Source of the DNA: Puniceicoccaceae bacterium Marseille-Q1082
GTDB taxonomy: Bacteria; Verrucomicrobiota; Verrucomicrobiia; Opitutales; Intestinicryptomonadaceae
DNA: 64,000 nt
Assembly: GCA_904424815.1 (NCBI GenBank)
Contig: CAJGBI010000001.1
Coordinates: forward strand, 124,001-188,000
Reading direction: 5' to 3'
The notes beneath the pieces were generated by a model. The model ran no database searches, was not told where the DNA came from, and was given only the letters and a program-made list of their open reading frames with translations. Position numbers and translations under genes: made by a program. How positions within the stretch are numbered: position 1 is the first letter of the stretch; each line of letters opens with the position of its first letter. Positions 1 to 64,000 of the stretch are shown one piece after another.

Positions 1-476
1 GTGAGCGGAACTTCCACCGCGCGGGGGGTGAACTTCTTTGATTCAAAGAAAGGCCCTTCCGGCGCGGATTCTTTTGAAGCTTCCGGCTCTCCGGATGCGG
101 CGTCGGTTTCGGCGGCGTCGGACGGGGCGGCGTCAGCCTCCGCGTTTTCTGCCGCGCGCTCCCTACGGCGTACGCCCCTTTCAAAGCGGCGTCCGCCGCC
201 TCTCTCGCCGTCGCCGTATCCGGAGACGTTGGAGCCGCTGAGCTTTTCCTTGAAGCTGGAGAGGTCTTCGACCTCGCCGCACGATTCCTTTTCGGATGCG
301 GAATCCCGGACCGCCGGACGGCTTCCGGTCTTGTTTCTGCCGTTCTTGCGGACGCGGCGTTCGGGTTTCTTTTGTTCGGGGGTTTCCTGCGCCCGTTCTT
401 CGCGTTCCTGGGGCGTTGCGGTCGTTTCTTCTGCGGGGGCGGGGTTGGGTTCGCCCTGGTTGTTTTCTTCTTCCAT
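1..476 (-). CDS. Charged, low-complexity protein, N-terminal part only
   Basis: The frame opens at an ATG at 476 on the minus strand and runs off the left edge of the window without a stop, so only about 158 N-terminal residues are seen. The protein begins MEEENNQGEPNPAPAEE and is dominated by Glu, Arg, Ala and Pro. Acidic stretches alternate with a basic Arg/Lys stretch around residues 38-50 and another Arg-rich stretch around residues 90-105. This composition suggests an intrinsically disordered N-terminal tail, of the kind that often precedes a nucleic-acid-binding or ribosome-associated domain, but no domain is visible and no function is assigned. The opposite-strand frame over the same bases is compositionally implausible as a protein. 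Nothing definite was found in the 300 bp between this start and the next gene. Confidence 0.6.
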   Translation of the reverse strand, partial: MEEENNQGEPNPAPAEETTATPQEREERAQETPEQKKPERRVRKNGRNKTGSRPAVRDSASEKESCGEVEDLSSFKEKLSGSNVSGYGDGERGGGRRFERGVRRRERAAENAEADAAPSDAAETDAASGEPEASKESAPEGPFFESKKFTPRAVEVPL

Positions 477-776
477 GGTATTTTTTGTTGGATTCTTTTG
501 TATTTTTGCGGGGGCGGTTTTTGCGGGATTCGCTTAGCGCGTTCGGGCCGGATTTCAAAATAGCCGCAAAAGCGCCCTTTCATGTGCCATTCAGATTCGG
601 AGGCGGATATTTTGAATATAAAAAACCTCGCGCAAAAAGCCTATTGCGCGGAACCGAAATAGAATGTCGGGCAAAATATAGAACAGAAACGCGGTTTTCT
701 TGCAACAGTTTTTTGCGCCGCCGCGCGGCGCGCGAAAAGTCTGGACGCCGGCGGCGGGTTTTGCGACAATGCCCGC

Positions 777-1382
777 ATGCAAATGGAACAGGTTTTGAAA
801 AATTTCCGCTCCAGAGGCTTCAAGGCGTTTTATTTCAAAGACGCGGAAGCCGCTAAACGCTTTGTCGCCGAAACCGTAGGCTCGGGAGCCACAGTCGGGA
901 TTGGCGGTTCCGCCACCGTCGCGGAGCTCGGGCTTTACGAACTCCTCTCAAAGGGCAACAAAGTATATTGGCACGGCGCGCCCGACCGCGACGAAAACAC
1001 CATGCGCAACGCCGCCGGCGCCGAGTACTACGTTTCGAGCGCGAACGCCCTGGGCGCGGGCGGCGAAATAGTAAACATCGACGGGCGCGGCAACCGCGTC
1101 GCCTCAACTTTTTACGGCCCCGACCGCAAGGCGGTGTTTATTGTCTGCGGCGAAAACAAGCTCGAAGACAATCTCGAAAAGGCGGTATGGCGCGCCAAGA
1201 ACATCGCCGCCCCGCTGAACGCCAAAAGGCTCGGGCGCAAGACACCGTGCGCCGCCAGGGGCGACAAATGCTACAATTGCTCCAGCCCCGAAAGAATATG
1301 CTGCGCCACGACGATTATGACAAACCCCACTTTCTGCTCGCCGTGTTATGTAATAATAATATCGGGGTCCTACGGATTCTGA
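777..1382 (+). CDS. LUD-domain (DUF162) protein, lactate-utilisation LutC-like
   Basis: A 201-residue protein of the LUD family, whose members include LutC and the C-terminal part of LutB. The N-terminal half carries the characteristic GATVGIGGSATVAELG stretch (about residues 37-52), followed by residues resembling the family core (SSANALGAGGEIVNIDGRGNRV). Like many stand-alone LUD proteins it ends in a Cys-rich segment (CAARGDKCYNCSSPERICC, about residues 160-178) that may bind metal or an Fe-S cluster. It stands alone: no lutA or lutB partner lies nearby, so a role in lactate oxidation is not demonstrated. The second Met (position 783) is an alternative start. Confidence 0.82.
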   Translation: MQMEQVLKNFRSRGFKAFYFKDAEAAKRFVAETVGSGATVGIGGSATVAELGLYELLSKGNKVYWHGAPDRDENTMRNAAGAEYYVSSANALGAGGEIVNIDGRGNRVASTFYGPDRKAVFIVCGENKLEDNLEKAVWRAKNIAAPLNAKRLGRKTPCAARGDKCYNCSSPERICCATTIMTNPTFCSPCYVIIISGSYGF

Positions 1383-1403
1383 TTTTGCAACAGTTCCGCC
1401 GGA

Positions 1404-1590
1404 AGCCGCCAGAGGGTGCAGCGCTCCAATGGCGGCTGTCCCCTATGCCCGCCTGAATTTTGCATAAGCCCGAAAGCGACGGGGCGTTCGGGAGGGGACT
1501 GGCTATTTTAGCCTGGAAAAATGAAAAACAATATCGCCGGCAAAACTGGATAGGCTCATTGGCTATGCCGACCGCCATAGGGGCGGTTGG
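1404..1590 (+). other. Densely hairpinned intergenic stretch, possible structured RNA
   Basis: The 323-bp gap between the LUD gene and rpmJ contains several nested inverted repeats. AGCCGCCA (1404-1411) pairs perfectly with TGGCGGCT (1430-1437). Immediately after it, GTCCCCT (1438-1444) pairs with AGGGGAC (1493-1499), enclosing a CCCGAA/TTCGGG hairpin (1469-1492) that stacks directly on it. A 9-bp hairpin (one G-U pair) follows at 1568-1590. I looked for tmRNA, RNase P and SRP RNA signature motifs and did not find them. It could be an unannotated small RNA, the leader of the ribosomal-protein genes, or unselected GC-rich hairpins. Confidence 0.3.
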
Positions 1591-1632
1591 AGCTCGTATG
1601 GAAACGGTGCCGCCGCCTTTTTCATAAAAATG

Positions 1633-1661
1633 TTGACAAAGTTTGGGGAGGCGTATTTCTT
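1633..1661 (+). promoter_or_regulatory. Possible sigma-70 type promoter for rpmJ-rpmE2
   Basis: A perfect TTGACA lies at 1633-1638, about 70 bp upstream of rpmJ. The matching -10 is poor: TATTTC at 1654 (15-bp spacing) or TTTCTT at 1656 (17-bp spacing). No Zur-type palindrome is visible nearby. Confidence 0.33.
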
Positions 1662-1705
1662 AAACGTCTTTTAAATAAATCAAGCAACGAGAAGAGAGTG
1701 TTGAC

Positions 1706-1831
1706 ATGAAAGTCGTATCATCCATCAAGTCTTTGAAAACGCGCCATCCCGACTGCAAGGTCGTGCGCAGGAAGGGCCGCGTTTACATCATCAACAAAAC
1801 CAATCCCCGCTTCAAGGCGAAGCAGGGCTAA
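1706..1831 (+). CDS. rpmJ: 50S ribosomal protein bL36 (zinc-ligand-poor form)
   Basis: A 41-residue basic protein starting [20 protein letters not shown] and ending FKAKQG. It has the length and the conserved [21 protein letters not shown]-type second half of bL36. Classical bL36 carries a Cys3-His zinc site; here only one Cys (residue 17) remains, so this is the zinc-independent (YkgO-like) form. GAAGAGAG lies 7-14 nt upstream of the ATG and may serve as a purine-rich ribosome binding site. The gene is followed 24 bp later by bL31, the same pairing seen for ykgM and ykgO in enterobacteria. Because only one copy is visible, it may be the housekeeping copy here and not a zinc-starvation substitute. 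Confidence 0.9.
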
Positions 1832-1855
1832 TCAGCTTTCGGAGTTCACAGCAGA

Positions 1856-2107
1856 ATGAAAGACAAAATTCATCCCGACTTCCATCCCGTCTGCTTTGTA
1901 GACGTATCCAGCGGCGCGCGCTTCGTCACCCGCTCCACGATGAAGAGCAAGCAGGTCGAAAAAATCGACGGCGTGGACTGCTATATGGTCACCCGCGACG
2001 TGACGAGCGACTCCCACCCCGCGTACACCGGCGAAAAGCGCTTCGTGGACACTGCGGGCCGCGTCGAGAAGTTCCAGAAGAAGTTTTCGCGCGTGCGCTC
2101 GCGCTGA
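1856..2107 (+). CDS. rpmE2: 50S ribosomal protein bL31 type B
   Basis: An 83-residue protein beginning MKDKIHPDFHPVCFVDVSSG, a clear bL31 type B. The CxxC zinc-binding pair of type A bL31 is absent; the family landmarks HPDFHPV, TRSTMKS, SDSHPAYTGEKRFVDTAGRVEKF are present. It is co-oriented with rpmJ and separated from it by 24 bp, so the two are probably cotranscribed. An intrinsic terminator follows directly. The gene lies upstream of mtaB but is separated from it by that terminator. Confidence 0.94.
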   Translation: MKDKIHPDFHPVCFVDVSSGARFVTRSTMKSKQVEKIDGVDCYMVTRDVTSDSHPAYTGEKRFVDTAGRVEKFQKKFSRVRSR

Positions 2108-2128
2108 GCTTGCGCGGCAATTTTGGCG

Positions 2129-2155
2129 AGCTCCGCAAGGCGGGGCTTTTTTTTT
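2129..2155 (+). terminator. Rho-independent terminator after rpmE2
   Basis: AGCTCCGC (2129-2136), loop AAG, GCGGGGCT (2140-2147), with one G-U pair, followed by eight T residues (2148-2155). It sits 22 bp past the bL31 stop codon on the coding strand. Confidence 0.8.
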
Positions 2156-2206
2156 CGGCGCCCGCGGCATAGGCGGGGCGTTTTAGGCGGTTTTTAAGGC
2201 GGGGCG

Positions 2207-3511
2207 ATGTCCAAAAAAATTTCGATATGCACGCTCGGGTGCAGGGTGAACGCATACGAGTCGCTCGCGATTGCGGACTCGGCGCGCGCGCTCGGCCTTG
2301 AGGTCGTGAAATGGGGGGAGAGGGCGGATTTCGCGGTGGTGAACTCCTGCGCGCTGACAGTTTTGGCGCAGGCCAAGACGCGGAGGGAAATCCGCGTTTT
2401 CGCGCGCGCCAATCCGGATTCCCCGATAGCCGTGACCGGCTGCTATGCCCAGACTTCGCCGGAAGAGGCCGCAAAGCTCCCGAACGTCCTTGTCGTGGCG
2501 GGAAACTCCAAAAAGGCGGAGGTCGTCGGAATGCTGATCTCCGCGGATTCGGCAAAGGTCGATGTTTCTCCGGCGGGCGGAAAGCACGGCGCGCCCCTGT
2601 CGCTTTCCTCGGAGGGGTTTATCGACGAGCGCGTCAGCCTGAAAATTCAGGACGGCTGCGACAACTGCTGCTCTTACTGCATAATTCCGCGCGCCCGCGG
2701 GAGGCCGCGCAGCAGGGGGTTCGACGAAATAATGGCGGACGCGCGCAGCCTCGTTTCGCGCGGGGCGAGGGAGATAACTTTGACGGGCATAAATTTGACG
2801 AAATTTTCGTCGCAAGAACGCGGGATTGTCGGGGTAATCGACGCGCTCGACGCCCTCCCGGGGCTTTTGCGCGTGCGCCTCGGGAGCGTGGAGCCGCAAG
2901 ACATGCCCGCGGAGGCCCTGCTGGAGCGCGCGGCCGACCCTTCGCACAAATTGCAGCCGCATTTCCACGTTTCGGCGCAGAGCCTGTGCGACCGCGTGCT
3001 GTCCGCCATGCGCCGCAGGAACGCCGCTTCGGAGTTTCTCGGGTTCGTGGCGCGCGCGAAATCCGTTTGCCCCGACATTTCAATAGGCGCCGACATAATC
3101 TGCGCCCACCCGTTCGAGCGCGATTGCGATTATCTCGAAACAAAGGCGGCGATGCTTTCGAGCGGGCTTTCCTACGCGCACGTGTTCGCGTTTTCGCCCC
3201 GCCCGGGAACCCCCGCATTCTCCATGTCCGCCGAAACGCCCGACCCGCTGACGCGCCGCCGGAGGTCGGACGATTTGCGCGCGGCCGCCGCCGGAATGCG
3301 CAGGGCGTTCATGGAATCGCAGATCGGGAAGACCCGCCCCGTTCTGCTCGAAAACATGCTGCCGGACGGCCGCTATATGGCGCGCACCGACAACTATATC
3401 CAGGTATGCGTCTCCGGCATGGGGAAGGGGCTGAAAAACACTCCGGCGCTCGCGCGCCTCGAGGCGGTCGGGGATTCAGGAAAAATGCTCGCGTCGGCGG
3501 TTCGCGCGTAG
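2207..3511 (+). CDS. mtaB: tRNA t6A37 methylthiotransferase MtaB
   Basis: A 434-residue radical SAM methylthiotransferase that converts t6A at position 37 of ANN-decoding tRNAs to ms2t6A. The N-terminal UPF0004 domain opens with ISICTLGCRVNAYES, including the first Cys of its auxiliary [4Fe-4S] site, with others at VVNSCALT and VTGCYAQ. The radical SAM motif CxxxCxxC is at C151, C155 and C158, followed by IIPRARG. A short C-terminal TRAM-like segment (about 375-434) binds tRNA. The Lys/Arg content and the 'CRVN' signature point to MtaB and away from MiaB or RimO. It starts with ATG 100 bp after bL31, behind the terminator. Confidence 0.92.
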   Translation: MSKKISICTLGCRVNAYESLAIADSARALGLEVVKWGERADFAVVNSCALTVLAQAKTRREIRVFARANPDSPIAVTGCYAQTSPEEAAKLPNVLVVAGNSKKAEVVGMLISADSAKVDVSPAGGKHGAPLSLSSEGFIDERVSLKIQDGCDNCCSYCIIPRARGRPRSRGFDEIMADARSLVSRGAREITLTGINLTKFSSQERGIVGVIDALDALPGLLRVRLGSVEPQDMPAEALLERAADPSHKLQPHFHVSAQSLCDRVLSAMRRRNAASEFLGFVARAKSVCPDISIGADIICAHPFERDCDYLETKAAMLSSGLSYAHVFAFSPRPGTPAFSMSAETPDPLTRRRRSDDLRAAAAGMRRAFMESQIGKTRPVLLENMLPDGRYMARTDNYIQVCVSGMGKGLKNTPALARLEAVGDSGKMLASAVRA

Positions 3512-3581
3512 GGAGGGGTGCCCGCAAAACCGGCGGCGGAAAAAAAAGGCGTCAGCTTTTCTGTTGCCATTTGCCCGTTTT

Positions 3582-3587
3582 TAATAT
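3582..3587 (+). promoter_or_regulatory. Possible -10 element just upstream of the TPR gene
   Basis: TAATAT lies 4-9 nt before the ATG at 3592 and 16-21 nt before the ATG at 3604. If used, transcription would start at or just before the first ATG, giving a leaderless or very short-leader mRNA. No convincing -35 is seen. Confidence 0.3.
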
Positions 3588-3603
3588 TCTAATGCGTTGG
3601 AAA

Positions 3604-4890
3604 ATGAAAATCACTTCACTCATATGGCGCGCGGCCGTTGCCGCGGCTTGCCTGGCGTGCGCCGCGGCGCGGGCGGATCTGGTGTGGACGCCCGACAGGG
3701 GCTGGCAGGTTCAGGGGGGCGTGCTCGCCAACGTCATAGGCGAAAATGTCAACGTCCAGAACGCGCTCGAGGCAATGAACGAGGGCAAAAAGGCTTTTGA
3801 CGCCGGCGACTACTGGGCGGCGCTCGGCTACTACCGCATAGTGGTGACGGACTACCCGAATTCTATTTTCGCGCCCGAGGCATACTACCAGATGTCGCAG
3901 GCGTATCTCAAACGCGGGCAGTTTATGGACGCCTACGAGTCCTTGCAGGAAATCGTGAAGAAGTATCCGGACTATCCGCGCTTCAACCAGATTATCGGCG
4001 CGGAGTACGACGTTGCGGCGACCATACAGAGCGGCGAGACCCCATACTTGTGGGGGTGGTTTCCGTGGTTTACGAACTACAACGACGCCGTAAAAATTTA
4101 CGAATCCGTGGTCAAGGACGCCCCGTACAGCGATTATTCTCCCATAGCGCTGATGAACATATCGCTCATCGCCGAGCAGGAGGACAAGCCCGACCAGGCG
4201 TTCGATGCGCTCGACAGGCTGATAAACAACTATCCCAAGAGCATATTCGCCTCCGACGCCTATTTGCAGATGGCGAAAGTCTATCGGTCGCTCGTCGAGG
4301 GCGCGCCCTACGACCAGAGCCCTACGCGCAGCGCGATAAGCTTTTTCAAGGACTACCTCATACTTTTCCCCAACGAATCGCAGGTCGCCAACGCGGAGCA
4401 GGGGCTTGAGGAGATGGAAGACACCTACGCGCGCAGCAGGCTCGTGATGGGCGATTTTTATTATTACTACCGCAACAACGGCGTCGCGGCCTCGATATTT
4501 TACAACGAGACGATAACCATAGCCCCAAACAGCCCTGCGGCAAAGGAGGCGGAGGCGCAGCTCAAAAAAATCCGCGACGGCGTGCCGCCGCCCATGACCC
4601 CCTACGACTGGATATGGGGCCGCTACCGCCCGATGGGCCTCTCGGAGCTGGAGGACGACACGCATGTCGAAAAGCTCAACAGCGAGTCTTTTGAGGAGAT
4701 GTCGGTGGACCAGTTCCTCGAAACGCCCGGGGCGGCGGTCGTTGAAAAAGTCATGCCCGACGGTTCGGTTGAGTCTTACGAGGGATTTGCGCCGATGTAC
4801 GGCGAGGGGCTTGGAGACTACCTTTTTGACGACGGCTTCTACCAGTGGACGCAGTCGCAGATAGACGGCGCAACGGACGGGGTATTATGA
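3604..4890 (+). CDS. Exported TPR-repeat (BamD/YfiO-like) protein
   Basis: A roughly 428-residue exported protein. The N-terminus (MKITSLIWRAAVAAACLACAAARA) is a type I signal peptide; an ATG 12 nt upstream (3592) is equally possible. After the cleavage site come several tetratricopeptide-like helical pairs resembling the outer-membrane lipoprotein YfiO/BamD family, for example KAFDAGDYWAALGYYRIVV, PEAYYQMSQAYLKRGQF and PDQAFDALDRLINNYPKS. The C-terminal 80 residues are acidic and lack repeats. There is no lipobox Cys, so it is not a lipid-anchored BamD. Its stop overlaps the start of the next gene (ATGA), an LPS-assembly lipoprotein, which fits a role in outer-membrane assembly. That role is an inference. 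Confidence 0.72.
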   Translation: MKITSLIWRAAVAAACLACAAARADLVWTPDRGWQVQGGVLANVIGENVNVQNALEAMNEGKKAFDAGDYWAALGYYRIVVTDYPNSIFAPEAYYQMSQAYLKRGQFMDAYESLQEIVKKYPDYPRFNQIIGAEYDVAATIQSGETPYLWGWFPWFTNYNDAVKIYESVVKDAPYSDYSPIALMNISLIAEQEDKPDQAFDALDRLINNYPKSIFASDAYLQMAKVYRSLVEGAPYDQSPTRSAISFFKDYLILFPNESQVANAEQGLEEMEDTYARSRLVMGDFYYYYRNNGVAASIFYNETITIAPNSPAAKEAEAQLKKIRDGVPPPMTPYDWIWGRYRPMGLSELEDDTHVEKLNSESFEEMSVDQFLETPGAAVVEKVMPDGSVESYEGFAPMYGEGLGDYLFDDGFYQWTQSQIDGATDGVL

Positions 4891-5402
4891 GAAACATTTT
4901 TGCGATAATTGCAGCGGCCTGCCTGGCGGCCGCATTTTCCGGATGTTCCAATTACAGGCTCGCGGGGACGGCTACGAACCTTCCGTTTTCATCGGTGTAT
5001 GTGCAGCCGGTGCGCAACGTGTCGTTCGCGCCGCAGGCGGCGCCGATTCTCACCAACGCGATTTCCAAGGCGCTGATGCAGGTTCCGGATTTGCGCGTCG
5101 CCTACCAGAGCGAGGCGCAGGCGGTTCTCTCCACGACCATCGTAGACTACGAAAAAGTTCCGATAGCGACCAAGGAGCGCGATACGGCGCTCGCGGCTTC
5201 TTACCGCATAACCGCAACAGCCTCGTGCACGCTGATGCGCTCCAACGGGCAGGTTGTTTTCAAAGACCGCCCCGTCAGGGCGTTCATAACCGTCTACACC
5301 GGCGCCAACGACAACCTGATTTCAAACGAATACGAGAGCATGCCCGTGCTGATGAGGGAGCTCGGCGACAAGATAAAGGACGCCGTGATAGGAATATGGT
5401 AA
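4887..5402 (+). CDS. LptE-like outer-membrane lipoprotein
   Basis: A 171-residue lipoprotein. The signal sequence ends in a good lipobox (AAAFSGC), followed by SNYRLAGTATNLPFSSVYVQPVRN. This N-terminal layout, with a beta-strand-rich body and a C-terminal helix (MPVLMRELGDKIKDAVIGIW), fits the LptE/RlpB family that plugs the LptD LPS translocon. The start chosen is the ATG at 4887, which overlaps the stop of the TPR gene; a longer frame exists but would bury the signal peptide. The gene in turn overlaps rpe by 7 nt, so this is part of a translationally coupled run. Confidence 0.75.
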   Translation: MRNIFAIIAAACLAAAFSGCSNYRLAGTATNLPFSSVYVQPVRNVSFAPQAAPILTNAISKALMQVPDLRVAYQSEAQAVLSTTIVDYEKVPIATKERDTALAASYRITATASCTLMRSNGQVVFKDRPVRAFITVYTGANDNLISNEYESMPVLMRELGDKIKDAVIGIW

Positions 5403-6061
5403 ACTCCCTCGAAATCGCGCCGTCGATTCTCGGCGGCGACCACGCGGCTCTCGGGGAATCCGTGGCGGCGATCGGGGCGGCGGGGCTCAAATGGGTCCAC
5501 GTCGATGTCATGGACGGGCACTTCGTGCCGAATCTCTCATTCGGCCCCGGGGTGGTGAAGGCGTTGAAAGCGCGGTTTCCGGACATGTTTTACGACGTGC
5601 ACCTTATGCTCGACAATCCCAACCTGTACGTAGAGCCCTTTGCAAAGGCGGGCGCGGATTTGATTTCGGTGCACGTGGAGCCCGACTACCCGATTTCCGG
5701 CACGCTCGACGACATACATTTTGCGGGCAGGAAAATCGGCATTACGCTCAATCCCCAAACCCCCGTGGGGGAGGTGGCGGAGTACCTGCCGAGGGTGGAC
5801 CTCGTTCTCGTGATGAGCGTCCAGCCCGGGTTTGGCGGGCAGTCTTTCAACCCTGTCGCCCTCGAAAAAATTTCTGCGCTCGCGCGGATGAGGGAGGAGA
5901 TGAAGCTATCTTTCCGGATAGAGGTTGACGGCGGGATCACCGCTGGCAACGTGGCGGCCTGCATAGGGCGCGGGGCGGACACGATAGTCGCCGGTACGGA
6001 GTTTTTCAAAAATTCCGCCGCCCTTCTGGGGGCGGCGCGGGGGGCCGCGCGGAATTTGTAG
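5396..6061 (+). CDS. rpe: Ribulose-phosphate 3-epimerase
   Basis: A 221-residue TIM-barrel enzyme interconverting ribulose-5-phosphate and xylulose-5-phosphate in the pentose phosphate pathway. Diagnostic motifs are all present: LEIAPSILGGDHAALGE at the N-terminus, the metal-binding VHVDVMDGHFVPNLSFGP, YDVHLML, VLVMSVQPGFGGQSF, and the C-terminal IEVDGGIT and IVAGTEFF. The length is normal for the family. The start codon (ATG 5396) overlaps the end of the lptE-like gene. Confidence 0.96.
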   Translation: MVNSLEIAPSILGGDHAALGESVAAIGAAGLKWVHVDVMDGHFVPNLSFGPGVVKALKARFPDMFYDVHLMLDNPNLYVEPFAKAGADLISVHVEPDYPISGTLDDIHFAGRKIGITLNPQTPVGEVAEYLPRVDLVLVMSVQPGFGGQSFNPVALEKISALARMREEMKLSFRIEVDGGITAGNVAACIGRGADTIVAGTEFFKNSAALLGAARGAARNL

Positions 6062-6081
6062 CCGGCGCGGGATTTTCGTTA

Positions 6082-6714
6082 ATGCGGAGGGGGTTTTTCA
6101 TAACGTTCGAGGGCGGCGAGGGGTGCGGCAAGAGCACGCACATAAGGCTGCTTTCCGAATATTTCGCGGGCAAGGGGCGCGAATGCGTCGTCACGCGCGA
6201 GCCCGGAGGAACGCCCCTTTCGGAAAAAATCAGGGAGCTTCTGCTCGACGCGCGCGAGGGCGCGGGAATGTCGGCGCGGACGGAGATACTCCTGTTTGAG
6301 GCCGCGCGCGCGGAGCACGTGGACAAGCTTATAAGGCCGTCGCTCGACGCCGGAAAAATCGTGATATGCGACAGGTTTTACGACTCCACGAGCGCCTACC
6401 AGGGGGCGGCGCGCGCGATAGACTCCGAAAGCGTCGACTTCCTGAACGCCTTTGCCGCCGGCTCCGCTGCGCCTGACTTGACCGTGGTGTTGGACATCGA
6501 CCCCCGCGAGGGGCTGGCCCGCGCCCGTTCGAGGGACGGCGGGGCGCCCGACAGAATGGGGTCGGAGAGGCTCGAATTTTACCAAAAGGTGCGCGAGGGT
6601 TTCCTAGGCCTCGCCCGACGCCGCCCAGACAGGTTCGCCGTCGTCGATTCGTCCGGAGACAAGGCTGAGACTTTCGGAAAAATTCTCCGCGCCGTGGAGG
6701 GGAGGCTGCCGTGA
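6082..6714 (+). CDS. tmk: Thymidylate kinase
   Basis: A 210-residue dTMP kinase making dTDP for DNA synthesis. The P-loop GGEGCGKST is at residues 11-19, followed by the TREPGGTPLSEKIR stretch, the DR(F/Y) motif in CDRFYDSTSAYQGAAR, and a lid region rich in Arg (ARARSRDGGAPDRMG). The gene lies directly before the DNA polymerase III delta-prime homologue and overlaps it by 4 nt, a conserved tmk-holB arrangement in many bacteria. Confidence 0.95.
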   Translation: MRRGFFITFEGGEGCGKSTHIRLLSEYFAGKGRECVVTREPGGTPLSEKIRELLLDAREGAGMSARTEILLFEAARAEHVDKLIRPSLDAGKIVICDRFYDSTSAYQGAARAIDSESVDFLNAFAAGSAAPDLTVVLDIDPREGLARARSRDGGAPDRMGSERLEFYQKVREGFLGLARRRPDRFAVVDSSGDKAETFGKILRAVEGRLP

Positions 6715-7637
6715 GCTCCGCGCCGAAAGCGGGCGAAATCCTGCGCCGCGCCCTGCGCAACGGCAGGTTGCACCACGCCATTTTGCTGTACGGAAACTCC
6801 GCGCCCGCGCTCGAAGCCGTGGCGCGCGATGTCGCAAGCCTTCTTTTGGGCCGCCCGTGCGCGAGGCACCCCGATTTGTTCGAGCTGCGTCCGGAGGGCA
6901 AAATGCGCCTGATAAAAATCGGCAGCTCCGCCGACAGGGCGGGCGGCGACTGGCCTCCGAACACGATGAGAAAGCTTTTGCGCGACATCCGCCAGTCGTC
7001 GGCGCTCGGCGGGCGCAAGGTCGCCATCGTCCACGAGGCCGACAGGATGAACGCCGAGTCCGCCAACGCCTTTTTGAAAACCCTCGAAGAACCCCCGCCG
7101 GACACGACCATATTCATGCTCACCACGCGCCCCAACGATTTGCTCGACACCATAAGGAGCCGGTGCATAGCCCTGCGCGTGGAATCCGAGCCCGAGCCGC
7201 TCGGCGACGAGGAGTGGCTCGAATGGCTCGAGGATTTCAAGAAGTGGCAGAAGTCGCTCATGGGCGGAATCCGCAGGGGAGGGGTGTCCGCTGCGGTCAT
7301 GGGCTGCTACGCGCTCGTGGCGCGCTTCGGCTCGATACTCGGGCGGTTGGCGGACGAGCTCTCCGAAATGGACGAGGACGCGGAGGACGAGCTCGACGAC
7401 GAGATGCTCGAGGCCGTCCGCGCCAGCGAGAGGCGCGCCCTGCGCAAGAGGCTTTTGGCGGACGTCGAGGATGCGTGCGTCGGCTGCGCGCTCGGCGGCA
7501 ACGGCGTGCCCGCGGTGAAGATAGCAAGGGCAGTCGGCGCGCTCGAAAAGGCTGCGGCGTACATGGAGCTCAATATGCCCGACGCGCCCGCGATGGAATA
7601 TTTCATGCTGTCGTCGCTCAGGATATGGGCAAGATGA
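6711..7637 (+). CDS. holB: DNA polymerase III delta-prime-like subunit
   Basis: A 308-residue AAA+ type protein that fits the clamp-loader delta-prime subunit. The start is a GTG overlapping the tmk stop. The N-terminal segment (HHAILLYGNSAPALEAVARDVA) matches the family, but the Walker A lysine is missing, as expected for delta-prime, and the zinc-binding Cys cluster is also absent. The Walker B and sensor 1 region is recognisable (KVAIVHEADRMNAESANAFLKTLEEPP, then TIFMLTTRPNDLLDTIRSRC). The C-terminal third is diverged. Function follows from the motif block plus the tmk neighbourhood. Confidence 0.87.
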   Translation: MSSAPKAGEILRRALRNGRLHHAILLYGNSAPALEAVARDVASLLLGRPCARHPDLFELRPEGKMRLIKIGSSADRAGGDWPPNTMRKLLRDIRQSSALGGRKVAIVHEADRMNAESANAFLKTLEEPPPDTTIFMLTTRPNDLLDTIRSRCIALRVESEPEPLGDEEWLEWLEDFKKWQKSLMGGIRRGGVSAAVMGCYALVARFGSILGRLADELSEMDEDAEDELDDEMLEAVRASERRALRKRLLADVEDACVGCALGGNGVPAVKIARAVGALEKAAAYMELNMPDAPAMEYFMLSSLRIWAR

Positions 7638-8578
7638 AACCGATAATATCGCTTTCCACAAGCTATCTCCAGCGCAGGTTCGGCGACGACGGTTACGCGA
7701 TGCTCTGCGACGCCGCCGAGCTCGGGTACGAGTATGTGGAGATAGGCCATTCGACGCCCGTCTCCGCGGTCGGGGGGATTTTGAAAGCCGTTTCCGAAGG
7801 CGTCGTGAAAGTTTCCTCTACCCACAATTTCTGCCCGATTCCGCCGTACACAACCGGCCCTTCGCCCGACCTCTATTCGCCCTCCACCCCCTCCGCGCGC
7901 GAATCTTCGCAGTGGATCAGGCACACCGGAAATTCCCTCGAATTCGGCGCGGCGGCGGGCTCGAAGGCGCTCGTCTGCCATGCGGGCTCGCTCTCGTATT
8001 TCTTTTTCAGGCCCGGGGCGAAAGTCGAGGAGTTTCTCGAAAAAAAGGAGTATGCGGGGCTTGCCGAAAATGAAGCGTACCAGAAGGCGTTGAAAAAATT
8101 TTTGGGCTCAGCCGCGCGCCGCTCGAAGAGGGACTACGCCAATATGGTCGCCAATTTCGCCGCGGTTTCCGAAAGCGCGCGCGAAAAGGGGATTTTTCTG
8201 TGCATCGAAAACCGCGAGCATGTTGCGGATATTCCGTTGGAGTCCAACTTTTGCGAGCTGATGAGGGCTTTTGCGGAGGTTCCCCAGGTGCGCGCATGGC
8301 ACGACGTCGGGCATTCGATGATAAAGCAGCTTTCGGGGTTTTGCACGCAGATGGAGTTTGCCGAATCCATAGCCGGGTACCAGGTGGGCTGGCACCTGCA
8401 CGACTGCACCGAAAACGGCAGAGACCACGTGGCGATCGGCTCGGGCGCCATCGACTTTCGCGCGCTCTCGCGGTTCTTCGACCCGCAAAAGCACATATTC
8501 ACGCTCGAACTCAATTCCGCGGTAGACCGCCAGGACGCCGCGGACTCTTTAAAGCGCGTGCAGGATTTGATGCCGTGA
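7634..8578 (+). CDS. Sugar phosphate isomerase/epimerase-type TIM-barrel protein
   Basis: A 314-residue protein of the AP-endonuclease family 2 / xylose isomerase-like TIM-barrel superfamily (PF01261 type). Supporting stretches are ISLSTSYLQRRFG at the N-terminus, GYEYVEIG on strand 2, a central FLCIENREH with a putative metal-ligand Glu, AWHDVGHSM, and WHLHDCTENGRDHVAIGSGAIDF, which supplies further His/Asp/Glu ligands. The substrate cannot be deduced; relatives act on inosose, tagatose and other ketoses. The start is the ATG at 7634 overlapping the holB stop; it overlaps ybeY at the other end. Confidence 0.8.
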   Translation: MKPIISLSTSYLQRRFGDDGYAMLCDAAELGYEYVEIGHSTPVSAVGGILKAVSEGVVKVSSTHNFCPIPPYTTGPSPDLYSPSTPSARESSQWIRHTGNSLEFGAAAGSKALVCHAGSLSYFFFRPGAKVEEFLEKKEYAGLAENEAYQKALKKFLGSAARRSKRDYANMVANFAAVSESAREKGIFLCIENREHVADIPLESNFCELMRAFAEVPQVRAWHDVGHSMIKQLSGFCTQMEFAESIAGYQVGWHLHDCTENGRDHVAIGSGAIDFRALSRFFDPQKHIFTLELNSAVDRQDAADSLKRVQDLMP

Positions 8579-9048
8579 ACGGAAGGCGGATTGACATTCT
8601 GGACATGTCGGGGCTGCTCGATTTCGAGCCGCGGAGGGTGCGCGCGTTCGTCCGCGCCCTCGACGCGAACCTCCCCGCGCGTCTGCGCGCGCCGTCCGGA
8701 GATCTTTCGGTGGCGTTTTTTGACGATTCGGGAATCGCCGGAATACACGCCGATTTTATGAACAATCCGGACCCCACGGATGTCATCACTTTTGAGGGGG
8801 ATCCCGAAGACGGATTTGCCGGCGAGATATGCGCGTGCGCCGAAACCGCGCTGAAAAGGGCGGGGGACTTCGGCAACACGCCCTCGCGCGAGCTCTGCCT
8901 GTACGTCGCCCACGGATACCTCCATCTGGCGGGCGTCGACGACATTTCGCCGGAGGACGCCGCAAAAATGCGCGCGGCGGAGGCCGAGGCGATGGCGGTT
9001 TTGGACGCGAAATTCCGCAAGCCCGTATTCAATTTCAAGCGGCGGTAA
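8575..9048 (+). CDS. ybeY: Endoribonuclease YbeY (rRNA maturation)
   Basis: A 157-residue protein starting at a GTG that overlaps the previous stop codon. The metalloenzyme signature is at the C-terminal third, LYVAHGYLHLAGVDD. The first two His ligands are present; the third ligand position, usually His, is Asp here, a variant I believe occurs in several phyla. A substrate-loop equivalent (NNPDPTDVITF) is clear. YbeY is needed for 16S rRNA 3' end processing and ribosome quality control. It is coupled to the genes on both sides. Confidence 0.92.
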   Translation: MNGRRIDILDMSGLLDFEPRRVRAFVRALDANLPARLRAPSGDLSVAFFDDSGIAGIHADFMNNPDPTDVITFEGDPEDGFAGEICACAETALKRAGDFGNTPSRELCLYVAHGYLHLAGVDDISPEDAAKMRAAEAEAMAVLDAKFRKPVFNFKRR

Positions 9049-9050
9049 AA

Positions 9051-9722
9051 ATGATAAAAAAATTCGGCAATTACCTGTTGGCGGGGACGATAGTCGCGCT
9101 TCCCCTGACGGTGACGCTGTTTGTCATCGTATTTTTGGTTCGCAACATAGGCGCTCCCGTGTCGCAGCTGTTGTTCGCGCCGATATTCAGGCGGTTCGAC
9201 GCGGCGCTTCCCTCGGCGGGGCTCGGGGGGCTCGCCCTCGACCTCGCCTCCACTATCGTGGCGCTGTGTTTCATAACGCTTCTCGGCGCTCTTTCCAAAT
9301 TCTTTTTCGCGCGGATACTCATAGGGATTTCGGAGTCCGCCATAAACAGGATACCCGGGGTCGGGCTCGTTTACAGGACTGTCAAGCAGATAGTCGACAC
9401 GTTTTCCAAGCAGAACAAGGCGGTTTTCCAGAGCGTCGTGATGCTCGAGTTCCCCCGCGCCGGCCTCTATGCCGTGGGGTTTGTCACGAGCGAGGCGCAG
9501 GGGGAAATCCAGGAGCGCACCGGAGAAATCGTGGTAAACGTCTTCGTCCCGACGACCCCTAACCCGACGAGCGGATTTCTGATAATGGTTCCGAAGGGGG
9601 ATCTGACGTATCTCGACATGACGGTGGGGGACGCCATGAAGCTCATAATTTCGGGAGGTGCGGTCGTCCCGAAATGGACGGGCGCAGGCTCAAAGCGGCT
9701 TCCCGCCGAAAAAGAGGGCTGA
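9051..9722 (+). CDS. DUF502 family membrane protein
   Basis: A 223-residue protein with two predicted membrane helices near the N-terminus (about residues 8-32 and 60-85), followed by a soluble domain. Family landmarks of DUF502 are visible: GNYLLAGTIVALPLTVTLFV, NRIPGVGLVYRTVKQIVDTF, VVMLEFPRAGLYAVGFVT, VFVPTTPNPTSGFLIMVPKGD and the closing SGGAVVP. The biochemical function of the family is not established. It begins 2 bp after ybeY and is followed 3 bp later by the recO-like gene. Confidence 0.88.
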   Translation: MIKKFGNYLLAGTIVALPLTVTLFVIVFLVRNIGAPVSQLLFAPIFRRFDAALPSAGLGGLALDLASTIVALCFITLLGALSKFFFARILIGISESAINRIPGVGLVYRTVKQIVDTFSKQNKAVFQSVVMLEFPRAGLYAVGFVTSEAQGEIQERTGEIVVNVFVPTTPNPTSGFLIMVPKGDLTYLDMTVGDAMKLIISGGAVVPKWTGAGSKRLPAEKEG

Positions 9723-9725
9723 GCG

Positions 9726-10334
9726 TTGGGCGGGGAAATTTTAGCCGACGACATAACCGTCCTCTGCCGCGATTTGCGCGGGGAGAGCTCGCTGTACATA
9801 GAGGCGTTTTCCGGACGCCTCGGCGCGCTTTCCCTGATGAAAAGGATTTCCGCAAAAAAAACCTCCGCGCTTCCGGATATTTTCGACGACATCGAGGCGT
9901 CCCTCAACCCGTCGTCCTCCGGCGACCTGAAATTCGTGGGGGGCTTTGAAATAAGGCGGCGGCGCACTGCGATAGCCTCCGATTACGGCGCGTTCGAGGA
10001 CGCCGCCGCAATCGCGGGTGTGGTGAGGCGCAACGGGCGGCATATAGAGGACACCGCCAGGCTCTCCGCGCGTTTGCGCCGCAGCCTCGACGCGATAGAC
10101 GCCGGAATGCCCTCGCCGGCCGTGCGCCTGAAATTTCTGTACCTCCTCGTCCGCGACGAGGGCTATCCAGTGAGGGAGGATTTTTTCGCGCGGCTTCCGG
10201 AGGCGGAAAAGAGGCTCTTTGCCGTTATAGTGAAAACTCCTTCCGCGGAGCTCTCGGATTTCAAGGCACGCTCGCGCGAAATGCTCGAAAAATTTTGCCG
10301 CTGGATTTCCGGATCCACCGACATAGAGGAGTGA
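9726..10334 (+). CDS. RecO-like DNA repair protein (short, diverged)
   Basis: A 202-residue protein starting at TTG 3 bp after the DUF502 gene. The N-terminal 50 residues (TVLCRDLRGESSLYIEAFSGRLGALSLMKRISAKK) resemble the OB-fold start of RecO, where 'E-(S/D)-x-hydrophobic' and 'G-x-hydrophobic' are typical. The rest is an alpha-helical Arg-rich domain without the zinc-binding Cys of longer RecO proteins. RecR is also encoded in this window (42.4 kb), which makes a RecO partner plausible. The assignment rests on weak similarity and could be wrong. Confidence 0.5.
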   Translation: MGGEILADDITVLCRDLRGESSLYIEAFSGRLGALSLMKRISAKKTSALPDIFDDIEASLNPSSSGDLKFVGGFEIRRRRTAIASDYGAFEDAAAIAGVVRRNGRHIEDTARLSARLRRSLDAIDAGMPSPAVRLKFLYLLVRDEGYPVREDFFARLPEAEKRLFAVIVKTPSAELSDFKARSREMLEKFCRWISGSTDIEE

Positions 10335-10372
10335 GCGCCGGATTTGCGGCGCAATTCAATGTAAGGTCTGCA

Positions 10373-10660
10373 ATGGAAATAAAAGCCGTAAAAACCGAAG
10401 CGGAAATAGGGGCAGTATTGGGGGAAATCGGGCGGCTAATTGGCAGGCGCAGCCCCGCCGCCGCGCAGGAGGGCAGGCTTGAGCTTTCGTATTTGCCCGT
10501 CGTTTCGAGCGGGCGGCATATCCGGCGCCGAAGCCTGCCGCGTTCGGGACGGTTCTGCATATGATGTGGGAAAGCGGCACGCCCGCAGGGATCCCGAGAA
10601 AGGCAGCTCGGCGCGCCGCCGCAAAGCGAATGGGGGCGACGCGCGCAAATGCGAGGCAAA
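10373..10660 (+). pseudogene. Decayed HigA-type antitoxin remnant
   Basis: The first 40 residues from the ATG at 10373 (MEIKAVKTEAEIGAVLGEIG, then RL..R..AAAQEGRLEL) match the N-terminus of HigA-family antitoxins, which typically begin with MxIKxIKTExEYxxALxEIxxL and contain GTPEGDxLE. The frame ends at 10564 after unrelated sequence. A second frame (about 10530-10660) contains FGTVLHMMWESGTPAG, which could be the shifted continuation before the helix-turn-helix. No HigB toxin is visible. I read this as a frameshifted and eroded remnant; the second part is speculative. Confidence 0.42.
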
Positions 10661-10672
10661 GGCGCGCGATTT

Positions 10673-10894
10673 TTACGCGCTCTTTTCCGCCTCTTCCTCG
10701 CAGCCGTCTTTTTCCCGCTCAAACTCAACTTTCCGGCAGGCGCGGCAGGTAAGGTATTGTATGACGCAATGCGCGATGAACGCGCTCGCGTTGCCGCTGA
10801 ATTCGCGCTCGGCGAAGTTTGCTATTGTGCCGTCCACTTCCGGAGAAACGGAAATGGTCCTCCTGATATAATTAATGGTTGCCGAGTTCTTCAT
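10673..10894 (-). CDS. Small ribbon-helix-helix (CopG-like) protein
   Basis: A 73-residue frame starting at ATG 10894. Residues 8-48 (YIRRTISVSPEVDGTIANFA and onward) have the beta-strand then helix-helix pattern of ribbon-helix-helix DNA-binding proteins: a strand RRTISVSPE, helix DGTIANFAEREF, a turn SGN, and helix ASAFIAHCVIQYL. The C-terminus is charged and has a CRAC pair. Such proteins are often antitoxins or autoregulators. No toxin gene is adjacent, and the upstream region (10.9-11.0 kb) is very AT-rich and partly palindromic, so it may control itself there. Confidence 0.55.
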   Translation of the reverse strand: MKNSATINYIRRTISVSPEVDGTIANFAEREFSGNASAFIAHCVIQYLTCRACRKVEFEREKDGCEEEAEKSA

Positions 10895-10985
10895 TCTCGG
10901 ATGTACAATGAATCACAATCTAATATTATCAACAAAAAAATATTATGAATTATTATTAAATTATTTCATAATAATTATTCAAATT
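10895..10985. promoter_or_regulatory. AT-rich, imperfectly palindromic control region
   Basis: This stretch is far more AT-rich than the rest of the window. It includes a 36-bp imperfect palindrome from TGAATTATTA (starting about 10947) to TAATTATTCA (ending about 10982). It lies upstream of the minus-strand ribbon-helix-helix gene and could hold its promoter and operator. Low complexity alone could give the same appearance. Confidence 0.3.
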
Positions 10986-11162
10986 CGATTTGCTCAATCC
11001 TTCCTACCGCCCGCGGTTCGCCGACGGTCCGCCCTTTGGCAGCCGCGAAAAAACTTTTTCGACGCCGTTTCCTCCTCGAATCTAAAAGTGTTGACATTGA
11101 ATTCCGGAACGCGCAAGTTATCGGGGATATTCTTTTACCAATAGAACCTGCGAGATTTTTAG

Positions 11163-12920
11163 ATGCTTAATTTTTCCGCGCAATGTATGGATATGGCCCA
11201 ATCCATTTTGGGCAGAAACATAGGGGCCATAAATCCGGACGGATCGATTGTTCCGGTTGAAAGCGAATCCTCCTTCGACTGCGAGCCCGGGCACGCAGCT
11301 ATGGCGCTCGGCGAATTCCACAGGGCGACGGGCCTTACGGAAATAGACGGCAGCAATATCGTCGATCTCACCGCAGCCTGCATAACCGCCCAGACTAACG
11401 ACAAGGAGTACACCGAGGACGGCCTTGCGTACTCGTCGCTCGGGCTGCTTGCGTTCGGCCCGTCGAAGGACAGGAACCTCGTATGGGAAAAACTTTCGGA
11501 GGAGACGCGCAAAAATCTCGACAAGCGGCTTCTCGCGCGCAGCGACTACGAAGACCATTTGCAGATTTTCAACATAGCCAAAGCCGTCGCGCGGTTCAGC
11601 ATGGGGCTGAGCAAAAAGGACGAAACCGGCAAGCTCATAGACAAATTTCTCGAGCGCATAGAGCAGACCTCCCGCGGAAAATATTTTGACGACAAGCCGT
11701 CGTTCGGAATCGACGGAGTGTTCGACATCTACGGGATAGTGTCGTTCGTGTTCATCCGCCAGTCTTTGCAGCTTCACGCAAACATGCACTTGCGCGACCG
11801 GAAAATTCCGAGCCTGCGCACTTTTGCCGAAAAGTATCTGAGGATATTGCCGGACATAGTGCGCTCCGACGGGCTCGGGTGGGCGTACGGGCGCAACATC
11901 GGCGCGTACGGGCAGATGCACTGCATATCCATGATTTTGCAGGCGATGCGCGACGGCTGGATTTCGGAGGACAAAATGCCCGAGTACATGGACATTCTCC
12001 GCCGCCTCTTCCAGTTTTTCTTCATGACGTATCTCGACCAGGAGCACGGGTACCTCGTAATCCGCGACGCGGAGCGCAGCGCCGACGCCTCGTGCACGAC
12101 GCGCATGGCAAATTTCGACGCCGCGCGCTACCTCTGCCAGTGGGCGCGCCTCGCCAAGACGGTCGGCCGCAAGCTCGAGCCCAAGAGTTCCGTCCAGTCT
12201 TCCTACGGCAAATACGTGATGCTCGACAATTCCCCGCGCAAAGAGCAGGGGCTTTTCATCTACATGAACGCCGACACGGGGTTGCACGTCCACCTGCCGC
12301 TTTCGGCTCCGGGGGCGCGCGGGGTTTCGTCGTCGCTCGCATTCCCGCACATGCCGGGCGTGTTCGATTGGCCGGCGGGCAAATATCTTCCCGTGCTGGT
12401 TCCGGAGCTCACTTTCGGCGACAAGGTGACGACGCCCTCCTATTACGGAAAGCGCTGCACTTCGGGGCTCGGGCTCAGAAACTCCTACTTTTTCAGGTAC
12501 GAACAGCCGGATCTCATAACCGCTGACGGCGAAATCGTCAAGGGGCTTGGGTCGTGCAAAGTTTCGTGGTCGTTTTCGGGCAACAAAATTGTTGGGGATT
12601 TCGTGTACTCCGTCTCCAACCAGACGACTCTCGACAAGATGCGCCTGGTGGTAGCCATAGGCTCGCCGCATTCCGAATACCACGTTCCGATGTCGTTTGC
12701 GATAGGCCAAAACGGGCTCGGGGTCAGCATAGAGAAGGACGACTTCCAGGGCAACTGGCTCGACACGGAGATCGTAACCAACGACCCGCAGTACCGTTCC
12801 TATTGGGGCAACATACACTATTTGCAGGTGTACTCGCGCGAAAGGCCGCTCGTAATGCGCCCGGGAATCCAGTACAGGATAACCCTCGCGCTCGATCCTG
12901 ACATCGCGTTTGCCGAGTAG
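11163..12920 (+). CDS. Uncharacterised alpha/alpha-toroid-like protein
   Basis: A 585-residue protein without a signal peptide. The first 390 residues are mostly helical, with Trp/Tyr/His-rich motifs such as GLGWAYGRNIGAYGQMHCIS (about 238-257) and DYEDHLQIFNIAKA. The last 190 residues are beta-rich (HVHLPLSAPGARGVSS, LRNSYFFRYEQPD). This helix-then-beta layout recalls polysaccharide lyases and glycosidases with an (alpha/alpha) toroid plus a beta-sandwich domain, but I cannot assign a family. A TTGACA lies at 11091-11096, 67 bp upstream, without a clear -10. The gene is an orphan between decayed sequences. The antisense 566-residue frame is judged spurious. Confidence 0.6.
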   Translation: MLNFSAQCMDMAQSILGRNIGAINPDGSIVPVESESSFDCEPGHAAMALGEFHRATGLTEIDGSNIVDLTAACITAQTNDKEYTEDGLAYSSLGLLAFGPSKDRNLVWEKLSEETRKNLDKRLLARSDYEDHLQIFNIAKAVARFSMGLSKKDETGKLIDKFLERIEQTSRGKYFDDKPSFGIDGVFDIYGIVSFVFIRQSLQLHANMHLRDRKIPSLRTFAEKYLRILPDIVRSDGLGWAYGRNIGAYGQMHCISMILQAMRDGWISEDKMPEYMDILRRLFQFFFMTYLDQEHGYLVIRDAERSADASCTTRMANFDAARYLCQWARLAKTVGRKLEPKSSVQSSYGKYVMLDNSPRKEQGLFIYMNADTGLHVHLPLSAPGARGVSSSLAFPHMPGVFDWPAGKYLPVLVPELTFGDKVTTPSYYGKRCTSGLGLRNSYFFRYEQPDLITADGEIVKGLGSCKVSWSFSGNKIVGDFVYSVSNQTTLDKMRLVVAIGSPHSEYHVPMSFAIGQNGLGVSIEKDDFQGNWLDTEIVTNDPQYRSYWGNIHYLQVYSRERPLVMRPGIQYRITLALDPDIAFAE

Positions 12921-13390
12921 CGCATAGAGAATTTTGTCGCGGGAAAATGCCGGCGGAATTTCTTGGCGGGTGCGGCAGTTGAATATCCGGCTATATTTTT
13001 AGGATTGTATAACTTTGGCCCTTTATATTGGCGGCAATTTGCCAGAATAAGGGGCTTTTTTATTTTCAGGAAATCCGGCATTACCACAGTTTTCCAGTCC
13101 GGATTTTTCGGGCGACGCTATAAACCATGGCGTAAAAACGCTCATTATGGAATGCAATCTTGCCGCGTTTTGCGACGGCTTTGTCGGTTTGAAAGTCGTA
13201 TCGCTGCGCGTGGGAACCTTTGCGATTTGTAGATTGAAACATATGCGAACAGGCTGGAAGTGATTCGGTATTCTTTTGCATTGGCCGTCAGGGCTTGCGG
13301 GTTGTTCGGAAGTCGGGCGGCGGGATTGCTTTCATAAGTTTTGCGCAAAGTTTGCGGAATATTCCAAAGGGCGCGCTGATTTTGTATTAT
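12921..13390. other. 470 bp without a supported gene
   Basis: Only short frames on either strand, none with a recognisable domain or ribosome binding site. GC is lower than in the flanking housekeeping regions. Between the toroid-like gene and the glf remnant it reads as eroded sequence. Confidence 0.5.
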
Positions 13391-13432
13391 AAATCAGTTG
13401 CCTTCAAAAAAAAATCAGTTGCCTTCAAAAAA
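13391..13432. repeat. Exact 21-bp tandem duplication
   Basis: Two adjacent identical 21-bp copies (13391-13411 and 13412-13432), each containing AATCAGTTGCCTTC followed by six A residues. It lies at the very edge of the glf remnant, within the first codons of that frame, and is probably a local slippage or junction scar. Confidence 0.9.
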
Positions 13433-13985
13433 CGCGGATGCGTCGGAGGAGGAAATGCCGCGCATGTTGACGTATACGAATTTAGTGAAAAATATGCTCG
13501 ATGATAAAAATATCGAAGTGTATCTTGGCGAAGAAATTGAAAAGTCAGAAGAATGCGGTAAATACAAGGCTGTTTATCATACGGGAAGTATTGATGAATT
13601 TTTCGGGTATAAGTTCGGCGTTCTGCCGTATCGCAGCTTGGAGTTTAAGTACTATTCGTTTGAAATGGAATATTTTCAGAGCAACAGTGTAGTAAATTAT
13701 CCGTGTAATTATGATTTTACAAGAATTCACGAATTTAAATATTATTTAGGCGAGAAATCTCCGAAGACGAGCGTGGTGTTTGAATATCCGCATCCGTTTC
13801 AAATAGGATATAACGGCAGATATTATCCTATTCAAACAGAAGAAAATTTATCTTTATATAATAAGTATTTGTGTGAGGCGCGAAAGTTGGAAAATCTATG
13901 CTTTTTGGGACGCCTTGGAGACTATAAATATTACGACATGGACAAAGCTATTGAACGAGCGCTAAATATACAAATGCCGTTGTAG
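13398..13985 (+). pseudogene. glf: C-terminal remnant of UDP-galactopyranose mutase
   Basis: The frame encodes 195 residues. From about residue 25 onward it matches the C-terminal half of Glf, the flavoenzyme that makes UDP-galactofuranose: YTNLVKNMLDDKNIEVYLGE, VYHTGSIDEFFGYKFGVLPY, RSLEFKYYSFEMEYFQ, NSVVNYPCNYDFTRIHEFKY, VVFEYPHPFQIGYNGRYYP, and FLGRLGDYKYYDMDKAIERA near the end. The N-terminal half, with the FAD-binding Rossmann motif, is missing, and the first 25 residues derive from the 21-bp duplication and unrelated sequence. GC content is clearly lower than the window average, suggesting an acquired gene that was later truncated. An active enzyme is very unlikely. Confidence 0.85.
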
Positions 13986-14105
13986 GAAATATTCGCGGAC
14001 ATGATTTGGCGTTTTTTATTGAACCGTTTGCGCAGCGTTGAACATTTCCGTTTAAGATGTGGCGAGATGAGGAATAAATGAGCTATAAACCTTTACAATT
14101 CATTC

Positions 14106-14834
14106 TCACGCGCAGCCGGTCAGGCCGCCGTCTATTGTGAGGGTTTGGCCCGTTATATAGGAGGAGGCGCCGGAGGCGAGGAAGAAGGCGGCTTCGGCGA
14201 CTTCTTCGGGCCTGCCGAAGCGCTTTAACGCTATTCTCTCCCTTTGCCTGGCGGCGATGTCGCGCGGAATTTTGGCGGTCATGTCGGTTTCTATGAATCC
14301 CGGGCAGATCGCGTTTGCGCGTATGCCTTTCGCTCCAAGCTCCGCGGCGCATGCCCTCGCGAGGGCGCACAGCGCCCCCTTGCTCGCCGCGTAATTCGCC
14401 TGTCCCGCGACTCCAACGAGCGCGGAGACCGACGACACGAAAATTATCGAGCCCGACTTTTTCGCGTACATTTTCTTTGCCGCGCATTTTGTCCACGCGA
14501 ACGCTCCGTCGAGGTTTGTGTCGAGCACTTCGCGCCACGAGGATTGCGGCATGGTCATCATGAATCCGTCGCGCGTTATTCCGGCGTTGTTGACGAGAAC
14601 GTCTATCGCGCCGCTCTCGGAATATATTTTGTCGACTGCTTCGGCTATGGCGACGGGGTCGCCCTGGCGGCAGCGCAGGGCGGAGGCTCCGGTTTCGGCG
14701 GCGAGCTCTGCCGCGGCGGATTCGGAGTTTGCGTACGTAAAATAAACTTTGGCGCCCGCGGCGGCGAACCTTTTGACTATCGCCGCGCCTATGCCGCGGG
14801 AGCCGCCCGTGACTATTGCGATTTTGTCTTTCAT
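14106..14834 (-). CDS. fabG: 3-oxoacyl-ACP reductase (FabG-type ketoreductase)
   Basis: A 242-residue short-chain dehydrogenase. The nucleotide-binding motif is TGGSRGIG (residues 9-16), followed by NNAGITRD (about 82-89). The catalytic residues are Ser135, Tyr148 and Lys152 (VSSVSALVGVAGQANYAASK), and the C-terminal PGFIETDMTAKIP and GQTLTIDGG are typical of FabG. It would reduce beta-ketoacyl-ACP intermediates with NADPH. It is the last gene of a leftward operon with a thioesterase (1-bp gap), a GcvT-like protein and an ACP, so it is likely the dedicated ketoreductase of the biosynthetic cluster. I cannot exclude that it also serves primary fatty acid synthesis. Confidence 0.93.
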   Translation of the reverse strand: MKDKIAIVTGGSRGIGAAIVKRFAAAGAKVYFTYANSESAAAELAAETGASALRCRQGDPVAIAEAVDKIYSESGAIDVLVNNAGITRDGFMMTMPQSSWREVLDTNLDGAFAWTKCAAKKMYAKKSGSIIFVSSVSALVGVAGQANYAASKGALCALARACAAELGAKGIRANAICPGFIETDMTAKIPRDIAARQRERIALKRFGRPEEVAEAAFFLASGASSYITGQTLTIDGGLTGCA

Positions 14835-14835
14835 G

Positions 14836-15258
14836 TCATTTTAACCGTCGGTATTTTTCCATAATCTCCGGCGCGAATTCCCTCAAAAGCTTCATCGTCC
14901 GCATGTTTGCGAGCGCGCAGACGCATTCTCCGCAGGCGTGGAGCGCGCCGGTTTCGGCGTTGCGCAGCTCGTGGGAAAATTCCAGCTTTCCGGAAAAGGC
15001 GTCGTCGATTTTGTGCCGCGTGAGCAGTTCGAGCCTGTCGCCGATTCTCACGGGGGCGAAGTATTCGCACGAATTTTTTACGACGGGAACGGCGATGTCG
15101 AGGCGGCGGGCGTCGTCGAGGCTGAGGACTTCGTTCATTATCGAGAGCCTTCCGCGCTCGAACCACTCGAAGTACACGCAGTTGTGGACCACCCCCATGA
15201 TGTCGATGTCCCGAAATTCGGGCGCCACCGCGAGCCTGCGCGTTATCCTCCGGGGCAT
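14836..15258 (-). CDS. Hotdog-fold acyl thioesterase (4HBT type)
   Basis: A 140-residue protein of the 4-hydroxybenzoyl-CoA thioesterase family. The signature RDIDIMGVVHNCVYFEWFERGR near the N-terminus carries the catalytic Asp and the His-Asn turn of the YbgC subgroup. It would hydrolyse an acyl-ACP or acyl-CoA thioester. The start is the ATG at 15258 sharing its A with the stop of the GcvT-like gene, so translation is coupled. In arylpolyene-type clusters a thioesterase of this fold is a standard accessory, and its position here supports the same role. Confidence 0.85.
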   Translation of the reverse strand: MPRRITRRLAVAPEFRDIDIMGVVHNCVYFEWFERGRLSIMNEVLSLDDARRLDIAVPVVKNSCEYFAPVRIGDRLELLTRHKIDDAFSGKLEFSHELRNAETGALHACGECVCALANMRTMKLLREFAPEIMEKYRRLK

Positions 15259-16328
15259 TACTGCTGCATTCCCCTTACAAGGCTTTCGGAGACCGTCATC
15301 GGGCGGGAGACCGTGAATATGTCCGGTTCCCCTCCGGCGGCGGAGGAGAGCTCGAGCGACGGGTACGCGAAGTCCGACTTTATGAGCGCGAGCCCTATGT
15401 TGTCGCCGAGCTGCGTCGAGCGCATGGCTACTTTGACTTCCCCTATATCGCATCCGCCGTCGAAAACGCGCGCGCCGGCGCTCACGCCCGCGCCGCGCAC
15501 CGCAGTTATCCTCGCGGCGGCTCCGGCTTCGCGGGCTTTGAAAATCGCGCCGGAGCCCGTGAAAGACTCTTTCGAGAAGTCCGCCATCCATTGCAGGCAG
15601 AGCTCAATCGGGTTTCCGACGGATTTTCCCTCCTTGTATATGTTGAAAAATCCGCTCTCGAGCCTCGCCACCGCGTGGGCGTCCGTCCCGCATGGCATTC
15701 CGCCGGCTTTTTTGACGGATTCAAGCAGCCTTTGCGCGAGCTTTTCGGCGTTCGCCGCGGGGACGGCGAAGGAGTATCCGAATTCGCCGGTCTTCCCGTT
15801 GCGCATGAGGTAAGCGGGCTCGCCCTCAAATTCGTATTTTTCCACCGCGAGGTACGGCAGGTTGAATATGTCGGAGCCGAAAATGTCTCTGGCGACTTCC
15901 CACGCGCGCGGGCCGTCCACGGAGAGAACCGCGAAATCCCCCGTCGCGTCGCGCCCGCCGCCCTCCGCGAGCGGGCCGGAAGAGTCTTCGAGCGATTCGA
16001 GCACGGCGAAAACTTTGTCGTCTATGTTGGCAACGAACGCTTCCGCCGCGATTCTGCCGTCGGGGTAGGCGAGGAACGTGTCGATTATCCTGCCGTACCG
16101 CAGCTTCAAAATGTTTGCCGCAAGCTTTCCGTCGAGAAAGTCTATGCCGTCGGACTCGGGGAATTCCGCGATTCGGACGAATGAAAAGTCGCACAGGGCG
16201 GCGGAATTGCGCAGGGCGGAGTATTCGGCTTCGGGGTTCCCGAAGTTTGCGGCGCACTGCGCGCCGCCGAGCTCGCCGAAGTTCGCGCCGAGCTTCGCCC
16301 AAAAATCTTTTAGCGGAAGTTCCCTCAT
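15258..16328 (-). CDS. GcvT/YgfZ-fold folate-binding protein
   Basis: A 356-residue protein with the aminomethyltransferase (T-protein) fold. Recognisable segments are ALRNSAALCDFSFVRIAEF (the GcvT 'R..aglfD.s....i.v.G' start), FLDGKLAANILKLRYGRIID, FAVLSVDGPRAWEVARDIFG, and ARLESGFFNIYKEGKSVG, which holds the conserved Glu of the folate site. It is not the housekeeping glycine cleavage gene, since no gcvH or gcvP is nearby and it sits inside a lipid-polyketide operon between an ACP and a thioesterase. Its reaction is unknown; C1 transfer from a folate, or an Fe-S related role as in YgfZ, are possible. Confidence 0.75.
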   Translation of the reverse strand: MRELPLKDFWAKLGANFGELGGAQCAANFGNPEAEYSALRNSAALCDFSFVRIAEFPESDGIDFLDGKLAANILKLRYGRIIDTFLAYPDGRIAAEAFVANIDDKVFAVLESLEDSSGPLAEGGGRDATGDFAVLSVDGPRAWEVARDIFGSDIFNLPYLAVEKYEFEGEPAYLMRNGKTGEFGYSFAVPAANAEKLAQRLLESVKKAGGMPCGTDAHAVARLESGFFNIYKEGKSVGNPIELCLQWMADFSKESFTGSGAIFKAREAGAAARITAVRGAGVSAGARVFDGGCDIGEVKVAMRSTQLGDNIGLALIKSDFAYPSLELSSAAGGEPDIFTVSRPMTVSESLVRGMQQ

Positions 16329-16606
16329 TTTTTATCCTGCTCCGAAATTATGAAGTCCGCGAGGGTGTTGAGCGACCTCAGCGCGAGCGTCTGCCCCTCG
16401 GGTATCTTTACGCCGAAATTGTTTTCCACGCACAGGACGATTTCGAGCACGTCGAGCGAGTCGAGCCCGAGCCCCGAGCCTATCAGGGCGATGTCCTCGC
16501 CAATGTCGCGCGGCTCGTACGGTATGTCGAGAGCCTCGATGAGCTTTTCTTTCAGCAGAAGCGAAACTTCCCTCCTGCGCGACAGCTTTTGCTGATTGTT
16601 GGGCAT
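16325..16606 (-). CDS. Acyl carrier protein 1 of the biosynthetic cluster
   Basis: A 93-residue ACP. The phosphopantetheine attachment serine is Ser50 in GSGLGLDSLDVLE, and helix 2 (VLEIVLCVENNFGVKIP) is typical. The N-terminus is extended by about 10 basic residues. It is the first gene of the leftward operon, overlapping the GcvT-like gene by 4 nt. Together with the ACP at 20.8 kb it gives the cluster two carrier proteins, as in arylpolyene clusters. Confidence 0.92.
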   Translation of the reverse strand: MPNNQQKLSRRREVSLLLKEKLIEALDIPYEPRDIGEDIALIGSGLGLDSLDVLEIVLCVENNFGVKIPEGQTLALRSLNTLADFIISEQDKK

Positions 16607-16659
16607 TAGTGTTGCAATGGTTCTGGTGTTTTATAAAAATATCCCCCCATATTTAACAG
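16607..16659. promoter_or_regulatory. Divergent promoter region of the cluster
   Basis: This 53-bp gap separates the leftward ACP operon from the rightward GT2 operon, so it must contain start signals for both unless the leaders overlap genes. It contains the self-complementary TTTTATAAAA (16629-16638), which gives a TATAAA -10-like hexamer on both strands. No convincing -35 was identified. Confidence 0.35.
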
Positions 16660-17412
16660 ATGGGAGATTCATTTCAAGTTCAAAGCGAGCCGCCTCCGTG
16701 CGTGCGGATTTGCGCGCTGGTTCCGTGCCACAACAACGCGGATACGGTGCGCGGCGTCGTGCGCGGGCTGCCGGCGGGAACGTTCGCGATTGTCGTTGAC
16801 GACGGCTCGGACGTTCCGGCGCCCGCCCAGTCGCCGATGTGCGAGGTTTTGAGGTTCCCGCGCAATCGGGGCAAGGCGGAGGCTTTGAAGGCCGGATTCG
16901 CCGAGGCCGCGGCGAGGGGCTTTACGCACGCCGTGGCGCTCGACGCCGACGGGCAGCACCCGCCGGAGCTCTTCGGAAAGTTCGCGGAGGCGGCGCGCGC
17001 AAACCCGGGCGCGATAATAGCGGGCGTGCGCGACTTTTCAGGGAAGTCAGTCCCGCCCGCCAGAAGGTTCATGAACAAATTTTCAAACTTCTGGTTCAGG
17101 TTCGAGACATCCGTTGATTTGGGCGACACGCAGTGCGGGTACAGGTGCTATCCGCTCGAAAAGGTTTCGCGGCTGAAAATTTCGCGCGGCGGATTCGCCT
17201 ACGAGGCAGAGTTGCTCGTCCGCGCGGCGTGGGCGGGAATAGAGATAATCCCCGTCGAAGTGCCGGCTATATACACCGAGGAAAGCCTGCGCGCGTCGCA
17301 TTACCGCCCGATTGCCGACACCGCGCGGTTTTCGGCGATGAACGCCGGATTCGCCTTCATGTCGCTCGTTCTGCCGAGAAAATTTTTGAGGAGGCTCTCC
17401 GTAGCGGAATGA
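16660..17412 (+). CDS. Family 2 glycosyltransferase
   Basis: A 250-residue GT-A fold enzyme resembling dolichyl-phosphate mannose synthase-like GT2 proteins. Motifs are ALVPCHNNADTVRGVV at the start, VVDDGSD (46-52) for the nucleotide, and ALDADGQHPPEL with the metal-binding DxD at residues 95-97. The later GDTQCGYRCYPLEKV and the Glu-rich EAELLVRAAWAGIEI also fit. It has no membrane segments. GT2 enzymes accompany arylpolyene clusters and could glycosylate the product or its lipid anchor. It overlaps the MMPL gene by 4 nt. Confidence 0.88.
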   Translation: MGDSFQVQSEPPPCVRICALVPCHNNADTVRGVVRGLPAGTFAIVVDDGSDVPAPAQSPMCEVLRFPRNRGKAEALKAGFAEAAARGFTHAVALDADGQHPPELFGKFAEAARANPGAIIAGVRDFSGKSVPPARRFMNKFSNFWFRFETSVDLGDTQCGYRCYPLEKVSRLKISRGGFAYEAELLVRAAWAGIEIIPVEVPAIYTEESLRASHYRPIADTARFSAMNAGFAFMSLVLPRKFLRRLSVAE

Positions 17413-19808
17413 ATTTTGCCGAAAAATTCGTCAGGTTCGCATACCGCCGCCGCCCGTTTTTTGCCGCCGCGTTTGCGGCAATGTGCGTTGCGGCGTTTTT
17501 TGCCGCAAAGGCCGCGCCCTTTAAAACCGACGCATTCGACCTGCTGCCGTTCAGGGACGCGCGGATAGAGAACGCCGAGAGGGCGGCAAAGTGGTTCGGG
17601 GCGTCGGATTCCCTGTATTTTAACGTTTCGGCGAGCGGCTCCGAAACCGCGCGGAATTGCGCCCTCGCACTGAAAGGGGAGCTCGCCAAGGAGGGGTTCG
17701 GCTTTGCGGAATTTCCGGATCCCGCGAAGGCCGCGCCCGAAATTTTCCGCGCGTACCCCGCGCTGTTCGACGACCCCGCGGCTTTGGAGCGCGCCATTTC
17801 AAAGGTGGAAATTCGCAAGCGGTTTGCCTTTTACATGCGCAGGATGGCGGGTTTTGAGGCGCCCGCTTTCAAGGCGGCGTTTTTATCGGATCCTGTCGGC
17901 GCGGTGCCGGCGGTTCTCGCGAACTTGAAAAACTTGGCGCGTGGCATGGGGGGCGCGTCGTCCGACGGCTCTCTCGTATCGGACGCCTCCGGAAAGAATT
18001 TTTTGCTCGTCGCGCGCGCGCCCGCCGACCCGCGCGATTCGGACGAGGCCGCTCGCGTGTGCGCCGCGGCCGCCGGAGCGGTCGCGGCGGCGGAACGGGC
18101 GTTTCCGGGCGCCGAAATCGACTGGGCGGGCGCGCACAGAATATCCGCCGACAACGCGCGAATTGCGCGCGCGGATTCCTCCGCGTGCCTTCCCGCGACG
18201 TGCGCGCTGATGCTCGCGCTCTGCATGTTCGCGTTCCGCAACAGGCTGTTCGCGCTCGCGGCGGTCGCGCCTTCGCTATTGGGGAGCGCGGCGGCGTTTT
18301 GCTTTGCGTGGGCGGCGTTTGACGAGATTTCGTCCATATCGGTGGCGTTTGCGTCCATCGCCATGGGGGTAGGGATAGACTACGCCATACACATATTGTA
18401 CCCGCTCGATTTGCGCGGGAAATTCGGAATAGATTTCGCCGCCAAGACTGCCGGAGCGCTTTTAAGGCCCGTTTCCGTCATTTGCGCAACAACCCTGCTG
18501 GCGTTCGCCGCCGTGGCGTGCCTCGGCGGGGGAATGGCGCAGCTCGGGATTTTCGGATTCGCGGGAGTGGCTGCGTCGGCGGCGATTTCCGTGCTGGCGC
18601 TTCCGGCGTTCGCCGTGGGCATTTCGAGGGGCGGATTGCGCCCGACTTTCCTCGAAAAGTTTTCGGAAAAGCTCGTGGAGCCGCAGATGCGCCGCCCGCG
18701 CGCGTTTTTGTTCGCGGCGTCCGTTTTGACAGCCGCCGCGCTGCCGTTTGCGCTGGGAGTTGTTTTCGACGGCAGAATATCCGCCCTAAACGCCCTTTCC
18801 GACGATTCCGCGGCCTCCGACGCGAAAATCCGCGAAGTGTGGGGCGGGGCGGTTTCCGCGCCGCGGATAGTCGCGTTCGGAGACGGCGAAGACGCCGCGC
18901 TCATCTCCCTCGCGCGGGCGGAGGAGGCCGCCGCGGGGGTCGCCGGAGCGGAGCCGTCATGGGTCTCCAAACTCTGCCCGCCGAGGGAGGCGGAAGAGCG
19001 CAACCTTGCGCGCTGGGAGGCTTTTTGGACTCCCGCAAGGCTCGAAAAATTCTCGCGGGACCTCTCGGAGGTCTGCCGCGAAAACGGGGTGTCCCCCGAG
19101 ACCTTCAGGCCCGCGCTGGATTTTCTGGCGTCCGCGCGCCGCGGGTCCGCAAGCCTGCGGAACTCTCCGGAAATGTCGAAGATTTTTGCGGGCAGGATTT
19201 TTTCGGAGGGGCGGACAGCCGCCGTCTGCGCGCCCGTTTTTGTCGGGGAGGGGGTATCTAAGGACGAGCTCGCGCGGGCGGTGGAGTCCGCGGGCGGCGG
19301 GGCGTTTCTCCTCGACATGGAATATCTGGGCGACCGCATTTCCGAATCCGCGCGCGCCGCGTTTTTAAAGTGCGCGGCGTTCGCGCTCGCGGCCGTGGGG
19401 GTTTTTCTCGCGTTCGCGCTGCGCTCCGCCAAAAGGGCGGCGTGCGTCATGGCGTGCGTGTGCGCTGGGCTCGTGTGGTGCTTTGCGCTGATGAAAATTT
19501 TCGGGGTCGCCATAACTCTTACCAATTCGGTGTTCGTCATATTTTCGGTGTGCCTGGCGCAGGACTATGCCGTGATGATTCTCTGGGCGGCAGGTCGGGG
19601 AAACGCAAGGCCGGCGGCGGGGCCCGTGCTGCTTTCGGCGCTCACCACTTCCGCCGCATTCGGCGCGCTCGCCTTCGCAAGGCACCCCGTCATAAGCGGG
19701 CTCGGGGCCGCCGCGGCGATTTCAATACTGTCCATATTCTGCGCGTCGCTGTGCGTGGCGCCCGCGTGGGCGAAAATTTCAGGGGAGGGCTCCGGCGGTG
19801 GGCGGTAG
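17409..19808 (+). CDS. MMPL/RND-type lipid exporter
   Basis: A 799-residue integral membrane protein with two repeats, each a large periplasmic loop followed by several membrane helices, as in MMPL/RND transporters. An N-terminal helix (RRPFFAAAFAAMCVAAFFAA) is followed by the first loop and then helices around residues 255-400 containing SIAMGVGIDYAIHILYPL, where the Gly-Asp-Tyr element corresponds to the proton-relay motif. The second helix block (about 650-790) includes VCLAQDYAVMILWA. It starts at the ATG overlapping the GT2 stop. Similar exporters occur in arylpolyene clusters and probably flip the lipid-linked product across the inner membrane. Confidence 0.86.
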   Translation: MNFAEKFVRFAYRRRPFFAAAFAAMCVAAFFAAKAAPFKTDAFDLLPFRDARIENAERAAKWFGASDSLYFNVSASGSETARNCALALKGELAKEGFGFAEFPDPAKAAPEIFRAYPALFDDPAALERAISKVEIRKRFAFYMRRMAGFEAPAFKAAFLSDPVGAVPAVLANLKNLARGMGGASSDGSLVSDASGKNFLLVARAPADPRDSDEAARVCAAAAGAVAAAERAFPGAEIDWAGAHRISADNARIARADSSACLPATCALMLALCMFAFRNRLFALAAVAPSLLGSAAAFCFAWAAFDEISSISVAFASIAMGVGIDYAIHILYPLDLRGKFGIDFAAKTAGALLRPVSVICATTLLAFAAVACLGGGMAQLGIFGFAGVAASAAISVLALPAFAVGISRGGLRPTFLEKFSEKLVEPQMRRPRAFLFAASVLTAAALPFALGVVFDGRISALNALSDDSAASDAKIREVWGGAVSAPRIVAFGDGEDAALISLARAEEAAAGVAGAEPSWVSKLCPPREAEERNLARWEAFWTPARLEKFSRDLSEVCRENGVSPETFRPALDFLASARRGSASLRNSPEMSKIFAGRIFSEGRTAAVCAPVFVGEGVSKDELARAVESAGGGAFLLDMEYLGDRISESARAAFLKCAAFALAAVGVFLAFALRSAKRAACVMACVCAGLVWCFALMKIFGVAITLTNSVFVIFSVCLAQDYAVMILWAAGRGNARPAAGPVLLSALTTSAAFGALAFARHPVISGLGAAAAISILSIFCASLCVAPAWAKISGEGSGGGR

Positions 19809-20685
19809 GGTCGCGTGGAGCGGGAAGTCCTACGGCGGGTACTGGGGGACGCTGTCGTTTCTGGCGCTCCTGAAAATAGGGCTTTTGCCCGCGTACTTTC
19901 TGCTGGCATTCGTCGCCGCGTTTTTCGTCCTTTTCAGGCGCGGGGCGGTCGCCCCGATTGCCGACTACCTCGCGCGGATTTCCGGGCGGCGCGTGCGCGG
20001 AGTGTCGTTTGCGGCGTACGGAAGCGTTTTTTCCTTCGGAATGTCGATTCTTGACAGAACCGCCTATTTCGCGGGCTGCGGCTCGATAAAGGTGGACGAC
20101 GAAAGCTTTGCGCAGATCGCGGAGGCGCGCGCTAAGGGTCGTGGGGTTCTTATATTGGCGTCGCACACGGGCGGCTGGGCGATAGCCTCCGGAGAGCTCG
20201 CCGCAAAATTTCCGGACGCCGCGGTAGTTGGCGCCGACCGCGAGAGGGCTGAAATACGGAAGCTGGTGGACTCTTCGCGCGCGAGGGCGGCGCCGGAGAC
20301 GCTCTCGGACTTTTCCGACGGATTTTCGCCGGTGGCGGTCTACGCCGCCCTGCGCGCGGGAAGGATCGTGGCGATGCACGCCGACAGGGACGCCGGCGGG
20401 AGGTCTGCAAAGGCGCGGTTTCTGGGGGCGGAGGTGCGCTCGCCGAGCGCGCCGTACGCCTGCGCGTGGAGGGCGGGCGCGGAGGTTCTGCAAATATTCT
20501 GCTTCCGCGAATCCCCGTTTAGATACAGGACGTTCTGCGAGCGCATAGACCTTTCCGAATGCCCGTCGGCCGACGGCGCGGCGGAGTCGGGGGCCGGGCA
20601 GTTTTTTTCGAACCTCGAAAAATTTTTGCGCCGCTATCCCCGACAGTGGTACAATTTCTACGATTTTTTTGGAAAAGGCTCCTGA
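19798..20685 (+). CDS. LpxL/HtrB-type acyltransferase
   Basis: A 295-residue membrane-associated acyltransferase starting at a GTG that overlaps the exporter gene by 11 nt. It has an N-terminal hydrophobic helix (about 21-45) and the family's active-site motif as SHTGGWAIAS with His123, then a conserved Arg/Asp region (MHADRDAGGRSAKARFLG) and a C-terminal RYPRQWYNFYDFF. Lipid A late acyltransferases use acyl-ACP donors; cluster-located homologues are thought to attach the polyene or fatty chain to a lipid or sugar. The acceptor is unknown here. Confidence 0.87.
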   Translation: MGGRVAWSGKSYGGYWGTLSFLALLKIGLLPAYFLLAFVAAFFVLFRRGAVAPIADYLARISGRRVRGVSFAAYGSVFSFGMSILDRTAYFAGCGSIKVDDESFAQIAEARAKGRGVLILASHTGGWAIASGELAAKFPDAAVVGADRERAEIRKLVDSSRARAAPETLSDFSDGFSPVAVYAALRAGRIVAMHADRDAGGRSAKARFLGAEVRSPSAPYACAWRAGAEVLQIFCFRESPFRYRTFCERIDLSECPSADGAAESGAGQFFSNLEKFLRRYPRQWYNFYDFFGKGS

Positions 20686-20812
20686 ACCGCCAGGGGATTT
20701 TCTCCGAAGGCTCCGGCGCGCGTTTTGCGCGCCATTTTCGGGAAGAGTCGGTTTTTGCTTGTCGGGGGAGGGCGGCGGCGGGTAGATTGAAACGCTTGAA
20801 TTATTATAGAAG

Positions 20813-21076
20813 ATGGACAGGGACGCTCTCGTTTCGGACATAAAGAAAAAACTGGTTTCGGCTCTCAACCTCCAGGGAATGCCGGAGGATTCTATCGGCT
20901 CCGACACGCCGCTATTCGGCGATGGCGGATTGGGGCTCGACTCCGTGGACGCGCTCGAGCTCGTAGTGATGGTAGAAAACGAATACGGGGTTTCGGTGGG
21001 CGACAAGGACGCAGCCTCCGCCGTGTTCGCGTCCGTGAACGCGCTCGCCGACTACATAATCGCCAACAGAAAATGA
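20813..21076 (+). CDS. Acyl carrier protein 2 of the biosynthetic cluster
   Basis: An 87-residue ACP with the pantetheinylation serine Ser44 in GLGLDSVDALE and the following helix VVMVENEYGVSVGDKD. It begins 127 bp after the acyltransferase and overlaps the start of the KS-CLF gene by 4 nt. The tight coupling to the KS-CLF suggests it is the carrier used by that condensing enzyme. Confidence 0.94.
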   Translation: MDRDALVSDIKKKLVSALNLQGMPEDSIGSDTPLFGDGGLGLDSVDALELVVMVENEYGVSVGDKDAASAVFASVNALADYIIANRK

Positions 21077-23217
21077 CGCGGCGCCCGACAGTCGTCTCTT
21101 GCGGGCTCTGTTGCGCCTCGGGAACGGGCGCGGGGGCGGCGTACAGGGCGTCGTTCGGTCCGTCGGGGGCGCTCTTTCGCGAACTCGGGGGCTGCGGGCT
21201 TTTCCCTTTGCCGCGCAGGGCCTCCGTCCGCGTGGGGGCGGCCTGCGGATTCCGTAGCTCGAGGCTTCCGAGGTGCGCGCAAATTCTCTTCGCCGCGCTT
21301 GACGAGGCGCTTGCGGACTCGCCGCTCGAAGGGATCGCGCGCGACAGGATAGGGGTTTACGCGGGAACGTCGGTCGGCGGTATACTCGAGTCCGAAAACG
21401 CCCTTCGCGAAATTCTGGAGGGCTCGGAAAATTCGGACGGCGCGTTCAAATTTTACGAATGCTCTTCCGTCGCGGAGCTCGTGGCGAAAAAAATCGGGGC
21501 CAGGGGCGAGTGCTCGACATTTTCGACGGCGTGCTCGAGCTCGTCGCTCGCGCTCGAGTCCGCGTGCCTTGCGATTTCGGAGGGAAGGGCGGACGCGGCG
21601 GTCGTATGCGGCGCCGACACGCTCTCGCGCATAACGGTGGACGGATTCGGGTCTCTCATGCTGCTTTCAAAGTCTGACTGCCGCCCGTTCGACGCCGCGC
21701 GCGACGGAATAAACCTCGGCGAGGCGGGCGGGGTTATGGTTTTGATCGCGCGCGAATTTCTCGGCGGGCGCAGGGCAATCGCGGAGTTTTTGTCTTTCGG
21801 CTCGACCTGCGACGCGTACCACGCCACGGCGCCGCACCCGCAGGGGAAGGGCCTTGAGGCGGCCATTTCCCTCTGCCTGAAAAGCGGATCTATCGAGCCT
21901 TCGGAGGTGTCGTACTATTGCGCCCACGGAACGGGAACCGGAGCGAACGATTCTGCGGAACTCGCGGCGCTGCGCGCGGTTTTCGGCGAAGGCGCGCCGC
22001 CGTATTCGTCGCTCAAATCCGCATTCGGGCACACGCTGGGCGCGAGCGGCATTCTCAACGCGATAGTTGCCGCCGCCGCGCTCTGCGACGGAGTTTTGCC
22101 GCCGTCGGCGGGCTATTCGTCCGGCGCGTCGCCGGAGCCGATTGTGTCTCCGCAAAAAACCGCGGGGAAAATCGCGCTTTCGGCGAGCTTGGGATTCGGG
22201 GGGAACAATTCGTGCGCGGCCATTGCCAAGGGGGAAAGCGGGCCCAAATCGCCCGCCGGCGCGTCGGCGCGGAGGATTTTCGTGTACGGAGCGGGGGGCG
22301 CGTCGGCGAATCCGGATTTGTCAAAACCGCTTTCGGCGCGCTCGCGCGCGCAGCTGGATTCCGACTCCCTCCTTCCGGACATTCCCGTCTTAAAAAAGCG
22401 CAAGTGGGCGAAGCTCCAGCGCATGTTTTTGTCCGCCTCCCGCGGCGCCCTTGCCGCCGCGCGCGGGGCGAGGCTCGGGGAGCGCGCGTGCGTCAGCTGC
22501 GCCACGGGTCTCGGAATGGCCTCGGAGACGCAAAAATTTCTCGAAAGCGTCCTGTTGAAAGATTCGCCGCTCCCGACGGCGTTTACCAATTCGGTCCACA
22601 ACGCTCCGTCTTCGGCAGTGGCGGAAATGTTCGGCTGCCGCGGCTACAATTGCGCTACAACCGCAAAGGAGGTCTCCTTCGAGGCGGCCCTGATGGAGGC
22701 GCGCGCGCGGATCCGCGGCGGAAGCTGCGATTCCGGAATCGTGGCGGGCGGCGACGAATGCGACTTTTTTGCGGAGAATTACGCGCGCCGCAATCCGCTT
22801 CCGGCGGGCGCTGGGGCGTTTTCGGATTCTTGCGCGGCGTATTTTATAGGCGCGGAGGGCGCCTGCGAATCGGCGCCCGCCGCGGAGATTCTGGCTCTTA
22901 AAATCCGCAGGGCTTCCAAGCGCGCGGAAGACGAAGAAAAGCGGGCTATCGAAACCCTCGCCGAAGCGGGGCTTTCGCCCTCCGATGTCTCGGCGTGGTT
23001 TTGCCCCTGCCGCCTCGGAGGGGCGAAAGGGAGAACGCTCGAATTTCTCTCGGGGCGTTTCGGCGGGTTTGAATACCTCGAAGACTTCGCGGGGCGCAAT
23101 TACAGCGCGTCGGCTTTCGGGATTCTCGCGTCACTCGGGCGGGGCGCGGGAATTTTCGCCCAATATTCGCTTTCGAGCACGTCGATGGCGGCTCTTACGG
23201 TCTGGAGGGTTTTATGA
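21073..23217 (+). CDS. Fused ketosynthase plus chain-length-factor-like protein
   Basis: A 714-residue protein with two thiolase-fold domains. The first (about 1-390) is a complete FabF-type ketosynthase with catalytic Cys154 (TFSTACSSSSLAL), His285 (CAHGTGTGANDSAE) and His320 (SAFGHTLGASGI). The second (about 400-714) matches the short ketosynthase-like family (PF13723 type) found in arylpolyene clusters, with FTNSVHNAPSSAVAEMFG around residue 509 and a degenerate active-site region TTAKEVSFEAAL where no catalytic Cys is present. It thus looks like a chain-length factor fused to its ketosynthase. In arylpolyene systems these are usually separate genes. It overlaps both neighbours by 4 nt. 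Confidence 0.86.
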   Translation: MTRRPTVVSCGLCCASGTGAGAAYRASFGPSGALFRELGGCGLFPLPRRASVRVGAACGFRSSRLPRCAQILFAALDEALADSPLEGIARDRIGVYAGTSVGGILESENALREILEGSENSDGAFKFYECSSVAELVAKKIGARGECSTFSTACSSSSLALESACLAISEGRADAAVVCGADTLSRITVDGFGSLMLLSKSDCRPFDAARDGINLGEAGGVMVLIAREFLGGRRAIAEFLSFGSTCDAYHATAPHPQGKGLEAAISLCLKSGSIEPSEVSYYCAHGTGTGANDSAELAALRAVFGEGAPPYSSLKSAFGHTLGASGILNAIVAAAALCDGVLPPSAGYSSGASPEPIVSPQKTAGKIALSASLGFGGNNSCAAIAKGESGPKSPAGASARRIFVYGAGGASANPDLSKPLSARSRAQLDSDSLLPDIPVLKKRKWAKLQRMFLSASRGALAAARGARLGERACVSCATGLGMASETQKFLESVLLKDSPLPTAFTNSVHNAPSSAVAEMFGCRGYNCATTAKEVSFEAALMEARARIRGGSCDSGIVAGGDECDFFAENYARRNPLPAGAGAFSDSCAAYFIGAEGACESAPAAEILALKIRRASKRAEDEEKRAIETLAEAGLSPSDVSAWFCPCRLGGAKGRTLEFLSGRFGGFEYLEDFAGRNYSASAFGILASLGRGAGIFAQYSLSSTSMAALTVWRVL

Positions 23218-23819
23218 AGCGCGCATTCGCATATTTGCTGTTGTTTCTCGCGTGCGCGGCGGCCTTCGCGCGCGGCGGTTCGTCCGTAATACTGTTCGAG
23301 ACGAAAAAGTACGTCAGCTTTTTCGACGCCCCGATAGCGGGGAAGTCCGCCCTCGCGTCGGATTCGGAAGGCAGGGTGCGCTGGCAGACGCTCGAACCCT
23401 ACGTTTCCGCCATGATTTTCGACGGGTCGGAGGCAGCGGCGTTTGAATTCGAGGGCGGAAAATGGCGGCGCGCCGACATGCCGGCCTCGCGCGCCGTGGC
23501 GGAAGTAATGGCGGGGCTCAAAGGCGCGATTTCGGGCGGCGGCGTTCCCGAAAAGGTTTTTGGCGTTTCCAAAACTTCCGGAGATTCATATGCCCTCGTC
23601 CCGAAAGATCCGGCGATAGCCAGGGCTGTGAAGTCTATAACGGTGAAATTCTCCGCGGGCTCGCGGGAGCCGGAGCTCGTCACGGTGCACGACCCGTCGG
23701 GCGACAGGACCGAGATGCGCGTCGTAAAGCGCGCTGCGGGGGACTTCGACATATCCGCCGCTTTCGACGTCTCCGATCCGTCGGCGTTCGACCCCAAAAC
23801 TTTCCTCGAAAAAAAATGA
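23214..23819 (+). CDS. LolA-like periplasmic carrier of the cluster
   Basis: A 201-residue exported protein with a signal peptide (MKRAFAYLLLFLACAAAFA). The mature part has the alternating beta-strand pattern of LolA-like proteins, including FETKKYVSFFDAPIAGKSAL (the 'F...K....l..P..S.G.l' feature) and RVRWQTLEPYVSAMIFDG (the 'W....P....ii.dg' feature). LolA-like proteins next to MMPL exporters in arylpolyene clusters are thought to ferry lipid across the periplasm. It overlaps KS-CLF upstream and the following exported protein by 4 nt. Confidence 0.8.
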   Translation: MKRAFAYLLLFLACAAAFARGGSSVILFETKKYVSFFDAPIAGKSALASDSEGRVRWQTLEPYVSAMIFDGSEAAAFEFEGGKWRRADMPASRAVAEVMAGLKGAISGGGVPEKVFGVSKTSGDSYALVPKDPAIARAVKSITVKFSAGSREPELVTVHDPSGDRTEMRVVKRAAGDFDISAAFDVSDPSAFDPKTFLEKK

Positions 23820-24346
23820 GGGTTTTCGCTTCGCTTCTGGTTTTCGCGATTCTTTCCGCGCGGGCGTTCTGCGCGGATTGCGCGCACGGGCTGTCCCTCT
23901 ACAAATCTTACGTGCAGAGGGGGACGATTTCGTTTTGGTGCGCGGAAATTCCGGTCGCCGTGTACGCGGCCAAAACTTCCGGAGGCGGGCGCGCAATGGT
24001 TGTGGACGGCGGAGGGACGCTGATAAAGGCGAAGTTTTCCGCCGACGGCCGCGCCGAGGAGATTTTCGTATCGGATCTCATGCCCGGAGGCGAGGCGGCG
24101 GGGAGGCTCGCGGCGGACGCGTTCAGGCTCGCCCTCGGGCTCTTCGACTCCGTGCGCTCGGGCGAATTGCGCTCGCTCGCGGTTGACGGCCTGCCCAGAT
24201 TCGCCGAGACTGAAAACGTAAGGGTTGAGTTTTCCGACTACAAAAAAGAGAAGTCGTTTTCCGCCCCACAAACCCTCAAAATATCGGCGGGGTGCGCGAA
24301 AATAATTTTGCGCCTGTCCGCGTCCGAAATCGGGCCTGAAAAATGA
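23816..24346 (+). CDS. Small exported protein, DUF3261-like position
   Basis: A 176-residue protein with an N-terminal signal sequence ending near ARAFCADC. The second Cys could be lipidated but the preceding residues do not make a standard lipobox. The body is beta-rich and Gly-rich with no recognised motif. In arylpolyene clusters this slot (after the LolA-like gene) is usually a DUF3261 outer-membrane lipoprotein. I infer a similar receptor role from position and size only. Confidence 0.55.
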   Translation: MRVFASLLVFAILSARAFCADCAHGLSLYKSYVQRGTISFWCAEIPVAVYAAKTSGGGRAMVVDGGGTLIKAKFSADGRAEEIFVSDLMPGGEAAGRLAADAFRLALGLFDSVRSGELRSLAVDGLPRFAETENVRVEFSDYKKEKSFSAPQTLKISAGCAKIILRLSASEIGPEK

Positions 24347-27300
24347 AAGTCACTTTCGTCTATCCGCGCTTTGAAAAATTTTTGGAGTCGGTCTCGAAGA
24401 TGGAGGCCGAGAGCAAATTTTTTACCGTCGGAAAATTCACGTGCCCGCCGTCCCTGGGCATACCGATTCTCGCAAGCCTCACGCCGCCCGACGTCGAGAC
24501 CGCCTTTGTTGACGACAACGCTGGCGAGAAAATCGACTTTTCCGACGGCACGGACTTATACGCGGTAAACTGCTTCACCCCGCAGGGCACGCGGGCATTG
24601 GAGATAGCGCGCGAGTGCCGCGCGGCGGGCAAAACCGTCGTGATGGGCGGAATGTTCCCGAGCTTCATGGCTGACGAATGCCTGAAAGTTGCGGACGCGG
24701 TGTGCGTGGGGGAGGGGGAGTACACATGGCCGGAGCTTCTCGCGGATTTCAGGCGCGGAGCATTGAAGCGTGTTTACAAAGCTTCCAAACCGGCGGACAT
24801 GTCCGAAATGCCCGAGCCGCGCCGCGACATTTTCTACGGCAAGCAGTGCTACGACTGGGACGAGGATCTGATACAGCTCACGCGCGGATGCCCCTACGGA
24901 TGCGCGATGTGCATAATACCGGCGCACATGGGCAGCCGGATGCGCTTCAAACCGGTGGAGATGGCGGTCGCCGAAATAAAAAACATGCGCCACCAGAACG
25001 TTTACCTCACCGACGATTCGCTGTTTTTCCCGCAGAAGGCGGTTCGCGAATACGCCGAAAGGTTCTTCGACGCGGTTGGGGGCCTCGGGCGGAAATTCTT
25101 CGTATCGTCGACCATGGCGCTCAATTCGGACGAGGCGTTTTTTGCGCGCGCGGCCGCTGCGGGCGTAAAAAATTTCTACTGCACCCTCAACGTCGATCCC
25201 GCGTCAATCGCGATAATGCGCGGGGACGACTCGGGGCTCGGGCGGCTCGGGGAGTTCGTTGACATGCTTCGGACGATGGGCATAAGCTTTTTCGCGTCTT
25301 TCGGGCTCGGACGCGACTGGGACGGCGAAGGGGTCTCCGACAGGGTTCTCGAAATATGTTCGCGCGCCAGGATAACGATGTCGGAGTTTTTCATATTTTC
25401 CCCGTACCCGGGTTCTCCGCACTGGCGGAGGCTCGAGTCGCAGAACAGGATAACGTCGCGCGAATGGCGCAAATACAACGGCGCGCACGTGGTGTTCGAG
25501 CCCGCCAAGATGTCCGCGCAGAGGTTGCGCGAGGAATTTGTGAATTGCTGGAAAGGATTTTACGAAATGAACCAGTCGAGGAATCTCGCGCAGATGGAGC
25601 CGAGCGTTTGGTGCGGCGAAGAGCTCAAAGTTTCCAAGCGCCTCGAAGCGCGCGGAGTGGGGCGCGAGGCCGCCGTCACGGGAATCGGGATAGTTTCGCC
25701 GCTCGGATGTTCGCAGGGCGAGACGCTCGCCGCGCTGAAAGAGGGCAGGGACGGGATAGGCCCCTCGGCGAAGCTCGACCTTTCGCCGTTCGCGTCGAAA
25801 ATTTGCGCCGAGGCAAAGGGCTTCGACCCGTCGGGGCGCATGAGCCCCGCGGAGCTCGCAGAGTATACGGATCCGTTCATACGCATGGCTGTTTGCGCGG
25901 CGAGGGCCGCCGTTGAGGATTCCGGCGCGGATTTGTCGGCTTATGCCGGAAGGATAGGGTATGTGCTCGCCACATGCAACGCGGGCTTGAATTCCGGCGA
26001 GGCGGAGTATCGGCAGAAGTACGGGGAGGCCGTGGAGTTCGACAGGCATGTCTCGGCGCAGTCGGAGTTTTACGCGCTCCAGAAGGCGCTCGTCTCCGCA
26101 GTCGGGTTCGGCGGCGAGTGCTGGATGGTGAACACGGCGTGCTCCGGCTCCACCGCAGCGATAGGGCTCGCGCAGACGCTCGTGGAGTCCGGCAGGTGCG
26201 ATATTGTGGTAACCGGCGGCGCGGACGCGCTCGCGCTCTCGAATTTCGCGGGGTTCAGCGCCATAAAAGTCGTCTCCCCCGAAAAGATCGCCCCGTTTTC
26301 CACCCCCGAGGGCATGAATATCGGAGAGGGCGCGGCGTTTTGGGTTGTCGAGAATTTGGGAAAGGCGCTTTTGAGGAGCGCCGAGTGCAAATGCAAAATA
26401 ATAGGGCACGCCACGACCGCCGACGCCCACCACCCGACGCAGCCCGACCCGCGCGGCGACGGCGTGTACCGCACCCTGCGCGACGCCGCGGCGGACGCGG
26501 GCGTTTCGGCGGGGGACTTGGGGTGCATCAACGCCCACGGTTCCGGCACGTCAGCCAACGACAGGGCGGAGTCGAAGGGCATAAAAAAGTTTCTCGGGGA
26601 AACCGCCGTGCCGGTGACTTCCACGAAGTCGTACATGGGCCACTGCATGGGAGCTACCGGAATTTTGGAGGCGACGTGCCAGGTTTTGTCCATGAACGCC
26701 GACTTCGTGCCCCCGACGCTGCGCAATTCCGGCCGGCGCGCGGGCTGCGAAATTTCCGCGCTCGCCGAGCCCCTGCACAAAAAGTACGATTGCTTCATAT
26801 CCGCAAACTACGCATTCGGCGGCAACAACGCCGCGGTCGTGATTTCAAAGCGCGATTTCATTTCCAAAAAGCCCGCGCGCGACTACGGCGCGGAAATCGC
26901 CATCACGGGGCTCGGCGTGGTCTCGCCGCTCGGGACGACGCTCGCGGAAAACGTCGAAGCTCTCGCGGAAGGCTCCTGCGCGGTCTCAAAAATTGGGAGG
27001 TTCGAGTGCGCGCATATGGGCGGGCTCGTCCCCCCGCTGAATCCGCGGACTCTCGACAGGCGCGTGGACTTCTCGGGAATGAACAACATCAGTTTGTATT
27101 CGACGCTCGCGGCAAAGCGCGCGCTCGATGGCGCGGGCGCCGCGCTCTCGCGCTCCAAATCCGAGAAGATCGCCATAACCGCCGCCATAAGCAGGGGGTC
27201 GAGCGAGAGCAGGCACATGGACGCCGTGTTTTCCAACCCCGAAAGGCGCGGCGACGTGGGGTGCTTTTCCAACGTCACCGCCAATTCCACGGCGGGCTGG

Positions 27301-28053
27301 GTTTCCAAGGCGCTCGACATAAAGGGGCCGAACATCACGCTTACGCCAGGCCCGAACGGCGGATTGCAGGCGGTGGGATATTCCCTCGACGTCTTGCGCG
27401 AACGCCGCGCTGAGATGGCGGTGGCGTTCGCCGCCGACGAGCTTTACGCCCAGCAGATGGCGGGCTACGGAAAGATCGGCAACCTGTATTCCGGCGAAGA
27501 GGAGGCGGATTTCAGGCTGCGCTTCGGCGACCCGTTCAAAACCGTGTACGGCGAGGGCGCGTGCGCGCTCGTTCTCGAGGCGCGCGCTGCCGCTGAAAGT
27601 CGCGGCGCGCAGACATACGGCACGGTTCTCTCGTTCGCGTCCTACGAGGAGCCCGGGGAGTTCGCGGACGCCAACCTAAAAGGAGAGGGGTTGGGAATTG
27701 CTGTGGAACAGTCGCTTTCCCGCGCCGGATTGGGCGCGGGGGAAATCGATCTCATAGTTTGGAGCCCCCGCGGAGACGCCCAAGACGAAAAGGTTTTGCG
27801 CCTGCGCCGCGGGCTCTTCCCGCGCGCGGGGATTGTGACGAACGTTTTCAACACGGGCTATGTGGAATCCGCATCGGCGATTTCCGCGCTTGCGGAGGTT
27901 TTGTACTGCCTGAAAAACGGAATCGCGCTCTGGCGGCAGAGGACCGGGCTTGCGGAAATCGACGGAGCTCCGCTGCCGGATTCTCCGAAAAATATCCTGT
28001 GCATGGCTTCAAGCCATGTCGGAAACAATTTTTCCCTCGCCTGCCGGGTTTGA
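24343..28053 (+). CDS. B12-type radical SAM - ketosynthase - chain length factor fusion
   Basis: A 1236-residue three-part protein. Residues 1-165 resemble the Rossmann-like cobalamin-binding domain of class B radical SAM enzymes (VVMGGMFPSFMADECLKVAD, VCVGEGEYTWPEL), without a canonical DxHxxG. The radical SAM core follows with CxxxCxxC at Cys183, Cys187 and Cys190 (LTRGCPYGCAMCIIP). From about residue 443 a FabF-type ketosynthase carries Cys600 (NTACSGSTAA), His732 (NAHGSGTSANDRAE) and His767 (YMGHCMGATG). From about 850 a second thiolase fold has TPGPNGG in place of the active Cys, as in a chain-length factor. No stop or frameshift separates the parts. It overlaps the previous gene (ATGA) and is the last rightward cluster gene. 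An oxygen-sensitive modification of an ACP-bound chain is inferred. Confidence 0.88.
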   Translation: MKVTFVYPRFEKFLESVSKMEAESKFFTVGKFTCPPSLGIPILASLTPPDVETAFVDDNAGEKIDFSDGTDLYAVNCFTPQGTRALEIARECRAAGKTVVMGGMFPSFMADECLKVADAVCVGEGEYTWPELLADFRRGALKRVYKASKPADMSEMPEPRRDIFYGKQCYDWDEDLIQLTRGCPYGCAMCIIPAHMGSRMRFKPVEMAVAEIKNMRHQNVYLTDDSLFFPQKAVREYAERFFDAVGGLGRKFFVSSTMALNSDEAFFARAAAAGVKNFYCTLNVDPASIAIMRGDDSGLGRLGEFVDMLRTMGISFFASFGLGRDWDGEGVSDRVLEICSRARITMSEFFIFSPYPGSPHWRRLESQNRITSREWRKYNGAHVVFEPAKMSAQRLREEFVNCWKGFYEMNQSRNLAQMEPSVWCGEELKVSKRLEARGVGREAAVTGIGIVSPLGCSQGETLAALKEGRDGIGPSAKLDLSPFASKICAEAKGFDPSGRMSPAELAEYTDPFIRMAVCAARAAVEDSGADLSAYAGRIGYVLATCNAGLNSGEAEYRQKYGEAVEFDRHVSAQSEFYALQKALVSAVGFGGECWMVNTACSGSTAAIGLAQTLVESGRCDIVVTGGADALALSNFAGFSAIKVVSPEKIAPFSTPEGMNIGEGAAFWVVENLGKALLRSAECKCKIIGHATTADAHHPTQPDPRGDGVYRTLRDAAADAGVSAGDLGCINAHGSGTSANDRAESKGIKKFLGETAVPVTSTKSYMGHCMGATGILEATCQVLSMNADFVPPTLRNSGRRAGCEISALAEPLHKKYDCFISANYAFGGNNAAVVISKRDFISKKPARDYGAEIAITGLGVVSPLGTTLAENVEALAEGSCAVSKIGRFECAHMGGLVPPLNPRTLDRRVDFSGMNNISLYSTLAAKRALDGAGAALSRSKSEKIAITAAISRGSSESRHMDAVFSNPERRGDVGCFSNVTANSTAGWVSKALDIKGPNITLTPGPNGGLQAVGYSLDVLRERRAEMAVAFAADELYAQQMAGYGKIGNLYSGEEEADFRLRFGDPFKTVYGEGACALVLEARAAAESRGAQTYGTVLSFASYEEPGEFADANLKGEGLGIAVEQSLSRAGLGAGEIDLIVWSPRGDAQDEKVLRLRRGLFPRAGIVTNVFNTGYVESASAISALAEVLYCLKNGIALWRQRTGLAEIDGAPLPDSPKNILCMASSHVGNNFSLACRV

Positions 28054-28106
28054 GGCGCAGGCGGCGATGGTTTTCCGCCGCGCGAGGAAGGCGCGTTTTT
28101 GCGCGG

Positions 28107-29165
28107 TTACCGGCGCGCGGAGTCGGCGGCGCGCTGGCTTTGCGGCTTGGCGGGGGAATCCGAAAAGTCCGCGTCCGAAAACGCGCCCCTGAAATCCGCG
28201 CTCCATTCTAAAATCGCGCTGCCCCACGACAGGCCGGCGCCGAACGCGCAGACGAGGACTTTCATGCCGGACTTGAGCCGCCCGGAAATCGCGGCGTCGG
28301 CGAGGGCTATGGGGACGCTCGCGCCACCGCAGTTGCCGATGTCGTGCATTTTGTAGTAGACTTTTTCGGGCGGGATTTTCAGCCGTTCGGCGCATGACTT
28401 CACTATCATCTCCCCAGCCTGGTGGAACACGAAGAGATCTATGTCCGAAACCGACATGCCGTTTTTTCCGAGGATTTCCGCGACCGATTCCGCCGCGCGC
28501 CTGTACGCGAACGCGAAGATTTTAAAGCCGTCCATCCTCATGCGTTCGGAGGCTCCGCCGCCCGATTTGCGCATGGCGGAGTTCGGCCAGATTATGCCGT
28601 CGTATCCGGAGCCGTCGGCGCCGAAGGAAAAGTCCGAGAACGCCGCGGCTTCGGTTTTCGAGACGGCGCACGCGGCGGCTCCGTCGCCGAACACGCACGC
28701 TGTCGAGCGGTCGGAAGGGTCGAGGATTTTTTGCGGAGTGTCGGCGCAGAGCACGAGGGCCTTGTCCGCAAGCCCGCCTTGAATCCATGAGCGCGCCGCC
28801 GCGAGCGCGTAGACGAACTGCGAGCACCCGAGGTTCATGTCGAAGGCCGCGCAGGAGCTGCCCATTCCGAGCCTGTCTTGCAGAATGCACGCGGTAGTCG
28901 GAATCAGGTAGTCGGGGGTTTGGGAGGCGAAGATCAGCAGGCCGAAGTCCTTCGGCGAATACCCCGCTCCGGTGAAGAGCAGGCGGGCGGCGCCGGCGGC
29001 GAGGTCCGAGGCGCACTCGTCCGCCCCCGCGCGCCTGCGCTCGAGTATGCCGGATACCGCCTCGATTTTTTTCATCGCCGTTCCGCCGAAGCGCGCGGAG
29101 AGATCCGCGCCGGTTATTTTTCCGACCGGCAAAGAGTACGCGAGCGATGTTATTGAAACTCCCAT
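28107..29165 (-). CDS. FabH-like ketoacyl-ACP synthase III
   Basis: A 352-residue KASIII-type enzyme. The catalytic triad is visible: Cys114 (DMNLGCSQFVYAL), His248 (FVFHQAGE) and Asn278 (HDIGNCGGASVPIAL). It would perform a starter condensation, typically with acyl-CoA and malonyl-ACP. The C-terminus carries about 25 extra residues rich in Ser, Asp and Ala. It is transcribed toward the radical SAM-KS-CLF gene and ends 53 bp from it. A second housekeeping fabH elsewhere would be expected; this copy is probably the priming enzyme of the cluster. Confidence 0.88.
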   Translation of the reverse strand: MGVSITSLAYSLPVGKITGADLSARFGGTAMKKIEAVSGILERRRAGADECASDLAAGAARLLFTGAGYSPKDFGLLIFASQTPDYLIPTTACILQDRLGMGSSCAAFDMNLGCSQFVYALAAARSWIQGGLADKALVLCADTPQKILDPSDRSTACVFGDGAAACAVSKTEAAAFSDFSFGADGSGYDGIIWPNSAMRKSGGGASERMRMDGFKIFAFAYRRAAESVAEILGKNGMSVSDIDLFVFHQAGEMIVKSCAERLKIPPEKVYYKMHDIGNCGGASVPIALADAAISGRLKSGMKVLVCAFGAGLSWGSAILEWSADFRGAFSDADFSDSPAKPQSQRAADSARR

Positions 29166-29235
29166 TTTCCCGAACTATGCGCCGTTTTCCGAAAATCGCA
29201 AAACAAAATTCCCTGGCCGCCCCGCGCGGGCGCAT

Positions 29236-29263
29236 AAAAACGGCCCGCCGCAAAGGGCGGGCC
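29236..29263 (-). terminator. Rho-independent terminator after the PEP-CTERM gene
   Basis: On the minus strand GGCCCGCC (29263-29256) pairs perfectly with GGCGGGCC (29249-29242) and is followed by five T residues (29240-29236). It lies 53 bp beyond the stop of the PEP-CTERM gene and upstream of the KASIII gene. Confidence 0.85.
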
Positions 29264-29315
29264 GCCAGGAATTTTGCGTCAACCGGTTTCCGGCTTCCGC
29301 GCAGTTTGGCAGATT

Positions 29316-30874
29316 TTATTTTCTCCTGCGCCACGCGGCGAGCGAAAGCGCGAGCGCGCCGAGGATTGCCGCCGCCAACGCGGGTTCGGGGACCACGCCG
29401 AGCGACAGCTGCACCGTCGTGAACCCCGAGGAATCGTCGGCGAGGAAGCTCAATTCGCCGTCTATTCCCGCCTGCGTTTTGAGGATTATGTCAGCGAGGT
29501 CGAAATCGGAGTCGTCTGTTTTGAAGCTCATCAAATTCCATTCCAGAGTTTCCGCACCGAGGGTATCGAGATAAATTTGAAGATCGTCCTTTGATATGTT
29601 TATGTCGAACACTATTTGCGCTCCCGTGGAGGATTTCGAGACTCCGCCGTTTATCTGTATGAAGTCGCTTTCAACTTCGCCGAGGTCGAAAACTATCGTG
29701 CCTTCGTAGAAGGTCATGGAGTCGAACTGAACCCTTCCGATTTCCTGCCCCGAAGAGAGCCCCGCCGCGCTGAACACGGCGTCGGCGGCGTTGCCGCTGT
29801 ATCCGTAGAGGCTGAGGTTGGCGCCCTTCATTCCGCCGTGCATTCCGAGGTCGAGCCGCCCGCTGCTGATTTCAACATTGTTTATGTTCGCGTCGTACAC
29901 CTGAACGCCGTTGCACCAGTAGGGGCTGCCTATGGAGTCGAACCGCAGAGCCTGCCTGCCGTTTCTGGCGTCGGAGGCCGTCATTGTGATGTTGAGCTTG
30001 TCGTCGTTGTTTTCCTGCGTAGCGAACGACGTGGCAAGGTCGAACGCTCCTCCGTTTGTGAACACGAGATTTACCGTTCGGGATCCCGCGGTCACCCAGC
30101 CTTCTTTGGTGATGTTCAGCCTGGCGGTTCCGCTTATGCCCCCGACGGAGCGTATGAAGGTGTCGGAGCGCGAATTGTCCCTTAGAATGTTCCATTGCGA
30201 GCCGTTGAGATTCATTGAGCCCCCGACGGTAAAACTCTTGTTGTTTGTGGTGAATATGAGGGTGCTTGCGCCGGCGGAAACTACATTTCCGTCCACTTGG
30301 AAGTTCACTTCGTCAGGCGACCCCTCGCTGTCGTCTATCATCAGGGAGAGGTAGTTTTTGGAGTCGTTTCTGTTTGAGTTGATAATCCAGTCGCCTCCGA
30401 TTTGCACCGAGGATCTGTCCCACATGTTTATGCGGCGGGTTATCTGGTTGCCCGTCGTCACGGAAGGGTCGTTCAAAAGCGTGAAGCTCATGACCAAGTC
30501 GCCCGACGTCCGGAGAACGGAGTCGTTCCCCAGTACCATAAATTGTCCGCCGGCGGAGGTGTCCGTTTCAGAGTAGCTGAGACTGTCAAAGACAGGCTTC
30601 TGGTTTGCGGCGACTTTTACCGGAGTCGCGCCGCCGCCCGAAATATAGGCGTCGTGCGAGCCGTCGAGGGAGCCTTCAAAGGGGGCGGTTTTTTCGGGGT
30701 TAGTAAACCAGTTTGCGGGATTGTTTATGTACGACGAATCGTTGTCGGAGATGTCGTTAAAGTACAGGCTTTGCGACTGCGCTCCGGCTTGCGGCGCAAT
30801 GAAAGTCGCCGCGGCAAATGCCGTAATTATCAGCGTATTATGCGCATGGGGGGGGGGGTGATATTGGTTTTCAT
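29316..30874 (-). CDS. PEP-CTERM exported protein with frameshifting poly-C tract
   Basis: The main frame (30848-29316) encodes a signal peptide core (NTLIITAFAAATFIAPQAGA), an Asn/Ser/Gly-rich beta-helical, autotransporter-like body, and a C-terminal PEP-CTERM sorting signal (VPEPALAAAILGALALSL followed by AAWRRRK). That frame has no start codon of its own near the signal peptide. The only plausible start is the ATG at 30874, preceded by AAGGGG at 5-nt spacing and encoding MKTNITPPP. It leads into an 11-base C tract and then, in the present register, to a TGA at 30832-30830 after 14 codons. One more C would join ATG and main frame into about 520 residues. As read, the gene is OFF or the homopolymer is miscounted. 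Confidence 0.8.
30848..30858 (-). repeat. Poly-C (poly-G) homopolymer of 11 bases
   Basis: Eleven G residues on the plus strand read as C on the coding strand, within codons 6-9 of the PEP-CTERM gene. It is the longest G/C homopolymer noticed in the window and lies precisely between the start codon and the signal peptide core. Confidence 0.93.
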
Positions 30875-30930
30875 AGTGCCCCTTATATACGAAACCCCGC
30901 TTTTTGATAAAAGAAGAAATTTTTTCTTTT

Positions 30931-30949
30931 TTAGTTTACTGTAAACTAA
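30931..30949. promoter_or_regulatory. Perfect 19-bp palindrome, likely operator
   Basis: TTAGTTTAC, a single central T, and GTAAACTAA form a perfect palindrome 57-75 bp upstream of the ATG of the PEP-CTERM gene. On the minus strand it contains TTTACA, which could serve as a -35. The symmetry suggests a dimeric repressor of the LacI, GntR or ROK type. No such regulator gene is in the window. It also lies 420 bp from the yggU end, so control of the PEP-CTERM gene is the natural reading. Confidence 0.55.
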
Positions 30950-31087
30950 TTTGGAAACCCGCGGGCGGATTTTCCGGAGCCAAGGATTTTTTTATATAGA
31001 TAGCGGCTTTCTCTTCCGCTCTTTTTCGCGCATTTCACGCGCAGGGCTAATACGCGCGCCGTCCCGCCCGCTGCAAATCCGGCGCGG

Positions 31088-31351
31088 CTATTCTCCCGCG
31101 CGCAGCCTTTCGAGGCAGTTTTGCGCGCCTTCAATCCGCACGAGCTTGTCCCGCGAAGTCTCGCCGGATATTATTTTTACGCCTCCCCTGCCGACGCCGA
31201 AGAATTTGGACAGAAATTTCACAAGCTCCGCATTGGCCCTCCCGTCGGAGGCTGGCGCGTTTATCTTGATTTTTACGCCGTCCGCGTAGGCGCCCGCGGG
31301 CGCGCTTTTGGGCGCGTTCGGCACGGCTCTTATCCTGAAAGTTTCGGACAT
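31088..31351 (-). CDS. yggU: DUF167/YggU family protein
   Basis: An 87-residue protein of the DUF167 family. The pattern is IRAVPNAPKSAP near the N-terminus, VKIKINAPASDGRANAELVKFLSKFFGV in the middle, and IISGETSRDKLVRIEG. The biochemical function is unknown across bacteria. It is transcribed with pheA (24-bp gap) as the distal gene. Confidence 0.92.
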   Translation of the reverse strand: MSETFRIRAVPNAPKSAPAGAYADGVKIKINAPASDGRANAELVKFLSKFFGVGRGGVKIISGETSRDKLVRIEGAQNCLERLRAGE

Positions 31352-31375
31352 CGGCGGGACGGGCCGGGGAACGCC

Positions 31376-32437
31376 CTACATCGGATAGCTGCCGAGCCAT
31401 TTTGTCATCGGCAGCTTGCGCGAGATTTCGGAGACTGCGGCCTTCGTCTTTTCGTCCTCCCAGTGCCCTTCGAAATCTATGAAGAAATAGTAGTCCCACG
31501 CCTTCTTGCGGTTCGGGCGCGACTCTATGCGCGTGAGGTTGACGTTGGCGCGCTCGAAAGGTATGAGGACTTCGCTCAGCGCGCCCGGGCGGTCGCTCAG
31601 CGAAATTACGATGCTCGTTTTGTATTTGACGCCGTCGGAGCGCGGCGCCGCCTTCTTTCCGACCACCAGAAAGCGCGTCTGGTTGTCCTTTTTGTCCTGT
31701 ATTCCGCTCTCGAGAATCGGCACGTCGTAGGATTCGGAGGCTATGGCGGAGGCTATCGCGCCGATCTCCGGATTTTCGGCCGCCATCTGGACGGCGGTCG
31801 CAGTGCTGTCCACGGGTTCCAGAAGGGCGTTGGGCAGGTGCCTGTGAAGCCACGCGCGGCACTGGCCTATCGCCTGGTCTTTGGAGCAGATTTTGCGTAT
31901 GCTGTCGAGCTTCCCGCGCGAGAGCAGGCAGTGCTCTATTTTAAGGTAAACCTGGCCTACGATGAATAGGGAACTTTCGGCGAGCATGTCCATTGAGTGC
32001 AGAACCGCGCCCTCTGTGGAGTTTTCGATGGGGATCACTCCGTAGTCGGTGTCGCCCGCCTCCACCGCCGAGAACACGTCGGGAATGGAGGGGATCGGGC
32101 GGTAGTCGACGCTCGAGCCGAAGTTTTTGAGCGCCGCCTGCTGCGTGAACGTCGCGCGCGGGCCGAGGTATGCGACGAGCAGTTTCTTCTCCGCGGAAAT
32201 CGACGCCGATATGATTTCGCGGTATATGGCTTTCAGCGCGCTTTCGGGTATTCTGCCGCCGTTTCTGTCGGCGAGGTTTTGGAAGACGAGAGTCTCGCGA
32301 CCGGGGACGTAGACCTCCTCGCCGTTTTTCGATTTCATCGCCCCGATTTCCTTGGCGCAGGATATTCTGCGGGCGAGCAAGTCCAAAATTTGGGCGTCTA
32401 TCTTGTCTATTTCCGCCCTTATAGCGTTTTTGTCCAT
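31376..32437 (-). CDS. pheA: Bifunctional chorismate mutase/prephenate dehydratase
   Basis: A 353-residue enzyme that makes phenylpyruvate from chorismate. Residues 1-85 are an AroQ-type chorismate mutase (IRAEIDKIDAQILDLLARRI). Residues about 88-265 are the prephenate dehydratase with AYLGPRATFTQQAA, YGVIPIENSTEGAV and the catalytic NQTRFLVVG. The C-terminal ACT domain (KTSIVISLSDRPGALSEVL, TRIESRP) senses phenylalanine. The arrangement is the normal P-protein order. The gene follows scpB with a 13-bp gap. Confidence 0.96.
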   Translation of the reverse strand: MDKNAIRAEIDKIDAQILDLLARRISCAKEIGAMKSKNGEEVYVPGRETLVFQNLADRNGGRIPESALKAIYREIISASISAEKKLLVAYLGPRATFTQQAALKNFGSSVDYRPIPSIPDVFSAVEAGDTDYGVIPIENSTEGAVLHSMDMLAESSLFIVGQVYLKIEHCLLSRGKLDSIRKICSKDQAIGQCRAWLHRHLPNALLEPVDSTATAVQMAAENPEIGAIASAIASESYDVPILESGIQDKKDNQTRFLVVGKKAAPRSDGVKYKTSIVISLSDRPGALSEVLIPFERANVNLTRIESRPNRKKAWDYYFFIDFEGHWEDEKTKAAVSEISRKLPMTKWLGSYPM

Positions 32438-32450
32438 CCGGATTTCCTCT

Positions 32451-33377
32451 TTAAATTTTTTCTCCGCCGCCTATGCCGTCAATTTCGCCCTCCGCGCCAT
32501 CCGGGTGGGGAGAGCCCGCGCTTTCGCGAGCTTCCGCCTCACGCGGGGTTTCCGGCGGCCGCCCCTCTATTCCGCGGCTTTCGGGCGCGCGCTGGGTTTC
32601 GGAGCCCTCCGCCTGTTCGTGTGCGGATTCCGCGCCCGCGCCGGCGGCGAGCCGCGCGGGTTCGTCGTCGTTCGGCGGAAGGCCGACGTGCTCGTCCGAG
32701 ATTTCCTCCGGAGAGCTCGCGCGGCGGATCCATTCCGCGATTTGGTTGGGGCTCAGCACGTCGGATGCGGGAAGCTCTTCAAGGGAGCTTATCCCCGCGT
32801 AGTCGAGAAAGTTTTGGGTGGTCGCGTATTGCAGCGGGCGGCCCGGGAGGTCGGCCCTGCCGGATATGTAGATTAGCTCCTTTTCAGTGAGCCTGCTTAT
32901 GGCGCCGTCCGCGTTGACGCCGCGTATTGCCTCTATTTCGGCGCGGGTGACGGGCTGGCGGTATGCGACGATTGCGAGAGTTTCGAGAGCCGCGCGCGAA
33001 AGCCTCTGCGGGCGCGGGTCGTTGCGCAGCAGCCTGACCCATTCGGCGTAGTCTTTTGAAATGGCGAGCTTGAAGCCCGACGAGCTCTGCAAAAGGCTGT
33101 ACACAGCGCCCGATTCTTCGAGCTCGGCGGAAATCTCCTCCATCGCCTCCCTGATCTGCGTCGCGGTAAGCAGCGTTGGAACCTGCGCGAAAATGTCCTC
33201 TATCACCGACTGCCCGCCGTCCGGCCCGTCCGCGCCTTCGTCGCCGCCTTTGGGCGCCGTCGCGCGGGCGTCGTTTTCGGCGTGGTAGCGCGTGATGACC
33301 GCCTGGATGTCCTTTATGGAAAGCGGCTCGCTCGTCGAAAACATGAGCGCCATGAGAATCTTTTTTAGGTTGAACAT
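32451..33377 (-). CDS. scpB: Segregation and condensation protein ScpB
   Basis: A 308-residue SMC-kleisin partner. The tandem winged-helix domains are in residues 1-200, with LMALMFSTSEPLSIKDIQAV, the family hallmark RLSRAALETLAIVAYRQPVTRAEIEAIRGVN, LPGRPLQYATTQNFLDYAGI and SLEELP. The C-terminal 90 residues are an acidic, Gly/Glu-rich tail that exceeds the usual length. An insertion rich in Gly/Asp lies between helices near residues 35-55. No scpA is adjacent. Confidence 0.93.
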   Translation of the reverse strand: MFNLKKILMALMFSTSEPLSIKDIQAVITRYHAENDARATAPKGGDEGADGPDGGQSVIEDIFAQVPTLLTATQIREAMEEISAELEESGAVYSLLQSSSGFKLAISKDYAEWVRLLRNDPRPQRLSRAALETLAIVAYRQPVTRAEIEAIRGVNADGAISRLTEKELIYISGRADLPGRPLQYATTQNFLDYAGISSLEELPASDVLSPNQIAEWIRRASSPEEISDEHVGLPPNDDEPARLAAGAGAESAHEQAEGSETQRAPESRGIEGRPPETPREAEARESAGSPHPDGAEGEIDGIGGGEKI

Positions 33378-33572
33378 TGTCGGAAATTATTCGGCGGTAA
33401 AGAGTGCCCGAAAACCGCCGCCATTTCAATTTTATTTTGCGGGCTGCGAAATCCGGAAAACCCGCCGCCTGAAAAAGGCGTATTTTGCGCGCGCGGGGGA
33501 AGGGCCGCGCGGGGCGTGGGATTTTTTATTCGGAAAATTTTTCCGCCCGCCGCCCTCCGCGCGCCGCGCGCG

Positions 33573-34445
33573 TCACTCGATGTTCTGGATTTGCTCCCTC
33601 ACCCTTTCGAGCTCGTTTTTGAGGGATATTGCGATTTTCGTGAGCTCGAGGTTGTTCGCTTTGCTCGCCATCGTGTTTATCTCGCGCCCCATCTCCTGGC
33701 AGATGAAGTCCATCTTGCGCCCCACGGCGTCCCTTTCTTCGAGCGCCGACAGAAACTGGGCGATGTGGCTTTTGAGCCGCGTGATCTCCTCCGATACGTC
33801 GCATTTGTCGGCGAAGATGCAAAGCTCTTTGAGCAGCCTTTCGTCGCCGAGATCCAGTTCGAGCCCGAGGTCCTTCAGGCGCGCGAGCAGCCTGTCGCGG
33901 TACTGCGCCGCCGTGTTTCGGGACTCCCTCTCGGCTGAGAGCGCGAGTTCGAGTATCATGTTGAGGCGCGTCGCGAGGTCGCGCTTCAGGTTTTCGCCCT
34001 CGGCCTCGCGCATTTGCGAGGATTTTTCAAACGCCTCCGAGAGCGCGGCGGACACTGTCGCCCATGCGGACTCCCAGTCGGGGCCCTGCGCGGCGTCGGA
34101 GGCGGAGAGTTCGCAGAGCTTCAGAACCGTGTCGGCGGAGGGCTCGAACTTTGCCCCCACGGATTCGCACGCGGCTTTGAGCGTGGCGGCGGCGGATTCG
34201 AGCGCGGACGCGCCGGAAAGCAGCGCGGGCGCGCCCCTGAAGTCCGCCCTTACCGACACCCCGACTTTCCCGCGCGTGTAGAACTCGCGCGCTTTTGCGG
34301 CTATCAGCCGCTCGAGCGGCTGCCAGTCGCGCGGGAGGCTTACGGATATTTCGAGCCCCTTTTTGTTGACGCTCGAAACGTCCGCGACCACGGAAAAGCT
34401 TTCGCATTCCGCCGCCGCGCGCCCGAAACCCGTCATGCTTTTCAT
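33573..34445 (-). CDS. yicC: YicC family endoribonuclease
   Basis: A 290-residue YicC/YloC protein. The N-terminus [13 protein letters not shown] is diagnostic, and the C-terminus (VGRKMDFICQEMGREINTMASKANNLELT) is the DUF1732 hallmark, ending in helical NELERVREQIQNIE. E. coli YicC has been described as an RNase acting in small RNA turnover. The start is the ATG at 34445, which overlaps the ilvD stop (TGATG); longer upstream frames read through ilvD and are not used. Confidence 0.94.
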   Translation of the reverse strand: MKSMTGFGRAAAECESFSVVADVSSVNKKGLEISVSLPRDWQPLERLIAAKAREFYTRGKVGVSVRADFRGAPALLSGASALESAAATLKAACESVGAKFEPSADTVLKLCELSASDAAQGPDWESAWATVSAALSEAFEKSSQMREAEGENLKRDLATRLNMILELALSAERESRNTAAQYRDRLLARLKDLGLELDLGDERLLKELCIFADKCDVSEEITRLKSHIAQFLSALEERDAVGRKMDFICQEMGREINTMASKANNLELTKIAISLKNELERVREQIQNIE

Positions 34446-36280
34446 CAGAGCCTCCTGACCGCGCCGTCCGCCGCCGATGAAACGCTTTTGGCGTAGAATT
34501 GCAGGGCCTTCGAGACCTTTCTGTCGCGGTCGGGCTTGTAGGCGTTTTCGCCCCTGGCGAGCATTTTTGCGCGGCGTGCGGCGAGCTGGGCGTCGGAGAT
34601 TTCGAGGGAGATTTTGCGCGCGGGAATGTCGATGCTTATGAAGTCGCCGTTTTCTATCAGCGCGATGTCGCCGCCGTCGGCGGCCTCCGGAGAGGCGTGG
34701 CCTATCGAAAGCCCGCTCGTGCCGCCCGAGAACCTGCCGTCGGTGAGCAGCGCGCAGACTTTGCCTAGCCCCATGCTTTTGAGGTGGCTCGTGGGGTACA
34801 GCATTTCCTGCATTCCCGGGCCGCCGCGCGGGCCCTCGTAGAGTATGACGACGACGTCGCCCGGCGATACCTCGCCGCCGCGGATTGCGAGGCTCGCGGC
34901 CTGTTCGGAGTGGTAGACTTTCGCGGTTCCGCGGAAGCGCAGAATGGACTCGTCCACGCCGGCGGTTTTCACGATGGCGCCGTCGGCGGCTATATTGCCC
35001 GAGAGCACCGCCAGCCCGCCGTCTTTGCTGAAAGCGTTTTCCACATTGCGGATCGCGCCGTTCGCCCTGTCGGTGTCGTTGGAGTCGTAGTATTCCGACT
35101 GCGTCCACGCCCGCGTGCTGAATTTGCCGCCCGGAGCCGCGCGGTACATTTTCCTGGTTTCTTCGGGGCAGGAGGGCGACATTATGTCGTACTTTTCTAT
35201 CGCCTTTCCGAGCGTCTCGGAGTGGACGGTTTTGACGGAGGCGTCGAGCAGCCCCGCGCGGTTGAGCTCGCCGAGGATTCCGAATATGCCGCCCGCGCGG
35301 TTGACGTCCTGGATGTGGACTTTCTGGGTGGTCGGGGCGACTTTGCATATGCACGGGGTCTTCCTCGAAAGCGCGTCGATGTCCGTCATGGAAAAGTCAA
35401 CTTCGGCCTCCCGCGCTATCGCCAGAAGGTGGAGGACGGTGTTTGTGCTCCCGCCCATAGCTATATCGAGGCGCATTGCGTTTAGGAAGGATTCGCGGAC
35501 GGCTATCGAGCGCGGAAGAACCGAGGCGTCGCCGTTTTCATAGTAGGCTTTCGCCATTTCGACTATGCGCCTGGAGGCGGCGGAGAAGAGCTCCCGGCGC
35601 GCCGCGTGGGTGGCGACTATCGTGCCGTTGCCCGGAAGCGCGAGCCCTATGGCTTCCGCCAGGCAGTTCATGGAGTTTGCCGTAAACATTCCAGAGCACG
35701 ACCCGCACGTCGGGCAGGCGTTGCGCTCCATGATTTCGGAGTCGGCGTCGGAGATGTCGGGGTTTGCGCCGGCTATCATCGCGTCGATGAGGTCGAGCTT
35801 CCTTTCGCCGGAGCTCAGCCTGCCGACGCCGGCCTCCATCGGGCCGCCCGATACGAATATCGCGGGGATGTTCAGGCGCATTGCCGCCATCATCATTCCG
35901 GGCGTTATCTTGTCGCAGTTTGAAATGCAGATCAGCGCGTCGGCGCAGTGGGCGTTGCACATGTATTCCACGCTGTCGGCGATAAGCTCGCGCGAGGGGA
36001 GGGAATAGAGCATGCCCTCGTGCCCCATAGCGATGCCGTCGTCGATGGCGATTGTGTTGAATTCCTTCGCGATTCCGCCTGCCTTTTCGATTTCCGCGCA
36101 CACGAATCGCCCGACTTCGTCGAGGTGGACATGTCCCGGAACGAACTGGGTGAAGGAGTTCGCTACCGCGATTACCGGCTTGCCGAAGTCGGATTCTTTG
36201 ACGCCCGTGGCGCGCCATAGAGCGCGCGCGCCGGCCATGTTTCTGCCCGTAAAACTTTTTTTGGATCTGTATTCTGGCAT
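34445..36280 (-). CDS. ilvD: Dihydroxy-acid dehydratase
   Basis: An Fe-S dehydratase of branched-chain amino acid synthesis, 611 residues from the ATG at 36280 ([20 protein letters not shown]). Motifs are [69 protein letters not shown], and near the end [22 protein letters not shown]. An ATG 27 nt upstream would add nine residues but the family usually starts close to this point. TATATA lies 5-15 nt before this start, so a very short leader is possible. Confidence 0.95.
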
Positions 36281-36332
36281 ATCGTTATATATAAATGTTG
36301 GCGCCATTCAATCACGAGTCCGCCGAAAGGTC

Positions 36333-36376
36333 AAGGCGGCAGTGCCGCTTCCATGAAAGCGGCATAGCCCTTTCAA
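36333..36376. repeat. Relic of the hairpin repeat, inverted orientation
   Basis: Read on the minus strand this contains CATGGAAGCGGCACTGCCGCC, minus one base of context, nearly the same word found repeatedly in the arrays at 37.7-38.8 and 53.7-53.9 kb. It begins with an altered CCTTT stretch and a decayed hairpin. It lies between ilvD and the truncated dgkA. Confidence 0.6.
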
Positions 36377-36427
36377 CGGCAGCCGCCCCCGCTTTCGGTT
36401 TGCATTGGCTGTGCGCGGGGTCCGGCT

Positions 36428-36568
36428 TTAACTAACGGTAGAGGCGCTTCCCCGTGAATAGTAGTCCTGCCGAAACGCGGCCTCCGTGCGGAATGCGGCG
36501 GCGAACCCTTCCATAGAATACTTTGCGGCGGACAGCATGCGCGCCAGCCCTTTTCTATCGCCCTTCAT
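36428..36568 (-). pseudogene. dgkA: Truncated diacylglycerol kinase (N-terminal remnant)
   Basis: From the ATG at 36568 the frame reads MKGDRKGLARMLSAAKYSME followed by GFAAAFRTEAAFRQD. This matches the amphipathic N-terminal helix of DgkA (typically 'G..R...A..yS..Gl..a...E.AFRqE'), the small membrane kinase that recycles diacylglycerol. After AAFRQD the homology stops and the frame ends eleven residues later, so all three membrane helices and the catalytic loops are missing. The relic repeat lies 52 bp beyond. No function is expected. Confidence 0.72.
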
Positions 36569-36621
36569 TCCGAAAATTATCACGCGATTTGCCGCTTGGC
36601 AAAGCCTTATATTGGCCCTTT

Positions 36622-36686
36622 CGCGGCGTCGCCGCGGCAAAATAATTGGGCGGGCGGGAAAAATTTTGTTGTGTTTCCGCCCGCCC
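36622..36686 (+). promoter_or_regulatory. Two hairpins in the fba leader region
   Basis: A 6-bp hairpin CGCGGC-GTC-GCCGCG (36622-36636) is followed by a long stem (36648-36661 with 36674-36686: GGGCGGGCGGGAAA against TTTCCGCCCGCCC, one bulged G). The stem ends 42 bp before the fba start. It lacks a downstream T-run on the plus strand, so it may be leader structure and not a terminator. No known riboswitch was recognised. Confidence 0.4.
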
Positions 36687-36727
36687 GTGGAATAAAAAAG
36701 GGGTTCATTTTAACAAAAGCAACGAAT

Positions 36728-37720
36728 ATGGTATCCTATAAAGAACTCGGTTTGGTCAACACGCGCGAGCTTTTCAAAAAAGCTATCGACGGCAAATACG
36801 CCATCCCCGCGTTTAACTTCAATAACATGGAGCAGATGCAGGCGATTATCCAGGCTTGCGTCGAGCAAAAGTCGCCCGTGATTTTGCAGGTCTCCAGCGG
36901 CGCGCGCAAGTACGCCAACCAGACGCTTCTGCGCTATATGGCCCAAGGCGCCTGCGAATACGCCAAGGAGCTCGGCTACAACATCCCGATCGTGCTGCAC
37001 CTCGACCACGGAGACACTTTCGAACTCTGCAAGTCTTGCGTAGACTACGGATTCTCTTCCGTCATGATCGACGGATCCGCGCACTCCTATGACGACAATG
37101 TCGCCCTCACAAAGAAAGTCGTCGAATACGCCCATGACCACGACGTCACAGTCGAAGGCGAGCTCGGCGTTCTCGCCGGCATAGAGGACGAAGTCTCGCA
37201 TGAAACCCATTCATATACGCGCCCCGAGGAAGTCGAGGACTTCGTGAGCAAGACAGGCGTGGATTCCCTCGCCATTTCCATCGGAACCTCCCACGGCGCC
37301 TACAAATTCAAGCCCGAACAGTGCACGCGCGACGCCGACGGCAGGCTCGTCCCCCCGCCGCTGCGTTTCGACATCCTCGCGGAAATCGAAAAGCGCATTC
37401 CCGGCTTCCCGATCGTCCTGCACGGCTCTTCCTCTGTCCCGCAGCAGTATGTCGACATGATCAACAAGTACGGCGGCAACCTTGAAGCGGCTGTCGGCAT
37501 TCCCGAAGAGCAGCTCCGCAAGGCCGCAGAATCGGCTGTTTGCAAAATCAACATCGATTCCGACGGCCGCCTTGCGATGACCGCAAAAGTCCGCGAAGTG
37601 TTCGCCACCAAGCCTGCCGAATTCGACCCCCGCAAGTACCTCGGCCCCGCGCGCGACGAGCTCAAAAAGCTCTACATGCACAAGGTCGTAAACGTGCTCG
37701 GGTCGGCTGGCAAGGCCTGA
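36728..37720 (+). CDS. fba: Class II fructose-bisphosphate aldolase
   Basis: A 330-residue zinc-dependent aldolase of glycolysis and gluconeogenesis. The start MVSYKELGLVNTRELFKKA is preceded by AT-rich sequence without a strong Shine-Dalgarno. Key stretches are IPAFNFNNMEQMQAI, VLHLDHGDTFE with catalytic Asp93 and zinc ligand His94, VEGELGVLAG, GTSHGAYKF, FPIVLHGSSSVP and KINIDSDGRLAMTA. Codon use is less GC-rich at third positions than the neighbours, typical of highly expressed genes. The hairpin array begins inside its stop codon. Confidence 0.95.
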   Translation: MVSYKELGLVNTRELFKKAIDGKYAIPAFNFNNMEQMQAIIQACVEQKSPVILQVSSGARKYANQTLLRYMAQGACEYAKELGYNIPIVLHLDHGDTFELCKSCVDYGFSSVMIDGSAHSYDDNVALTKKVVEYAHDHDVTVEGELGVLAGIEDEVSHETHSYTRPEEVEDFVSKTGVDSLAISIGTSHGAYKFKPEQCTRDADGRLVPPPLRFDILAEIEKRIPGFPIVLHGSSSVPQQYVDMINKYGGNLEAAVGIPEEQLRKAAESAVCKINIDSDGRLAMTAKVREVFATKPAEFDPRKYLGPARDELKKLYMHKVVNVLGSAGKA

Positions 37721-37850
37721 TTTGGCGAATGCTTTTGGCGCGGTGCTGCGTTAAGAAAGCCTTTAAGACCGCTCGCGTATGTTTAATACGCCACGCGCCC
37801 TTAAAGGCTTTCTTATACTCGCCCCGCATCCAAAAGCATTGCGCCAAATC
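37719..37850 (+). repeat. Large compound hairpin, copy A (covarying stem)
   Basis: The outer arms GATTTGGCGAATGCTTTTGG (37719-37738) and CCAAAAGCATTG plus CGCCAAATC (37830-37850) pair with a single bulged base. Inside is a perfect 16-bp stem, TAAGAAAGCCTTTAAG (37752-37767) with its complement at 37800-37815. At the centre is a 6-bp hairpin GCGTAT-GTTTA-ATACGC. The first two bases of the element are the last two of the fba stop codon. Compared with copy B at 53.7 kb, five of the sixteen stem base pairs differ and all five changes are compensated. Confidence 0.85.
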
Positions 37851-38034
37851 GGAAACCTTTGGTTTTCAGAACGAACTCCGAAATAGTGGGGATAGCCCTA
37901 TTGCAAAGCAATGGGCGTAAGGGGCGCCAGCCCCTTCAATGGAAGCGGCACTGCCGCCCGCCCTCGCTCTTCATCCAAAAGCATTGCGCCAAATCGGGAA
38001 CCTTTGGTTTTCGGAACGAACTCCGGAAGAGCTG

Positions 38035-38063
38035 ACGAACCTCTTATGGGAGGTTCGTTTTTT
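38035..38063 (+). terminator. Array terminator, copy 1
   Basis: ACGAACCTC, loop TTATGG, GAGGTTCGT, then a T-run. Perfect 9-bp stem, plus-strand direction, about 315 bp past the fba stop. Confidence 0.75.
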
Positions 38064-38278
38064 GTTGGGAATGGAGAGGGGATAGAAGTATTGGCGGAGC
38101 CAATCTTCGTAAGGGGCGCCAGCCCCTTCTATGGATGCGGCCCTGCTGCCCCCTTCAATGGAAGCGGCCCTGCCGCTCCCTTCAATGGCTGGCGGCCCGT
38201 GCCGCCCTCGCTCTTCATCCAAAATCATTGCGCCAAATCGGGAACCTTTGGTTTTCAGAACGAACTCCGGAAGTGCTG

Positions 38279-38307
38279 ACGAACCTCTTATGGGAGGTTC
38301 GTTTTTT
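38279..38307 (+). terminator. Array terminator, copy 2
   Basis: Same stem, loop and T-run as copy 1, identical in sequence, in the second array unit. Confidence 0.75.
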
Positions 38308-38536
38308 GTGGGGAACGGGGAGGGGATAGAAGCATTGGCGAAGCCAATCTTCGTAAGGGCGCAGCCCTTCAATGGCTGGCGCACCTTGCGCCCGTAAGGG
38401 GCGCCAGCCCCTTCTATGGATGCGGCTCTGCCGCTCCCTTCAATGGCTGGCGGCCCGTGCCGCCCTCGCTCTTCATCCAAAAGCATTGCGCCAAATCGGG
38501 AACCTTTGGTTTTCGGAACGAACTCCGGAAGAGCTG

Positions 38537-38565
38537 ACGAACCTCTTATGGGAGGTTCGTTTTTT
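38537..38565 (+). terminator. Array terminator, copy 3
   Basis: Same stem, loop and T-run as copies 1 and 2, in the third array unit. Confidence 0.75.
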
Positions 38566-38794
38566 GTTGGGAATGGAGAGGGGATAGAAGTATTGGCGGA
38601 GCCAATCTTCGTAAGGGCGCAGCCCTTCAATGGCTGGCGCACCTTGCGCCCGTAAGGGGCGCCAGCCCCTTCTATGGATGCGGCCCTGCCGCCCCCTTCT
38701 ATGGAAGCGGCCCTGCCGCCCCCTTCAATGGCTGGCGGCACTGCTGCCCCCTTCAATGGAAGAGGCACTGCCGTTTGGCGCATATTGCGCCCGC

Positions 38795-39433
38795 CTACTT
38801 TTTGTAGGATTCGCTCAGGTATTTTGACACTCCCTCGTGCGAGGGTTTCATTGCCTCTTCGCCTTTGTGCCAGTTCATCGGGCAGACTTCGCCGAATTCC
38901 TCGAAGTGCTGCAAGGCGTCCACCATTCTGATTTCCTCCGCCGTGGAGCGGCCGAGCGGGAAGTTGTTGACCACCTCGTGCTGCACTATGCCGTTTTTGT
39001 CGATGAGGAACAGCCCGCGGTATGCGACCATCTCTCCGTCTACGCGTTCCCTGCCGTCGGGGTCGGTCTTTTTGCGGCCCGCGAGAACCCCGTAGTCGCG
39101 CGCGATCGTCTTGTTTGTGTCCGCCACGAGCGGATAGGCAACCCCCTCGATTCCGCCGTTTGCGCGCGGGGTCTGAACCCACGCGAGGTGGCAGAACTCG
39201 GTGTCGGTCGAGCACCCTATGAGCTCGACGTTCCTCTCGTCGAATTCCTTTTTTGCCGCCTGGAACGCGAGGATTTCCGTTGGGCAGACGAATGTGAAGT
39301 CCTTGGGGTAGAAGAAGAGTATGACGTATTTCTTTCCCTCGAACTGCGACAGGGTGAAGTCGCTTACGATTTTTCCGTCCACGACGGCGTTTGCCCGAAA
39401 GTCGGGCGCCTTTTTGCCTACGAGCGTTGACAT
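38795..39433 (-). CDS. 2-Cys peroxiredoxin (AhpC/TSA type)
   Basis: A 212-residue typical 2-Cys peroxiredoxin that reduces hydrogen peroxide and organic hydroperoxides. The peroxidatic Cys50 is in FTFVCPTEI and the resolving Cys184 in GEVCPMNW. The length and the C-terminal arm are normal for the AhpC/Prx1 class. A strong ribosome binding site (AAAGGA) lies upstream of the ATG. No ahpF is visible, so the reductant is probably thioredoxin. Its stop codon abuts the end of the hairpin array. Confidence 0.94.
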   Translation of the reverse strand: MSTLVGKKAPDFRANAVVDGKIVSDFTLSQFEGKKYVILFFYPKDFTFVCPTEILAFQAAKKEFDERNVELIGCSTDTEFCHLAWVQTPRANGGIEGVAYPLVADTNKTIARDYGVLAGRKKTDPDGRERVDGEMVAYRGLFLIDKNGIVQHEVVNNFPLGRSTAEEIRMVDALQHFEEFGEVCPMNWHKGEEAMKPSHEGVSKYLSESYKK

Positions 39434-39565
39434 ATTGCTTTCCTTTGGTTGTTTTTTGTTCTGAAAAAATCCGCGTATTTTTTTATATCGGAAAATTGTT
39501 AGATTATTTTAACTTTTTCCTCCTTGCGCTATGACAGCCCGGAGGGGTAGATTGTTCCGCGACGT

Positions 39566-40363
39566 ATGAAATTTATAGACACCCATGCGCATTTGGACGG
39601 CTTCGGCCGGCGCGGCGGGCTCGCGGAGATTGTCGGGCGCGCCATGGACGCCGGAGTGGAGAAGATCGTAGCGTGTTCCACCAATCCCGACGAGTGGCTG
39701 TTCTACGAATCCGCGGCGCGCGAGTTTGCGGGTTCCGTGTTCTGGCAGATAGGAATCCACCCGGGCGACATTTCCGAAAACTGCGAAATCGCCCTCGACT
39801 CCCTCGGGGCGTTTTTCGCCTCCGACTTTCCGCCGGTTGCGATCGGAGAGATCGGGCTCGACTACTTCCGCGCGCCCTCCGACTCCGCGGAGTTTGAGGC
39901 CATGCGCGACCGCCAGATAAAAATTTTCTCGCGGCAGCTCGAGCTCTCCAATTCTTTCGAGTCCGCAAAAATCTGCGTGCACGCGCGGGACAGCGTCGGG
40001 GATTGCGTTGAGCAAATCGCGGCGGCGGGCGTCGACTTTTCGCGCGTGGTTTTCCACTGCTATGCGGGGACTGCCGAGGAGCTCGCTGAAATCAACGCCC
40101 TCGGAGCGCGCGCGTCGTTCACGGGAATCATTACCTACAAGAGCGCGGGGGAAATGCGCAGGGCGATGCTCGCGCAGGGGCTCGGGCGCCTGATGTTAGA
40201 GACCGACTGCCCGTATCTCGCTCCCGCCCCGCTGCGCGGAAGCGTCAACGAGCCCGCCAATATTCCGCTGATAGCGCGCGCGGCGGCGGAAATTTTCGGC
40301 GTTTCCGAAGAATATCTTGCGGACGCAGTGCGCGAAAATTCGCGCGGCTTCTTCGGAATTTGA
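39566..40363 (+). CDS. tatD: TatD family metal-dependent hydrolase/DNase
   Basis: A 265-residue TIM-barrel metallohydrolase. The metal ligands are in IDTHAHLDGF at the N-terminus, IGEIGLDYFR (Glu), VHARDS (His), VVFHCYAG (His) and LMLETDCPYLAP (Asp). TatD-type enzymes have 3'-5' exonuclease or D-aminoacyl-related deacylase activities in different organisms; the exact role is not determined. It is divergent from the peroxiredoxin gene; the 132-bp gap between them is AT-rich. Confidence 0.92.
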   Translation: MKFIDTHAHLDGFGRRGGLAEIVGRAMDAGVEKIVACSTNPDEWLFYESAAREFAGSVFWQIGIHPGDISENCEIALDSLGAFFASDFPPVAIGEIGLDYFRAPSDSAEFEAMRDRQIKIFSRQLELSNSFESAKICVHARDSVGDCVEQIAAAGVDFSRVVFHCYAGTAEELAEINALGARASFTGIITYKSAGEMRRAMLAQGLGRLMLETDCPYLAPAPLRGSVNEPANIPLIARAAAEIFGVSEEYLADAVRENSRGFFGI

Positions 40364-40409
40364 ATCCGCGGCGCCCGGGAGGGGCGGCTGAAAGCGCAGC
40401 CCGTGCGCG

Positions 40410-41282
40410 TCAGCGCGCGTACAGCGACTCGAAGTTTCCCGAAAAAAACTTCCGCGCGAGCCCGGTGGGCACAGCAGCTTTCGCCTCGGCGACGGCGGTT
40501 TCCATTTCCTCATTTATGAATTTGCGCGGATACAGGCGCAGCGGGTAGTCCGAGCCGTAGAGCGCGCGGCGGGGAAATTTTTTTACAGCCTTCGCCACGG
40601 CCTCCGCGCCGTCCGTGAGCGGGAACGCCGCTGTGTCGAAAAAGGCGTTCGGCGGAGGTTCAAATGACGGCCCGACGGCGTCCCCGCCGCAGAGGTGGGC
40701 GAATATGAATTTGGCGGACGGGCAGGCGCGCGCGGCGGCGTAGGCGGCTTCAAAATTTGTCGCGCGCTTGCCGGGGTACTGGCGCGGGGATTTTTCGGTT
40801 AGGTGCGCGCAGATGGCGAGCCCCGCGCCGGCGCATGCCAGCGCGATTTCAGAAAATTCCCGGGACGAATAGCGGAAGCCCTGGACGCCGTCGTGGAGCT
40901 CTCCCACGCCGATGAACCCGAGGTCGCGCGCGCGGGCGATTTCTTCGAGCGATTCGCGCGGGAATGCGGGGTTTATGGACGCGAACGCGGAAATCCTGTC
41001 GGGGTGCGCCGCCGCGAATTTCGCGATTTCGGCGTTCATGAGCGAGCACGTCGCGGGATCTTCCCAGTACCAACCCTGCACGACTGCCCTTTCCACGCCT
41101 GCGCGGTCCATGTCGAGCAGGAATTTTTTTTCGTCCGGAAACCCCTGCAAAGAGCGTTTGCCGTCCGCCCGCCTGCCGACGAGCGCGCCCCAGTAGGGCT
41201 CGCCGGCGCATGCCGCCCACGCTTCGGGGTTTTCGGCGGCGAAGCGCGGGTAGAAGTGCGTGTGGCAGTCGGTTATCTTCAA
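40410..41282 (-). CDS. Amidohydrolase family 2 protein
   Basis: A 290-residue amidohydrolase (PF04909 type). The opening ITDCHTHFYP gives the first two His ligands; AICAHLTEK and FIFAHLCGGD supply further His residues, and LYGSDYPLRLYP the catalytic Asp. Such proteins include decarboxylases and lactonases of sugar or aromatic acids; the substrate here is unknown. It starts 3 bp after the uppP stop and is co-oriented, so likely coexpressed with it. Confidence 0.85.
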   Translation of the reverse strand: MKITDCHTHFYPRFAAENPEAWAACAGEPYWGALVGRRADGKRSLQGFPDEKKFLLDMDRAGVERAVVQGWYWEDPATCSLMNAEIAKFAAAHPDRISAFASINPAFPRESLEEIARARDLGFIGVGELHDGVQGFRYSSREFSEIALACAGAGLAICAHLTEKSPRQYPGKRATNFEAAYAAARACPSAKFIFAHLCGGDAVGPSFEPPPNAFFDTAAFPLTDGAEAVAKAVKKFPRRALYGSDYPLRLYPRKFINEEMETAVAEAKAAVPTGLARKFFSGNFESLYAR

Positions 41283-41285
41283 GGC

Positions 41286-42314
41286 TCAGATAAAGTTGAA
41301 GTATGCGAGCGCTCCGAGTATGAGCGCGAGGGCTATCCTGTAATACGCGAAGGGCGCAAGCCCCCTGCGTGTCAGAAATTCGACAAGCCACCTGACCGAG
41401 ACCGCGGCGGCTGCGAACGCCACCGCCATTCCAAGCAGCAGGGGGCCGGAGGAGACAGCGCGCAGAAGGGCGTCGCCGTCTTTCAAGATTTTGTATGCCG
41501 ACGCCGCGGAGAGGGTGACGAGCCCCAGCAGAAAGCTGAAGCGCGCGGAATCCGCCGGCCTTAGCCCGACGGCGTAGCCGCCGACAATCGTCATCATGGA
41601 GCGGCTGGTCCCGGGCCACATCGCGACGCATTGGAGGATTCCGATTAGAAGCGCGGAGCGCGCGCGCATGTTTTCGAGTCGTGTGCGGGGCGAATGCGGC
41701 GAGGCGTGCGCTGAGGCGTACCGGCGCTGCGTCCAGAGCATCAGCAGCGCGCCGAAGAACAGGGCAGCTATCACCGGAACGACGCCGAACAGCGCGCTTT
41801 CGATAAATTCGCCCAGTAGAAGCCCCGCGGCCGCCGCGGGCGCGAAAGCCGCCATGATGTTGCGCAGCAGCCTCAGCCCCTCGGGGTTGCAGCCGAGAAG
41901 CCCGAAAAACATTTTCACCAGCCATTCCCAATAGACGAACGCCACCGCCGCTATCGCCCCCAACTGGATCACGACGGCGTACGCGTCGGCCGCGGCTTTC
42001 AGCGTCACGGGCTCGCAGCGGCCGTTTAGGACGGGGTTGCCGTCGGCGTCGAAGAGCGGCTCGCGCGAGTCGAGCCCCAAAAAGGCGTTGGCTATGATGA
42101 GGTGGCCGGTGGACGAGACGGGCAGGTATTCGGTGAGCCCCTCGACTATGCCGAGAACTACCGCGTCGGGATATGATATGTCGCTTTTTGCGGCGGGCTC
42201 CGATGCGTCCGGAAGCGGCGCGGCGGGCGGGGGGTCGGCGGAGATTTCGTTTATCGTCTGCGCGCCGGAGAGGCATGCCGCAAAAAGCGCCGCCATGCAA
42301 AGAAGTTTTTTCAT
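41286..42314 (-). CDS. uppP: Undecaprenyl-diphosphatase with N-terminal signal-like extension
   Basis: A 342-residue UppP (BacA) homologue that recycles undecaprenyl diphosphate for cell-wall synthesis. The active-site motifs are EGLTEYLPVSSTGHLI (about residues 56-71) and MWPGTSRSMMTIVGGY. Multiple membrane helices follow in the expected order. Unusually the protein begins with a signal-peptide-like segment (MKKLLCMAALFAACLSGAQT) and a Pro/Ala-rich linker of about 30 residues before the first UppP helix. An insert near residues 75-105 (FDADGNPVLNGR) is also longer than usual. The start at 42314 is the first in-frame ATG that gives this leader. Confidence 0.92.
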   Translation of the reverse strand: MKKLLCMAALFAACLSGAQTINEISADPPPAAPLPDASEPAAKSDISYPDAVVLGIVEGLTEYLPVSSTGHLIIANAFLGLDSREPLFDADGNPVLNGRCEPVTLKAAADAYAVVIQLGAIAAVAFVYWEWLVKMFFGLLGCNPEGLRLLRNIMAAFAPAAAAGLLLGEFIESALFGVVPVIAALFFGALLMLWTQRRYASAHASPHSPRTRLENMRARSALLIGILQCVAMWPGTSRSMMTIVGGYAVGLRPADSARFSFLLGLVTLSAASAYKILKDGDALLRAVSSGPLLLGMAVAFAAAAVSVRWLVEFLTRRGLAPFAYYRIALALILGALAYFNFI

Positions 42315-42381
42315 ATTTGGCGTGTGTCGGTGTTGTGGTTTTCCGCGCCCGCGTTCCTCCCCGCGTCCGCGCGGAGCGGCG

Positions 42382-42978
42382 TCAGAACGCCTTGCGCGAT
42401 TCAAGCGCGCTTTTTATTGTGCCCGAGTCCGCGAATCCGAGCTGGCTGCCGCTGGGCAGGCCGAATCCTATGCGCGTCAGCCGTATTCCGCGCGGGGCGG
42501 CGACGCGCTCCTGAATGTAGTGGCAGGTGGCCTCGGCCTCGATGTCGTTTGAAAGGGCGAGAATGATTTCCGTTATTCCGGATTCCTCCGCGCGCCTTGC
42601 GAGGGAGGCCAGGTTGAGCTTGTCGGGGCCTATCTTTTTTATGGGCGAAAGCTTGCCGCCCAGTACATGGTATTTCCCCCTCCACGCGCCGGATTTTTCT
42701 ATTGCGGCGATGTCGGATGCCTTTTCCACGACGCACACGATGTCGGGTATCCTCGATTTGTCGGAGCATATTTCGCACGGCTGCCCGTTCTCGGAGAGCC
42801 CGAAGCACTCGGGGCAGGGTGTTATGCGCCCGAGCGCCGCCGTTATGGACTCCGCGATTTCCGCGGCGTCGGCGCGGTTTTCGAGGGCGAGGTACATTGC
42901 CATGCGCTCGGCGCTTTTTATCCCCGTCCCCGGGAGTTTTTTGAGGGCGCTTTTGAGTCTGTCGAAAGATTTGCTCAT
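42382..42978 (-). CDS. recR: Recombination protein RecR
   Basis: A 198-residue RecR. The helix-hairpin-helix is at the start (LKKLPGTGIKSAERMAMYL), the Cys4 zinc finger is CPECFGLSENGQPCEICSD, and the Toprim domain follows (IVCVVEKASDIAAIEKSGAW, HVLGGKLSPI). A typical C-terminal segment LTRIGFGLPSGSQLGFAD is present. RecR loads RecA with RecO. The start is the Met at 42978; five upstream residues are not needed. It lies 88 bp after ybaB, the classical recR partner. Confidence 0.95.
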   Translation of the reverse strand: MSKSFDRLKSALKKLPGTGIKSAERMAMYLALENRADAAEIAESITAALGRITPCPECFGLSENGQPCEICSDKSRIPDIVCVVEKASDIAAIEKSGAWRGKYHVLGGKLSPIKKIGPDKLNLASLARRAEESGITEIILALSNDIEAEATCHYIQERVAAPRGIRLTRIGFGLPSGSQLGFADSGTIKSALESRKAF

Positions 42979-43066
42979 TTTTAGTCGCGGCAATCCGGGG
43001 CGTGGAAAAGCCGGAAGCGCTTTATTTCCCCCGCCCGATAGCCCCTCCCCTTGGAGGCCGGCGGCT

Positions 43067-43375
43067 TTAAACGAGGCCGGGAATGGAGAATCCGCCGGTT
43101 ATTTTGTTCATTTCCGCCTCGCTCTTGGCGCGCGCCTTCGCGGCGGCGTCCTCGACGGCGGCGACGATGGAGGCCTCGACGCTCGCCGCGTCCTCCTTGA
43201 GAAATTCGGGGTCTATCTTTACAGATTTCAGGGTTCCCTGGCCGTTCACCACGGCTTTTACCGCGCCGCCTGCGGCCGACCCTTCGACGGTCATTTCCGC
43301 GAGCTGGGCCTGGACGGTCTCCATCGCCTTCTGCATTTTCTGCGCTTGTTTCAAAAGTTTGCCGACTCCGGGCAT
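43067..43375 (-). CDS. ybaB: YbaB/EbfC nucleoid-associated protein
   Basis: A 102-residue YbaB/EbfC DNA-binding protein. MPGVGKLLKQAQKMQKAMET starts the N-terminal helix, then AEMTVEGSAAGGAVKAVVNGQGTLKSVKIDPEF and the C-terminal SEAEMNKITGGFSIPGLV. It binds DNA as a tweezer-like dimer. The gene order ybaB-recR is conserved widely. Confidence 0.94.
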   Translation of the reverse strand: MPGVGKLLKQAQKMQKAMETVQAQLAEMTVEGSAAGGAVKAVVNGQGTLKSVKIDPEFLKEDAASVEASIVAAVEDAAAKARAKSEAEMNKITGGFSIPGLV

Positions 43376-43397
43376 AGCGTATCCTTATTTTGGCTGT

Positions 43398-44834
43398 TTA
43401 GAGTTTTTTGACGGTCAAAAGCGTCAAGTCGTCGCCGTACTTCTTTTCCGGCGTCATAAACGTTTCGACGGATTTTATGATTTCTTCGTTCAAATCATTT
43501 GCATTTCTCGAGCGCAATGTCGAGACTGTTTCCGCCAATTTTTTTGCGGAAAACTCGGTTCCGCGCGGGTCGGCGGCTTCCGTGAGCCCGTCGGTGTAGA
43601 GGACGAGAACGTCTCCCGGGCCCATTTCGAAGGAGGCGTCCTCTATCACGCTGTCGAATAGCTCTTCGGACACCATGCCGAGCGCCATTCCCATCGATTT
43701 TACCGGAACCGCCGGGCCGTCCGAGCCTGCCCGCGCGAGCAGCGGGGGTTCATGGCCGGCGCGCGCGAATTTAGCCTCCCCCGAGCTCGGGTCGAGAATC
43801 GCGTATATTATGGTTATGAACATGTCCGAGCGCATCGCGCGCACCATTTCGGAGTTCAGTATTTTGAGGGTTTGCGCGGGCGACTTGCCGGTGGAGGCTA
43901 TGTATCTGAGCTTTGTCTGGCAGAGCGCCATGAGTATCGCCGCCGAAATTCCCTTGCCCGATACGTCGCCTATCACGACGCCGATTTTGCCGCTCGGGAG
44001 CTTGAAGAAATCGTAGAAGTCGCCGCCGATGAGCTGCTGCGGAAGATATTTTACGGCGAATTCGAGCCCGGGAATCTCCGGCAGGTTTTCGGGCAGAAGG
44101 TATCTTTGGACGCTGCTTGCGAGCCTCAAATCGAACTCGAGCTTGTTCTTCATTATAAGCGCCGAGACCGCTTCCGCGTTTTGGAGGGCGAGGGCGCACT
44201 GCTCGCCGAGCGAGCGCGCGAGGGAAAATTCCGTCTCAGTGAACGCCCTGCCGCTTATGGGGTTTGCCACGGCGAGCACCCCGCCGAGCTGCCCCCTGAA
44301 CACGAGCGGAACAACCATCAGGCTGCGGATTTTGAGGGATTCGTCCTCGTGGCGGATTACGCGGGGGTCTTTGAGCGCGTCCCTTATCAGCACTCCCTTT
44401 CCGGACGCGGCGACCTCGCCGAGCACTCCCTCGTTGGGCTCGACCACTTCGCGGCGCAGGGCGTCTTCTATAAATTCGGCGCGCAGCTCGCCGCTCTTCT
44501 GTTTTTCAATTTTCCGCGTCTGGGGTGGAAAGAGCCCTTCGCAGGCCTTTGCCACAAGCCTTCCGTCGGGCGACTTTTCGTACACGCACGCGCTCATCGC
44601 CCCGCATGAGAGCGCGGTGGCGCGGACTATGCGCTTGTAGATTTTCTCGCGGTTTGCGCCCGAGCCGATGTCGTCGGCGCTCCTGTGCAGAAATTCGATT
44701 ATAACCTGCCTCTCCTCTTTCATTCTGTCGATTTCGTCGAGCGCGCTTGCGAGCTCGCGGCGCGAATGCAGCGCGAACAGGGCGCACGCTACGGCTATTG
44801 CCGCCAATATTGCGGAGGCGAGGACGTAAACCAT
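43398..44834 (-). CDS. GAF-domain PP2C serine phosphatase (RsbU-like)
   Basis: A 478-residue signalling protein. An N-terminal membrane helix (VYVLASAILAAIAVACALFAL) is followed by a short coiled coil, a GAF domain (about 60-220, with RSLMVVPLVFRGQLGGVLAVANP) and a C-terminal PP2C/SpoIIE domain. The phosphatase metal ligands are in LIGGDFYDFFKL, VVIGDVSGKGISAAILMA and near the end TDGLTEAADPRG and GDDLTLLTVK. It most likely dephosphorylates the STAS protein encoded directly upstream (3-bp gap), as RsbU-type phosphatases do with anti-anti-sigma factors. Confidence 0.92.
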   Translation of the reverse strand: MVYVLASAILAAIAVACALFALHSRRELASALDEIDRMKEERQVIIEFLHRSADDIGSGANREKIYKRIVRATALSCGAMSACVYEKSPDGRLVAKACEGLFPPQTRKIEKQKSGELRAEFIEDALRREVVEPNEGVLGEVAASGKGVLIRDALKDPRVIRHEDESLKIRSLMVVPLVFRGQLGGVLAVANPISGRAFTETEFSLARSLGEQCALALQNAEAVSALIMKNKLEFDLRLASSVQRYLLPENLPEIPGLEFAVKYLPQQLIGGDFYDFFKLPSGKIGVVIGDVSGKGISAAILMALCQTKLRYIASTGKSPAQTLKILNSEMVRAMRSDMFITIIYAILDPSSGEAKFARAGHEPPLLARAGSDGPAVPVKSMGMALGMVSEELFDSVIEDASFEMGPGDVLVLYTDGLTEAADPRGTEFSAKKLAETVSTLRSRNANDLNEEIIKSVETFMTPEKKYGDDLTLLTVKKL

Positions 44835-44837
44835 TGG

Positions 44838-45320
44838 CTATTTGCTTTCGGTTTCCCTTTTGAGGAAGGCTATGACGTCTTCAAATTTGGTTTTGTTTGA
44901 CGAGTCGGCCTCCACGAGGTTTTCGTGGGCGTTTAGTATGTTGGCGTGGGTCGCGTTGTTGGCGGGCAGGAACTCGGAGGTCGGCTTGGGCATCGCCGAC
45001 GGGTCTTCGGCGATTCTTACGAGCTTGAATATGCCGAGGTTGTCGATGAGCTCCCTGTTGCGGTCGTTCAGGTTTACAAGAACCATTTCGCCGCCGGTCT
45101 TGTGTATTTTCAGCGCCGCTCCCGCCACCATTCCAAGAAACGTGCTGTCCATGCCCGCGCACTGCGAGCAGTCCACCACTATCTTGGAGCATCCGCGGGC
45201 GATCGCGGCGGAAAAGAATTCCCCGACATTGCGGCAGTTCAGGTAATTTGCCTTGCCGACGACCGCCATCGTCGCGGTGCCGGAGGAGATCCCCACGAGG
45301 TATTTTGTTTCTTCGAGCAT
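44838..45320 (-). CDS. STAS-domain anti-anti-sigma factor
   Basis: A 160-residue protein. The STAS domain spans about residues 8-110 with the regulatory segment VVDCSQCAGMDSTFLGMVAG; the Ser in MDSTFLG is the usual phosphorylation site. A C-terminal extension of about 50 residues is not part of the domain. The gene precedes the PP2C phosphatase gene by 3 bp and follows acnA by 7 bp, so the partner-switch pair may be coexpressed with aconitase. The target anti-sigma kinase is not in the window. Confidence 0.88.
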   Translation of the reverse strand: MLEETKYLVGISSGTATMAVVGKANYLNCRNVGEFFSAAIARGCSKIVVDCSQCAGMDSTFLGMVAGAALKIHKTGGEMVLVNLNDRNRELIDNLGIFKLVRIAEDPSAMPKPTSEFLPANNATHANILNAHENLVEADSSNKTKFEDVIAFLKRETESK

Positions 45321-45327
45321 ATCGGGG

Positions 45328-47985
45328 CTATTTGTTGACGATTTTTTCGAGCACGAGCGGCAGGATTCCGCCGGACATGTAGTAATCCGCTTCGACTGGC
45401 GTGTCGATTCTAAGCTTTATGTCCGCGCTCGACTTGGAGCCGTCCGCGCGCGAAATTTCGAGAACCGCCATCTGCGCGGGTTTTATGCCGTTTTCGAGGC
45501 CGAGTATGGAAAATGTCTCCGTGCCGTCGAGCCCGAGCGTCTGCGCGTCCTCTCCGGCGGAGAACTCGAACGGCAAAACCCCCATTCCGACGAGGTTGCT
45601 GCGGTGTATGCGCTCGAAGGACTTCGCCACGACCGCGCGCACGCCGAGCAGCCTTGTGCCCTTCGCCGCCCAGTCGCGCGAGCTGCCCATTCCGTAGTCG
45701 GTTCCGCCGAACACTATTAGGCCCTCCCCGCGCTTCTTGTAGGCGAGGCTCGCGTCAAAGATCGGGACGTTTTCTCCGGTTCCGTCGATTTTGGTGTATC
45801 CGCCCTCGACGCCGCCCGCCATGCGGTTGCGTATGCGCACGTTGGCGAACGTCCCGCGCGTCATAACCCTGTCGTTGCCGCGCCTCGAGCCGAAGGAATT
45901 GAAGTCTTTGGGCTCGACGCCGCGCGCGCGCAGGTATTTTCCGGCGGGGCCGTCGGGGGGAATGGAGCCCGCGGGCGAGATGTGGTCGGTCGTCACGGAA
46001 TCCCCGAGAATCGCGAGCGGCCGCAGGCCCGATAGCGCCGGCGCCTCCCTGTTGCCGACGGATTCAAAAAACGGCGGGTTTTGTATGTAGGTGCTGTTTT
46101 CGTCCCATGCGTAGGTTGCGGAGGCCTTGCTTTCGATTTTCCGCCAGCGCTCGGGGCCGGACATGTCGGAGTAGCGCGCGCGGAACATTTCGCTCCTGAC
46201 GCACGCGGCGACCGTTTCGGAAACCTCGCGGGAGCTCGGCCAGACGTCGGAGAGGAACACGTCCTTTCCGTCGGGGGTCTTGGCGAGGGGCTCGCGGTCG
46301 AAGTCTATGTCTATCCTGCCCGCCAGAGCGAACGCGACGACGAGCGGCGGGCTCATGAGGTAGTTGGCTTTTAGCAGCGCGTGGACGCGCGCCTCAAAGT
46401 TTCTGTTGCCCGACAGGACGCTCGCGCACGCCAAATCCGCGGATTTTACTGCCTCCGAGATTTCCGCGTCTATGGGGCCGGAATTGCCTATGCACGTCGC
46501 GCAGCCGTAGCCGGCGAGGTTGAATCCGAGAGAATCGAGGTGCTTTTGCAGTCCGGCGGCTTCGAGGTAGTCGGTCACCACGCGCGAGCCCGGCGCGAGC
46601 GACGTCTTTACATAGGCGGGCGGGCGCAGGCCGAGCTCGTCCGCCTTTTTCGCCAGCAGCCCCGCCGCGACGAGAACCGACGGGTTGGAGGTGTTCGTGC
46701 AGCTGGTTATCGCCGCTATCAGAACGCTGCCGTTGCGCAGTTCGCCCTTGGAAGTTTCGGCTTTGGCGTCGGGGTCGGCGCCGGTTTCGGACATGAAATT
46801 CCGGAAGGCCTCCTTCGACTCCGATAGGACGATTTTGTCCTGCGGTCGCTTGGGGCCGGCGATGGACGGGCGGACTTCCGAGAGGTCGAGATCCACTACC
46901 TTTGTGTAGTCGCAGTCTCCGTCGGAGGGGATTCCGAAAATTCCCTGCGCTTTGTAATAGTCGCGCGCGAGGGCGACGAGCTTTTCGTCGCGCCCCGTCA
47001 GCAGCAGGTATTCGAGCGTCGTCTCGTCGACGGGGAAATAGCCCATTGTCGCCCCGTATTCGGGCGCCATGTTCGCGACTGTCGCGCGGTCGGCGAGCGA
47101 TAGGCTCCGCGCCCCCTCCCCGAAAAATTCCACGAATTTTCCCACGACCTTCTCGCGGCGCAGCATCTGCGTGACGTGCAGGGCGAGGTCGGTTGAGGTT
47201 GCGCCCTCCTCGAGGCGGCCCGTCATGCGCACGCCGACGCCTTCCGGAACTTTGAAATCCACGGGCTGGCCGAGCATTCCCGCCTCAGCCTCAATGCCGC
47301 CGACGCCCCAGCCGACGACTCCGAGGCCGTTTATCATCGTCGTGTGCGAGTCCGTGCCCACGAGCGTGTCGGGATAGAACACGGTTTTGCCTCCGGATTC
47401 GGATTGGAACACCAGGCGCGCGAGGAACTCGAGGTTTATCTGGTGGATTATGCCCGTCGAGGGCGGAACCACCGAAAAGGTCTTGAAAGCGTTCTGGCCC
47501 CATTTGAGAAATTCGTAGCGCTCGCGGTTTCTGTCGAACTCCATGTCGAGGTTTTTTTCGTAGGCGTCGGGAGTTCCTGCGAAGTCCATCTGCACGGAGT
47601 GGTCCACCACCAGGTCGACGGGCACGAGCGGCTCGACGCACGACGGGTCGGCGCCGAGCTTTGCGGCGGCGTCGCGCATGGCCGCCAGATCCACGAGCAG
47701 CGGCACGCCGGTGAAGTCCTGCAATACTATGCGCGAAACCACGAACGGCACTTCGTAGTCGCCCGGGTTTTGGGCGTTCCACGCGGCAAGCCGCCTGACA
47801 TCGCCCTCCGAGGCGAGTTTTCCGCCGCAGTTGCGCAGTACGCTTTCGAGCACTATCCTCACGCTCACCGGCAGGCGGGAGACGTCGAGCCCGCATTTTT
47901 TGAGGGCGGGAAGGCTGTATATGAAACCCTTCGCGCCGGACTGTTTCGATTCAAATTCTGTTAGCGTATCGAGCGGATTGTTCAT
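45328..47985 (-). CDS. acnA: Aconitate hydratase A
   Basis: An 885-residue AcnA/IRP-type aconitase converting citrate to isocitrate. Residues of the [4Fe-4S] site are in [19 protein letters not shown] and [15 protein letters not shown]. Other landmarks are [79 protein letters not shown] and the C-terminal [19 protein letters not shown]. Length is normal. It is the first gene of a leftward run with the STAS and PP2C genes. Confidence 0.96.
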
Positions 47986-48162
47986 TGGCTGAAATTGTCT
48001 GTCTGTTGTCTTGGCGCCGCCGCGGCGCGGTCGCCGGAATTTTTAAAATGCGCGTCCAATTTATGCGCTAACTGCGGCGCATTGCAATTCAATTATGCGG
48101 GGCGCGCGGCGCATTGGAAATCGGCGCGCGCGGGGGCTTCCCGCGCCTGCGCCGTTTGCGCC

Positions 48163-49470
48163 CTACTTTTCCTGAGTTTCGGAGCTTTCCATGACAGCGG
48201 TGCACTCGCCCACCATCCGCGCCTCCATTTTATCCACAACTACCCTCATGCGCTGATCCTTGAAATATATTCTCTCACCCTTTTCGGGAAATCGCCCGAG
48301 CGACAGCGTGACGAGCCCCCCGAAAGTGGAGACCTCGTCGGCGTCGAAATCGACGTCCAGAAAGTCCTCCACGCGGCGTATGGGCGCTAGCCCCGAAATC
48401 TTGTACTTGTTTTTGCCTATCACGCGGATCGGCTCGCCCTGAGAGACGGCGAATTCGTCGCGTATCTGCCCGACGAGCTCGCCGAGCGCGGCGTCGAGCG
48501 TCAACACCCCTATGACGCCCCCGAAATCGTCCTCGACGAGCGCGATGTGGATTTTGTACCCGAGCATTTTCGCGAGCGCCGACTCGAGGTTTTCGTTTTC
48601 GCGCAGGCGGAGCGTCTGGCGCGCGATTTTGGAGAGGTCGGGCGTTTCGGATTCCGCCTGCGCCGCGAATAGGTCGCGCAGGTGGATTATGCCGTAGCAG
48701 TCGTCGAGGTCGCCGCGGCAGAGGGGATAGCGGTTGTAGCGCGAGCGCAGGGCGACTTTCAGGTTTTCTGAATAGGGCTCGTCGATGTCGAAGTACTCGA
48801 CTTTGCTGCGCGGCAGCATCGCGTCGCTGACGTCGAGCTCCTGCAGCCTTATCGCGTTGCGCGCTATCTTGCCGGCGTAGGGCGAAACCGGCTCGGCGTC
48901 GGCGTCCTCGGCGCGCAGCATTATTTCGGCGTCTATGCGGCTGAACGGCGGCTTGCAGGGCAGCCTCTTCCCCGCGAGCTTCGCCCCGATTTTTTTCGCA
49001 ACAAGCTCCGCGGGCTTCGCAACCGCATAGAGGGCGACGAAGATCGGGGCGATTTTCCGCAGAACCTTTTCGGGGTTCGCCGCGGCGAACCGCGCGGCGG
49101 GGATCCCGAGAATCCCGTATTCGGCGAGCGCAACCGCCCCCGCCGCCGCGAGCGCGAGCAAAATCCGGCTTCCCGCTCCGGTTTCGACCCCGAACCTTTC
49201 GAGCGACCCCGCCGCCGCGAAGTACGCGAACGCCGCGGAGAATGCGACGAACGCGCGCGCGGACAGGGCGAGAGGCCCCGCGATTTTGCCTCCGTTTTCG
49301 CAGCAGAAGCGCGCCGCCGCCCCGAGGGCGGTTTCCGGAGTCTTTCGGCGCGCGTCCGCGGAAAATTTGCGGACCGCGAGCGCAAATGCGAATGCCGTAA
49401 GAGCCGCCGCCGCCGCCGCGCAAACCGCGCACGCCGCCCAAAGGGCCGCTATTTGCCAGATTTCCGGCAC
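48163..49470 (-). CDS. CNNM/CBS/CorC-HlyC domain transporter
   Basis: A 435-residue protein of the CorC/HlyC (TlyC) family. The first 175 residues hold about four hydrophobic helices in an Ala-rich CNNM-type region, followed by tandem CBS domains (VSDAMLPRSKVEYFDIDEPY and later LVEDDFGGVIGVLTLDAALGELVGQI) and a C-terminal CorC_HlyC domain (YKISGLAPIRRVEDFLDVDF, STFGGLVTLSLGRFPEKGE). Family members are linked to divalent cation efflux. The membrane part is more Ala-rich and diverged than usual. Between this gene and acnA is 177 bp with no visible gene. Confidence 0.88.
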   Translation of the reverse strand: MPEIWQIAALWAACAVCAAAAAALTAFAFALAVRKFSADARRKTPETALGAAARFCCENGGKIAGPLALSARAFVAFSAAFAYFAAAGSLERFGVETGAGSRILLALAAAGAVALAEYGILGIPAARFAAANPEKVLRKIAPIFVALYAVAKPAELVAKKIGAKLAGKRLPCKPPFSRIDAEIMLRAEDADAEPVSPYAGKIARNAIRLQELDVSDAMLPRSKVEYFDIDEPYSENLKVALRSRYNRYPLCRGDLDDCYGIIHLRDLFAAQAESETPDLSKIARQTLRLRENENLESALAKMLGYKIHIALVEDDFGGVIGVLTLDAALGELVGQIRDEFAVSQGEPIRVIGKNKYKISGLAPIRRVEDFLDVDFDADEVSTFGGLVTLSLGRFPEKGERIYFKDQRMRVVVDKMEARMVGECTAVMESSETQEK

Positions 49471-49472
49471 CG

Positions 49473-50564
49473 CTATTTGAGCAGTTTGGCGAGCTCGCCT
49501 ATGCAGCGCTCGTTCTGTTCGGGCTTTCCTATCGTGATTCTCAGCCAGTCGGGGAGCCCGTAGCCCACATTTGGCCGCACGATGACGCCGCGCTTTTGCA
49601 TCTCGACAAATTTTTGCGGGGCGTCCGCGACCTTTACCATGACGAAATTCGCGCCGTCGGAGAAGTATTCGAGCCCCAGCTTTTCAAACGCCTCCACGAA
49701 CTGCTTTCTGCCGGCGTTGTTGACTTCGCGGCTGCGGCGCACGAAGTCGTCGTCGTCGAGCGCGGCGAGGGCCGCGGCCTGCGCGAGGGAGTTGACGTTG
49801 AACGGCTCGCGCGCCCTGTTAATGTAGCCCGCGATTTCCTCAGACGAGTACGAGTACCCGATTCTGAGCCCGGCCAGCCCGTAGATTTTCGAGAACGTCC
49901 TAAGGCATATTACGTTTCTGCCCTCGGCTATGAGGTTGCGGAGGTCTACGGGGTTTTCCTGGTATTCGGTATAGGCTTCGTCGTAGCAGAATATGACGTG
50001 CTCCGGCAGCGACCTGACAAAGTTTTCAACCTCCGCCTGCGGCACAACGCACCCCGTGGGGTTGTTGGGGTTTGTCATGAACACGACTTTCGTCCTGTCC
50101 GTGACGGCGTCGCGCATGGCGTCGAGGTCGTATTTAAGCCCGGGCATGGGCACGCTCCTGCACACGCCGCCCATGAAAATTGTCGCGAGCTTGTAGACTA
50201 TGAACGATTGCGCCCCGAATACCGTCTCGTCGCCGTCTCCGACGAAGCACTGGGCGATGAATTCGAGGATTTCGTTGGAGCCGTTGCCGAACGCGAACTG
50301 CGCCGGCGCAAGCCCCCATTTTTTTGAAAGCTTTTGGCGAAGCTCGTAGCAGCCGCCGTCCGGATAGTAGTTGAGGGTTCCGAGGCGTTTTTTGACCGCC
50401 TCCACCGCTTTCGGTGACGCCCCGAGCGGATTTTCGTTCGAGGCCATTTTCAGTATCCCGTCCGGATCCAGCCCGAATTCGCGCGCAACGTACTCTATCG
50501 GCTTGCCCGTTTCGTACACGGGAAGATTTAAGATTTGTTTCTTTACTATTTTGTCGGGTTTCAT
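49473..50564 (-). CDS. hisC: Histidinol-phosphate aminotransferase
   Basis: A 363-residue class I/II PLP enzyme. KMASNENPLGASPKAVEAV, YYPDGGCYELRQKLS, VVFMTNPNNPTGCVV, FCYDEAYTEYQ and CLRTFSKIYGLAGLRIGY, with the PLP-binding Lys in SKIYGL, are the HisC landmarks, and the C-terminus VIVRPNVGYGLPDWLRITIG fits. It may also accept aromatic amino acids. It lies 2 bp before the CorC-type gene and is divergent from the RmlD-like gene. Confidence 0.92.
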   Translation of the reverse strand: MKPDKIVKKQILNLPVYETGKPIEYVAREFGLDPDGILKMASNENPLGASPKAVEAVKKRLGTLNYYPDGGCYELRQKLSKKWGLAPAQFAFGNGSNEILEFIAQCFVGDGDETVFGAQSFIVYKLATIFMGGVCRSVPMPGLKYDLDAMRDAVTDRTKVVFMTNPNNPTGCVVPQAEVENFVRSLPEHVIFCYDEAYTEYQENPVDLRNLIAEGRNVICLRTFSKIYGLAGLRIGYSYSSEEIAGYINRAREPFNVNSLAQAAALAALDDDDFVRRSREVNNAGRKQFVEAFEKLGLEYFSDGANFVMVKVADAPQKFVEMQKRGVIVRPNVGYGLPDWLRITIGKPEQNERCIGELAKLLK

Positions 50565-50648
50565 AATCTGAGCCTATTAAAAGAGAGCGGATTATTTGCC
50601 CTCCGCCACTCTTTTGCAAGCGAAGAACTTCAATTTTCCGTCAAAAAC

Positions 50649-51581
50649 ATGCTCATATACTGCACTGGCGCGACGGGGCTGGCGGGCTACAATTTCGTCA
50701 AGGCCGCCGCTTCCGAGGGCCACAAGATAATAGCCGTATGCGGCAGGAGGGAACTTCCGCCGATAGCCAACGTGACGGTTCGGCACTGCGACCTGCTCGA
50801 CGAAAACGCCGTGCAGCGCGCGGTTCTCGACGCCTTTCCGGACGCCATAGTGAACTGCGCGGCGATTTCAAGCCCCGCCGACGTCGACGCCAATCCGGAG
50901 CTCGCCGAAAAGATGAACGCCGCCCTTCCGGAGAGGCTCGCGCAGCTTGCGAACCATGTGGGAGCGCGCTTCATACATCTCTCGACCGACATGGTTTTCG
51001 ACGGCTCCGACGCGCCCTACAAGAATACGGACGTCCCCATGCCGTGCACGCTCTACGGAACGACCAAGCTCATGGCGGAAAAGCGCGTCCTCAAAGCCGC
51101 CGCCCCGATTTCCGTCGTGCTGCGCCTGAGCCACATAAGCGGCAACAGCCTGACGGAGCGCCGCTCTTTGCACGAAAAGCTGCTCCGCCAGTGGGCGGAG
51201 GGCAAAAAGACCCCGTGCCGGACCGACGAAATAAAGTGCCCGCTTTCCGCCGGCAGGCTCGGCGACCTTCTCGTCGAGCTCTGCGAGAGGCCTAACCTGA
51301 CGGGCATATACCATTACGCGGGCCTGGAGCCCATAAGCCGCTACGACATGGCGCGCAGGATCGCGGAGAAGTTCGGGCTTTCGCCGGACGAGTTTGTCGA
51401 GCCCGTCGCGGGCGACCGCCCCGTGGATCTGACGCTCGACATGTCGTGCCTTGCGCGCTTCGTCAAGACGCGCTCCTGCATGTTCGGCGAGCTGCTCGAC
51501 GAAATGGCGCTGCCCGCGGATCTTGCGGACTGGCTGAAATCCAAGACCGGCAGGCTGCCGGTAAAACGCTTCAAGCTCTGA
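50649..51581 (+). CDS. RmlD-like NAD(P)-dependent SDR
   Basis: A 310-residue extended short-chain dehydrogenase resembling dTDP-4-dehydrorhamnose reductase. MLIYCTGATGLAGYNFVKAA is the nucleotide-binding motif (TGATGLAG), VNCAAISSPADVD follows, and the catalytic YxxxK is in YGTTKLMAEKRVL with an upstream Ser/Thr in HLSTDMVFDG. The dTDP-sugar pathway genes rmlA, rmlB and rmlC are absent, so a different substrate is likely (for example methionine adenosyltransferase regulatory-type or nucleotide sugars). The start is the ATG at 50649. Confidence 0.85.
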   Translation: MLIYCTGATGLAGYNFVKAAASEGHKIIAVCGRRELPPIANVTVRHCDLLDENAVQRAVLDAFPDAIVNCAAISSPADVDANPELAEKMNAALPERLAQLANHVGARFIHLSTDMVFDGSDAPYKNTDVPMPCTLYGTTKLMAEKRVLKAAAPISVVLRLSHISGNSLTERRSLHEKLLRQWAEGKKTPCRTDEIKCPLSAGRLGDLLVELCERPNLTGIYHYAGLEPISRYDMARRIAEKFGLSPDEFVEPVAGDRPVDLTLDMSCLARFVKTRSCMFGELLDEMALPADLADWLKSKTGRLPVKRFKL

Positions 51582-51584
51582 GCG

Positions 51585-52730
51585 ATGTCGTATCCGGCGG
51601 CATTTTTCGCCCTGCTTTTTTCGTCGGCCGCGCTCGCCGCAGCCGTCTTTCCCGACCTCTCCGACGGCTCCGAGGCCTCCGCGCGCCGGCTCGGGCTTTT
51701 GAAGATGCGCTTCGAGGGGCTTCTGAGGGAGGCCCGGTGCCCCTACGGCGTCGTGTGCGTGGCGCAGGGCGGCAGGGTTGTTATGGCCGAGGCGGTCGGG
51801 ATTCCCGGCGTTGAAAACGGCGCGGAACTCAAAAGGCGCGCGGAGGGCAGGGCGTATCCGCTCGGGGAGTCGTCTCTTGCGGCGGTGACTTTCGCCGCGG
51901 TCAAAATGTCGGACGCGGGGAAGCTCGATTTCAAATGGACGGTTTCCGACAGATTTTCGCTCTTCTCGCCCCCAAAGGGCGCTGAAAAAAGCGCAAGTTT
52001 TGAAAACATGCTCTGCATGCGCGCGGGCTTCAACCCGTCGGACGCAAGGCTGTTTCCGGCCTCGTCCGAGCCGCGGGACTTGCTTGAATTTTCCGCCCAG
52101 TGCTTTTCCGATGGGGCGGGCGAAATGGGAAAGTATTCGCCGATATGCGCCGCGGCCGCGGGATACGCGCTCGGCTACGAAAACTCCAAGCTTCAAAAAA
52201 ACCTCAAAAAGTCTTTCGCGGCGTTCATGAAAAAGTATTTTTTCGATCCTCTCGGAATATCGGAGCCCAAATACAGGGCGTTCGATTCCGCCCTCTTCCC
52301 CGCCTATGCCGTCGCCCTCACGCCGCCTGAATGCGCCAGGTGGCTCGCGGCGGAAACCGCGGCGGGCGCCGACTCGCCGCTCGCGCGCCGCAGGGTGTCG
52401 CCGCCGCTCTCGCGGCTCGGCATGGGGTGGCTCGACTCGTCGCGCGGAGGGCTGCCCGCGCAAGTCGCGTCCTCATTCTTTCAGGGGTGCGCAAACGAAA
52501 TAGCCGTATTTCCGTCGCGCCGGACGGCCGTCGCGTTTTTCGCCGCGGCTGATTCCAGGCGCCTCGCGGCGGCGGACGCGAAAACCCGCGCCAAATACCG
52601 CGCCCTCGCGTCGGGCGCGTGCTCCAAGGCTGCGGAGTTTTTCGGCGAAATGCTCGCCGAAGCCGCGCGCCCCGAGAAATCCAAACCTTTAAATGCAACC
52701 GTTTCCACAAAAAAGGAAGACAAGAAATGA
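51585..52730 (+). CDS. Serine-hydrolase (beta-lactamase fold) homologue, probably inactive
   Basis: A 381-residue exported protein with a signal peptide (MSYPAAFFALLFSSAALAAA). Its layout follows class C beta-lactamase-like esterases: GVVCVAQGGRVVMAEAVG, a GESSLAAVTFAAVKMSDAGKLDF block aligning with the usual 'xGSxSKxFTxxAxxxLxxxGKLxL', and later MLCMRAGF for 'LLxHTSGL'. In that block the catalytic Lys (expected three residues after Ser96) is Ala99, and the YxN motif reads YSP. Two of the three catalytic elements are missing, so it is probably a binding protein or pseudoenzyme. It overlaps the downstream binding-protein gene by 4 nt. Confidence 0.7.
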   Translation: MSYPAAFFALLFSSAALAAAVFPDLSDGSEASARRLGLLKMRFEGLLREARCPYGVVCVAQGGRVVMAEAVGIPGVENGAELKRRAEGRAYPLGESSLAAVTFAAVKMSDAGKLDFKWTVSDRFSLFSPPKGAEKSASFENMLCMRAGFNPSDARLFPASSEPRDLLEFSAQCFSDGAGEMGKYSPICAAAAGYALGYENSKLQKNLKKSFAAFMKKYFFDPLGISEPKYRAFDSALFPAYAVALTPPECARWLAAETAAGADSPLARRRVSPPLSRLGMGWLDSSRGGLPAQVASSFFQGCANEIAVFPSRRTAVAFFAAADSRRLAAADAKTRAKYRALASGACSKAAEFFGEMLAEAARPEKSKPLNATVSTKKEDKK

Positions 52731-53671
52731 AATTCAAAAACGCCATAGTTTTCGCGCTCGCCGCGCTGTTGGCTGCGTCGGCGTCCGGAGCCGAGAAGCT
52801 GAAATTCGCGTTCCTGTCGCCAGACGCCCGCAACCAGGCAAACTCCGCGATTTTCAACGGCGCGCGCGACGCCCTGTCGGAGCTCTCCAAAAAATACGCC
52901 GCCGATATGTCTCTCGAATTTTTCTCCGCCGACCGCTCCGCCGAGCGCCAGCTCTCCGAGCTCTCGAAAGCCTATCTCGACGGCTTCGCGGGCGCGCTCG
53001 TCGTTCCGGCGGATCCCGCAGTCTTGGAAGGCAAGGTCGCGGAGCTCGCCAAGTCCGGATTTTTTGTCGCCTCCGCCGGCGCGCGCTTAAAGGGCGCCGC
53101 GTATTTCTGCGGCACGGACTCCAAGGCGGCCGCGGAGCTCGCCAAGCGGGAAATCGCGCGGCTGTCGGGCTCGTCCAAGCCGGCCAACTACTGCTATTTC
53201 CCCGCTTTCGGCGGGACTTCCGGCGCCGCGGGCAAATGCCTGTCGTCTCCGGTTCCGGAAGAGGAGGCGCGTTCCCTCTTTGAATCCGCAGAATCCGCCG
53301 CCATATCCTCCTACTCAGACTACGCTTCCGAACGCGCCGTCGACATAATGCGCCGCGACAATTACGGCGAAATATTTTTCGACGCCCGCCTGCTCTCCAA
53401 CATGGTTCCCATAAAGCCGGATTCCGACAGGGTTTTCGCCGTCTGCCTCGGTTCCCTTCCGCAGCTCGACTTCTACCTTTCTAGCGGCCAGCTGGATTCG
53501 TGTATTTACGACGACTGGTACGGATGGGGGTATTTCGCCATGCGCGCGCTCGCCGAGAAAGTCGTCGAAAAGCGCGACCCTCCCGAGCCCGAAAAGCTCT
53601 TGAAGCCGCTGTCGGCAACCCCCAAGAACGTCCCGTCGTTTAGAGCGGACTGGGCAAAATGGCTCCGCTGA
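52727..53671 (+). CDS. Periplasmic sugar-binding-type protein
   Basis: A 314-residue exported protein with a signal peptide (MKFKNAIVFALAALLAASAS) and a good ribosome binding site (AAAAGGA) just upstream. The body resembles LacI-like periplasmic binding domains: KLKFAFLSPDARNQANSAIF, GARDALSELSKKYAADMSLEF, LSKAYLDGFAGALVVPADPA, and IYDDWYGWGYFAMRALAEKV near the end. No ABC transporter permease or ATPase gene is next to it, so the ligand and transporter are unknown. It overlaps the defective hydrolase gene, with which it is probably cotranscribed. The hairpin element begins in its stop codon. Confidence 0.75.
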   Translation: MKFKNAIVFALAALLAASASGAEKLKFAFLSPDARNQANSAIFNGARDALSELSKKYAADMSLEFFSADRSAERQLSELSKAYLDGFAGALVVPADPAVLEGKVAELAKSGFFVASAGARLKGAAYFCGTDSKAAAELAKREIARLSGSSKPANYCYFPAFGGTSGAAGKCLSSPVPEEEARSLFESAESAAISSYSDYASERAVDIMRRDNYGEIFFDARLLSNMVPIKPDSDRVFAVCLGSLPQLDFYLSSGQLDSCIYDDWYGWGYFAMRALAEKVVEKRDPPEPEKLLKPLSATPKNVPSFRADWAKWLR

Positions 53672-53958
53672 TTTGGCGAATGCTTTTGGCGAATAGCTCC
53701 GTTAGGGAAGCCGCCAAGACCGCTCGCGTATGTCGAATACGCCACGCGCCCTTGGCGGCTTCCCTATACTCGCTCTTCATCCAAAATCATTGCGCCAAAT
53801 CGGGAACCTTTGGTTTTTTAAAACGAACTCCGAAATAGTGGGGATAGCCCTATTGCGAAGCAATGGGCGTAAGGGGCGCCAGCCCCTTCAATGGCTGGCG
53901 GCACTGCCGCCCCCTTCAATGGAAGCGGCAGTGCCGACTGGCGCGTCCCGACCCTGGG
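53670..53958. repeat. Hairpin repeat, copy B (second locus)
   Basis: A shorter relative of the 37.7-kb array, filling the gap between this plus-strand gene and the convergent FAD-oxidoreductase gene. Outer arms are GATTTGGCGAATGCTTTTGG (53670-53689) and its near-complement at 53781-53801 (one mismatch). Inside, TAGGGAAGCCGCCAAG (53703-53718) pairs perfectly with 53751-53766, and GCGTAT-GTCGA-ATACGC is at the centre. After it comes the CGAACTCC...ATAGTGGGG and ATTGC/GCAAT hairpin block, then AAGGGGC/GCCCCTT and GC-rich mini-hairpins. It lacks the terminator unit. Confidence 0.88.
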
Positions 53959-53959
53959 G

Positions 53960-55378
53960 TTAGGCTTTGAAATTTGGGAGATATGCGCCGAACTTTATCA
54001 GCTTTTTTTGAAGTTCTCTCGTGTCGATTTCATGGACTGAGGCTTTGGACGCGGCCGCAATAGACGCCCCTATTCCAGCCGCCTGGCCCATTATAAAACA
54101 TCCGGGCATGACGCGCAGCGAACCGTGGACGAGGCGGTCCATGCTCGCGCACCTGCCGGCAACGTATAGGTTTGAAAAACCTTTCGGCGTAAGAATCCTG
54201 TACGGGATTCCGTAGCTCTCGCCTTTTGCGTATTTGTAGAGCCTGTCAAATTCCATCCGATGTTTTTCGAGCTCGCCGCCTTTGAAGCCCGAAGGATGTA
54301 TGTCGATAGGATAGGCGTATCTGCCGATTTCGTCGTCGAAGACCGCGCGCTTCATGTAGTCGTCTATGTTCAGGACATAGTCGCCGACAAACCTGCGGGT
54401 TTCTCGGATTCCCATGGCGGATCCCGTCGCCGCCACTTTCGCGTTCTCGAATCCGGGAAGATATTTGTTGTAGTAGTTTTTGTATTCGCGCATCGACTTC
54501 CTGCAATGCAGGAGCGCGCGCGTGACGGAATCCTCGTCCGTCCCGTCCACTCCGAATGCGTGCCCGATGTTGCCGCCGCCCAGCCCGTCGCCGATTTCCA
54601 GAATGCCCGTCATGTGCGGGTCGTAGAACGAAAACACTCCCGCTTCAAACGCCTCCCTGACTTTGAAGGATTGCGGCTGCGGCATGTCGGGGCGGTTGGC
54701 GCGCCACTTCTTCCAATCTATCGAGCACCACATTGAACAGAGCGAGCCCGGCATCATGCCGCCGTTTTTGCCGCCCTTTTCATATTCCGCGCCCGCCATA
54801 TATGCGAGGTCTCCGTTGCCCGTGGCGTCGATAAAAACTTTCGCCTTTGCCGCAAAAATCCCGCCGAGTCCCGAGCATACCGCATAGTCGATTTTTCCTC
54901 CGGAGGCTTTGGCGCCTATAACTTTCGTGCAGAATGAAAATTTTGCGCCGGACTTTTCGGCGAGCCCGTCGTAAACGCGCTTCAGCGCCTCGATGTCGTG
55001 CGCGCCTCCCGAAAAGGACTTTTCGGAGTCGAGCATTTTTTTGACGCGCGACCCGAAGCCCGCCGCGAGGAAATTTATACCGTCCGTCATTTGCATGAAA
55101 ACCGGAACGAGCGCGGAAGTTCCCATGCCGCCGAAGCAAGAGAGGTTTTCGGCGAGGTATACGTCCGCGCCGCTCTCTGCCGCGGCAACCGCGGCCGCGG
55201 CTCCCGCCGGCCCCCCGCCAGCGACGAACACGTCCGTGTCGTATTTTACGGGAATGTCGAGCGAAAAGCTTGCGCTGCCGCCCTTGGGATTTTCGCCCGT
55301 TGCGGCGGCGCTTGCGGCGGCGGATATGGCGCACGCCGGCATGGCGGCGGAAAGCTTCATGTAGTCCCTTCTTTTCAT
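53960..55378 (-). CDS. FAD-dependent oxidoreductase (FAD_oxidored family), Tat-exported
   Basis: A 472-residue flavoprotein of the FAD_oxidored family (PF12831 type). It begins with a twin-Arg signal (MKRRDYMKLSAAMPACAISA) and then the FAD motif DVFVAGGGPAGAAAAVAAAE (residues about 49-68), later VFIDATGNGDLAYMAGAEYE and the C-terminal NLYVAGRCASMDRLVHGSLRV. Members are common in Verrucomicrobia and Planctomycetes beside carbohydrate-degradation genes. The substrate is not known. Its stop abuts the hairpin element. Confidence 0.88.
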   Translation of the reverse strand: MKRRDYMKLSAAMPACAISAAASAAATGENPKGGSASFSLDIPVKYDTDVFVAGGGPAGAAAAVAAAESGADVYLAENLSCFGGMGTSALVPVFMQMTDGINFLAAGFGSRVKKMLDSEKSFSGGAHDIEALKRVYDGLAEKSGAKFSFCTKVIGAKASGGKIDYAVCSGLGGIFAAKAKVFIDATGNGDLAYMAGAEYEKGGKNGGMMPGSLCSMWCSIDWKKWRANRPDMPQPQSFKVREAFEAGVFSFYDPHMTGILEIGDGLGGGNIGHAFGVDGTDEDSVTRALLHCRKSMREYKNYYNKYLPGFENAKVAATGSAMGIRETRRFVGDYVLNIDDYMKRAVFDDEIGRYAYPIDIHPSGFKGGELEKHRMEFDRLYKYAKGESYGIPYRILTPKGFSNLYVAGRCASMDRLVHGSLRVMPGCFIMGQAAGIGASIAAASKASVHEIDTRELQKKLIKFGAYLPNFKA

Positions 55379-55573
55379 ACGCGCGATTTTTATGTTTGCG
55401 GAAATTCTAAATCAGAAACGACGGTTCGGCAAAGGAAAAATAAGACATTACAATGCGCAAAAAGACATTGCGGCGCGGACGGCGCGCGGTGGTTTTCGTT
55501 TGTGCGCGCGGGCGCTTGAACGCCGCGGATTTATCCGGACGGCGTTGTCCGGTTTGGGGATTTCCCGCCGTCG
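55379..55573. other. Gap between FAD-oxidoreductase and heparinase-like genes
   Basis: 195 bp with AT-rich sequence near 55390-55440 that could hold the FAD-oxidoreductase promoter. No gene is supported. Confidence 0.4.
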
Positions 55574-57472
55574 CTACGCCACCTCGATTTTTATCTCGGC
55601 GCTCCCGCCCTCAACGCATATCGGAACCGCCTCGAAGCCCGGCACGAAATTGAAAACCCTTCCGGTTTTCGTCGGCAGGATTTTCATCGGCCTGTCGGAG
55701 GATATTTTCACGCGGCAGCCCTTTTTTTCAAGGCGCGCGGAAGTCGGGGAGTCCGCCGAAAATTTTTCTTCGGAGCTCGCGATCAGCGGGAAGATGATTT
55801 TTGCCGATTTCCCGGACTCCGACGGGCACGAGATTTTCACCGCCACTCCGTCCGCCCGAAATTCGTAGCGGGCGCGGCATTCAACTTCGCCCGAATCGGG
55901 GGAGTTCTGGCAGGCGTCGCGCAGTTTCGACGCGGCCTCAAAGACGGAGGCTTCCCCGTCCTCAAAATGCGAAAGCCTTGCGGACAGGTCGCTGATATTT
56001 CTGTATTTTTTCCCGCCGGAATCGAGCTCCGCGCGCGGGGCGAGCGGCATGGAGTCCATTCCGGCGTCGGACTGCATGTTGGGCTTTTCTATCACGGCGT
56101 ATTCCGTCATGCCCGCGGCGAATATCGGCCCGGCCTTTTCGTGCCACAGCATCGAGAGCGCGCCTCCCGTCGGGTGGCCGTTTTTGAGGTCGTAATATTC
56201 CGTGTCGTAGGCGGTGACCGTCGCGCGGAATGGGCCTTTTGATACGAGGTGCGTGCGTATGTCGTCGAACGATTTTACCCCGTACCTTTCCTCTCGGGGG
56301 AGCTTTGGCGGCGCGGCCGGCGCTTTGGCGGGGGAGTCGAGCAGCGAGGCAAGCGGCTTTGCGTGCGCGAAAGTGTGGTGTATGCACGCCGGTATGCCGC
56401 CGGATCGGAAGTGCGGGCCGCCGCAGAGCAGGCCGTTTTCGGTGCACGATTCGAGGAGTTCGAGGTTTCTCAGGGCGGCCGTATACAGGCGCGGATTCCT
56501 GCCGGCGAGCGCGGCGAATCCCGCCTGGCAGCCGTCGGAAGTCCTGCTGCCCCAGTACGTCCACTTGAAATTCCGCGTGCCCCAGCTGTTGTCCCACGCG
56601 CCGTCGGGCAGCATGAATTCTATGTGGGCTTTCATAGACTCCTCGGCGGCTTCGAGGACTTCGGAGTCTTTCGCCGCGAGCGCGTATCCGACGAGCGACG
56701 GAAGAGTTTCCTCGACATTGTAGCCGAGGTCCACGCCCTTGCACCCATTGGGGCTCGTCTTTCCCGTTGGCTGGGTCTCGCCGAATACCAGGCGGTCTTT
56801 CGGCGTGATGTATTTTACCGAGCCCCTGCCGAACTTCCTTGCCTCCGCCATTAGCTTTGGGTCGTCCAGGACTTCCGCCGAGAGCGCGAGCGCGTGGGCG
56901 GCCGCCGCGAGGTAATTTATGTTGGGGCCGTCGAATTTTACGTCCGGCCTTCCGAATTTTATGAAGGAGGCTATGAAGCGCGCCGCTTTGCCGAGGCGCA
57001 GCCTCATGCGCTCCAAGTCGCGCTTTTCGAGTATTCCGCCGCAGTGTTTTACTGCCTCCGCAAGCGATATGGCGCCAAACACGCTCGTTCCTTTCCAGGG
57101 GTTTGAGAAATCGTTTATCCACGACCCGTCCGGCTGCGATACGTTGTTTTCCATCCAGCCGTAGAGCATCATGCCCGCGTCGAGCATACGCGAGTTTCCG
57201 TCGCGCTTGGCGAGGGACAGGAAGGGGTATACGGCGTCGCCTATGCGCCCGTGTATGAAATCGCAGGCGGGGCACTTTATGCCGCCGAGCCTCTCGCGCG
57301 GGCCGCTTTTTATCTGCAACCTCTCGAGCCCTCCGCACCATTCGCGCAGCAGCGAATGGGAGAGGGCGCGCAGCTTGTCGGAGCCGCCGGTTTCGGCGCG
57401 CAATCCGGCGGCTCCGGCAAAAGCGGCGGCGGCCGCCGCCTTCAAAAAGCCCCTTCTTCCGATGTTTTTCAT
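55574..57472 (-). CDS. Heparinase-like exported protein with Tat signal
   Basis: A 632-residue protein starting at MKNIGRRGFLKAAAAAAFAG, a twin-arginine signal. The first 370 residues are helical and Trp/Tyr/Gly-rich, with motifs such as DGSWINDFSNPWKGTSVFG, RNFKWTYWGSRTSDGCQAGF and GGIPACIHHTFAHAKPLASL, which resemble (alpha/alpha) toroid lyases such as the heparinase II/III group. The last 200 residues are beta-rich and match the heparinase-type C-terminal domain only in outline. Catalytic residues cannot be assigned. The start at 57472 is supported by the Tat signal. Extracytoplasmic polysaccharide processing is inferred. Confidence 0.7.
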   Translation of the reverse strand: MKNIGRRGFLKAAAAAAFAGAAGLRAETGGSDKLRALSHSLLREWCGGLERLQIKSGPRERLGGIKCPACDFIHGRIGDAVYPFLSLAKRDGNSRMLDAGMMLYGWMENNVSQPDGSWINDFSNPWKGTSVFGAISLAEAVKHCGGILEKRDLERMRLRLGKAARFIASFIKFGRPDVKFDGPNINYLAAAAHALALSAEVLDDPKLMAEARKFGRGSVKYITPKDRLVFGETQPTGKTSPNGCKGVDLGYNVEETLPSLVGYALAAKDSEVLEAAEESMKAHIEFMLPDGAWDNSWGTRNFKWTYWGSRTSDGCQAGFAALAGRNPRLYTAALRNLELLESCTENGLLCGGPHFRSGGIPACIHHTFAHAKPLASLLDSPAKAPAAPPKLPREERYGVKSFDDIRTHLVSKGPFRATVTAYDTEYYDLKNGHPTGGALSMLWHEKAGPIFAAGMTEYAVIEKPNMQSDAGMDSMPLAPRAELDSGGKKYRNISDLSARLSHFEDGEASVFEAASKLRDACQNSPDSGEVECRARYEFRADGVAVKISCPSESGKSAKIIFPLIASSEEKFSADSPTSARLEKKGCRVKISSDRPMKILPTKTGRVFNFVPGFEAVPICVEGGSAEIKIEVA

Positions 57473-57597
57473 GCGGAAAATTCTTAGGCGAAAATTGAAA
57501 ATCCGTCCATCTTTTAATAAGATAAACGGATTTTCCGGCAATTTCCCCGCGGGGCGGGGATCCGCTTTGGGCGGGGAAGGCCCGCCGCGGCAAAGCG

Positions 57598-58185
57598 TCA
57601 GATTTCGGTCACTATCGCGTCGGCGAGGCCGTAGTCTATGGCTTGGCGTGCCGTCATGAAGAAGTCCCTGTCCGTGTCGGCGGCGATTTTCTCCATCGGC
57701 TGCCCCGAGGCTTCGGAGAGGATTTTGTTCAGTTCCTCCCTCATGCGCTCGAGCTCCATCGCCTGTATGTGCATGTCAACCGCCGTACCCGTCATTTCGC
57801 CCATTATCAGCGGCTGGTGTATCATGACGCGCGCGCTCGGGAAGAGGAAGCGCTTTCCCTTGGGAGCCGCGCTCAGGAGTATCGAGCCCATGCTCATCGC
57901 GATTCCCGTGACGACGACTTTCACTGGCGCCTTTATGAGCTTCATGGTGTCGTAGACCGACATGCCCGCGCTTATTGAGCCGCCCGGGGTGCTCATGTAG
58001 AGGGTGATTTCCTTTTCATGGTCGAGCATGTCGAGGTATAGGAGCTTTTCGACGACGGCGGCGGCGGTCTCGTCGGTTATGGCGTCCCACAGGAAAATCT
58101 TGCGCTCGTCGAGAAACCTCTTGGCGATTTCGTTCGGTACGGGAGTTTTCTTCTCCTTTTTATTTTCGCATTCTTCTTCGTTCAT
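57598..58185 (-). CDS. clpP: ATP-dependent Clp protease proteolytic subunit
   Basis: A 195-residue ClpP. The catalytic Ser98 is in TGIAMSMGSILL and His123 in ARVMIHQPL; the Asp lies near residue 173. An N-terminal acidic extension (MNEEECENKKEKKTPVPNEI) is longer than in E. coli. Oligomerisation and axial-loop residues (LYLDMLDHEKEITLYMSTPGGSI) are typical. No clpX or tig is adjacent; instead it is the distal gene of an overlapping run with metW, metX and the HtrA homologue, overlapping metW by 4 nt. A second ClpP elsewhere is possible. Confidence 0.93.
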   Translation of the reverse strand: MNEEECENKKEKKTPVPNEIAKRFLDERKIFLWDAITDETAAAVVEKLLYLDMLDHEKEITLYMSTPGGSISAGMSVYDTMKLIKAPVKVVVTGIAMSMGSILLSAAPKGKRFLFPSARVMIHQPLIMGEMTGTAVDMHIQAMELERMREELNKILSEASGQPMEKIAADTDRDFFMTARQAIDYGLADAIVTEI

Positions 58186-58805
58186 ATGTGCTTGTCTTTT
58201 GAAATTTCAAAGATGGCGTATCCCGCCATAAGGTTCGGGAGGAACGCGCACGGCGTTTCCCAGTCGGCGCGCAGGAAGTGGCGCCTGCGTATCTTTATAT
58301 CGTTTTTGGCGCAGAATTCCTTAAAGGAATTTACGGAAATCTGGTTTGTCGGACGGGAGCTTTCCCAGCGCTCGGGATAGACCTCGTTGACGACCCTGTC
58401 GCCCGAGACGGCTACGGCGAGCCTGTTGCGCCAGTAGCCGTAGTTGACGAAGCCCACAGCCACGCGCCGCGCGACCCGCAGCGATTCGAGCACGACTTCG
58501 CGCGCGTTCTCGAGTTCCGGCAGCGTGCGCGAGCACACTATCCAGTCGAAGGAGTCGCCGTCGAAGGAGCGCAACAGCTCCATGATGTCGCCGTGGTATG
58601 CGTTTACGCCGCGCTTTATGCACCTCGAAATCTTGTCGAAGTCCATGTCAACCCCGACGGCGTAGACGTCTTTGAGCCTCACGAGCTCGGCGAGCAGAAT
58701 CCCGCGCCCGCAGCCGAGGTCGAGCACGCTGTCGCCCTTCGAGACCCATTCGCTTATCGCCCTGAGCTCGATTTTCTTTTTGAGGCTCGATTTGTCTTCG
58801 CCCAT
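58182..58805 (-). CDS. metW: Methionine biosynthesis protein MetW
   Basis: A 207-residue class I SAM-dependent methyltransferase-fold protein of the MetW family. The SAM site is GDSVLDLGCGRGILLAELV (about residues 24-42), with AVGVDMDFDKISRCI and SFDWIVCSRTLPELENA following. The C-terminus FCAKNDIKIRRRHFLRADWE agrees with the family. MetW lies directly after metX, a common arrangement in which the pair is needed for homoserine acylation. The gene overlaps clpP by 4 nt and follows metX by 3 bp. Confidence 0.92.
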   Translation of the reverse strand: MGEDKSSLKKKIELRAISEWVSKGDSVLDLGCGRGILLAELVRLKDVYAVGVDMDFDKISRCIKRGVNAYHGDIMELLRSFDGDSFDWIVCSRTLPELENAREVVLESLRVARRVAVGFVNYGYWRNRLAVAVSGDRVVNEVYPERWESSRPTNQISVNSFKEFCAKNDIKIRRRHFLRADWETPCAFLPNLMAGYAIFEISKDKHI

Positions 58806-58808
58806 GGT

Positions 58809-59960
58809 TCAGGAGCCGAGAAAATACTCGACGAGTTTGTAGAGTTTTGGGGAGTGGATAAGGAAGGAGTCGTGCCCGAGGTCGCTTTTTATCTCGGCGT
58901 AGGAGGCCGTCTTGTGCAGGCGCAGCAGGGCGCGGACGATCTCGCGGTTCTGCTCGGGCGGGAAGAGCCAGTCGGAGGTGAACCCAACGACGAGCGTTTT
59001 GGCCCGCACGCCCGCGAACGCGCCCTCGAGCGTCCCGCCGCCGTAGGCGCGCAGGTCGAAGAGGTCGAGCGCGCGCGTGAAGTAGAGGTAGGTGTTCGCG
59101 TCGAAGCGGTTGACGAACGACTGCCCCTGGTGGTGCAGGTAGTTTTCGATTTCGAAGGACGGCTTGAAAATTCCGGAGTTTGCGAAAGCCGCCTTGTGCT
59201 CCCGCCCGAATTTGCCGTCGAGCCCCTTGTCGGACAGGTAGGTGATGTGCGCCATCATGCGCGCTATGCTCAGACCCACGCTCGGGGTGCGGTCGAGCGC
59301 GTAGTTGCCGCCGTTCCAGACGGGATCCTGCATTATCGCCGACCTCCCGACCTCGTTGAAGGCTATCGCCTGCGCATTGATGCGCGACGTGGTGGCGAGC
59401 GCGCAGATTTTCCCAACCCTTTCGGGGTAGTCTATGGCAAGTTGCAGCGCCTGCATTCCGCCCATGGAGCCGCCAATTGCCATTTTCAATTTTCCGATTC
59501 CGAGATGGTCCACGAGCCTCATCTGGACGGCGACGATGTCGCGGATTGTGACGGCGGGGAAAGTCAGATTGTAGCGCTCGCCGGTTTTCGGATTTATGGA
59601 GGACGGGCCCGTCGTGCCGCGGCAGCCGCCTATGCAGTTGGCGCACACTATGAAGTACTTGTTGGTGTCGAGCGGCTTTGAGGGGCCTATGATGTTGTTC
59701 CACCATCCGGACTTTTTGTCGTCGAGCGAATAGACGCCCGCGCAGTGGTGGTCGCCGGTGAGGGCGTGGCAGACGAGTATGGCGTTTGACTTGTCGGCGT
59801 TGAGCCTCCCGTAGGTCTCGTATCTTACGTTGAAGGATTCGAGGCGGCCCCCGAGCTCGAAATCGAGGGGCTCACGGCACGGAAAGTCCGAGTGCGCCAC
59901 GAGGCCGACTTCGCCCTCGTATTCGCCGGAGCGGAATGCGGAGCCTTCGGAGTCGTTCAT
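58809..59960 (-). CDS. metX: Homoserine O-acyltransferase MetX
   Basis: A 383-residue alpha/beta-hydrolase-fold homoserine acyltransferase. The nucleophile Ser165 is in AIGGSMGGMQALQ; the acid and base are near residues 330 and 364 (TSDWLFPPEQ, SDLGHDSFLI). Early segments FNVRYETYGRLNADKSNAIL, CHALTGDHH, WWNNIIGPSKPLDTNKYF and NCIGGCRGTTGPSS are MetX hallmarks. Acetyl versus succinyl specificity is not decided from sequence. MetX, MetW and the MetY at the right edge fit the direct sulfhydrylation route. It overlaps the HtrA homologue by 4 nt. Confidence 0.95.
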   Translation of the reverse strand: MNDSEGSAFRSGEYEGEVGLVAHSDFPCREPLDFELGGRLESFNVRYETYGRLNADKSNAILVCHALTGDHHCAGVYSLDDKKSGWWNNIIGPSKPLDTNKYFIVCANCIGGCRGTTGPSSINPKTGERYNLTFPAVTIRDIVAVQMRLVDHLGIGKLKMAIGGSMGGMQALQLAIDYPERVGKICALATTSRINAQAIAFNEVGRSAIMQDPVWNGGNYALDRTPSVGLSIARMMAHITYLSDKGLDGKFGREHKAAFANSGIFKPSFEIENYLHHQGQSFVNRFDANTYLYFTRALDLFDLRAYGGGTLEGAFAGVRAKTLVVGFTSDWLFPPEQNREIVRALLRLHKTASYAEIKSDLGHDSFLIHSPKLYKLVEYFLGS

Positions 59961-61099
59961 TTTTTCTCCCCTTCGCCGCGCGGGGTTTTGGGGCCGTCGG
60001 CCTGCGCGGGCGCGGCTCCCCTGTGGGACGGGGCGACATTCGCCTCAGCCGATTTCACGATGTCGCTTGCCATGCGCTCGGTGACGAGCTCGAGCCTGAC
60101 GATTTTCCCGTTGCGGCGGACTTTGAACACCGCAGTCTCAGACGGGCGTATGAAGAAGGTCTGCTCGCGCAGCTGCGTGTTGTCGGACACCTTTTGGGAA
60201 TTTATCTCCACTATTTCGTCGCCGACCATGAAGCCCGCCTTTTTTGCGGGAGCGTTTTCGGCGACGAATTCCACTACGACTTTCGCGCCGTTGGCGGGGT
60301 CGCGCACGTCTTTGGCGAGCATTCCGAACCAGCTGTAAATCGGCTCCCCGCAAATCATGATGTCGTCGCGTATCTTAGCCGCGGCGCGCGCGGGCAGTAT
60401 GAAGCTGCCGCCGATTTCCGGAAGCGATGCCACTATCATTCCCGCGAATTTGCCGTCGAGCGAGAACACGGGCCCGCCAGTGCTGCCGCGGGGGGCGGGC
60501 AGGTTGGTGCGCACGTAGACCGTCGGCAGGAATCTTCCGCCGAACTCGATATTCCGCCCCGTTGCCATTCCCATTCTCGGCGATGCGGCAAGCCCCATCT
60601 CGTGCGAGATCGAGACGAGAACCGTGGCGGGCTTCACGGGCTCCGCGAAAGGGTCTATCACCACGACTGGAAGATCAGCAGATTTGAAGCTGCCCGCGAT
60701 TTTTATTATCGAAACCGTCGTGATCGGGTCGAAGCCCACGCTCTCGGCGTCGAGCAGGCGGCCGTCGTACTCTATCCAGAGCTTCCGCGCCCCGCGCGTT
60801 ATGAATGCGCTGGTCATGACGGCCCCCGTTTTGCTTGCGATGAATCCCGAGCCCACGTCGAGAATTGTGGTGTGCGTTTCGTTGCCGGCGGTGTCTTTGG
60901 AGACGGCCTCTTTCCTCGCGTAGACTTTTACGACGCTGCCTCTGTTGTTTTCGAATAGCGAGTATATGCTCTGTTGCAGCGACGCGGCTTCGGGGGCGTC
61001 GGGCGTCCGGTTTTGCGGAATCTGAGCGCGCGCGGACACCGCCGCCGCCGCGGTCGCGGCTGCGGCAATCGCCGTCATTGCGGTTTTCGGGATTCGCAT
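59957..61099 (-). CDS. HtrA/DegP-like protein with degenerate protease triad
   Basis: A 380-residue periplasmic protein with a signal peptide (MRIPKTAMTAIAAAATAAAA). The trypsin-like domain (about 45-265) follows HtrA in layout: DVGSGFIASKTGAVMTSAFI, GFDPITTVSIIKI, RGSTGGPVFSLDGKFAGMIV. At the three catalytic positions Phe99 replaces His, Thr128 replaces Asp and Thr207 replaces Ser, so proteolysis should be lost. A single PDZ domain follows (about 275-355: NAPAKKAGFMVGDEIVEINS). The C-terminus is a Pro/Ala-rich charged tail. The start at 61099 gives the signal peptide. It is the first gene of the metX-metW-clpP run. Confidence 0.85.
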   Translation of the reverse strand: MRIPKTAMTAIAAAATAAAAVSARAQIPQNRTPDAPEAASLQQSIYSLFENNRGSVVKVYARKEAVSKDTAGNETHTTILDVGSGFIASKTGAVMTSAFITRGARKLWIEYDGRLLDAESVGFDPITTVSIIKIAGSFKSADLPVVVIDPFAEPVKPATVLVSISHEMGLAASPRMGMATGRNIEFGGRFLPTVYVRTNLPAPRGSTGGPVFSLDGKFAGMIVASLPEIGGSFILPARAAAKIRDDIMICGEPIYSWFGMLAKDVRDPANGAKVVVEFVAENAPAKKAGFMVGDEIVEINSQKVSDNTQLREQTFFIRPSETAVFKVRRNGKIVRLELVTERMASDIVKSAEANVAPSHRGAAPAQADGPKTPRGEGEKK

Positions 61100-61140
61100 A
61101 AAAAACTTCCAGTCGATAATGGATCCGGCGCCGCGCGCAA

Positions 61141-63279
61141 TCAGAGAAATTTCGCCCCCCGGGTTTGGGCGGATTTCGGTTCCGCCAGGTATGCAGCGTG
61201 CGTTCCCTCCCTTTCGACGCTCAGGGCGCAGAAATGCTCCTGGCATGAAAACGGCGGCTCGCCGTCGGGAATCTCGTGCTTGTAATAGGCGCCGTTGGAG
61301 TGCAGGAACGTGGCGAACTTGTTGTCCGCGAGCATTCCGGATAGGATTTCTCCGCAGATCCTCTCCCTTATTTCCGGATCCTCCACGGGGAAAATGCATT
61401 CGATCCGCTTGAACATGTTGCGCGTCATGATGTCGCCGCTGCCGACGAACACTTCCGGGCTGCCGCCGTTTTCAAAGTAGTATATCCGGCTGTGCTCGAG
61501 GTACACCCCCACGATGCTGCGCACGGAAATGTTTTCGCTCATATTTTTTACGCCCGGCACGAGCCCGCATATCCCGCGCACGATTAGGTCGATTTTCACC
61601 CCCGCGTTCGAGGCGCGGTATAGAGCGTCTATCGACGACTGCTCTATCACGGAGTTTACCTTTATTATTATGCGCGCCTTTTTGCCCTCCCTTGCGTGGG
61701 ATATTTCGCGCTCCACGAGGTCTATGAATTTTGAGTGGAAGCAGAAAGGCGCCACCCACAGCTTCTTGAACTTGGGGTCGAGCACCTTGCCGGTGAGCGT
61801 GTTGAAGAGGTCGGCGACTTCGGAGGCGATTTCGGCGTTTGCGGTGAACAGGGAAATGTCGGTGTAGCACTTCGCCGTCTTGGAATTGTAGTTGCCGGTT
61901 CCCAGATGCGCGTAGCGGCGCAGCTTTCCGTCGTCTTCCCTCCTGACGATGAGGCACGTCTTGCAGTGCGTCTTGTAGCCCACTATCCCGTACAGGACAT
62001 GCACGCCGCATTCTTCGAGCTCGCGCGCCCACTGGATGTTGTTTTCCTCGTCGAAGCGCGCCTTGAGCTCTATGAGCACCGTCACCTGCTTGCCGTTGGC
62101 GGCCGCCCTTTTTAGGGAGTTCACAACGGGCGAGCCCTTGCCCGTGCGGTAGAGGGTCATCTTTATTGCGAGCGTCTTTGGGTCGTCGGCCGCGGCGGAG
62201 ACGAAGTCCTCCACCGGCGAGAAGCTGTCGTAGGGGTGGTGGAGCATTCTGTCGCGCTCGCGGATTACGGCGAATATGTCGTCGCAGTTCTTGAAGCACT
62301 GGGGCGTGTACGGCTTGAAGGGCGGGAATTTGAGGTCGGGGCGCTCTATCATGTCGTAGGCGGCGGCGAGGCGCGCGAGGTTGAGCGGGCTGCCGGAAAT
62401 TTTATAGACGAACGCGCCGTCGAGGTCTATCGCCGCGACGAGCTCCCTGAGGGCCGTCTCGCTGACGCAGCTTTCGATTTCGAGCCTCACCGCCGCCCCT
62501 TTTCTGCGGTTGTGGAGCTCGTTTTCTATGGTCTGTAAAAGGTTTTCCGTTTCCTCCTCGTCGAAGTAGAGGTCGGAGTTTCTGGTGATCCTGAATATCG
62601 CGGCGTTGCGCACCTTGTAGCCCGGAAAAAGCTCTTCGGCGAAATATTTCACGGTGTCGCTGAGGTACGCGAAGCGGTTTTCGCCCTCCTTTCCGAAGTT
62701 GTCCATTTTTATAAAGCGCGGCAGAATGGGGGGGATCGGCACTATGGCGATGTCGCTCGGCGCGCGCTGACGGCGGGGTTGGCGATTTGCAGCAGCACGT
62801 ACAGGCCCTTGTTGCGGGTGGGGGAGGTGGGCGGGGTCCACCGCCAGCGGCGTGAGGGCGGGGTAGATGTTGTTGTCGAAATATTCTTTCAGCCACGCCT
62901 TTTCGGCGGCGGAGCACTCCTTCGGGGTCTTGAAAAAGATTTTTTCTCTCCGCAGGGCGGGCATGATTTCGGTTGCCCACACGCGGTATTCGTCGTCGCT
63001 CATGGCGGAGGTGATCTCGCTTATGCGGCGCAGCTGCTCGCGCGGGCCGAGCCCGTCGAAGCCGACCTCCGGAACGCCGGACTCGAGCTGCTGTTCGAGG
63101 CCCGCCACGCGGATTTCAAAGAACTCGTCGAGGTTGTTGCTGACTATCGAGAGAAACCTGAGCCTTTCGAGGACGGGAAACGAGGGCTCGGAGCACAGGT
63201 TTAGCACCCTTCTGTTGAAGGCGAGCCAGCTTAGCTCCCTGTTGAAGTACTTGTTTTCGCAGTGTTGGGCTGATTTCAT
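61141..63279 (-). CDS. ppk1: Polyphosphate kinase Ppk1 (with local frame disturbance)
   Basis: A 712-residue polyphosphate kinase. The N-terminus YFNRELSWLAFNRRVL, the phosphorylatable His region (YGIVGYKTHCKTCLIV, YAHLGTGNYNSKTAKCYTDI), RMLHHPYDSFSPVEDFV, and the C-terminal FVGSGDIMTRNMFKR are typical. Around residues 150-178 the translation degenerates to PHPQQGPVRAAANRQPRRQR where the family has a conserved block. The shifted frame there reads NKGLYVLLQIANPAVSARR, the expected sequence, so two compensating frame changes bracket 62755-62835. This is likely a sequencing or assembly artefact; the enzyme is otherwise intact. Confidence 0.9.
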   Translation of the reverse strand: MKSAQHCENKYFNRELSWLAFNRRVLNLCSEPSFPVLERLRFLSIVSNNLDEFFEIRVAGLEQQLESGVPEVGFDGLGPREQLRRISEITSAMSDDEYRVWATEIMPALRREKIFFKTPKECSAAEKAWLKEYFDNNIYPALTPLAVDPAHLPHPQQGPVRAAANRQPRRQRAPSDIAIVPIPPILPRFIKMDNFGKEGENRFAYLSDTVKYFAEELFPGYKVRNAAIFRITRNSDLYFDEEETENLLQTIENELHNRRKGAAVRLEIESCVSETALRELVAAIDLDGAFVYKISGSPLNLARLAAAYDMIERPDLKFPPFKPYTPQCFKNCDDIFAVIRERDRMLHHPYDSFSPVEDFVSAAADDPKTLAIKMTLYRTGKGSPVVNSLKRAAANGKQVTVLIELKARFDEENNIQWARELEECGVHVLYGIVGYKTHCKTCLIVRREDDGKLRRYAHLGTGNYNSKTAKCYTDISLFTANAEIASEVADLFNTLTGKVLDPKFKKLWVAPFCFHSKFIDLVEREISHAREGKKARIIIKVNSVIEQSSIDALYRASNAGVKIDLIVRGICGLVPGVKNMSENISVRSIVGVYLEHSRIYYFENGGSPEVFVGSGDIMTRNMFKRIECIFPVEDPEIRERICGEILSGMLADNKFATFLHSNGAYYKHEIPDGEPPFSCQEHFCALSVEREGTHAAYLAEPKSAQTRGAKFL

Positions 63280-63459
63280 GTCGTTTTCTTTGGGTGTCTC
63301 GCGGAAAGGTATGCCCGCGCGCGGTCGGAAATTGAGACAATTTCGCGCCGCATAAGTTCAAATTCGCGACGTAGGCGGGCGTTGCGAATTTTCCGGCGGC
63401 CGCGCGCGCCGCGCATTTTCGGGATACCGCGCGCGCGTTAGGAATGCGTGCGGAAAGCG

Positions 63460-64000
63460 TCAGATTTTCGCGAGAGCCTGCTCGAAGTCGGCGATTATGT
63501 CGTCTATGTGTTCCAGGCCGACGGATACCCTTATGAGCTCGGGGAGGATTCCCGTCGCCCGCTGCTCCTCGTCGGAGAGCTGCCTGTGGGTCGTGCTCGC
63601 GGGGTGCAGGACGCCCGTGCGCGCGTCGGCGACGTGGATTACGAGGGCGGCGAGCTCGAGCGAGTTGAGCAGCTTTTCCGCGGCCTTCCGCCCGCCTTTC
63701 GGGCCGAAAGTCATAACGCCCCCGCAGGCTTTCAGGTATTTTTTGGCGAGCTCCGCTTCGGAAGAGCCCGGCAGCCCGGGGTATTCGACCCATTCGACTT
63801 TCGGGTGCGATGCCAGGTATTCGGCGAGCTTCATGCCGTTTTCGCTGTGCTTTTGCATTCTGAGCGGCAGCGTTTCGAGATTCATGTTCGTCAGCCACGC
63901 GTTCATTGGCGAAATCATCATTCCGAAGTCGCGCATGACGTGCGCGCGCGCCTTCGCTGTGAAGGCGAGATTCCCGAACGCCTTTGTGTAGACGAGCCCG
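63460..64000 (-). CDS. metY: O-acetylhomoserine sulfhydrylase MetY, C-terminal part
   Basis: The gene ends at 63460 and continues past the right edge; about 180 C-terminal residues are visible. They read GLVYTKAFGNLAFTAKARAH followed by VMRDFGMMISPMNAWLTNMN, LETLPLRMQKHSENGMKLAE, VEWVEYPGL, GVMTFGPKGG, VADARTGVLHPASTTHRQLS and IRVSVGLEHIDDIIADFEQA, diagnostic of the Cys/Met-metabolism PLP family and most similar in pattern to O-acetylhomoserine (thiol)-lyase MetY. The PLP lysine lies outside the window. It converts O-acetylhomoserine and sulfide to homocysteine, using the product of MetX encoded 3.5 kb away. Confidence 0.92.
   Translation of the reverse strand, partial: GLVYTKAFGNLAFTAKARAHVMRDFGMMISPMNAWLTNMNLETLPLRMQKHSENGMKLAEYLASHPKVEWVEYPGLPGSSEAELAKKYLKACGGVMTFGPKGGRKAAEKLLNSLELAALVIHVADARTGVLHPASTTHRQLSDEEQRATGILPELIRVSVGLEHIDDIIADFEQALAKI

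Follow-up and report, generated by a model that had tools for sequence, protein, structure and literature searches.

What does a B12-type radical SAM domain do when it is covalently joined to a ketosynthase (KS)? Where radical SAM enzymes are encoded next to lipid or polyketide synthases, they are mostly stand-alone proteins that give no direct clue to what they act on or when, as in the ladderane pathway. In the locus examined here, located in a 64,000-nucleotide stretch of DNA (‘the window’), the fusion points to one KS as the partner, and its closeness makes the chain bound to an acyl carrier protein (ACP) a candidate substrate. The question thereby becomes testable with a single protein and two ACPs.

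Table 1. Features of the fused gene and its surrounding cluster, in window coordinates
Feature	Position	Strand	Basis
SDR ketoreductase (FabG-like; KR)	14106..14834	-	homology; KR also near fusion in relatives
4HBT/YbgC-type thioesterase; start as read in this analysis	14836..15258	-	homology
GcvT-like folate-fold protein	15258..16328	-	homology
Acyl carrier protein 1 (GLGLDSL)	16325..16606	-	homology and motif
Family 2 glycosyltransferase	16660..17412	+	profile match
MMPL/HpnN-type RND exporter; longest ORF, real start probably further in	17133..19808	+	profile match
LpxL-type (Lip_A_acyltrans) acyltransferase	19798..20685	+	profile match
Acyl carrier protein 2 (GLGLDSV)	20813..21076	+	profile match and motif
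Second KS with C-terminal KS-like (CLF-like) part, 714 aa, without radical SAM	21073..23217	+	second part weak: PF13723 21.3 of 25 bits
LolA-like carrier	23214..23819	+	PF03548 23.4 of 23.6 bits, just below cut-off
Small secreted or lipoprotein-like ORF, 176 aa	23816..24346	+	frame reading; matches in some relatives
Three-domain protein, B12-type radical SAM + ketosynthase + CLF-like, 1236 aa (P0001)	24343..28053	+	translation, Pfam, 10 fused homologues
Cobalamin-type radical SAM domain, residues 1-423; CxxxCxxC residues 183-190 (24889-24912)	24343..25611	+	motif and profile matches
Junction and linker, residues 424-440; position conserved, sequence partly	25612..25662	+	comparison of fused genes
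Ketosynthase domain, residues 441-838; C600, H732, K762, H767	25663..26856	+	Pfam and alignment
CLF-like domain, residues 845-1236; catalytic Cys/His positions not conserved	26875..28050	+	alignment
FabH-type KS III adjoining cluster	28107..29165	-	homology

An initial annotation had described a single 1236-residue protein combining radical SAM, KS and CLF-like domains, and our analysis bears this out: the frame at 24343–28053 (+) contains no internal stop, and its translation matches ketoacyl-synt (1.1e-41), Ketoacyl-synt_C (7.3e-29) and the B12-binding family PF02310 (34.2 bits, above the cut-off of 32.1), with Radical_SAM PF04055 at 27.4 bits, just below its cut-off of 29.5. The motifs listed in that annotation are also present. 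The cysteines of CxxxCxxC are C183, C187 and C190, GEGE is found at residue 123, and the KS residues C600, H732 and H767, together with K762, are each invariant in 17/17 aligned KS domains (a count from which G658, whose gene is cut, was excluded). The second thiolase fold had been described as lacking the catalytic Cys; Cys occupies that position in 0/17 CLF-like domains, which carry P, A, L, Y, S, E, Q or D instead.

Comparison with ten fused genes from other assemblies (of the resulting 11, seven are complete, with the stop confirmed for G011 and G013, and four are cut by contig ends) established that the junction is genuine. The frame is open across it in 11/11 genes from 11 assemblies, which rules out an assembly error or missed stop and excludes a stop or frameshift between residues 430 and 445, the event that the initial annotation had named as fatal to its proposal. 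All 11 sequences contain CxxxCxxC; PF04055 exceeds its cut-off in 8/10 orthologues and PF02310 in 6/11 fused sequences, one of the remaining five lacking its N-terminus. The junction itself conforms in every case to the motif EP(S/A)x(W/F)-x6-(V/I)(S/G)K-x-(L/M), with W in ten genes and F in G791, and the KS Cys falls at residue 600–603 in all nine genes that retain the N-terminus and extend to the Cys. Since this junction, with its conserved linker, recurs in 11 genomes belonging to two classes of one phylum, the fusion is not an assembly artefact, and chance adjacency of the two domains is ruled out by the conserved junction together with the single clade described below. Codon-position mismatches among the three nearest copies indicate purifying selection in all three domains, strongest in the radical SAM domain (about 0.23, 0.17 and 0.57 at codon positions 1, 2 and 3).

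The architecture had originally been noted as a single case whose taxonomic spread deserved checking. It is a conserved family, present in 11 genomes of the Verrucomicrobiota: 3/19 genomes of the window's family (the window's included), 2/226 of its class and 1/387 phylum-wide (the window's genome counted in neither), and 6/288 of a second class, whose set also contains the phylum-wide case. A one-off fusion in the window's genome is thereby ruled out. No plasmid record had a single place covering 80% of the fused protein, and of seven long frames inspected among the weaker matches (G178, G467, two in G479, G355, G536 and G745), 0/7 hold an in-frame KS. All 11 fused radical SAM domains group in one clade (support 100/100 in a tree of 11 rows; 100/99 in a separate 9-row tree), and the fusion therefore probably arose once.

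Within the window's family (Opitutales), the corresponding locus of ten relatives still encodes the KS-CLF part but no radical SAM domain; the domain is missing from 10/13 family relatives with a readable junction (G012, whose contig ends inside the KS, lies outside this count). These ten keep the rest of the cluster wherever the contig shows the region, and a search at E <= 1e-25 found no homologue of the missing domain in any of them. That the KS-CLF part persists without it suggests that the radical SAM domain is a separable tailoring unit. In two unfused relatives (G014 and G017), other proteins give no more than weak matches to the radical SAM core (E 2e-4 and 6e-4).

We consider the unfused state in this family to be best read as repeated loss of the domain. 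The opposite history, in which the window's family gained the domain through recombination with a fused gene, would be compatible with any of the functions discussed below and strikes us as unlikely. It would account for the grouping of the family's three fused radical SAM domains in a clade (100/100) that their KS-CLF parts do not form, and for the lack of radical SAM remnants, by inspection by eye, upstream of the ten unfused genes. It is harder to reconcile with two observations: every KS-CLF orthologue detected beyond the family is fused (5/5, plus G784) and branches outside it, and the unfused state requires no fewer than two changes if starred branches are counted, and three in the best tree. 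An early tree was rooted on the window's other KS, which has a very long branch; a tree rebuilt without that KS still has a long outgroup branch (Priestia) and gives the same reading.

Profile comparisons bear on the chemistry. The window protein attains no curated radical SAM family model at cut-off: its best match is TIGR04013, to which no function is assigned (69.8 of 251 bits), and its best match among models of known function is the hopanoid C-methylase HpnR (TIGR04367; 61.7 bits against a cut-off of 650); the ladderane-type model TIGR04072 gives 53.9 of 360 bits and BchE 26.7 bits. The rank of HpnR speaks for C-methylation. Several points count against this assignment: every curated model falls below its cut-off, the B12-binding match is limited to the six sequences given above, and in the two second-class orthologues scanned BchE (44.0 and 52.2 bits) scores at least as high as HpnR (43.5 and 45.6 bits). 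In addition, the best solved structure found with a fused-clade profile is an apramycin oxidoreductase (6fd2), which we take to be AprD4, a non-methylating dehydratase. The unfused relatives could also indicate that the domain is of little importance.

The domain might instead act in cis on the same chain by closing a ring or rearranging it, an outcome that we regard as possible although improbable. BchE, HpnJ and OxsB perform ring formation or rearrangement, and the same has been proposed for ladderane lipids; the BchE scores of the two orthologues agree with such chemistry. So does the setting of one of the four nearest stand-alone relatives (30–35% identity): L159, like L122, sits with an LpxL-type acyltransferase, and around it there are also a KS, a KR and an ACP, together with a weak match to LolA and a protein that reaches 300 bits with the ladderane-type model (cut-off 360). 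No KS was seen near the other two, L194 and L195. Non-methylating members of this radical SAM class are said, in a part of PMC13142503, to form rings or rearrange. The window protein itself, however, matches HpnR better than BchE and falls far from the ladderane cut-off, and the phytoene-desaturase-like gene described for ladderane-type clusters in portions of PMC2649909 was not seen among the cluster proteins scanned. The ladderane comparison made in the initial annotation has some footing in the surroundings of L159 and L122; the window's own cluster looks more aryl-polyene-like.

The gene content of the cluster fits an exported, ACP-made lipid. The start of the fused gene is overlapped (ATGA) by the stop of the ORF preceding it, both ACPs carry GLGLDS sites, and a further FabH is encoded elsewhere in the genome. 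An aryl polyene in the strict sense is made less probable by the lack of a match to aromatic ammonia lyase (PF00221) in the genome, which is 96% complete (5/14 control genomes matched); neither a dedicated dehydratase nor a starter ligase was found among the cluster proteins scanned. An AMP-binding ligase adjoins the fusion in G532. Use of cobalamin is plausible because two other B12-binding proteins in the genome have frames (1230 and 733 aa) matching MetH and methylmalonyl-CoA mutase in size. The GcvT-like protein is an unlikely partner for the radical SAM domain, since relatives (G010, G006, G001 and others) and Priestia have it but lack that domain.

In our proposal, the fused protein would be an elongation unit complete in itself, working in a type II polyketide/fatty-acid-like pathway whose product, a polyene-type lipid, would be exported to the cell envelope. 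Its KS and CLF-like domains would constitute a covalent KS-CLF pair extending a chain on the two ACPs, and the N-terminal, cobalamin-dependent radical SAM domain, which a short conserved linker attaches to the KS, would take the same ACP-bound chain and modify it in cis, most likely C-methylating it by way of methylcobalamin and a 5'-deoxyadenosyl radical. Action in cis fits the single clade, the short conserved linker of fixed length, the two ACPs and the intact clusters of relatives without the domain; that ten relatives keep the cluster with no homologue of the domain points to an optional tailoring step. We infer from sequence all four elements (bound cobalamin, an ACP-bound substrate, a polyene-type exported lipid and methylation), and judge the reading as a whole, a cobalamin radical SAM domain modifying and most likely C-methylating the chain in cis, about evenly poised between right and wrong. 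The earlier suggestion of an ACP-bound chain altered during elongation agrees with the same features, although cyclisation, methylation and rearrangement are inseparable by sequence. Tentatively, and with slightly under even confidence, the KS-CLF may pass the growing chain to the attached domain so that, while iterative elongation is under way, an unactivated carbon receives a methyl group or becomes the site of ring closure, which would place radical chemistry in chain programming instead of post-assembly tailoring.

The fusion might alternatively couple only expression or localisation, with the domain acting only once the ACP has released its chain, on a free lipid or a head group. The acyltransferase, glycosyltransferase and exporter do suggest a finished lipid, the kind of substrate on which HpnR works, but co-expression is already provided by the overlapping genes, and the short linker of fixed length, conserved in two classes, and the constant position of the KS Cys suggest a defined interface; we regard such an arrangement as quite improbable. 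A catalytically dead or structural domain heading for loss would explain its frequent absence from the family. Where present, however, the domain is better conserved than the other two and keeps all three motif cysteines, making this explanation very hard to credit. Returning to in cis modification, fused and unfused clusters within one bacterial family offer natural comparison pairs.

The initial annotation had known of no such in-cis fusion. A full-text literature search likewise returned no description of a radical SAM-KS-CLF fusion, by title or start of abstract, among the best-ranked matches; two matches contained four of five topic terms, and neither names cobalamin.

Among known systems, aryl polyene (APE) clusters encode a KS-CLF, ACPs, a KR, a thioesterase, a glycosyltransferase/acyltransferase, LolA and MMPL, with a dedicated dehydratase and starter ligase; an aromatic ammonia lyase, not present in every such cluster, supplies the aryl starter. 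The window's cluster shares the KS-CLF, ACPs, KR, thioesterase, glycosyltransferase, LpxL-type acyltransferase, LolA-like carrier and MMPL exporter, and its second KS matches structure 6qsp (1.8e-49), presumably ApeO of the ApeO-ApeC KS-CLF. It differs in the GcvT-like protein and FabH, in the undetected ammonia lyase, and in having KS and CLF fused twice, once with a radical SAM domain. HpnR, the closest match of known function, is a stand-alone cobalamin radical SAM hopanoid C-3 methylase that acts on a finished lipid, and its model is matched far below cut-off. For the APE system of ApeO-ApeC and ApeR, part of PMC8358021 describes a KS-CLF heterodimer alongside a KS homodimer. Ladderane-type FASII clusters of Kuenenia and Desulfotalea, the setting that L159 resembles, place SAM-radical genes among FabF-like genes (PMC2649909, in sections of the article); radical SAM and KS are separate genes there, and the word ‘fusion’ is missing from its main text. 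SwfC of sponge symbionts is likewise a B12-type radical SAM protein near a polyketide synthase, but it is a separate gene beside a mono-modular type I PKS and, in the view of its authors, may be a methyltransferase that works once the PKS has finished (PMC3908369, in excerpt). Plasmid pBMG6 of Priestia megaterium, with ∼30% identity and an MFS transporter (by annotation) in place of MMPL and LolA, carries the core without the radical SAM domain: a KS-CLF fusion, a GcvT-like protein, an ACP, FabZ, FabG and a thioesterase.

The fusion gene translates with no internal stops into a protein of 1236 residues, in which Pfam and NCBIfam models identify an N-terminal B12-binding/radical SAM domain, a central FabF-like ketosynthase (KS) and, by a weak match, a C-terminal second ketosynthase-like region (the CLF-like domain). 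The radical SAM and KS motifs were confirmed at the positions assigned to them in the initial annotation. The start codon of the gene overlaps the stop codon of the preceding ORF (ATGA), placing the fusion in a tight operon.

Among named records, the closest is CALXLN010000132.1, a metagenome assembly assigned to Opitutales. A full fusion is present in three of 19 genomes of the window's family, Intestinicryptomonadaceae, the other two copies being 62–64% identical to the window protein. Beyond it, the fusion was found in two further families of the same class (2/226 genomes besides the window's; 52–56% identity), while in a second class of the phylum the radical SAM domain reads on into a KS in 6/288 genomes (51–55% identity). 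A phylum-wide draw of 387 genomes yielded one fusion besides the window's, in genome G532. These samples overlap and were evenly drawn rather than exhaustive, and beyond the phylum they covered plasmid records alone. The 11 fused genes in total comprise seven that are complete and four ended by contig edges. Below this set, the next best radical SAM matches (201 bits; 246 in the 387-genome draw; 227 in the window's class; 240 at 35% identity in the second class) sit in frames of stand-alone size, and the seven weaker matches in longer frames that were checked lack a KS. The sole other genome matched in the window's class, G839, has a stand-alone gene (33% identity).

All the fused radical SAM domains fall into a single clade, both in a tree with 9 fused of 41 rows (support 100/99) and in one with 11 of 17 (100/100), where their nearest stand-alone kin come from G602, G396, G839 and a second gene of G784. 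In the second class, 5/288 genomes have a KS-CLF orthologue, fused in all five; in the order, 14/253 genomes have one, every one in the window's family: three fused, ten lacking the radical SAM domain and one (G012) ended by its contig. No homologue of that domain was found at E ≤ 1e-25 in any of the ten unfused genomes. In the KS-CLF tree, fused rows from other families branch outside the window's family, whose own three fused rows are not monophyletic, G011 clustering with unfused rows (99/98). The simplest reading of these sequences is an ancestral fusion from which the radical SAM domain was repeatedly lost. Two observations count against loss: the family's three radical SAM domains form a clade, and no trace of a lost domain was seen at the unfused genes. 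Replacement of the domain by recombination is therefore an alternative, though a less likely one. Separately, genome G007, which is without the fusion, has a CLF-like fragment that has diverged; an orthologous KS was not found next to it.

Features of the window's cluster and of related loci
Feature	Contig	Coordinates	Strand	Remark
KR (ketoreductase), thioesterase, GcvT-like protein, ACP	window	14106–16606	minus	ahead of fusion
GcvT-like protein	window	15258–16328	minus	aminomethyltransferase fold
Glycosyltransferase, MMPL exporter, LpxL-type acyltransferase, ACP	window		plus	in this order
Second KS with CLF-like part	window	21073–23217	plus	follows ACP; same operon as fusion
LolA-like protein, small secreted protein	window		plus	then fusion
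ORF preceding fusion	window	23816–24346		
Fusion	window	24343–28053	plus	
FabH	window		minus	after fusion
Possible PEP-CTERM protein	window	29316–30539	minus	adjoins cluster; NF038129, 22.4 of 65 bits
Second B12-type radical SAM gene (G639)	L157	7450–9234	minus	two genes upstream of fusion
Stand-alone relative and neighbours	L159	2712–11916		
CLF-like piece (G007)	L045	9231–10226		

ACP, GcvT-like, thioesterase and KR genes also adjoin the fusion in G605, G631 and G784, as do ACP and GcvT-like genes in G639 as far as the contig end; such genes were not seen on the short contigs of G532, G658, G668 and G791. G605, G631 and G784 likewise have a second KS gene (741–756 aa; KS plus a CLF-sized C-terminal part). 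With its own second KS, the window's cluster probably contains two covalent KS-CLF pairs. Among fusion neighbourhoods, no cluster FabH was seen outside the family. The GcvT-like protein occurs whether or not one of these clusters has the radical SAM domain, and a gene for such a protein also adjoins a KS-CLF fusion on a plasmid of Priestia megaterium. Near the GcvT catalytic site, 7/7 aligned copies from the phylum have an acidic residue (D or E).

Because it can be absent where KS-CLF, ACPs and exporter remain, the radical SAM domain is a tailoring unit with no part in condensation. It is the most conserved of the three domains among the three closest copies (70–73% identity, against 66–69% for KS and 49–54% for CLF), with second codon positions rarely changed. 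The junction EP(S/A)x(W/F)-x6-(V/I)(S/G)K-x-(L/M) is kept in 11/11 fused genes, and this fixed, conserved connection suggests that the domain works on the chain that the KS holds. Methylation is, according to PMC13142503, the commonest reaction of this enzyme class, and the best match of known function to the window protein is HpnR, a hopanoid C-methylase. Against methylation, two orthologues score at least as high on the cyclase BchE, and the best-matching solved structure for the clade profile is 6fd2, which we take to be AprD4. We put methylation in cis by the fused domain at roughly even chances.

Related radical SAM genes occur elsewhere. Contigs L080, L125, L126 and L133 carry three or four neighbouring B12-type genes akin to the fused domain. 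On L159 the stand-alone relative accompanies a SPASM radical SAM gene, an LpxL-type acyltransferase, a weak LolA match, BchE-like and ladderane-type radical SAM genes, KS, KR and ACP. The best models for the L157 gene are P-methyltransferase and BchE, both far under cut-off.

Besides two FabH genes, the window's genome encodes two other proteins that bind B12, in frames of 1230 and 733 aa; it gave no match to an aromatic ammonia lyase, nor did its cluster yield a dedicated dehydratase. A polyene-type lipid built on a non-aryl starter and then exported would fit as the product.

The union of radical SAM and KS-CLF is not described in any of the titles or abstract openings listed by searches of open-licence full texts. 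Each component is of a known kind, and what would be new, provisionally, is their covalent union. The window protein falls below the family cut-offs of both HpnR and the ladderane family and so belongs to neither. Iterative polyketide synthases contain C-methyltransferase domains, and the fused radical SAM domain would work in the manner of these, although by a different chemistry.
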